The position numbers and the translations under genes are program-made. Below are positions 1 to 32,826 of a DNA stretch of 32,826 nt, one piece after another (within the stretch, counting starts at the first letter, position 1; each line of letters opens with the position of its first letter). A model generated the notes under the pieces. It was not told the DNA's origin. It was given only the letters and a program-made list of their open reading frames with translations, and searched no databases. The stretch comes from Candidatus Moranbacteria bacterium GW2011_GWE2_35_2- (GTDB taxonomy: Bacteria > Patescibacteriota > Minisyncoccia > Moranbacterales > UBA9337). Location: the NCBI GenBank assembly GCA_000990585.1, contig LBQD01000001.1:271276-304101 (forward strand), given 5' to 3'.

Positions 1-128
1 TAATACTTTAATTCCTTAAGCACTTTCCACCCAAAACAGTTATTAAGAATTCCTTAATAACTGAATTTTATTTTAATATCTTAACTCTTTCAAATATTTT
101 TCCACTTTTAAACCTTCGCCAAACTTGG

Positions 129-160
129 AAGATGATATTATATCTTTATAATATCATCTT
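129..160. repeat. AT-rich inverted repeat, 14-bp perfect stem with 4-nt loop
   Basis: aagatgatattata-TCTT-tataatatcatctt; arms are exact reverse complements. Confidence 0.85.
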
Positions 161-193
161 TGACATCACTTACAATAGAAACTTATCCACAAC

Positions 194-910
194 TCACAAA
201 TTGTATTTCGGTATTTCTTCTGTACTGGGGCGTTTGGCTTTTTTCCATGATTGGAAAGTATTGAATTTTGTGTAATCGATAACGGCAATTTTGTCTTTCA
301 CTTGCCCGCCTTTGCAACTACGGGAAAAATAGACCAAAAAATTGGGTTTTTTGACGCAAGTAACAGCGCGCGCCAAATCAAAAAGATCCGCCACGATCCG
401 ATCCCGATTCTCTTCAAACTCTTCAAAATTTCCCACCTCAAGAATCATCCGTGCGTTTCCCGCTTCATCGTTGATAATTATATCCGCTTCGATATACCGC
501 TTGCTTTTCGCGTGCCCCACTTTCACATAACGTCCGAATTCCACCAAATGCAAAGGATATTGATATTTTTCAATCAAATTCACATACAATTGCGCGCGAA
601 TAAGTTCTTCTCCTTTCTTCGCCGCGTCCCAATTACTCTCCGGCATATATATCACTTTTGACTCATCCCTCACAATCAATGTTCGCACTTGAACTTGCTG
701 GGGATAAGCCGCTCCTCCGTCGCGAACCATGGAAAATCCAGCGTTGTTTTTTTGAAAAAATGAATCGAATTTTTCAATCGAAAGCAAAACCGCCTTCGGT
801 TTTCCGCGGTCGGTCAGGGTATAATGAACATTGTTTTTTTGCGCCGAATCTGCCAAAGAAAAAATATTTTTCCGCGCCTCGGTGAGCGTCAAAACTTTTT
901 GATTTTTCAT
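194..910 (-). CDS. Phd/YefM-type antitoxin N-terminal domain fused to HsdR_N-like (type I restriction R-subunit N-terminal) domain
   Basis: N-terminus MKNQKVLTLTEARKNIFSLADSAQKNNVHYTLTDRGKPKAVLLSIEKFDSF is Phd/YefM-like; C-terminal part has ...IEADIIINDEAGNARMILEVGNFEEFEENRDRIVADLFDLARA, resembling the HsdR_N core. Confidence 0.65.
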   Translation of the reverse strand: MKNQKVLTLTEARKNIFSLADSAQKNNVHYTLTDRGKPKAVLLSIEKFDSFFQKNNAGFSMVRDGGAAYPQQVQVRTLIVRDESKVIYMPESNWDAAKKGEELIRAQLYVNLIEKYQYPLHLVEFGRYVKVGHAKSKRYIEADIIINDEAGNARMILEVGNFEEFEENRDRIVADLFDLARAVTCVKKPNFLVYFSRSCKGGQVKDKIAVIDYTKFNTFQSWKKAKRPSTEEIPKYNL

Positions 911-913
911 TTT

Positions 914-976
914 AGTTTGCTTTAATGATTATTTTTATATGTACATTATAATGTACATATAAAATTAAAGCAAACT
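914..976. promoter_or_regulatory. Nested inverted repeat: 32-bp perfect palindrome (933-964) inside 13-bp arms (914-926 / 964-976)
   Basis: ttttatatgtacattataatgtacatataaaa is its own reverse complement; outer arms agtttgctttaat / attaaagcaaact. Lies between the radC stop and the start of the Phd-fusion ORF. Confidence 0.85.
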
Positions 977-1630
977 CTCGCATTTCAAACTCACAAAAGA
1001 ATTCTCAGAAACCACAACATGGTCAACTACTTCTATTCCGAGAATTTTTCCCGCCTCACAAAGCCTTTTAGTTACTACGACATCATCGTCAGAAGGCGTG
1101 GGGTCGCCGGAAGGATGGTTGTGCGCTACCAAAATCTGGGCGGCATTGTGCCGAATTGCCGGTTCGAAAACTTCCCGCGGATGAATCAAACTGGCATTGA
1201 GAATTCCCACGGAAATAATCTCCCTTTTTATTTCTTGCTGGCGCGTATCCAAATAAAAAACAACAAAATGTTCTTTTTTGTTATTGCGAATATCTTTCAA
1301 ATTGTCCCAAACGTCTTTGGGAGTCAAAATCAAATTCGTTTTTTTACCTTTGAGCATTCTTCTTCCCAATTCAAAACACGCTACAATTTCACACGCCTTG
1401 GCGGTTCCGACTCCGAATGTATCCTGCAACTGCTTGACATCAGCATCCGCCAAAGAAAAATTGGGAAATTTCCGCAAAATATTTTTTGCAAAATCAATCA
1501 CATTCATTCCCTTTGATCCGGTTCGAAGCAAAATCGCCAAAAGTTCCGACTTGGTCAATTTTTCAGCGCCATAATGGAGAAGTTTTTCTCTCGGCCATTC
1601 AATTTTATGCAAATCCTTTAATTTCGGCAT
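965..1630 (-). CDS. radC: RadC-family JAB/MPN-like protein (UPF0758)
   Basis: HxH...D JAMM-type motif (VAHNHPSGDPTPSDDDVVVTKRL) and HhH-like FGVGTAKACEI. ORF track starts at 1678, but the start at 1630 (MPKLKDLHKIEWPREKLL) fits the family better. Confidence 0.93.
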   Translation of the reverse strand: MPKLKDLHKIEWPREKLLHYGAEKLTKSELLAILLRTGSKGMNVIDFAKNILRKFPNFSLADADVKQLQDTFGVGTAKACEIVACFELGRRMLKGKKTNLILTPKDVWDNLKDIRNNKKEHFVVFYLDTRQQEIKREIISVGILNASLIHPREVFEPAIRHNAAQILVAHNHPSGDPTPSDDDVVVTKRLCEAGKILGIEVVDHVVVSENSFVSLKCESLL

Positions 1631-1682
1631 AATCGTTTTTGATTCAAATGAAATTCTACCCCATCCCCAAAATTCCAATATA

Positions 1683-2462
1683 TTATTTCATTATATAAAA
1701 ATTTTCTGTTTTGGATAGAAGAAAATTATTTTCAATAGTATTTAAAAAATTTTTAAGATTTTCGTATGTTGATTTGCAATAATCCACCAAGCCCACCCCG
1801 CTATCAGAAAATTTTGGAACATTAATCCCATTTTTATCAAGCAGGAACATTTGTAAGTTTTGAACTTTTGAATAATGCGTTACTTTATTTCTCAAATTAT
1901 AAACCATTTGAACCCATCTTCCTACCTCCTTATCCATATAATCAGGCAATTCGACCTCTCCCACGCCTCGTAATGCATCAGATGTTCCCTTGCCAGAAAC
2001 TCCTTTCTTGCCTTTAAAACCAATTCTATATTCGTCTTTCAAATCAAGAATTGGATAAAACATTTTTAATAAATGAACAAAAAAATCCATAGAAGAAAGT
2101 ATTTGAAAAAGAAAAGATTCAAATTCAAACAAAACAACATCATCAAAAAATTCTTTTTCCTCAAGATTCATCGGCAATTTAAATTGTGGTATTGGTGGAT
2201 TTTTTATTTCTGACTCAATAAGTGAAATACTGTAATTAATTGCTTGAATTTTATGTCTGCAATTTTCAACAGCCTCAGAAAATTCTTTCCATCGTTTATT
2301 TTGCCATTCAATTGATTCTTGCGTGGCTGTCAATGCTATTGGATGAGGACTTCCAACAATCTCCTCTAATTTACTAAAAAATGAAAGTGCCTCATCTGAA
2401 TAATGGTCAGATCTTATGTCCATAAGTTGGATTTTATTTCCAATAATTTTATACTTTGGCAT
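1683..2462 (-). CDS. HEPN-domain protein, putative RNase
   Basis: Helical protein with RNKVTHY near the C-terminus (the Rx4-6H HEPN motif); 6 bp downstream of the DUF6602-like gene. Confidence 0.5.
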   Translation of the reverse strand: MPKYKIIGNKIQLMDIRSDHYSDEALSFFSKLEEIVGSPHPIALTATQESIEWQNKRWKEFSEAVENCRHKIQAINYSISLIESEIKNPPIPQFKLPMNLEEKEFFDDVVLFEFESFLFQILSSMDFFVHLLKMFYPILDLKDEYRIGFKGKKGVSGKGTSDALRGVGEVELPDYMDKEVGRWVQMVYNLRNKVTHYSKVQNLQMFLLDKNGINVPKFSDSGVGLVDYCKSTYENLKNFLNTIENNFLLSKTENFYIMK

Positions 2463-2468
2463 ATTTTT

Positions 2469-3218
2469 TTAATCTAAACTTTGATTAAAATACTCTTTTA
2501 AATCAATTGGCACCAAATTCATACCAATCACGTATCGAGATATGTGAATTAAAAAATGAAATAATTTAGTATGCTCTGAGTGAGTAAAGATCAAATCTTG
2601 TTCAAGGAGCTTATCGGTTATAGAAGGCTTGTCAGATTTAATCAAAAAAAGTCCGTCGTTAGAATAAATGAAATCTGGTAATAATTTTTTTTCAATTTTT
2701 GATTCATTGAGAATTTTAAGTATAGCATTTTCAGTCAACTTATTTTTAAAAGCAAAAACACCTCCAAACAATAAATCGGGTTGGGAAATATTTCCTATAA
2801 TCATATTCGTTGGAGAAGTATTTAGTCTTTTTACTGATGCAATATTTTTCAAACTTTCTCCAAGAGTAGTCTTATCTAGAGTAGATTTAATCTCAAGAAA
2901 ACCACCAACCCCTTCTACGAAATACAATGTAGGGCTTTGACCACCGAGTTTTGGATAGTTGTGTTCATAAATAATAATATCAACTTGATCGGACTTATTA
3001 TATTTAGAATCAAAAATTATTCCCCTCTGCTCAATAGTAAATCTTGATGGAATATGTTTACTAAAAAAATCTATCAATATCCTCTCTCGATTTTCTCCCA
3101 TCGCACCAATATGTCCACCTGAGGCTCCGGTGGATAAATCAAATTGATCATTGAGAACCCTCTCCGCTGCTTCAAAATATTTCTTCAAATGATCCTTAAT
3201 TGAAATTTGTATAGGCAT
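2469..3218 (-). CDS. DUF6602-like PD-(D/E)XK nuclease-like protein
   Basis: GASGGHIGAMGENRERILIDFFSKHIPSRFTIEQRGIIFDSKYNKSDQVDIIIYEHNYP...GVGGFLEIKSTL: conserved DUF6602-like block plus D...ExK core. Confidence 0.65.
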   Translation of the reverse strand: MPIQISIKDHLKKYFEAAERVLNDQFDLSTGASGGHIGAMGENRERILIDFFSKHIPSRFTIEQRGIIFDSKYNKSDQVDIIIYEHNYPKLGGQSPTLYFVEGVGGFLEIKSTLDKTTLGESLKNIASVKRLNTSPTNMIIGNISQPDLLFGGVFAFKNKLTENAILKILNESKIEKKLLPDFIYSNDGLFLIKSDKPSITDKLLEQDLIFTHSEHTKLFHFLIHISRYVIGMNLVPIDLKEYFNQSLD

Positions 3219-3270
3219 ATTTTTACAAACAATCTACATTAAAAGATTTTACTTGACGAAAGTGATTTCG

Positions 3271-4191
3271 TTATTTTTTGATATCATTTACAAATTCAAC
3301 AAACCCCGCCGTATTTACCCAAAAATTCCGCTTATTATTTTTTAAAAATTTCTCAATTTCTTTTCTCTGTTTTAGCATCTTTTTTGATCTTTTCTGTATT
3401 TCCCCAAGCAATCTATTAGAATATGTTCCATCTAAAAATGATATATAGCAAAAATCATTACGTCCTTCTTTAAGATTCAAAATTTCAATTAACTCGGAAA
3501 CTTGCTTGTCTTGTTCTCCGCCACCAACATTCAAATGCTTCGCCTCGAGTAAAAATATTTTCTTTCCATCCTTTATTATCAAATCCAGCATTTTCCCCTG
3601 TTTCTTTGCTTTAATTTTAATTCCAAAATTATCTTTCAGGCTTGAATTTGAAAAAACTTCTCGAGAAAATCGTGCAACACACTTTTTCTTTCTATGTAAT
3701 TCTTCCCAACTTTTTACTTCAATAAATCCCTTTTCTGTCAAAATTTTAACTAATTTTCTCTCTCCCAACTCTCCTTTTTTTCGGGAAGAATTTGAATCCA
3801 AAATTGCCTGAACCCAGCTTTCCGGAACTTTATCATTTATCTTTCTGCTTTTAATATATAATTTTGTTATTTCTTTAAATGAATTAAAATCCTTTTGAAT
3901 CAGATCTCGCGTTGTGTCGCAAGCATTAACAAAACATCCCAATTCAGAACAATTGGCGTACGTGGAATTAAAAACTTCAAATAACTTCTTAAAATATTTT
4001 TCAATAACTACAATATCTTCTTTATTTTCCTGTAATTTTTTGATAGTTATCAAGATTTCTTTTATCTCTTTTATCGCCTTAATGTGTTCTTTCAATTTTG
4101 GATGATTATCGATTACAAAATAACTCTCATCCAAATGAGGCTCTGGGTTATCCTTCGAAATTTCAAAATAATGCAGATTGTCCTTTGGCAT
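3271..4191 (-). CDS. PD-(D/E)XK restriction endonuclease, probable partner of the adjacent methyltransferase
   Basis: GELGERKLVKILTEKGFIEV...GKMLDLIIKDGKKIFLLEAKHLNVGGGEQDKQV: E...D...ExK core. Likely start at 4191 (MPKDNLHYFEI), overlapping the methyltransferase 3' end; the ORF track extends to 4242. Confidence 0.65.
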   Translation of the reverse strand: MPKDNLHYFEISKDNPEPHLDESYFVIDNHPKLKEHIKAIKEIKEILITIKKLQENKEDIVVIEKYFKKLFEVFNSTYANCSELGCFVNACDTTRDLIQKDFNSFKEITKLYIKSRKINDKVPESWVQAILDSNSSRKKGELGERKLVKILTEKGFIEVKSWEELHRKKKCVARFSREVFSNSSLKDNFGIKIKAKKQGKMLDLIIKDGKKIFLLEAKHLNVGGGEQDKQVSELIEILNLKEGRNDFCYISFLDGTYSNRLLGEIQKRSKKMLKQRKEIEKFLKNNKRNFWVNTAGFVEFVNDIKK

Positions 4192-5329
4192 AATGTAAGT
4201 TATGGAAATATAAATAATTAATAAATTTATAAACAAAATCAAAACCTATTCTTTTTCTATCATTATCTCTGTAATTTGTCAGAAAAAGTGAAAGATAATT
4301 TTCACGCAGCTTATTTATTTCTAAATTAAATAAATCAATAAGTTTTTCTTGTTCAATAATGGTTACTTTTTTATCCAGAATCAAATAAATCATATGCCTG
4401 GAAGATTCCTTACTTACCAGACAATCAACGCCGTAATTTCTGATATTTTCCAGGGCTATCCTCCCGGACTTCGAACCACTATCAATAGCTTTTAATAGAA
4501 TTATATTAGACTTTATTTTCCTATAAACATCTTCTGAAATTGTAAACTCTCTCATATGTTTTACGTGATTATAAGCAGCTCGAATCTTTATCTTTCCTTT
4601 TTTGTTAGCGACATCTTTTTCTGTTAATCTTTTAACTCCGAGAAAATTTTCCTGTTTTTTGATAGTTTTGAAAATTTTTCCTCCGATTGCCCAATCATGA
4701 TTTTTATTTAATTCTATGGCTACACATTTTCCCTCCGGATAAATATGAGTTTTTATGGAAAATTCGTCATCGAATTGATTTTCCTTTTTTTTGTAATAAA
4801 AAGCAATCACATTATAAGTAGTATCAGGAAAAACTTGTTGTTTGAAATAATTCATTTCGACTATCCTGAATTTAGAAAAAAATATTTCCCTGATTTTTTT
4901 TGAATTTCTAGCTGAAAGAAAATTAATTGGAACGATGACTATTCCCTCATTACTGTTCATTATCGCTCTCAATGAGAGATGATAAAGATCTTCCAATCCT
5001 GAATTTTTGAAATATTTTTCTTTTGTTTTTTTATCAGCTTTATTTACATTAAGATATGGAGGATTAGTTATTACAAAGTCATATTTTCCTGCAGAAATTA
5101 AAGTATCTTGAAAGAGAACATTTTTTTCATCAACATATTTTTTATCCACATCAAAACCAATAGCTCTTCTTGCTTTATTATTTTCCGCCCATCTCAATAA
5201 ATCTCCAGCACCAGCAAAAGGATCAGAAACTTTTTTCCCTTTAATAAATTCTTCAAATCCACTCAAAATATAATCCGAATTTGTAGTGAAAAATTGCCCT
5301 AATTGTTTCTTTTTAATTTTTACTGTCAT
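4163..5329 (-). CDS. N6-adenine DNA methyltransferase (type II R-M, TaqI/Eco57I-like)
   Basis: Motif X-like QLGQFFTT, motif I DPFAGAGDLL, motif IV NPPYLN. Confidence 0.88.
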   Translation of the reverse strand: MTVKIKKKQLGQFFTTNSDYILSGFEEFIKGKKVSDPFAGAGDLLRWAENNKARRAIGFDVDKKYVDEKNVLFQDTLISAGKYDFVITNPPYLNVNKADKKTKEKYFKNSGLEDLYHLSLRAIMNSNEGIVIVPINFLSARNSKKIREIFFSKFRIVEMNYFKQQVFPDTTYNVIAFYYKKKENQFDDEFSIKTHIYPEGKCVAIELNKNHDWAIGGKIFKTIKKQENFLGVKRLTEKDVANKKGKIKIRAAYNHVKHMREFTISEDVYRKIKSNIILLKAIDSGSKSGRIALENIRNYGVDCLVSKESSRHMIYLILDKKVTIIEQEKLIDLFNLEINKLRENYLSLFLTNYRDNDRKRIGFDFVYKFINYLYFHNLHYAKGQSALF

Positions 5330-5346
5330 ATATTTTTATTTTAAAA

Positions 5347-5373
5347 GTGATATAACATCTTTATTATATCACC
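5347..5373. repeat. Quasi-palindrome related to 131-158
   Basis: gtgatataa-catcttta-ttatatcac; 22/26 positions identical to 133-158 by eye; 18 bp upstream of the methyltransferase start. Confidence 0.7.
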
Positions 5374-5414
5374 ATTCAATTTCTCCGCAACTGTGAATAA
5401 CTCAAAATGAAATC

Positions 5415-6512
5415 CTACCCCATTCCAAGTATTCCGATAATTACTCCGATGATGGAGGTGATGATTGTCAAAATCCAAGCGCGCATCACCACTTTTTGCT
5501 CCGGCCAGCCTTTGGCTTCAAAATGATGATGAATCGGCGCCGCTAGAAAAACTTTTCTATGCAAATATTTTTTGGAAAACAATTGTACTGCCACACTGCC
5601 CGATTCCAGAATATAAATAAAACAAATCACAAACAAAACAATTACCGAGTTGGTGAGCATCGCCACTACTCCCAGAGTCGTTCCCAATGCAATCGCCCCC
5701 GTATCCCCCATAAAAAACCGCGCCGGAGAAATATTGAACCACAAAAATGCCAGCGTTGCTCCGGAAACCGCCGCGCAAAAAGATGCCAAATCAACCTTGT
5801 TTTGCACGAAAGAAATCACCGCGAAAGATGAAAACGCCATAAAAACAATTCCTCCATTAAGTCCGTCCAATCCATCAGTTTCATTGGAAGAAATCGCGGA
5901 AAACAAAATCACGAAAATAAAAAGAGGAATATACCAAAATCCGATGGAAAAATCTCCCACCGCCGGAATATGCAAAACATCCCATCCAAGCTTTGAATAA
6001 AACCACCATGCTCCCGCTCCGGCAATCGCAAAAAGCCACCAAAACCGCATCGCGAATCGCATCCCTCCGCCCTTATTGCTTCCCCATCCACGCACACTCA
6101 TTATATCGTCAAACAATCCCAAAATTCCCGCCGCCACCAAAACAAAAAGCGGGAGCCAAACTTGACTGCGGGAAAGAAAATCCAAACGCGCCAAAAAATT
6201 TGTATCTGTCCATCTTGCCAAAATAGGGAAAAAATAATAAGAAAACAAAACCAAAATCAAAACCGAAAACCAAATTATCAACCCGCCCATTGTTGGAGTT
6301 CCGTTTTTGTGCGCATGCAACTTATTAACAAAAGTAAGCTCTTTTCCATCAACAGAATTTTTCTTAATTTTAATTCCGATTTTATGCTTATACAAAATAT
6401 TCGTCCAAAACGGAGTAATCGCCAGCGCTAAACCGAAAGAAAGCACTCCGGTCACCAAAACTTTGAGAACATTAAAAACTTCTGGAATATTTTGTATTTG
6501 AGCTAATTGCAT
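5415..6512 (-). CDS. mraY: Phospho-N-acetylmuramoyl-pentapeptide-transferase
   Basis: Polytopic membrane protein with HKNGTPTMGG, LGLFDD, SNETDGLDGLNGG, NISPARFFMGDTGA and APIHHHFEAKGWPE. Start at 6512 avoids overlap with the upstream gene; ORF track extends to 6566. Confidence 0.96.
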   Translation of the reverse strand: MQLAQIQNIPEVFNVLKVLVTGVLSFGLALAITPFWTNILYKHKIGIKIKKNSVDGKELTFVNKLHAHKNGTPTMGGLIIWFSVLILVLFSYYFFPILARWTDTNFLARLDFLSRSQVWLPLFVLVAAGILGLFDDIMSVRGWGSNKGGGMRFAMRFWWLFAIAGAGAWWFYSKLGWDVLHIPAVGDFSIGFWYIPLFIFVILFSAISSNETDGLDGLNGGIVFMAFSSFAVISFVQNKVDLASFCAAVSGATLAFLWFNISPARFFMGDTGAIALGTTLGVVAMLTNSVIVLFVICFIYILESGSVAVQLFSKKYLHRKVFLAAPIHHHFEAKGWPEQKVVMRAWILTIITSIIGVIIGILGMG

Positions 6513-6543
6513 AATGATAATCGTTAACCAATAATTGCGTGAT

Positions 6544-7671
6544 TTATTTCCACTCGCACGAATCAAATGTCCAATCTATCATAGTTTTAATATCTTGCCA
6601 ACGGTACGGATCATCCAAAAGCACTGCCACAATTTTATGCTTGCCGGTGCTGTCGCTGGCGCCCATCAAAAGCGAACTTCCCGCCAACGGAGTAAACCCG
6701 GTTTTTCCCCCAAGACAATTAGGAATTTGGTCTAAAACTTGATCTGTATTCATTATATCATGAGCAAGTTTTCCATCAATCGAATAAATAGTCTGCGGCG
6801 AAAGGCGCATAATATCCCAAATAACATCATATTTCATCGAATGAGCAGCAATACGCGCAATATCATAAGCAGTCGAATAACATTCACTCTCGCGTCCGTC
6901 AATTTCCAACCCCGAAGGCGTGCAAAAATGAGAATCATTGAAGCCAAGTTCTTTGGCGCGCTCATTCATCAATTTTGAAAAATTCTCGATTGATCCAGAA
7001 ATATGTTTTCCGAGTGCGGTCGCCGCATCATTGGCGCTATTCATTAACATTGCCATTAACAAAGAACGCACCGAAATTTTTTCTCCAACTTGTAATCTCT
7101 GCCCGATACAATATCCCGATCTGGGACATCCAACTTTAGTTCCCTCAATATATACCTCTTCTCCGATCACAACTTCTTCATCCAAATTAGCGATTTTTTC
7201 CATTACCAAAACCGCTGTCATCAATTTTGTCAATGAAGCAATTTGTCTTCGCTCCTTACCATTATTGTAGTGCAATATCGTTCCGCTATCGGCATCCAAA
7301 ATCAAAGAAGCATGGGCATTCGGCAACACAAGATCGCCTGAATTTTCTTTCCGCACCGGCTGAAATTGACTGTTTGGCATTTTGCCTTCAAAAAAAATAT
7401 CCTTTCCGGTTCCTCCTTTTGCATAATTATCGTTTTTGTTCGAATTTTCAGCTCCCTCCAAATTATTATTTCTTTCAAATGCCACAGTTTTTTCCTGTTT
7501 GGCGGAAAAAAATGGAATATTTCTTTCATCGCTTCGAAAAAAAACAAAAACAGTCAAAGAAAAAAGAATGGTTATAATTAAAAACCAAATATGCCCTGAA
7601 CTTTTCTCCTTGAATCGGCTACGCTGAAAAATTTCAGGATTATTCAAGTTGTCTTTATTTTTTAAATCCAT
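6544..7671 (-). CDS. D-alanyl-D-alanine carboxypeptidase (peptidase S11, PBP5/6 family)
   Basis: SxxK (IASLTKLM), SxN (MNSANDAA) and KTG (GGKTGFT) motifs; N-terminal membrane anchor. Confidence 0.93.
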   Translation of the reverse strand: MDLKNKDNLNNPEIFQRSRFKEKSSGHIWFLIITILFSLTVFVFFRSDERNIPFFSAKQEKTVAFERNNNLEGAENSNKNDNYAKGGTGKDIFFEGKMPNSQFQPVRKENSGDLVLPNAHASLILDADSGTILHYNNGKERRQIASLTKLMTAVLVMEKIANLDEEVVIGEEVYIEGTKVGCPRSGYCIGQRLQVGEKISVRSLLMAMLMNSANDAATALGKHISGSIENFSKLMNERAKELGFNDSHFCTPSGLEIDGRESECYSTAYDIARIAAHSMKYDVIWDIMRLSPQTIYSIDGKLAHDIMNTDQVLDQIPNCLGGKTGFTPLAGSSLLMGASDSTGKHKIVAVLLDDPYRWQDIKTMIDWTFDSCEWK

Positions 7672-7699
7672 TTATTATTAAAAAATACAATTTACGTAC

Positions 7700-8248
7700 T
7701 TATTCTTTTTCCAAATTCTCGACAATCAAATCCGCACGCTCGTCTTTTGATAATTTTTCAAAATCCGGAAGTTCAGAAATATCCGCAATTCCCAATTTTT
7801 TAATAAAATCAAAAGAGATTTTGTACAAATATCCACGACTGTCTTTCGGATTGCTTATTCTTTCAACCAAACCGCGCATCAAAAGATTGCGCAAAATGAA
7901 ACTGGAATTAACTCCGCGAATTTCCTCGATTCCAAACCGCGCGATCGGACCACGATAAGCAATCACGGACAAAACTTCAAGCGCCGCTTTTCCTAAAGAT
8001 TCTTGCAATTCGCTTTTGACCAATCCCTCCACAAATTCGGAATTTTCCGGATTGGAAACCATTTGAACACTTTCTTCTTTTCGGATAATTCCAATTCCTC
8101 TTTTTTCTTCGGAATATTCTTTCACCAGCTCAACTAAAACATTCTCTATTTTCTCTTTTTCCTGTTTGGTTATTTTACAAATTTTGGAAACCGCTAGCGG
8201 TTCTCCGCTCACAAACAAAATACTTTCAATAATTGATTTTAGATTCAT
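7700..8248 (-). CDS. scpB: Segregation and condensation protein B
   Basis: SIIESILFVSGEPLAVSKICK, ALEVLSVIAYRGPIARFGIEEIRGVNSSFILRNLLMRGLVE; next to scpA. Confidence 0.94.
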   Translation of the reverse strand: MNLKSIIESILFVSGEPLAVSKICKITKQEKEKIENVLVELVKEYSEEKRGIGIIRKEESVQMVSNPENSEFVEGLVKSELQESLGKAALEVLSVIAYRGPIARFGIEEIRGVNSSFILRNLLMRGLVERISNPKDSRGYLYKISFDFIKKLGIADISELPDFEKLSKDERADLIVENLEKE

Positions 8249-8323
8249 TTTAATTTATTAAAACTTAATTTTTTAAATGTTAGATATTGTAGCTTTATTT
8301 ATAATTTTTTAAAATCCAACATA

Positions 8324-8381
8324 AAGTATTCTGAATTCCCGCTTCCGCGAAAATGACAAAATAAGAATGCGAAGAATACTT
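8324..8381. repeat. REP-like intergenic palindromic element (possible degenerate copy)
   Basis: aagtattc / gaatactt outer arms around ctgaattcccgcttccgcgaaaatgaca, in the scpA-scpB gap. Confidence 0.4.
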
Positions 8382-9087
8382 AAATCTCTTTATGTTTCAT
8401 CCGAATATCGCTGAACAATTCTCCTTGTTCCACGTGGATAATTCTTTGCTTGACCATTTCCAACATCGCCAAAAAAGAAACAATGACTTCCACTTTATCC
8501 GGAGCATTGGCCACCAGCTCAGCAAAAGAAGTTTCCACTTTTTGGCGCAAAAATTTTTGCAAATGGTTGATTTTCTCCTCCAATGTTATTACCTCCCCGA
8601 TCATTTCTTCTTCCAATTCTTCCACTATCGGAATATTGCTCACAACTTCCAAATATGTATCCCGCAAATCTTCGGCGGAAATATTTTCCGGCGGAAAAAA
8701 GAACGATTGCATTCCGGAAAAACTTTCCCGGGAAAAACTCTCCTTTTTGCTCGCAAGCATCTCCTGAATTTTTTTGGAAATATCTTTGAATTTCCGATAC
8801 TCCGCCAATTGCCATTCCAAATCCAAAATTTCTTCCTCTTCTTCTTCACTCAAAGTCAAAAACGGCAACATCTCTTTGGACTTGATCAAAATCAATTTCG
8901 AAGCTACCGACAAAAAATCCGCCAAACTTTCCAAGGTGATGTTTTCCCGAGATTGGATAAAATCCAAATATTGATCAGCAACAGACGCCAAACTCAGCCT
9001 GGTAATATCAAGCTCTTTTTTTTCAATCAATGACAATAAAAGATCCAAAGGACCTTCAAATTGCTTCAACTTTATTTGATAACTCAT
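8380..9087 (-). CDS. scpA: Segregation and condensation protein A
   Basis: YQIKLKQFEGPLDLLLSLIEKKELDITRLSLASVADQYLDFI...LADFLSVASKLILIKSKEMLP. Confidence 0.95.
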   Translation of the reverse strand: MSYQIKLKQFEGPLDLLLSLIEKKELDITRLSLASVADQYLDFIQSRENITLESLADFLSVASKLILIKSKEMLPFLTLSEEEEEEILDLEWQLAEYRKFKDISKKIQEMLASKKESFSRESFSGMQSFFFPPENISAEDLRDTYLEVVSNIPIVEELEEEMIGEVITLEEKINHLQKFLRQKVETSFAELVANAPDKVEVIVSFLAMLEMVKQRIIHVEQGELFSDIRMKHKEI

Positions 9088-9127
9088 AATTTCGTATTTC
9101 TAGTTTACTACATCCAAGCATTTCTGG

Positions 9128-9170
9128 CAAAAATAAAACAAGCCAGGAACTTCAGCTGAAGTTCCTGGCT
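9128..9170 (-). terminator. Rho-independent terminator
   Basis: 30-bp perfect palindrome agccaggaacttcagctgaagttcctggct (9141-9170), followed on the minus strand by TGTTTTATTTTT. Confidence 0.85.
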
Positions 9171-9231
9171 CTGGACAGAGATCTCATCACCTCCCTTTGG
9201 GTTAACTTTTCGATTTCTTTAACCAAATTGC
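9128..9231 (-). ncRNA. Putative ~100-nt small RNA or regulated leader with exposed SD-like sequence
   Basis: Own promoter-like element, hairpin GGTTAA...TTAACC (9224-9219 / 9205-9200), single-stranded GGAGGTGAT (9194-9186), then strong terminator; no overlapping protein with family signal. Confidence 0.4.
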
Positions 9232-9237
9232 TCCTTT

Positions 9238-9266
9238 ATTAAAGCAAATGATCAAATTTCTGTCAA
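9238..9266 (-). promoter_or_regulatory. Sigma70-like promoter: TTGACA - 17 bp - TTTAAT
   Basis: Minus strand -35 TTGACA (9266-9261), spacer exactly 17 bp, -10 TTTAAT (9243-9238; 5/6 match). The -35 overlaps the MFS stop codon. Confidence 0.6.
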
Positions 9267-10459
9267 CTTTCCTCGACTTGGCTATCCGTCAATCTTAACG
9301 CTGGCAAGAGAGCTGAAAAAATTACCAGTGTCAGAAACAAAAAAACATATTTCAAAGAAAACGCCCATAAAATTACAGTTGACACGATTGCCGCCGCGAT
9401 ATACGCCACCGGTTGCGCGGTGCGAAAAAAATCAATGACATCCGCCCGGCGATAATCCACTTGCTTATAAAAATATGAGTCGCGCAAAATTTCAACAAGC
9501 GCCGCTCCCACCCGAGTGGCAAACAAAATAACCGCCCAAACAAAAATATCTTTCGATGTATTGATAAAAAACAAAAATGAAGAAATACCTATAGTCAAAA
9601 TTGCCAAAATAATCATCTCTTTTTCTCCGATTTTTTTGTCCGCTAAAATTCCTGCCGGATACTGCACCAATACGAAAGGAACAAGCATTATCGTAAATGC
9701 AATTCCTAATTGATTCCAGGAAAATCCCAAATCAAGGAGATAAATCGGAGCATAAACCACCATCAACGCATAGAAAAAATCCAGAACAAAAGAAATATAG
9801 TATATACGAAAAATATTTTTTCGCCTAAACACTTCCAAAACCAAACTACGGATGCTTTGTCTTTTTTTAGGGAAAACCGCATTTCCCGCTCGACGCATAC
9901 CAAATATAGCAAATAATAATATAATCATTGAAAAAACAAGCGAAATGAAAAATATTCCGTCGAAATCAAACTGAATGAAAATTTTTGAAGCAAGCAATGG
10001 TCCCAAAACATATCCGGCGTTAAATACCGTCAAATAAAGTCCGCGAATTCTTCCAGACATCTTGTCGACCGAAAAACTTTCTAAAATCACATCAAGACTT
10101 GCCCAAGTAATCGACACTGAAATGAGATATAAGATCATAGCCGCGATTCCAAAAAAAGATTTCGGCAAAACAATCAAAGCGGCGACAAAAGAAATATTTG
10201 CGACCATTGAGAAGAAAAAAACGAAAACACTTCCGGTTTTTTGCGTGAGCTTGTACAAATTAAGCAAAATGAACAGAACCGCTGCAAAACTCACAAAATA
10301 AAAAATTCCCACATTTTCCGTTCCAGAAGATTCTTTGAAATAAGTCGAAACGGTATATGCCAAAACTGACTGAGAAAAACCCATCAAAAAACCGACAACA
10401 TTAACAACCCGCACTCTTATCCGATCCAATTTTTCCTGATGCTTTGATTTTTTTTTCAT
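9263..10459 (-). CDS. MFS transporter
   Basis: About 12 hydrophobic helices; MSGRIRGLYLTVFNAGYVLGPLLASKI and central/C-terminal MFS-like pattern (YPAGILADKKIGEKEMI). Confidence 0.85.
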   Translation of the reverse strand: MKKKSKHQEKLDRIRVRVVNVVGFLMGFSQSVLAYTVSTYFKESSGTENVGIFYFVSFAAVLFILLNLYKLTQKTGSVFVFFFSMVANISFVAALIVLPKSFFGIAAMILYLISVSITWASLDVILESFSVDKMSGRIRGLYLTVFNAGYVLGPLLASKIFIQFDFDGIFFISLVFSMIILLFAIFGMRRAGNAVFPKKRQSIRSLVLEVFRRKNIFRIYYISFVLDFFYALMVVYAPIYLLDLGFSWNQLGIAFTIMLVPFVLVQYPAGILADKKIGEKEMIILAILTIGISSFLFFINTSKDIFVWAVILFATRVGAALVEILRDSYFYKQVDYRRADVIDFFRTAQPVAYIAAAIVSTVILWAFSLKYVFLFLTLVIFSALLPALRLTDSQVEES

Positions 10460-10481
10460 TTTTGTTTCTACGCTTTTATTT

Positions 10482-11801
10482 TTACGGCGTAAGGCGTTTT
10501 ACGTCTCTTGGGAAGAGAACCGCTTCTTTGATACTGGCAAGTCCCAGAATTTTTTGCACGATTCTTTCGCTTCCAAGTCCCCAGCCTCCATGCGGCGGCA
10601 TTCCATGGCGAAAAATATCCAAATAATGTTTGAAATCTTTCGGATTAAGCCCGTGTTTCTTGATACTGTTTTCCAACTGATTAAAATCATGAATTCTTTG
10701 TCCTCCGGTAGCGATTTCCACTCCACGAAAAAGCAAGTCAAAGCTTTCGGTATATTGCGGATCCTTGCTCGGCATAGTATAAAAAGGCCGCACACTGGCT
10801 GGATAATGCGTCAAAAAAATCAAATCACTTCCATATTTTTCTTTCGCCCACTGACAAATCAAACGCTCTCCTTCCGGATCAATATCCACTTTTTCCACTT
10901 TCTTGCCAAATTCTTTTTCCAAAATCGCCAGCGCCTCGGTCAATTTTATTCGAGGAATAGTTTTTATTTCCGGCACGCTCGCTCCGTATTTCTCCAGCTC
11001 ATCCTGGCAAGTATCCCCGATGAACTTGAAAATATACGCCATGGCTTTTTCCATCTGCGCCATAATATCCTCAAAACTTTCAATAAACCCCATTTCCGCA
11101 TCCAGACTCACATATTCATTCACATGCCGAGTGGTATAATGCGGTTCGGCTCGAAATACCGTTCCAATTTCAAAAACTCGCTCAAAAAGACCGACTCCTG
11201 CTTGTTTGTAAAATTGCGGACTTTGCGCTAAAAAAGCATCCCGGTCAAAATATTTTATTTTGAAAAAATTTGCACCTCCTTCAGTTGCTGAACTAAGAAT
11301 CTTGGGACTTTTTATTTCCAGAAAATCCTTGCTTCGCAAAAAATCTCCGTACGATTGGATCAATCGGGCATATATCTTGAAAATAGCGTTAATTTTGTCG
11401 TTGCGGACAGTGAGTGAACGATAATTAAGAAGCGTTTCTAAGTTCAAATTCATCTCATCAACAGAAACATCCACAGGCAAATCATCCTTAGTGGCCGAAA
11501 TTATTGAAAATTTTCCTGCTTCAATCTCCACACTTCCTGTAGAAATTTTTTCATTCGCTGCGCCTCCAGGACGAGACTTTGCCAAACCTTCAATATCAAC
11601 AACAAACTCACTTCGCGCTTGCTTTGCCATCTCATAAGCTTCTTCTTTATCCGGAATAATCACCACCTGGACCACTCCACTTCGATCACGGACATCCATA
11701 AAAATCAATTTTCCATGATCCCTTCTATTTTTAACCCAACCCTTGATTCGAATATTTTGCCCTATTTTTTCCGAAGCATCTTTAATTATCGTTCTTTCCA
11801 T
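10482..11801 (-). CDS. aspS: Aspartyl-tRNA synthetase, archaeal/eukaryal-type (possibly non-discriminating)
   Basis: GWVKNRRDHGKLIFMDVRDRSGVVQVV OB fold, FRAEPHYTTRHVNEYVSLDAEMGF motif 2, FRHGMPPHGGWGLGSERIVQKILGL motif 3; about 440 aa without the bacterial insertion. Confidence 0.93.
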   Translation of the reverse strand: MERTIIKDASEKIGQNIRIKGWVKNRRDHGKLIFMDVRDRSGVVQVVIIPDKEEAYEMAKQARSEFVVDIEGLAKSRPGGAANEKISTGSVEIEAGKFSIISATKDDLPVDVSVDEMNLNLETLLNYRSLTVRNDKINAIFKIYARLIQSYGDFLRSKDFLEIKSPKILSSATEGGANFFKIKYFDRDAFLAQSPQFYKQAGVGLFERVFEIGTVFRAEPHYTTRHVNEYVSLDAEMGFIESFEDIMAQMEKAMAYIFKFIGDTCQDELEKYGASVPEIKTIPRIKLTEALAILEKEFGKKVEKVDIDPEGERLICQWAKEKYGSDLIFLTHYPASVRPFYTMPSKDPQYTESFDLLFRGVEIATGGQRIHDFNQLENSIKKHGLNPKDFKHYLDIFRHGMPPHGGWGLGSERIVQKILGLASIKEAVLFPRDVKRLTP

Positions 11802-11805
11802 ATTT

Positions 11806-12171
11806 TTATTGTTTCATAATTTTTTTAATTTCTGCCAATACTTCTTCCGGCGTAAATTGAGATTTGCGAATAAAGCCGTCCGCTCCTAATCGAAATGCTT
11901 CCTTTTGATTTTCTTCCTCATTAAGATTACTAAAAATCACAACTTTTGCCTCAGGAGAATAATTCTCTTTTTTTATTTGCTTGAGCAATTCCATTCCTCC
12001 GATTTCAGGAAAAACCAAATCAAGCAAAATCAAATCAAATTTCCCTTCTCTAACTTTTTTCAAGACTTCTTTTCCTCCGGTTGCAATCGCAACTTCATAT
12101 TTTGAAATTTCGAACTTTTTTTGATAGATATCCGCAATCATCGAATCATCTTCTGCCAATAAAATCTTCAT
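11806..12171 (-). CDS. Stand-alone CheY-like response regulator receiver domain
   Basis: MKILLAEDDSMIADIYQKKFE...LILLDLVFPEIGGMELL...KVVIFSNLN...LGADGFIRKSQFTPEEV. Confidence 0.93.
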   Translation of the reverse strand: MKILLAEDDSMIADIYQKKFEISKYEVAIATGGKEVLKKVREGKFDLILLDLVFPEIGGMELLKQIKKENYSPEAKVVIFSNLNEEENQKEAFRLGADGFIRKSQFTPEEVLAEIKKIMKQ

Positions 12172-12200
12172 AACGTAAAAAGGAGAACTTTACATATTTA

Positions 12201-12255
12201 TATACACTGTCTCTAGCGTACATCAAGACAGTCATTTTTTCAAGCGCCGTGTATA
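12201..12255. repeat. Nested inverted repeats in the ispH-response regulator gap
   Basis: tatacac (12201-12207)/gtgtata (12249-12255) and actgtct (12206-12212)/agacagt (12226-12232). Confidence 0.6.
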
Positions 12256-12265
12256 CATACAAAAA

Positions 12266-13138
12266 TCACAGACTCTTCAAATAAACCATCACATCCTCAA
12301 TAATCCACTTCGGAGAAGATGCGCCAGCGGTTACTCCGATTTTTTGGCAATTGTCAAACCATTCTTTCTTAATATCATATTTCCTTTGGATAAAATATGA
12401 TCTGGAATTTATTTTTTTGGATATTTCCCATAACCGGTTTGAATTGGCGCTTTCCGGGGAACCGATTATTATTACCGCATCATTTCTTTTTGCCAATTCC
12501 TTCACTTCATTTTGTCTGTTTTGCGTTGCCAAACAAATCGTATCTACCAACTCCACATCACTATATTTACCCCTAATGAAATCAGAAACTTTTTTCACAA
12601 AATCTTGACTCTGCGTAGTCTGAGAAATTATTGCAACCTTTTTGGAAACATCCAATCTCAACTTTTTCAAATCCAAAATATTTTCTACAAAAACAGCTTT
12701 CTTTTTCGCCCATTCATAAATCCCCTTTACTTCCTTGTGATCCTTTTCCCCTACAATCACAATCTGATATAATCGATCAAAAAAAACCCGCGCCAATCTC
12801 TGCACCTTTGTCACTTTTGGGCAAGTTGTGTCTACGATATCTACTCCTTTCTTTTTTGCCAATTCATAAATTTTCGGACCCATACCATGCGCGGTAATAA
12901 CAAGCGTGCCGATTTTTTTGTCCGCGTATTCAAATATTTCTTCCAATCTTTCTCCGGGCTTGATATTTCCAATCCCCAGTTGCTCAATTTTTTTCACCAC
13001 ATCTTCGTTGTGCACCAAAGAACCCAGCACATATATAGGCTTCTTTATCATCGGATCATCGGCTATTTTTTTCACGATGTTATACGCACGATCAACGCCA
13101 TCGCAAAATCCGGCATATTTACTAAGTGTTACTTCCAT
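12266..13138 (-). CDS. ispH: 4-hydroxy-3-methylbut-2-enyl diphosphate reductase
   Basis: GFCDGVDRAY, LGSLVHNEDVV, AHGMGP, VDTTCPKVTKVQ, DTICLATQNRQ, TAGASSPKWIIEDV. Confidence 0.96.
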   Translation of the reverse strand: MEVTLSKYAGFCDGVDRAYNIVKKIADDPMIKKPIYVLGSLVHNEDVVKKIEQLGIGNIKPGERLEEIFEYADKKIGTLVITAHGMGPKIYELAKKKGVDIVDTTCPKVTKVQRLARVFFDRLYQIVIVGEKDHKEVKGIYEWAKKKAVFVENILDLKKLRLDVSKKVAIISQTTQSQDFVKKVSDFIRGKYSDVELVDTICLATQNRQNEVKELAKRNDAVIIIGSPESANSNRLWEISKKINSRSYFIQRKYDIKKEWFDNCQKIGVTAGASSPKWIIEDVMVYLKSL

Positions 13139-13146
13139 ATATTTAT

Positions 13147-14229
13147 CTACTCCATACTCGGTTTATCTAAAATCATCGGCTCGATTATTTTTTCCGTATC
13201 GGCAATCTTTACCACATCCTTGTCAATCTTGTTCAATTCTTTATAGCCATTATTATAATGACTCACTGTTGTTGACATACTGTTTCCTAATTTTTTATAG
13301 AAATCCTCAAAGGCAACAATATGCTTTCCTAACCTTTCCACATTTCCTCGAATTTCCTTGGCACTTTCTTCAATTTGCATCGCACGCAATCCTTGAAGCA
13401 CAGTTTGCAAATATGCCAAAAAGGAAGTTGGGGAAACAATTACTACGTGTTTGTCTCGGAAAGCATACTCAATCATACTGCGCGTGTCAACCTTGACCGC
13501 CCCAACCTTATTTATAAGCAAATCATAATAAATCGCTTCGGAAGGAATAAACATAAAAGCAAATTCCATCGTTCCCTCTTCCGGTTTGATATATTTGGAA
13601 GTTTCATCAATTCTATTTTTCAAATCCTGCTTGAACATTTTTTCCAATCTTTCTTTTTCAGTTTCATCGTTTTTACATTCAAGAATTCGCTGGTAATTTT
13701 CCAAAGAAAATTTGGAATCAATCGGAACTATTTTTTCCTTCACAAAAACAACCGCATCCACAATATCGCCGTTCTTGAATTCATATTGCATTTGATATGA
13801 TCCGACCGGTAAAACATTTTTCAAAGTATCTTCCAAAAAATATTCTCCGAGAATTCCTCTTTGTTTTGGATTTTTGAGAATATCCTCCAATCCTCTAAGT
13901 TGCTCGGAAAACCCCATCACTTGTTTATTGGTTTCTTCCAACTTGGACAATTTCTCTGTAATCTCTCTTATTTGCTCCACCGACTGCCGATGCATTCCTT
14001 GCACAAAACGGCTACTGCTCTCCAAGCTGTCTTGCGTAGTTTTGTGTGTTTGCGAAAGTTTGTTGTCCACTGCCTGACGGAGCTGTTCATTCTGTTGAGA
14101 AAGCATTGAAATCCTTTCAAGTGTCGCCGAAATTTTTTCATCATTTCTGGTATCATCTTTCCTATTTAGAAGAAGATAAATAACAACAGCAATTCCAATA
14201 ATAAGTAAAATCAAAAGTATATTTTGCAT
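13147..14229 (-). CDS. rmuC: DNA recombination protein RmuC
   Basis: N-terminal TM and coiled coil, then GILGEYFLEDTLKNVLPVGSYQMQYEFKNGDIVDAVVFVKEKIVPIDSKFSLENYQRI and FMFIPSEAIYYDLL. Confidence 0.94.
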   Translation of the reverse strand: MQNILLILLIIGIAVVIYLLLNRKDDTRNDEKISATLERISMLSQQNEQLRQAVDNKLSQTHKTTQDSLESSSRFVQGMHRQSVEQIREITEKLSKLEETNKQVMGFSEQLRGLEDILKNPKQRGILGEYFLEDTLKNVLPVGSYQMQYEFKNGDIVDAVVFVKEKIVPIDSKFSLENYQRILECKNDETEKERLEKMFKQDLKNRIDETSKYIKPEEGTMEFAFMFIPSEAIYYDLLINKVGAVKVDTRSMIEYAFRDKHVVIVSPTSFLAYLQTVLQGLRAMQIEESAKEIRGNVERLGKHIVAFEDFYKKLGNSMSTTVSHYNNGYKELNKIDKDVVKIADTEKIIEPMILDKPSME

Positions 14230-14243
14230 AATTTCTATTCGAC

Positions 14244-15485
14244 CTATTTATTTTCTAAAATTTCTACTAACTTCTCAATTTCGACAATCTCACTTTCCTG
14301 ACTATTTCTCCTCTTTATTTCCACCCCGCCTTTTTCCAATGATTTTCCACTCACCACGATTCTCCAAGGAATTCCAATCAAATCACTGTCGGCAAACTTC
14401 TCTCCGGCTCGCACATCGCGATCATCAAACAACACTTCGATTCCTTTTTCTCGCAAAATATTGTAAATTTTTTCCGCTTCCTCGTCTTGATTTAATGAAA
14501 TCAAATGAACAACAAAAGGCGCTACCGCCTCCGGCCAGATAATTCCTTTTTCATCATTATACGACTCAACAACAACTCCCATCAATCTGGAAATTCCAAT
14601 GCCATATGAACCCATAAAAACAAATTGCTCTTCTCCTTTCTCATCTTTATATTTCAAATCGAACGGTTCGGAAAATCTATGTCCAAGAGAAAAGATATTC
14701 CCAACCTCAATCGCTTTTTTTTCAATCAGCTTATTTTTATCCAAACCAAGGTCTTTTAATACCTCGTCGTTATAGACCTCTTTGTTGACGGCAATATTTT
14801 TTTCTTCGTCAATATAAATCAAATCTTCCCCTGCCTCGCTCACCGTCTGAAATTCGTGAGAATATTTCGAAAAAGATCCTCCGGAAGCAAAAGTCATAAA
14901 TGTTTTTTCTCCCAATCCAACTCGATCAAAAACATTTTTGTAAGCGATTTTAGATTTTTCATAATATTCATTATGCTCCATTTCATCTTTGGAAAAAGAA
15001 TACAACGCTTTCCAAAAAAATTCCCTACCCCGCATAATGCCGGATTTGGCTCGCGCCTCATTGCGAAATACTGTCCGAATGTCATATACGTAAACAGGCA
15101 AATCTTTGTGCGATGAAATGAAATTTTTCATCATATTCGCCATTGGTTCTTCGTGCGTAAACGCCAGCGCCAATTCTGATCCATTTTTCAGTTTAGTCTT
15201 AAACCAATTGTCCACCACTGCATCGCTCCACCTATTGGTTTTCTCCCAAACCTCTTGTTTTTGCAGAGCCGTCGATTGCAGTTCCACTCCTCCGGTCGCA
15301 TTCATTTCTTCTCTGACGATATTAGCGATTTTATTTATCACACGAAGCCCCAAAGGCAAAATGGAATAAACCCCTGCCATTTCTTTGTTAATAAATCCGG
15401 CGCGAATCAAAAGCCGGGCATTCAAACTCACCTCATCTTTCGGCGCTTCTTTTCTAGTTTTGGTAAACAATTTCGATTGCCGCAT
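14244..15485 (-). CDS. proS: Prolyl-tRNA synthetase, short form apparently lacking the INS editing domain
   Basis: GVYSILPLGLRVINKI, FTHEEPMANM, TVFRNEARAKSGIMRGREFFWKALYSF, GSYGIGISRLMGVVVE; only 413 aa. Confidence 0.93.
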   Translation of the reverse strand: MRQSKLFTKTRKEAPKDEVSLNARLLIRAGFINKEMAGVYSILPLGLRVINKIANIVREEMNATGGVELQSTALQKQEVWEKTNRWSDAVVDNWFKTKLKNGSELALAFTHEEPMANMMKNFISSHKDLPVYVYDIRTVFRNEARAKSGIMRGREFFWKALYSFSKDEMEHNEYYEKSKIAYKNVFDRVGLGEKTFMTFASGGSFSKYSHEFQTVSEAGEDLIYIDEEKNIAVNKEVYNDEVLKDLGLDKNKLIEKKAIEVGNIFSLGHRFSEPFDLKYKDEKGEEQFVFMGSYGIGISRLMGVVVESYNDEKGIIWPEAVAPFVVHLISLNQDEEAEKIYNILREKGIEVLFDDRDVRAGEKFADSDLIGIPWRIVVSGKSLEKGGVEIKRRNSQESEIVEIEKLVEILENK

Positions 15486-15515
15486 AAATATTTTTCAAAA
15501 AAATAATGTTTGAAT

Positions 15516-15998
15516 TTACACTTTCGTTTTTTCCAATTTTATCATTCTAATTTCCAAACTTGCAATTCTACGCTCAAGCATATCTGCGTCTTTTTTGTTG
15601 GATTTTTTGCTTAAAGTTTTTTTATACAAACTAAATTCTTTTTTAATATTATTCAATTCACCCTTGATGTCTGCAAGTTCTTCTTCGATATTATCGAATT
15701 TTCCATAAACTTCATCGCTAAAATTTGACTGCCAATCAAAAACAGCTTTGAAATTATCTCTTGTTTCTTTTTTAAATGAAGCAAGCTCTTCTTCCAAATT
15801 TCGCTGGCCGGTTTCCAAAGTTCGCTGGCCGGTTTCCAAAGAAGAAACGCTTTCCCTTAATTTATCTTGCCCTTCTTTCAATGCTGAAAAACCATCCGCC
15901 AAAAAATCGAATTTTTCATTTATTTCCTCAAGAATAACCTCGAATCGATCTTTTTTTCCAATCACGGAATCATTTTTTTTTGTTGGTATTTTTTTCAT
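15516..15998 (-). CDS. Coiled-coil protein of unknown function
   Basis: Heptad-rich with internal repeat (SLETGQRTLETGQRNLEEELASF). Confidence 0.7.
   Translation of the reverse strand: MKKIPTKKNDSVIGKKDRFEVILEEINEKFDFLADGFSALKEGQDKLRESVSSLETGQRTLETGQRNLEEELASFKKETRDNFKAVFDWQSNFSDEVYGKFDNIEEELADIKGELNNIKKEFSLYKKTLSKKSNKKDADMLERRIASLEIRMIKLEKTKV
15800..15841. repeat. Two exact tandem copies of a 21-bp unit inside the coiled-coil gene
   Basis: ttcgctggccggtttccaaag x2; encodes one extra heptad. Confidence 0.9.
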
Positions 15999-16085
15999 AT
16001 TGAAAAACCCTTAAAATTCCTCATACAACAAATTATACCCGATTTATAATCGCGACGCAAATATACAACAAAATTATATTCACCC

Positions 16086-17642
16086 TTAATTCCCCCAATT
16101 CGACATCATCACTCCCAAATCCCTCGTATTCACAACTCCGTCGGAATTGACATCGGAAGTTTCATTTCCGATTCCGAGCCAATTGGTGATGGCGGAGATG
16201 AAATTAGTTAGAGTGTATGTTATTGGCGCAGGTTTAATTGAAAATGATATTTCATAATCATCAATATTTACATTATTAGACATATCTGAACATCTGACAT
16301 AGTAGTTATACGAATTTCCATTAGTTAATCCACTGAGTATTGTTGAATGTGATGTTGTTCCTGTTGTTGCAAATGTTCCCGTCATTGTTTCATAAGTTGT
16401 TCCGCTGACACCAGAATACTTACATACAGCTGATTCGTTTGTGATTAATGAAAATACTGTTGATGTTGTTCCCGCTATTAAAGTTCCTGTTGGTAAGCCG
16501 GCTGAACGAGAAGGCGGAATATTGTCACCGACAACAGAGTTCAAAAGAGAAAAATATCTTGGTCCAATTTGCCCTTTAGATCCATCATCAATTATAAAAT
16601 CGTCCACGTAATACCAAGATTGCATACTATCGCCCCAAAGCCATCCGCCACTATTATTACCGCCAAAAAAATACCAGTTCCATAGTTCTGTAATATCCTG
16701 AGTGACAAAATCTACGGGTGTATTTACCAAAACATGCCAAGAATTACCAACTTTATCATATATCCAAATATCCATATAGGTTTTTTGAACACCATTTTCC
16801 ATCACATTTTTAAAACGAAATTCAACTCCCATCCAATCATCAGTAATCACTGTTCTGTCCTCTGCTATTCCATAAAATCCTGTTCTTCCTAATCCATCAG
16901 GATCATTTGGTTCATTTTTTAAAACAAGACCTCCATTAATTGGCTCGTAATTATATTTTTTTATATGAGGAATTATATGATAAGGACTATAAGAATATTC
17001 TTCTTCGGGTGTTTCAAGGCAATGCAATGCATCAAAACAACCCATATTCAATGTCCCAAATTTAAAGGATTCGTAATAAATATATTCTCGATTTTCTTCA
17101 TATGCTCCTAATGGACGATATGTAGCACAACTTACTTCCTCTCTTGTAACTGAATCGATACAATGCGTCGGCCACATATTCTTAGGTAATTTTGTCATAA
17201 AAAATAAAGATATATCTTCATAACCAGATTCTTTAGTTCCATTTCCAAAATACATCCCAAAACGACTAGGACCTTTCACTTCACCATTTTCTCCCCCGCA
17301 ACCCATATCAATAATTAGGGACTTACCAGAATCACCTATTCTATTACCTTCACCAAAATCATCTATCCAATTAGTTGCAGGGTCTTCGGGACACCAATCG
17401 CTATAATAATTCCAAAGACTGTTAGTCCCATCCAAATATTTTGGTATTTCTCCAACTATATTTCCAATACCTCCATTTGCCCATAAACCCTTCCAATCCT
17501 CTAACTGATCAAAGCTTTCCGCAATATCAAAATTACTCTCCAGCGTTTCCTGCCAAACTTGCGCTTGAGCGTTATTGGCCACGAACATACCGAAAATAAA
17601 AATAAGTAAAGCTGCGTTAATTTTAAAAATTTCTTTTTGCAT
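16086..17642 (-). CDS. Secreted jelly-roll-like protein + Ig/FN3-like domain + dockerin-like C-terminal tag (array gene 1)
   Basis: Signal peptide; body VWQETLESNFDIAESFDQLEDW...; TTGTTSHSTILSGLTNGNSYNYYVRCSDMSNNVN; ends DVNSDGVVNTRDLGVMMSNWGN. Likely start 17642 (MQKEIFK); ORF track 17663. Confidence 0.8.
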   Translation of the reverse strand: MQKEIFKINAALLIFIFGMFVANNAQAQVWQETLESNFDIAESFDQLEDWKGLWANGGIGNIVGEIPKYLDGTNSLWNYYSDWCPEDPATNWIDDFGEGNRIGDSGKSLIIDMGCGGENGEVKGPSRFGMYFGNGTKESGYEDISLFFMTKLPKNMWPTHCIDSVTREEVSCATYRPLGAYEENREYIYYESFKFGTLNMGCFDALHCLETPEEEYSYSPYHIIPHIKKYNYEPINGGLVLKNEPNDPDGLGRTGFYGIAEDRTVITDDWMGVEFRFKNVMENGVQKTYMDIWIYDKVGNSWHVLVNTPVDFVTQDITELWNWYFFGGNNSGGWLWGDSMQSWYYVDDFIIDDGSKGQIGPRYFSLLNSVVGDNIPPSRSAGLPTGTLIAGTTSTVFSLITNESAVCKYSGVSGTTYETMTGTFATTGTTSHSTILSGLTNGNSYNYYVRCSDMSNNVNIDDYEISFSIKPAPITYTLTNFISAITNWLGIGNETSDVNSDGVVNTRDLGVMMSNWGN

Positions 17643-17650
17643 TTGTTTTT

Positions 17651-19516
17651 TTAATTTGACCACCCACTCATCATCACTCCCAAATCCCTCGTATTTACAA
17701 TCCCATCAGAATTGACATCGGAAGTTTCATTTCCGATTCCCAGCCAGTTAGTGATAATGGAGATGAAGTTGGTGAGGGTGTAGGTTGTTAGAACGACGCA
17801 AGCCTCACATACTCCTCCGCAATCGATTCCGGTTTCGTCTTGGTTTTGGATGTTGTCAGAGCAGGTTTCTTCGGCTGCGCTAACATATTCAAAAGCTCCG
17901 ATGTCATAGGATATTCCTTGGGGTCTTATTATATTATCATAATCATATGGAAATAATTCTAATAGATATCCCGAATCCCTAGCCGGGCTTAATGCTTGAA
18001 GTTTGTAGTCCCCATTAGCTGGATCAACCAGTAAGGGGTTGCTATTGATAGCATTAGAATCTTGAGTCGGGCCATCACCATTGTTGAAATATATGTTATT
18101 TGCAATCGTCACATTAGACCAGTCCGAGTACTCTGTACTGTATGATCCAAAAAAGACATAGGGAGCTGTCCCGTTGGACCACATGATGTTATTTTTTATA
18201 ACCATGTGCTGCCCATTGTCACTCATTAGGGATAGGACTCCTCCACCACCAATGGAGTAAAAGGTGTTATTGTAAATGTAGGCTGTACCGTTTACTAAAT
18301 TAAACGCTGAGAAAGCCCCAATGTTGGCTACCACATTGCTGTAGTAATAAAGCGTTGAGTCAGGAAGGACATTTGACATTGTCGGGCCTCTCATGTCACC
18401 TGAACCATCTGACGTAATTAAATTTGAATGTATACGAACATTATCGTACTGGTTTTTACCAGGATCATCAGCATGGACCTGTATGCAGTGGCCTGCGGCG
18501 TCATCATGAAAATAATTATATGCTACTTCTATGTTGTCAGCTCCACATTGAATATAGATTAAGTGGTTATTATTGAACGGATATCCTTTAACCCCGCAAT
18601 TATCAATTTCATTGCCAAGAATTTTACTTCCATCGTTTGTAATTCTAAGGTGCCCTGTCATTGTAGTGCTGGTTCCTTTTGCGGCATTAGTAACTCGACA
18701 GCCAATGATTCTTAAGTGATGTGCACCTACCTCTTCGTTTGTGTAAAAGCCTCCGGTGTCAACTCCCCCAGGAGCAGTTTCTCCGGCACCATCCATAATA
18801 ATCTGAGAAACAACTTGATAATGTGCCTCATTTCCATTTGCCTTATCAAGAAATAGGAAATGTCTTCCTTTTCCCCATTGAAACACCACATTCTCACCAG
18901 GATAGGCAATCCAGGCTATCGAAGCGTTTTCTTCTCCAGCTATGCCTGACATTACCTGATAGGCTGCTCCCATAAAAGTTTTACCGTATTGTCCAGTATA
19001 GGTTCCTTGTCGTAAATATAATATGTCACCAGGCTTGGCTTGCGCATAAAAACTCATAGCATGAGTCCATGGATCATCGAATGTGCCATCCCCACCTATA
19101 ACATCGTCATTGGTCGCAAAATAAACATGTCCACTATTGACTGTAAATGGGATGTTCTCAATAGAATTACCTTCAGGTGTATGCACTACTATATTGCCAG
19201 TGATAGCATTCGGTCCCAACTGGAATGTTATTTTTTTATCCGACCATACTAGGTAATCGCTTGCCTGGCCACCACCAATAGTTACATAAGATGTGCCCTG
19301 AGTTTCCCCGAAACTATGCCCCCAAATTGTCACAAAAGCTCCTTTATCATTTTGCCCAGTATTTTTGGGGCCATTAATTAAATCAGAATAAAAAATATTC
19401 GGCACCTCCATAGCTAATACTTTGTGATCTAACAAGATAGTTCCGCTAAAAATTATCGCCAATAAAAAATATATTATTCTCATAAATATAAATTTAAAAA
19501 AATTCATTCTCCCCAC
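17651..19516 (-). CDS. Secreted IPT/TIG + right-handed parallel beta-helix protein with C-terminal Cys/dockerin-like tag (array gene 2)
   Basis: Signal peptide; GAFVTIWGHSFGETQGTSYVTIGG IPT-like; PbH1-like repeats (IEVAYNYFHDDAAGHCIQV, MVIKNNIMWSNG); tag at 17651-17863. True start may be an internal Met. Confidence 0.82.
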   Translation of the reverse strand: MGRMNFFKFIFMRIIYFLLAIIFSGTILLDHKVLAMEVPNIFYSDLINGPKNTGQNDKGAFVTIWGHSFGETQGTSYVTIGGGQASDYLVWSDKKITFQLGPNAITGNIVVHTPEGNSIENIPFTVNSGHVYFATNDDVIGGDGTFDDPWTHAMSFYAQAKPGDILYLRQGTYTGQYGKTFMGAAYQVMSGIAGEENASIAWIAYPGENVVFQWGKGRHFLFLDKANGNEAHYQVVSQIIMDGAGETAPGGVDTGGFYTNEEVGAHHLRIIGCRVTNAAKGTSTTMTGHLRITNDGSKILGNEIDNCGVKGYPFNNNHLIYIQCGADNIEVAYNYFHDDAAGHCIQVHADDPGKNQYDNVRIHSNLITSDGSGDMRGPTMSNVLPDSTLYYYSNVVANIGAFSAFNLVNGTAYIYNNTFYSIGGGGVLSLMSDNGQHMVIKNNIMWSNGTAPYVFFGSYSTEYSDWSNVTIANNIYFNNGDGPTQDSNAINSNPLLVDPANGDYKLQALSPARDSGYLLELFPYDYDNIIRPQGISYDIGAFEYVSAAEETCSDNIQNQDETGIDCGGVCEACVVLTTYTLTNFISIITNWLGIGNETSDVNSDGIVNTRDLGVMMSGWSN

Positions 19517-21417
19517 CCACTCATCACCACTCCCAAATCCCTCGTATTCACAATTCCGTCAGAATTGACATCAGAAGTTTCATTTCCGATTCCCAGCCAG
19601 TTAGTGATAATGGAGATGAAGTTAGTGAGGGTGTAGGTTGTTGGAACAACGCAAGCGTCGCAAACTCCTCCGCAATCAATTCCGGTTTCGTCTTGGTTTT
19701 GGATGTTGTCAGAGCAAGATTCAGAAGTTTGGACATATTCAAAAGCTCCGATGTCATAGGATATTCCTTGGGGACGGGATACTCCGAGAAAGTCATTGGG
19801 AACCGAAGCGAGAGTTGTGCCTGCATTGATAGCGGGGGAAGTTGATTGGAGAGTGAAATCATTAGTGAAAGGAGAGGTGAAAAGAGGGTTTTGATTAATA
19901 TAGTTAGAGGCATATCCAGGAATAGTCGCTCCATACCATATATCATTATCAGAACTTACAGCGCCTATTGCTGTCGAATCAAATCCGCTCGTTAATGAAT
20001 AAAAGATATTATTTTTCATTTCAACATTATTGTTAATTCCGCTTGCATCGATAAATAGAATCAGGCTGTCAGTTCCTTCTACATTATTGTCATAAATCGT
20101 ATTATTATAAAAACGAACATTACTAACAACATCGTTATGTATACCAAAATGAACCGACGGTCTTGCACTTAGATTACCATTACCGCAATTATACAAAACA
20201 TTATTCCATACATAAGCATTTTTAATGCTACTGGCAAAGGCCAGTCCGGCATGAGGAAGATTATGAACAATATTATCATGTATATACACCTCGTCTACCT
20301 CTCCAGCATTTGAATCTGTTGGATGAATATATATTCCGCTTGGACCACCAACATTATCCCCCGTGCCAATATCAACAAAATTATATAATTCATTCCAACC
20401 AATTTCCACTCCTTTATTATGCAGATCAGGAAAATTATAAACGGTACCAATATACATACCGTGATAATATTTATCTCCATACAAATCATGAATACTATTT
20501 CCCAAAATCTTAAAATTCTCGTTTTCAACTGGGCTGGCTCCGAAAATAACAGTGCCCGTCCATCCCATTCCAACTGTTGTAATATCATTACCAATAACCC
20601 GCCAATTGCTCTTATTAGCTTCTCCTGAAGCCATACCTATCGCAGTTATTTTTGCATTTATAAAAAATTTAGAAATAGTAACATATTCACAAGCATAAGA
20701 ATGTTCCCGTATTCCATCATAAGTTCCATCCCCAATAATTACCTTTTCAGCTGGATATGCAACATATGCAACTGGCAATCCAGCCATACCGCAATCATTA
20801 TTATAAAACCTCAAGTAGCTATTATATATATGAAGATCGGTATATGTTCCTCCTTTAACATAAACAATATCACCAGGATCAAAAACACTACTACTGGCCA
20901 TGGCTTTATAAATATGTCTCCATGGTCCATTACCACTGCCAATATTCGCATCATACAAACCATTATTACTATCGTCTCCATTTAAAGAAACGAAATAAAT
21001 TTTACCTGATCTAATCGTAAAACCTATTGGATCAGAAACATTTCCACCCACATTTACTACTATATTCACATTTCCATCTGACATATTACTGTTGAGCCAA
21101 AAAGTAATGCGTTCCATACCATTTGAAATGCCATTTTCGCGTTCACTTACACCCCACTCTGCATAATCACTATCATTGACAAGATCAACTCCTCCGACAG
21201 TTACATAAGATGAACCTCTTTCTGCGCCAAAGTTTCTTCCCCAAATTGAAACTGCCGCTCCTTTAATAAGCGATCCATTCCAGCCTACCTTAGGACCACT
21301 ATCTAAATCAGAAAATAATAAAATGGGAGCAGAAGCAGCCTTTATTTTTAAAGGGAAGTTAAATCCGATAATAATTGAAAGAATAATAAACAATGAAATT
21401 TGAAATTTTTTTTTCAT
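19504..21417 (-). CDS. Secreted IPT/TIG + parallel beta-helix protein with C-terminal tag (array gene 3)
   Basis: Signal peptide; GAAVSIWGRNFGAERGSSYVTVGG; beta-helix repeats; tag at 19504-19716. Confidence 0.83.
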   Translation of the reverse strand: MKKKFQISLFIILSIIIGFNFPLKIKAASAPILLFSDLDSGPKVGWNGSLIKGAAVSIWGRNFGAERGSSYVTVGGVDLVNDSDYAEWGVSERENGISNGMERITFWLNSNMSDGNVNIVVNVGGNVSDPIGFTIRSGKIYFVSLNGDDSNNGLYDANIGSGNGPWRHIYKAMASSSVFDPGDIVYVKGGTYTDLHIYNSYLRFYNNDCGMAGLPVAYVAYPAEKVIIGDGTYDGIREHSYACEYVTISKFFINAKITAIGMASGEANKSNWRVIGNDITTVGMGWTGTVIFGASPVENENFKILGNSIHDLYGDKYYHGMYIGTVYNFPDLHNKGVEIGWNELYNFVDIGTGDNVGGPSGIYIHPTDSNAGEVDEVYIHDNIVHNLPHAGLAFASSIKNAYVWNNVLYNCGNGNLSARPSVHFGIHNDVVSNVRFYNNTIYDNNVEGTDSLILFIDASGINNNVEMKNNIFYSLTSGFDSTAIGAVSSDNDIWYGATIPGYASNYINQNPLFTSPFTNDFTLQSTSPAINAGTTLASVPNDFLGVSRPQGISYDIGAFEYVQTSESCSDNIQNQDETGIDCGGVCDACVVPTTYTLTNFISIITNWLGIGNETSDVNSDGIVNTRDLGVVMSGWGE

Positions 21418-21435
21418 ACTTAGATATTTAGTTTC

Positions 21436-23202
21436 TTAATTCCCCCAATTCGACATCACCACCCCCAAATCCCTCGTATTCACAACTCCATCGGAATTAA
21501 CATCGGAAGTTTCGTTTCCGATTCCGAGCCAGTTGGTGATGGCGGAGATGAAATTGCTTAATCCATAAGTTATCGGAACGACGCAAGCCTCACATACTCC
21601 TCCACAATCGATTCCGGTTTCATCTTGGTTTTGGATATTGTCGGAGCAAGATTCATTTTCTGAAGTATATTCAAACGCTCCGATATCAGGGGCATTTCCC
21701 GAATATAAGAAACCGACATCCGTTCCCGCATCAATTGCCGGAGAATCAGATTCGAGAGTTCCATCAGGAAAAAGCTTCGGGTCATGAATCAAATCGCTTC
21801 CATCCAGCACAATGTCATTCAAGCCAATATCATAAAATAAATTGTGTGATTCTGTCGGCACTATCGAATTATTTATCACTTTAAATCCGTACCCCGTCGC
21901 CTGGGAACAAATATTATTTTTCCATATTGACTCAGGAACCCCGATATTATCTCCATCGGAAAGAGAAAAGCAATTAACCACATCCGTCACTGTATTGTTA
22001 TAGAATATATTCCCCGCACCTTCATTACTCCCTATTTTCAAACCGTCCGCGGAAGTTCCGTTGCAAAAATTATTCGCCACCAAGTTTCCACTGCCCTTAA
22101 AAATTGAGATGCACCTACCACCGCACAACGCATTAGCATTGGATATCCTGTTTCGCAAAACATTATTATTCGTCGATATGTACGCGTCATTGGAAATTGT
22201 CCAATCCAAAATAATTCCATCTCCATCGCAAGTGGCCGTATCCACGCCATTGATAACATTGTCAACAATGTCAACTCCATCAACCCAATGCAATTGCAAA
22301 CAATTTACCCGTATCTGATCCGGGCTACCGCAATCTGTTATTATATTTCTCGATACACTACTTGTTCCGCTTATTTCAGTTATGCCTGCTGCCGTTCCGA
22401 CAGCGGCCGCATTGGAAGTATGCACTTCGTTATCGTCGAATTTTATATTATACGGACGCAATCCTTGCGCCGGAACCCAACTTTGTGCTTCGGTCGACAT
22501 GAAAAATCTGAAAGCCTTGTCTACGTTTGAAAATTTATTATGATGCACATTTACATCATGCACGCGCGCCATCGTTGAAGATGTGAAGATTCCCATCCTT
22601 ATTCCTTCGACTTTCGAATTAAGAAAAAACTCATTATCGTGAATATCCACATTTCCTACCGCACCTCCTGCACCATCTTCAATATAGAAATTCACGGCAT
22701 AACTTGCTATTTCCGCATCCGATTTGGTGAATTTTGAATTTTTTATTTCTATCGGACCGACAGCATCAACGAAATATATCGCGGATTTGCCATCTTCCCA
22801 TCCGGAAAACGTCAATCCATCAATTACAATGTTCGATTTTCCGATATTCGGAAAATTCAATGCATTCCCTAAAGCGACGTCAAACAGCGGAGTTTCTCCT
22901 AATGCGGACTTTATCGTAAAACCATTGCAAGAATATGGTGTTACCAATGTTTCAGTGAATTCCCCAGTATCATCACAAAGAAAAACGGTGTCTCCAGAAG
23001 AAATTTTTCCATCCCCTGTCCCGCAATTGGAATTGTCATTAAAAAATTCATACGGTTTCGCAGTTTCACAGGAAATCCCCGAACCATCCCCGCCCTGACC
23101 AAATCCTACATAAAAATCCTCGGCCAAAACATTATCCCTTTTTAAAATAACACCGCAAAAGACCAACAACGTTAGAAAAAATATTTTTATTGTTTTTTTC
23201 AT
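21436..23202 (-). CDS. Secreted parallel beta-helix protein without IPT domain, with C-terminal tag (array gene 4)
   Basis: Signal peptide; GNVDIHDNEFFLNS, NIVIDGLTFSGWED, NVLRNRISNANAL, NIFYNNTVTDVVN; tag at 21436-21648. Confidence 0.82.
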   Translation of the reverse strand: MKKTIKIFFLTLLVFCGVILKRDNVLAEDFYVGFGQGGDGSGISCETAKPYEFFNDNSNCGTGDGKISSGDTVFLCDDTGEFTETLVTPYSCNGFTIKSALGETPLFDVALGNALNFPNIGKSNIVIDGLTFSGWEDGKSAIYFVDAVGPIEIKNSKFTKSDAEIASYAVNFYIEDGAGGAVGNVDIHDNEFFLNSKVEGIRMGIFTSSTMARVHDVNVHHNKFSNVDKAFRFFMSTEAQSWVPAQGLRPYNIKFDDNEVHTSNAAAVGTAAGITEISGTSSVSRNIITDCGSPDQIRVNCLQLHWVDGVDIVDNVINGVDTATCDGDGIILDWTISNDAYISTNNNVLRNRISNANALCGGRCISIFKGSGNLVANNFCNGTSADGLKIGSNEGAGNIFYNNTVTDVVNCFSLSDGDNIGVPESIWKNNICSQATGYGFKVINNSIVPTESHNLFYDIGLNDIVLDGSDLIHDPKLFPDGTLESDSPAIDAGTDVGFLYSGNAPDIGAFEYTSENESCSDNIQNQDETGIDCGGVCEACVVPITYGLSNFISAITNWLGIGNETSDVNSDGVVNTRDLGVVMSNWGN

Positions 23203-23221
23203 ATAAATTGAATCTTCCTAT

Positions 23222-24544
23222 TCATTCCCAATTACTCATCATCACTCCCAAATCCCTCGTATTCACAATCCCGTCAGAATTGACATCGGAAGTTTCGTTT
23301 CCGATTCCGAGCCAGTTAGTGATAATGGAGATGAAGTTGCTTAATCCATAAGTTATCGGAACGACGCAAGCCTCACATACTCCTCCGCAATCAATTCCGG
23401 TTTCGTCTTGGTTTTGGATGTTGTCGGTGCAAGATTCGGGGATTGATTGACTGTTTAATAAAGAAAAATATGTCGGACCGACACGTTGATTGTCAATAAC
23501 TAAATCATCAAAGTACCATCTAGTCTCACCCGGACAAACTGCTCCGCCCGCACACTGATAGTTTCCTCCAAATACGAACTTATTATAATTATAGGAAAAA
23601 TTAGTTTGCATTCTTACAGGACCAGAATCATAATATCCGATCTGTTCCCCATCCTCGTTATACACCCAGAACTCCGATCTCCCATCATAATTTTCAAGCG
23701 TTCCGAGATTAAGGTGATATTCCACGCCTATCCATTTATGCGCTAAATATTCGGCATCAAACCTTGTTTGGTCATACATAGCCACATTCCTCTCATAAGC
23801 ATATCTCCAGCAACTATTAGCACTGTCCCAAGAGGTGATATTGGACTGATCTAAAAAGTATAATTTCTGCGGTCTTGATATCCCGCCTCCACCGGCATTA
23901 TATATTGAAAAATTAGTTCCATATTCATGGTCTATATTTGTTTGACAAGTTGGCTCATTATAGTTATAGATATCCTTAAATCCTGTCACCGCATCAAACA
24001 TTTTCAAAACTGGTGGATATAGGAAAGAATCGACTGTGCCATCTTGCAGCGCCCAAAATCCATCGTGATATTTCATCATAAAAAATACATAAACATCATG
24101 ATATCCGGATTGAGGCGTACCGTCGCCTATATATATTCCTAATCTCTCTGACCCATATCCCTTAACATCATCTATATTTATTCCGCAATACAATGGAGGA
24201 TAATTTATACAAGCAGATTTTCCGCTTCTCCAATTATATTCTTCTCCGTGATCACCAATCCAATTATCCAAATGTTGATTTGGACCATTATAATATTGTG
24301 AATACATATCCCAAATAGATTCAGAACCATCAAGTTTTTTAGGCATATCATCGGGATAACTAAGACTAGTAACCACATCCGTATGATTACCATACCAATC
24401 CGCTAGTTCATCGAAAGTCTCAGCAATATCAAAATTATTCTCCAGCGTTTCCTGCCAAACTTGCGCTTGAGCATTATTTGAAAAGCTAAGTCCGATAAAA
24501 ATTACAAGGATAACGATTGGTAGTATTTTAAAATTTATTTTCAT
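23222..24544 (-). CDS. Secreted jelly-roll-like protein with C-terminal tag (array gene 5)
   Basis: Signal peptide; VWQETLENNFDIAETFDELADWYG, GSERLGIYIGDGTPQSGYHDVYVFFMMKY, VGPTYFSLLNS; tag at 23222-23431. Confidence 0.78.
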   Translation of the reverse strand: MKINFKILPIVILVIFIGLSFSNNAQAQVWQETLENNFDIAETFDELADWYGNHTDVVTSLSYPDDMPKKLDGSESIWDMYSQYYNGPNQHLDNWIGDHGEEYNWRSGKSACINYPPLYCGINIDDVKGYGSERLGIYIGDGTPQSGYHDVYVFFMMKYHDGFWALQDGTVDSFLYPPVLKMFDAVTGFKDIYNYNEPTCQTNIDHEYGTNFSIYNAGGGGISRPQKLYFLDQSNITSWDSANSCWRYAYERNVAMYDQTRFDAEYLAHKWIGVEYHLNLGTLENYDGRSEFWVYNEDGEQIGYYDSGPVRMQTNFSYNYNKFVFGGNYQCAGGAVCPGETRWYFDDLVIDNQRVGPTYFSLLNSQSIPESCTDNIQNQDETGIDCGGVCEACVVPITYGLSNFISIITNWLGIGNETSDVNSDGIVNTRDLGVMMSNWE

Positions 24545-24576
24545 TTTTTATATTTTTTATATTTTTTATATTTTTA
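24543..24576. repeat. 9-bp tandem repeat (attttttat, ~3.8 copies) at the start codon of array gene 5
   Basis: attttttat x3 plus partial copy; first unit overlaps the ATG of the 23222-24544 ORF. Confidence 0.9.
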
Positions 24577-24579
24577 CCC

Positions 24580-26010
24580 TTAATTCCCCCAATTCGACAT
24601 AATCACCCCCAAATCCCTCGTATTCACAATTCTGTCAGAATTGACATCAGATTCAGTATTTCCGATTTGAAGCCAATTGGTGATGGCGGAGATGAAGTTG
24701 GTGAGGGTGTAGATCGTCGGAATAACGCAAGCCTCGCACACTCCTCCACAATCGATTCCAGTTTCGTCTTGGTTTTGGATATTGTCAGAGCAGGTTTCGG
24801 AGATTGATTGACTGTTTAATAAAGAAAAATATGTCGGACCGATTCTTGACCCATTGATTACAAGATCATCAACATAAAATTCCGATTTCATTCCTGGCCC
24901 CCACTTATACGTATCACTTACATTACCACCCAAATAGAAAGCATTATATTTATCATCGGCGTCATAGTGATATGTTGATTGCAAAAATAAATCATTTTTC
25001 GCTCCTATGTGATGTTCGGTACCATCAGTATCATAATACCACATATCTTTTATTCCATTATTCATTCCCCGATCATTTAATTTATATCGAACTTCAAGGC
25101 CAACCCACTGATCAACAGGAACTTCGACGCCTGGCCATCCAGCCACCTGATCACCCACATCTTCACTGCTCGCAGGATGGCATTGGGGATTGCAATTATC
25201 CAAATAGCTGCTTATATCTCCCCATATTAGCTGAGGATATCCGCTACGAGGAATAAAATGGGAAACATTCGGCATCCATCCATATGAGGAATTCGCCCCT
25301 ACATATTCAGGATCATGTCCTGACCCCGATCCCTCCCAATGAATCCACGGCTCTATGAATCCATGAGCGACTGTCTGATGTTTCATTAATACATATTCAT
25401 ATCCATCTCCATCTGCGTCATTCCAATAGCCACAATGACTGCCACCATTACAATCAGCAGCTACCCCACCACAATTAGAGTTATCATCAACCCCGATACA
25501 ACGAGGCCACATTTCTTTAGGAGTATAGATCATATAAAATACATACATATCGCGATAACCGTGAGTTTTGTCGCCAATAGCCCCGTCAGCACTTCCGAAA
25601 TATGTACCGAAGCGAGAAGTGCCATACTCCCCGGTAAAATCTATAGCATAAGATTTTCCAACACCCTTTTCGGTCGGATCCCAAATTTTCCCTCCGTGAT
25701 TTCGATGATCCTGAATCCAATCATTCACCGGATCAACTCCTATCACCCAATAATCATAAAAATTAAAAGGCGTATTGGATCCATCAAGACGTTTCGGATA
25801 TGTACTATGGGAAATTCCATCATGCGCTTGCCCCAGAAGCCCATCTTTTCCGCTCCAATCCTGTATATCGTCAAAAGTTTCCATCAAATCAAAACCATAT
25901 TCGACGGCCGCAGAGCTTCGGCCGAATATCTCCAACGCCTGACATGGAGTTGATAAAGAAAAAATAACAACTGCCGATATAAATACGCTAATTATGTTTT
26001 TTGCTATCAT
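24580..26010 (-). CDS. Secreted jelly-roll-like protein with C-terminal tag (array gene 6)
   Basis: Signal peptide; AVEYGFDLMETFDDIQDWSG, TSRFGTYFGSADGAIGDKTHGYRDMYVFYMIY, IGPTYFSLLNS; tag at 24580-24792. Confidence 0.78.
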   Translation of the reverse strand: MIAKNIISVFISAVVIFSLSTPCQALEIFGRSSAAVEYGFDLMETFDDIQDWSGKDGLLGQAHDGISHSTYPKRLDGSNTPFNFYDYWVIGVDPVNDWIQDHRNHGGKIWDPTEKGVGKSYAIDFTGEYGTSRFGTYFGSADGAIGDKTHGYRDMYVFYMIYTPKEMWPRCIGVDDNSNCGGVAADCNGGSHCGYWNDADGDGYEYVLMKHQTVAHGFIEPWIHWEGSGSGHDPEYVGANSSYGWMPNVSHFIPRSGYPQLIWGDISSYLDNCNPQCHPASSEDVGDQVAGWPGVEVPVDQWVGLEVRYKLNDRGMNNGIKDMWYYDTDGTEHHIGAKNDLFLQSTYHYDADDKYNAFYLGGNVSDTYKWGPGMKSEFYVDDLVINGSRIGPTYFSLLNSQSISETCSDNIQNQDETGIDCGGVCEACVIPTIYTLTNFISAITNWLQIGNTESDVNSDRIVNTRDLGVIMSNWGN

Positions 26011-26133
26011 AAAATATTAATAAATTATTGATACGACTTTAAAAAAAATTTGGAATTACAAAACACTTACTGAAAATTTCCATACATACTCTTATAATTT
26101 TCAACAAATCAGCATTCGATATTTGTAAAAAAA

Positions 26134-28113
26134 TCACTCTCCCCACCCGCTCATCACCACCCCCAAATCCCTCGTATTCACAATCCCATCAGAATTGACA
26201 TCAGATTCAGTATTTCCGATTTGGAGCCAGTTGGTGATGGCACTGATGAAATTGGTGAGATTGTAAGTCGCCGGAACGACGCAAGCGTCGCACACTCCTC
26301 CGCAATCGATTCCGGTTTCGTCTTGGTTTTGGATATTGTCGGAGCAGGTTTCAATTGACTTTTCGGCACTTGTGTATTCGAAGGCTCCGATGTCGTAGGA
26401 TACTCCTTGGGGTCTGACTGTGCCAACAATATCATTAGTTAATATGGCGCTTAAATCCACTCCTGCATCTATTGCTGCTGAATTATACTGGAGACTATAA
26501 TCTTCCGAACCAGTAAATTTTGGATCGGTTGCGATATCCCCTGAATCCCAAGTAGGATAATCCGAAGCTCCGCCATACCAAACATTATTTCTCCCAAAAG
26601 CATCAATTTCGGACTGCCCATCATCAAAAAAACTTGTTGAAGAATAAAATATATTATTGCTTATATCCGCCGATTCAGTATCATCAATCATATGAATAAC
26701 ATTAGCATTTTCATATAAGGTATTATTATAAATCTTATACCTTCCCGATCCTCCATAATTAACCCCTCCCACTGTTATGCCATCTCCTGAATTGTTAGAT
26801 ACCACATTATTAAAGAAATACAAATCCTGAACAAATGAATAGTCATATGACCCCCCATTTCCATCTCCGCCACCAATAACAGCACCGCCTCGTCCTTGAT
26901 CATGAATATAGTTATTGTAAATATATATTTCATCCGCCCAATCAGTTACATAATGCCCGTATACTTGAAGTCTGCCCTGCGGGTTATGGTGCATTTCATT
27001 ATATCCAATATAAGTATAACGATGCCATCCAAACCCACCTAAATAAATCGGGTATCCACCCCCTGAAGCATAGTAAATCCCATCCCTATCATTAACCCCC
27101 AAATCATGAAAATTATTTCCCAAAAACCATATGTATTCTGAGCCATTTGCATTGCCAGATATCTGAACTGCTGTTTTGGCGACTCTCTCTATTATGCCAA
27201 CCGTACTAAAATCTATCCCAACAAAACGCAAATAGTCGTTTCTCAAAGGCGCAGTAATTGTCACACTACTATTAATATTATTCCCCTCGGATCGAAACAT
27301 CATTTTGCCAAATGTCCAGTGTGAAAAAGTACCCGGGGTTGATCCTCTAAAAATCATTACATATTCATTATCAATATCCCCTATCTGGGGTATTTCTCCA
27401 GGATAAGCAACGATAGCAATAGAATTATTGACTGTTCCATTATGAAAAATATTGGCACCAGCCCCGGTCCAAAAATCCATTATATAATTTTCATCATATC
27501 CCCATTGATCAACTGCTGTATGAATTCCCGCTCTAATATAGCAAACATCTCCAGCGGTAAGTGTTTTCTTTGCCATTCCCAGGGTAGCCCACGGTCCACT
27601 TATATTCCCTTGATAACTACTCATCTTTCCATTATATGAATCGGCAGATCCAACATCATCAACAAAATAAATATTACCATTATCTCTACAATAAAAATCA
27701 ACTCCGCTTGACACTCCATCTGCTGTTGTTACAGAAATTTTTCCAGCCCCAATTGTCATATTTGAGTTTAAATGAAATGTTATTCTCTCTAATCCCTGAG
27801 ATGAGAGGTAAACATCTGCTGGGTCATTTTCACCAGCAATATTTACGACCCCCCATTCCACAACATCAGCAGAATCAGAGGCAATTTCTTGTCCGCAAAC
27901 ATCTATATGTGCCACTCCGCCAGAGCCCAAGTTTCTTCCCCAAATAGAAACTGCCGCTCCTTTGGTTGCAGATCCCTCCCAGCCGGAAACTGGAGCGTCA
28001 GTGAGATCGGAAAAAAGAACAACCGGAGATTGGGACGCTTGGACATTGATACTTGAAAAAATAATTCCACAAAGAATCAAGAAAAAGAAAAGTATTTTTG
28101 TTTTGTTTTGCAT
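26134..28113 (-). CDS. Secreted IPT/TIG + parallel beta-helix protein with C-terminal tag (array gene 7)
   Basis: Signal peptide; SPVVLFSDLTDAPVSGWEGSATKGAAVSIWGRNLG; beta-helix repeats; tag at 26134-26346. Likely start 28113 (MQNKTKI); ORF track 28140. Confidence 0.82.
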   Translation of the reverse strand: MQNKTKILFFFLILCGIIFSSINVQASQSPVVLFSDLTDAPVSGWEGSATKGAAVSIWGRNLGSGGVAHIDVCGQEIASDSADVVEWGVVNIAGENDPADVYLSSQGLERITFHLNSNMTIGAGKISVTTADGVSSGVDFYCRDNGNIYFVDDVGSADSYNGKMSSYQGNISGPWATLGMAKKTLTAGDVCYIRAGIHTAVDQWGYDENYIMDFWTGAGANIFHNGTVNNSIAIVAYPGEIPQIGDIDNEYVMIFRGSTPGTFSHWTFGKMMFRSEGNNINSSVTITAPLRNDYLRFVGIDFSTVGIIERVAKTAVQISGNANGSEYIWFLGNNFHDLGVNDRDGIYYASGGGYPIYLGGFGWHRYTYIGYNEMHHNPQGRLQVYGHYVTDWADEIYIYNNYIHDQGRGGAVIGGGDGNGGSYDYSFVQDLYFFNNVVSNNSGDGITVGGVNYGGSGRYKIYNNTLYENANVIHMIDDTESADISNNIFYSSTSFFDDGQSEIDAFGRNNVWYGGASDYPTWDSGDIATDPKFTGSEDYSLQYNSAAIDAGVDLSAILTNDIVGTVRPQGVSYDIGAFEYTSAEKSIETCSDNIQNQDETGIDCGGVCDACVVPATYNLTNFISAITNWLQIGNTESDVNSDGIVNTRDLGVVMSGWGE

Positions 28114-28123
28114 TTTTTTCAAT

Positions 28124-30064
28124 TTAATTTGACCACCCACTCATCATCACTCCCAAATCCCTCGTATTCACAATCCCGTCAGAATTGACATCAGATTCAG
28201 TATTTCCGATTTGGAGCCAGTTGGTGATGGCGGAGATAAAGTTGCTTAATCCATAAGTTATCGGAACAACGCAAGCCTCACACACCCCTCCGCAATCGAT
28301 TCCGGTTTCGTCTTGGTTTTGGATGTTGTCAGTGCAGGTTTCTTCGGCTGCGCTAACATATTCAAAAGCTCCGATGTCATAGGATATTCCTTGGGGACGG
28401 GAGACTCCGAGAAAGTCGTTGGGAACCGAAGCGAGGGTTGTGCCTGTATTGATAGCAGGGGAAGTTGATTGGAGAGAAAGATTGCTGCTAACGGGAGTAA
28501 TATATAGAGGATTTGTATTTGAAAGACTGGTTAAGGCGTCATCCCAGGCAGGAATAGAATTCGAAAGTCCATAATAAATATTATTCGAACCGGCAGCAAT
28601 TTCATTAAAATCAGTCGGTCCATAAAAATAATCTCCGGATCCGGAAGTAGCAGATATAATGTTATTTTTAAAAACAAAATAATCTAAATTTCCGACACTT
28701 ATTTCTCTTTGAGTATAATTCGTATTTCCGGAAAAAGAATTATTGTACATAAAAACATTTCCACCATGTCCGCCCCATGAAGTCGTATCTCCCACCCTTA
28801 TTCCGCCTCCATTGGCATAAAAAACATTATTGTAAACATAGGCATCGGTTATAAAAGCATAGTTAGTTTGTGGAACATCGTTAGAATCACCACCTCCAAA
28901 CACAGCGCTCACCGCTATTACTTCTGTTGGCTGGGTTGAAGTATGATGGATAATATTATCATGATATTTAAGCATCACTATTCTATCTGCCGCATGATGA
29001 CCATAAAACTGCGATTGCCCGTTATTATAAGCAAACTCATTCCAAGCAACCTCAGTTACACCTCCATGTATCCCAAATCCGGAAAAATACAATGGTCCCA
29101 CTCGATAACCACTTCCGTCAGATTCTTGCCAATCGAGAGGCTTTCCTGTGTGATGAATATAGTTTCCTAGCATTTTAAAATTCTCACTGCCAGCATTGGC
29201 AGGTATTTGAAATGCAATTCCTAATCCTATTGAAGCCTGCGTAGTAGTTGCATCATTTCCTACCAATCGTACATTATTAATTGTTCCTCCTGCAGCTCCA
29301 CCATTATCTATCGCCCACACAGCATTTGACGCTATCCATTTAATCTTACTCCAAGTGAAATAATCCATATGATCTGTTGGAGTATAAGAAGCTTGCCTAA
29401 GAATAGAATTGTGTGTCAACGTCCCATCCCCCAAAACAACTTCCTCGGAAGGATACGACGTTATTGTAATACTATTGTTTAACGTTCCGGCGACATGATT
29501 TCCATTTGACATATTCATTAAACATTCATGACCCGAAGGAGCAGATGGATCAGTTTCCAAATATGTCCCACTGCGCAAATAAAAAATATCTCCGGGCTGC
29601 ATCACGGGAAGCATTTTGTATAATGTTTTAAAAGGAGATGCCACGCTAAGCCCGTCATTTGAATCATTTCCTGTCGTACTGACAAAATAAATATTTCCAG
29701 TATTTCTTGTGTAAAAAGGAATGGTTTCTGATGTTCCATCGGCTGTGGTGATGGAGATTTCAGTGTTGGTTGTTGGGTTAGTTGTCGCTCCCCATTCGGC
29801 ATAATCACTGTCATTGGTAAGATTTACTCCTCCTATGGTTACATAGGAAGAACCTCTTTCTGTTCCAAGATTTCTTCCCCAAATGGATACGGCTGCTCCT
29901 TTGGTTGGCGAACCTTCCCAGCCGGAAACAGGAGCGTCAGTGAGATCGGAGAAAAGAACAACCGGAGGCTGGGCGGCATTTGCCGTAACAAAAATTCCAA
30001 TTCCAAAAAATACTGCTACCAGAAACAAGATTTCTTTTGTTTTGTTTTGCATTTGTTTTTTCAA
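28124..30064 (-). CDS. Secreted IPT/TIG + parallel beta-helix protein with C-terminal tag (array gene 8)
   Basis: Signal peptide; VVLFSDLTDAPVSGWEGSPTKGAAVSIWGRNLGTERGSSYVTIGG; beta-helix repeats; tag at 28124-28336. Confidence 0.82.
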   Translation of the reverse strand: MKKQMQNKTKEILFLVAVFFGIGIFVTANAAQPPVVLFSDLTDAPVSGWEGSPTKGAAVSIWGRNLGTERGSSYVTIGGVNLTNDSDYAEWGATTNPTTNTEISITTADGTSETIPFYTRNTGNIYFVSTTGNDSNDGLSVASPFKTLYKMLPVMQPGDIFYLRSGTYLETDPSAPSGHECLMNMSNGNHVAGTLNNSITITSYPSEEVVLGDGTLTHNSILRQASYTPTDHMDYFTWSKIKWIASNAVWAIDNGGAAGGTINNVRLVGNDATTTQASIGLGIAFQIPANAGSENFKMLGNYIHHTGKPLDWQESDGSGYRVGPLYFSGFGIHGGVTEVAWNEFAYNNGQSQFYGHHAADRIVMLKYHDNIIHHTSTQPTEVIAVSAVFGGGDSNDVPQTNYAFITDAYVYNNVFYANGGGIRVGDTTSWGGHGGNVFMYNNSFSGNTNYTQREISVGNLDYFVFKNNIISATSGSGDYFYGPTDFNEIAAGSNNIYYGLSNSIPAWDDALTSLSNTNPLYITPVSSNLSLQSTSPAINTGTTLASVPNDFLGVSRPQGISYDIGAFEYVSAAEETCTDNIQNQDETGIDCGGVCEACVVPITYGLSNFISAITNWLQIGNTESDVNSDGIVNTRDLGVMMSGWSN

Positions 30065-30065
30065 T

Positions 30066-32033
30066 TTAATTTGACCAATTACTCATCACCACCCCCAAAT
30101 CCCTCGTATTCACAATTCCGTCAGAATTGACATCAGATTCAGTATTTCCGATTTGGAGCCAGTTGGTGATGGCGGAGATGAAATTGGTGAGTGTATAAGT
30201 TGTTGGAATTATACAAGCCTCACACACTCCTCCGCAATCGATTCCGGTTTCGTCTTGGTTTTGGATGTTGTCGGAGCAGGTTTCTTCGGCTGCGCTAACA
30301 TATTCAAAAGCTCCGATGTCATAGGATATTCCTTGGGGACGGGAGACTCCGAGAAAGTCATTGGGAATCGAAGCGAGGGTTGTGCCTGCATTGATAGCGG
30401 GGGAAGTTGATTGGAGAGTGAAATCATTAGTGAAAGGAGAGGTGAAAAGAGGGTTTTGATTAACTGCAATCGAATCCCAAGATGGCAAAGTTAAGGAGGT
30501 ATTGGAAACGCTAAACCATAAATTATTATTTATCGATAAAGGAGTTTGACATGAAGACTCAAGTATAAAAGGATATCCTTTCGTATCTACTACAATATTA
30601 TTTTTCCATTCGTACGTACCGCCAAAACTATATTCTGACCCAACCTGATGATGTACTTTTAATCCGGAATTTTCAGTATTTTCCGCCTCGCCGTAGCCAT
30701 ATATAGTATTATTGTAATATCTAACCGTTGCAGTGTTATCCGTACCATAAAGACTTATTGCCTGATTATACATCTGAACGGGGGAATACAATCCTGTATT
30801 AATAAGAATATTATCATAAACATCCACGCTGGCATCAAACCCCGTACCTTCATCACAATAAAGCGTACCAATGTTTATTCCCGGACCAACCTGATTTTCG
30901 ATCCAATTATTATGGATACTGAATGTTCCGGAAAAACTTCCGCATCCATTTTCATCATAAAAATGAATTCCAAATCTGGCGATGTTATCCTCAAGTCTAT
31001 TCCAGCCAATTTCAGGGGCTGGCAAAGTCACATCACTTCTAAGACTGAAATATGTAGCGTGTTCCTTATTGCTTGTTGTCGGTCCACCATAATCATGAAT
31101 ATAATTTCCAAAAACCTTTAAATTTGAAATATTCTCATATCCCAAAGTTGTGTAATTATTTGCCGCTCCAATAATAGCTCCAGCCTGCCCAAACGCATCA
31201 GTTCCTGGAACTTGCTGAAGATTATTAGCCACAACCCTGCCATTTGAAGATCCAGAAATACATGCTCCTCCACTGGCAAAAACACGGAGTTTTGAAAAAA
31301 CCCAAAAATCATTTCTTGTATAAAAATTTTGCACAGCCCCATAAAGCGCGGTACTTATGACCACACTTGAATTTGGATATGCAACCATCGCAACATTATT
31401 ATTCGCAATTCCATCAAGTTGCAAGCTTGACCCATATTGCAATCTATCGTTAAGCGTCATATCAGTCACGTAAATTATATCTCCCACTCCCGCCGTATTT
31501 CCACGAACAGCATATGTCATTGTCGCCCACGGAGATACCCATGATCCGACTCCAGAATCAACACCGCCTGCTTTTACAAACCTAATTATTCCATCTGATC
31601 TTGCATAAAAATCCAATTCCGTCGAATTTACTCCTTCCACTTCCACATAAATCTTCCCTGCTCCGTCAGCAACAGCGGAAGGAATGGAGAAAGCGATTTC
31701 TTGCATTTTATGCGAGGTATAGAGATCGGAAGGTCCTCCGGGAAGTTGTCCGTCGGCATTTTTCCAATAGTAGACATGGGCGGCTTCGTGGATGGAATTG
31801 TTTGAATCTTTGAAATATACTTTTGATGTTCCTTGAGAAGATCCGAGATTATTTCCCCAGATGGTTACGATTGCTCCTTCTCCCAAACCATCTCCCAGTC
31901 CTGATTTGGGACCATTGATAAGGTCGGAGAAATTGAGAATCGGTAAACTTGCGGCTTTTGAATTATTTGATACGTTGATTCCAAAAAAAATCAATACTAA
32001 TAAAAAGATAATCTTTAATCTTATTTCTTGCAT
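30066..32033 (-). CDS. Secreted IPT/TIG + parallel beta-helix protein with C-terminal tag (array gene 9)
   Basis: Signal peptide; GAIVTIWGNNLGSSQGTSKVYFKDSN; beta-helix repeats; tag at 30066-30278. Confidence 0.83.
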   Translation of the reverse strand: MQEIRLKIIFLLVLIFFGINVSNNSKAASLPILNFSDLINGPKSGLGDGLGEGAIVTIWGNNLGSSQGTSKVYFKDSNNSIHEAAHVYYWKNADGQLPGGPSDLYTSHKMQEIAFSIPSAVADGAGKIYVEVEGVNSTELDFYARSDGIIRFVKAGGVDSGVGSWVSPWATMTYAVRGNTAGVGDIIYVTDMTLNDRLQYGSSLQLDGIANNNVAMVAYPNSSVVISTALYGAVQNFYTRNDFWVFSKLRVFASGGACISGSSNGRVVANNLQQVPGTDAFGQAGAIIGAANNYTTLGYENISNLKVFGNYIHDYGGPTTSNKEHATYFSLRSDVTLPAPEIGWNRLEDNIARFGIHFYDENGCGSFSGTFSIHNNWIENQVGPGINIGTLYCDEGTGFDASVDVYDNILINTGLYSPVQMYNQAISLYGTDNTATVRYYNNTIYGYGEAENTENSGLKVHHQVGSEYSFGGTYEWKNNIVVDTKGYPFILESSCQTPLSINNNLWFSVSNTSLTLPSWDSIAVNQNPLFTSPFTNDFTLQSTSPAINAGTTLASIPNDFLGVSRPQGISYDIGAFEYVSAAEETCSDNIQNQDETGIDCGGVCEACIIPTTYTLTNFISAITNWLQIGNTESDVNSDGIVNTRDLGVVMSNWSN

Positions 32034-32042
32034 ATAAATAAA

Positions 32043-32826
32043 TTATCTCACTCTCACAACTACATATTTTGTATCCTTATTACCTACCTTATCATAGGCA
32101 GTGATGCGCATTGTATGTACTCCGGAAGGAGCATTCATAGGGATAATCATAGAAGCCGATTTCGTTTCTTTACTCTTGATAGCACCACCTATGAAAGAAT
32201 ATTTATAATGGTCAATTTTGTTATTATCCTTAGCTTTCCACCAAAGTTTTTCCCCTCTTGATTTTGTCAGAAAAGCAGGCAAATCGTATATGTCCGGATC
32301 TTCGGTATCAACCTTAACATAATATTTCGAAGATTCTTCTACTTCATTATCATTAACATCGTAAAATTTGAACTTAACCGAATAAGTAGCATCTTTTTTA
32401 GCTTTTACAGAAATTTTCCATTCACCTTTTTTAATATCCACATCTTTATATTCATCCCCATTTACATAGGCAACCACTTTTCCACCATTAAGTCCATCTA
32501 CTTCTCCCTTAAAGGAAAACTTTCTATCCCTGGCGTACATTTTCTTTGAAGATGAAATTTTTGTTCTTTTATCATCGGACTTTGATTTAAATTTTGGCTT
32601 TTCGACATCAATATCACTTTGTACAACCTCCGCCTCATCAACATCAACATCAACAGCGTCATCAGTATCATCATCCACAACAGGCGCACTGGCAACAGAA
32701 AAACCAATAGTAAAGTCCGTCGCACTAGCATTTTCCGAAGCATCTTGGCAACGAACATAATAATTATACGAATTTCCATCCGTTAATCCGGTAATAGTCT
32801 GAGAGTGGGAAGTTCCTCCAGTAGTA
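32043..32826 (-). CDS. Ig/FN3-like surface protein, 5' end outside the window
   Basis: Frame stays open past the track start (32678) to the window edge: TTGGTSHSQTITGLTDGNSYNYYVRCQDASENASATDFTIGFSVASAPVVDDDTDD...; C-terminus bacterial Ig-like (GVHTMRITAYDKVGNKDTKYVVVRVR). Confidence 0.75.
   Translation of the reverse strand, partial: TTGGTSHSQTITGLTDGNSYNYYVRCQDASENASATDFTIGFSVASAPVVDDDTDDAVDVDVDEAEVVQSDIDVEKPKFKSKSDDKRTKISSSKKMYARDRKFSFKGEVDGLNGGKVVAYVNGDEYKDVDIKKGEWKISVKAKKDATYSVKFKFYDVNDNEVEESSKYYVKVDTEDPDIYDLPAFLTKSRGEKLWWKAKDNNKIDHYKYSFIGGAIKSKETKSASMIIPMNAPSGVHTMRITAYDKVGNKDTKYVVVRVR

Follow-up and report, generated by a model that had tools for sequence, protein, structure and literature searches.

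The window studied here, a stretch of 32,826 nucleotides, corresponds to the right end of contig C1 in the 923-kb, 6-contig genome of Candidatus Moranbacteria bacterium GW2011_GWE2_35_2-. It contains an array (16086-32033) of nine tightly packed, co-directional ORFs, all on the minus strand (Table 1), with intergenic gaps of -17 to +35 bp plus a single gap of 123 bp, and the array is followed on C1 by proS. A scan for promoters and terminators gave no signal above that of shuffled sequences. In agreement with the first-pass annotation, all nine encoded proteins start with a hydrophobic N-terminus of the signal-peptide type and end with a common C-terminal tag of ~43 amino acids (consensus Y-x-L-(S/T)-NFIS-(A/I)-ITNWL-x-IGN-x-x-SDVNSD-x-x-VNTRDLGV-x-MS-x-W, terminal in 9/9). 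The four-Cys motif reported for eight of them (CxDNIQNQDETGIDCGGVCxAC) is indeed found a few residues before the tag in 8/9, where it reads C(S/T)DNIQNQDETGIDCGGVC(E/D)AC, the exception being ORF 16086-17663. Elsewhere in the genome, the tag occurs in one further, frameshifted gene at C3:34 kb and in two tag fragments.

Table 1. Coordinates of the tagged genes, their C-terminal elements and the adjoining partial ORF within the window
Feature	Positions	Strand	Remarks
Tagged exported protein 1 (525 aa)	16086..17663	-	body as in proteins 5 and 6; Fn3-like segment replaces Cys motif; tag
Tagged exported protein 2 (621 aa)	17651..19516	-	IPT/TIG-like + beta-helix, choice-of-anchor Q
Tagged exported protein 3 (637 aa)	19504..21417	-	IPT/TIG-like + beta-helix, choice-of-anchor Q
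Tagged exported protein 4 (588 aa)	21436..23202	-	beta-helix type without IPT
Tagged exported protein 5 (440 aa)	23222..24544	-	body family without known identity, with 1 and 6
Tagged exported protein 6 (476 aa)	24580..26010	-	same body family as 1 and 5
Tagged exported protein 7 (668 aa)	26134..28140	-	beta-helix, choice-of-anchor Q
Tagged exported protein 8 (646 aa)	28124..30064	-	IPT/TIG-like + beta-helix, choice-of-anchor Q
Tagged exported protein 9 (655 aa)	30066..32033	-	IPT/TIG-like + beta-helix, choice-of-anchor Q
Truncated-dockerin tag, protein 1 (including stop)	16086..16217	-	
Truncated-dockerin tag, protein 2	17651..17782	-	
Truncated-dockerin tag, protein 3	19504..19635	-	
Truncated-dockerin tag, protein 4	21436..21567	-	
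Truncated-dockerin tag, protein 5	23222..23350	-	
Truncated-dockerin tag, protein 6	24580..24711	-	Arg instead of Gly at position 6 of the loop
Truncated-dockerin tag, protein 7	26134..26265	-	
Truncated-dockerin tag, protein 8	28124..28255	-	
Truncated-dockerin tag, protein 9	30066..30197	-	
Four-Cys motif, protein 2	17798..17863	-	
Other seven four-Cys motifs	19651-19716, 21583-21648, 23366-23431, 24727-24792, 26281-26346, 28271-28336, 30213-30278	-	
C-terminal part of secreted cohesin protein (cohesin 2)	32043..32825	-	cohesin domain on contig C3 (L030:6975-7688)

The proteins in front of the tags are of different kinds. Six bodies (2, 3, 4, 7, 8 and 9) are right-handed beta-helix proteins, five of which (2, 3, 7, 8 and 9) match the choice-of-anchor Q model (NF041518) with 31.7-50.7 bits, above the 25-bit cut-off, and one (protein 4) with 21.0 bits, below it. 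Over ~160 residues, their beta-helix profile matches 5olq (4e-7), which we take to be a PL9 rhamnogalacturonan lyase, and tagged proteins of relatives pass the Pfam Pect-lyase_RHGA_epim and Pel9A-like beta-helix models, such that the bodies appear to resemble PL9-like or pectate-lyase-like beta-helices. The bodies of proteins 1, 5 and 6 form one family with no detectable relative and no family match. The jelly-roll-like fold previously suggested for these three is supported by no tool; the AlphaFold run on protein 6, with three sequences, reached a pLDDT of 31 and its model was discarded.

At the protein level, the tags are 80-95% identical (mean 87%) versus a mean of 31% for the bodies, which excludes chance. 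Their description as almost invariant was too strong for the DNA, which is 74-93% identical. Nevertheless, the tag DNA appears homogenised beyond the effect of protein-level selection alone, because divergence at fourfold-degenerate sites coding for the same amino acid is 0.28 in the tags as opposed to 0.64 in the bodies. Distance between tag DNAs weakly tracks gene order (permutation P 0.04), with no relation to the type of body (r = -0.01); protein 6, for example, has a body like those of proteins 1 and 5 and a tag variant like those of its neighbours 7-9.

Dockerin-like features of the tag

Judged by its sequence, the tag is a plug derived from a type-I dockerin by shortening, in which a single calcium loop (DVNSDGxVNTRD) is intact and two helices are retained. 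Within the loop, D-x-N-x-D-G-x-x-N-x-x-D, the ligand positions 1, 3, 5, 9 and 12 are D, N, D, N and D in 9/9 tags. A canonical dockerin has two tandem calcium-loop/helix repeats, whereas the tag consists of helix, calcium loop and helix; the first loop is absent and the second alone is present. Full-length tags from three families of the order (f1, f5 and f11), and those of named relatives, show the same reduction of the first repeat to its helix. Dockerin type I (PF00404) is detected by Pfam hmmscan in 8/9 proteins (all but protein 6) with 14.1-19.8 bits, below the gathering cut-off of 22.9 bits. Since two features that define dockerins are thus lacking, the term used here is dockerin-derived or truncated-dockerin tag, and not canonical dockerin.

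Comparisons with known structures point in the same direction. When the profile of the family's tags was searched against the PDB, cellulosomal dockerins came first (6kg9 with 1e-6, 2y3n, 4fl4) and calmodulin-type EF-hands were far weaker. Modelling of the tag had been proposed in the first-pass annotation; our model covers the C-terminal 75 residues and has the loop between helices at 35-45 and 63-71, with a pLDDT of ~70-77, and the top six Foldseek matches in the PDB are dockerins from cohesin-dockerin complexes, none of them with an individually significant E-value. In dockerins, loop positions 10-11 carry specificity. These are Thr-Arg in 9/9 tags, whereas the genome's other dockerins have Thr-Thr and Ile-Ile/Ile-Leu there.

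Cohesin genes in the genome and across the order

As the window stops at the contig end, the upstream partners of the array lie outside it. The last ORF of the window (32043-32825, partial) shares 39-51% identity with the C-terminal portion of cohesin proteins from relatives, with best E-values of about 1e-64. Contig C3 has, at its right end, an in-frame overlap of exactly 20 bp with the end of C1, and this 20-mer is found nowhere else in the genome. C3 and C1 would therefore join at the array through a 20 bp overlap inside a repeated domain type. Breaks at repeated domains also occur in the metagenome-assembled genomes of this group. Once joined, cohesin 2 would be a protein of 492 aa, running from a signal peptide through a cohesin and an Fn3-like domain to an Ig-like tail, a layout that matches that of relatives overall, and cohesin genes would lie directly upstream of the array. 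Just upstream of cohesin 2, C3 encodes cohesin 1 (C3:151687-152928), composed of an N-terminal membrane anchor, a cohesin and its own two-loop dockerin. Against Cohesin (PF00963, cut-off 24.1 bits), cohesin 1 scores above the threshold with 25.4 bits in the genome search, and cohesin 2 just below it with 22.9 bits; the leading PDB matches of the cohesin profile are 4uyp, 6kg8, 2bm3 and other scaffoldin cohesins. A second cohesin/dockerin locus, with a different dockerin sequence, is located at C3:70-74 kb. This genome has no fewer than three cohesin-like genes, and two dockerins besides the tag, so any one pairing of tag and cohesin is tentative.

Beside cohesin 1, C3 also carries the gene of a CBS-pair protein, the sole CBS protein found in the genome; the neighbours presumably also include rseP and frr. 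Of 16 cohesins bearing this kind of N-terminal membrane anchor (motif KTWxG...LAFxAG in most), about 12 have a CBS gene immediately upstream, and this gene pair is conserved in the order. In one relative, a CBS protein terminates in a membrane segment similar to the cohesin's, and in the genome G007 a tagged array of four genes adjoins the CBS gene.

The tag search that the first-pass annotation had advised was extended to 133 genomes of the order, with a profile built on this family's own tags. A contig scan with the tag profile of the genome itself gave no match, and a broader profile found relatives, the named ones among its matches assigning the group to Candidatus Moraniibacteriota/Parcubacteria. 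No relative of the tag was found in viral contigs. The tag is present in 15/133 genomes and PF00963 in 31/133 (over the cut-off in 26/133), with both in 12, so that a cohesin accompanies the tag in 12/15 tagged genomes versus 19/118 untagged ones (Fisher P 1e-6). Moreover, tag and cohesin are neighbours in eight genomes (G049, G050, G053, G067, G104, G105 and G132, plus contigs L089 and L093); by a rough binomial estimate, adjacency in at least 7 of 12 genomes would arise by chance with a probability of at most 5e-5. No cohesin was detected in the tagged genomes G001, G005 and G066. The tag matches of G001 are only partial, and G005 is in about 120 contigs. Contigs L089 and L142 encode proteins with both cohesin and tag, which look like adaptors. 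The cohesin part of the L089 protein aligned poorly, and this contig, labelled Bacteroidales, is probably mis-binned.

If the tag were equally common in cytoplasmic proteins, a surface role would be hard to sustain. All intact tagged proteins seen have exported-type N-termini, which were missing only from fragments and from one apparently truncated ORF (L073:2984-3850).

A predicted surface display system

Taken together, the profile matching dockerins, the cohesin genes in the same genome and the co-occurrence and adjacency of both across the order favour the original idea of a common docking tag carried by different exported modules. We propose, with a probability of roughly three in four, a surface display in which many plugs share one type of socket, the tagged modules docking non-covalently onto a membrane-anchored cohesin. 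The nine proteins would be exported and calcium would fold the tag outside the cell, upon which the tag would dock into the single-cohesin socket of the membrane-anchored protein encoded at C3:151687-152928. One socket type could hold any of about ten different modules, beta-helix or other, making the surface display interchangeable. The membrane-anchored cohesin is the likely receptor, a choice made by elimination because it is the only cohesin detected in G004, G006, G049, G050 and G053 (one in each genome, always of this type). With one cohesin per receptor and about ten tagged proteins bearing one plug type, competition between these proteins for a common socket would be expected. Binding, calcium dependence, surface location and a carbohydrate-related or adhesive function of the modules are predictions from sequence. 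It is conceivable, if doubtful, that local recombination homogenises the tag across unrelated genes, so that new exported modules could join a single membrane-anchored cohesin, and that the CBS protein senses nucleotides and controls the receptor, whereby the cell could alter the module presented to its host.

The nature of the bodies raises an alternative, a small cellulosome-like complex in which tagged beta-helices would be pectin-type polysaccharide lyases, held by adaptor and anchoring cohesins and degrading host or environmental polysaccharide. Their match to a PL9 lyase, the lyase-type models passed by tagged relatives, the dockerin that cohesin 1 itself carries and the adaptor-like proteins of relatives would all fit such a complex. 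However, the cohesin proteins of the loci read have one cohesin each, with no multi-cohesin scaffoldin among them and no match to a CBM or cellulose-binding module in these loci. In addition, no Lys, Asp, His or Arg is invariant in the beta-helix region of the six bodies, which argues against a common catalytic site, so that a shared enzymatic activity is not supported. We consider a cellulosome-like complex unlikely.

Much less probable still is that the tag serves as a sorting or covalent-attachment signal for a dedicated enzyme, comparable to those of sortase, exosortase or type IX secretion systems. Its C-terminal position, its high conservation and the choice-of-anchor Q domains shortly before it would suit such a signal, but the ends of the nine proteins have neither a hydrophobic segment nor a basic tail, a calcium loop complete in its ligands forms the conserved core, the nine proteins match no sorting-signal family in Pfam or NCBIfam and, in the search for sortase-like and cohesin-like genes suggested by the first-pass annotation, the genome yielded cohesins and no sortase. 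We give the least credence to the tag being a mere calcium-stabilised end cap, homogenised by gene conversion and devoid of any partner: such a cap would account for the homogenisation of the array's tags, which extends to silent sites, and for a tag distance that weakly follows gene order rather than body type, yet would leave unexplained why cohesins co-occur with the tag and adjoin it in several families of the order.

Docking between a truncated dockerin and a membrane-anchored cohesin, the reading that we prefer, has several parallels. Non-cellulosomal cohesin-dockerin pairs were reportedly reviewed by Peer et al. in 2009. The planctosome proposal (PMC6461901) and the cohesin and dockerin domains expressed by a CPR bacterium of the Shapirobacterales (PMC9123182) likewise involve cohesins and dockerin-like domains that belong to no classical cellulosome; unlike in those cases, the array described here shares a shortened one-loop dockerin, beside one-cohesin receptors and a CBS gene. 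Shortened or asymmetric dockerins exist as well: a single binding mode has been suggested for the group 2 truncated dockerins of Ruminococcus flavefaciens (PMC2930009), and single-mode dockerins are known from direct recruitment to the cell surface and from a two-protein toxin (PMC5429695). Our tags differ from the R. flavefaciens group in belonging to another phylum, in lacking the first calcium loop in every case and in being carried by proteins not annotated as glycoside hydrolases. Among Patescibacteria, SEML1_0315 of Southlakia epibionticum is an essential dockerin-domain protein of the envelope, proposed to target host glycans (PMC10633639); it is a single protein, and the text of PMC10633639 does not mention a cohesin. 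In choice-of-anchor Q proteins, to which five of the nine belong by score, the domain stands shortly before a C-terminal anchor, here the dockerin-like tag. The occurrence of cohesins and dockerins without a cellulosome is thus already known, in CPR bacteria too. What appears to be new is that a tandem array carries the shortened dockerin, that the receptor has a single cohesin and that a CBS gene is conserved beside it. The literature that we searched holds no earlier description of dockerins in Moranbacteria or Parcubacteria, an absence that is no proof of novelty.

Because the tags score below the Pfam dockerin cut-off, routine annotation with PF00404 would miss them. If the prediction is true, a one-loop dockerin of ~43 residues with natural cognate cohesins would offer a compact tool for protein attachment. 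For CPR bacteria, whose surface construction and attachment to hosts or substrates are poorly understood, a plug-and-socket pair is thereby predicted in genomes near 1 Mb.

Tag fragments and the four-cysteine motif outside the array

Two 3' fragments of the tag (the C-terminal truncated-dockerin module) lie in frame-broken DNA on another contig of the source genome (C3), both preceded by unrelated genes: one directly by a gene for a LamG-like protein, the other by a nucleotidyltransferase-like gene. A further tagged gene of this genome (L029:2410-4313) is frameshifted, and gain and loss of tags seem to be frequent. The four-cysteine motif CxDNIQNQDETGIDCGGVCxAC looks like a portable module: it stands right behind a membrane segment of an unrelated protein (L027:786-1706) and apparently starts at the same place in another unrelated protein (L140:948-1772), each encoded next to a rodA/ftsW-like gene.

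In the relatives G004, G006 and G067, AAA_14/DUF4143 ATPase genes recur adjoining tagged genes or close to cohesin genes, possibly marking a common insertion hot spot.

Features near tag and cohesin loci, tag fragments and restriction-modification-like genes
Feature	Coordinates	Remark
AAA_14/DUF4143 ATPase gene	L073:1563-2771	
AAA_14/DUF4143 ATPase gene	L074:2070-6786	by eye
AAA_14/DUF4143 ATPase gene	L075:9130-10350	adjoins IS30-like transposase (by eye)
AAA_14/DUF4143 ATPase gene	L077:631-1797	
AAA_14/DUF4143 ATPase gene	L143:7810-9105	
Two 3' tag fragments	G000:C3:17270-17320 and C3:24158-24256 (L028)	frame-broken DNA
DUF6602 protein	window 2469-3218	
DpnII-like nuclease	window 3271-4242	weak match
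Eco57I-type methylase	window 4163-5329	

Restriction-modification-like block, antitoxin fusion and giant exported proteins

The last three genes of the table form, together with one gene of unassigned type, a restriction-modification-like block (window 1683-5329), and a Phd/YefM antitoxin domain is fused to a weakly matching HSDR_N-like nuclease domain at 194-910. Elsewhere in the genome, giant repetitive exported proteins of 822-1738 aa (L028:1502-13110) lack the tag, and Pfam gave no match for the 822-aa one.

Cohesin architectures and the CBS protein

A complete Moranbacteria-type cluster of adaptor (cohesin plus tag), CBS and cohesin genes occurs on a contig labelled Bacteroidales (L089, WFZS01000037.1), which is likely mis-binned. 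A membrane-anchored cohesin (L141:7145-8701) is extended by a fused C-terminal portion; this portion holds several membrane segments and, judged by eye, looks pilin/VirB2-like. Finally, a CBS-pair protein (L139:3796-4443) ends in a membrane segment, SWWGRFFVFINKSQIKTWKGALFLAAIAG, and, because this segment resembles the N-terminal anchor of the cohesins, it hints that the CBS protein touches the cytoplasmic end of the cohesin receptor.
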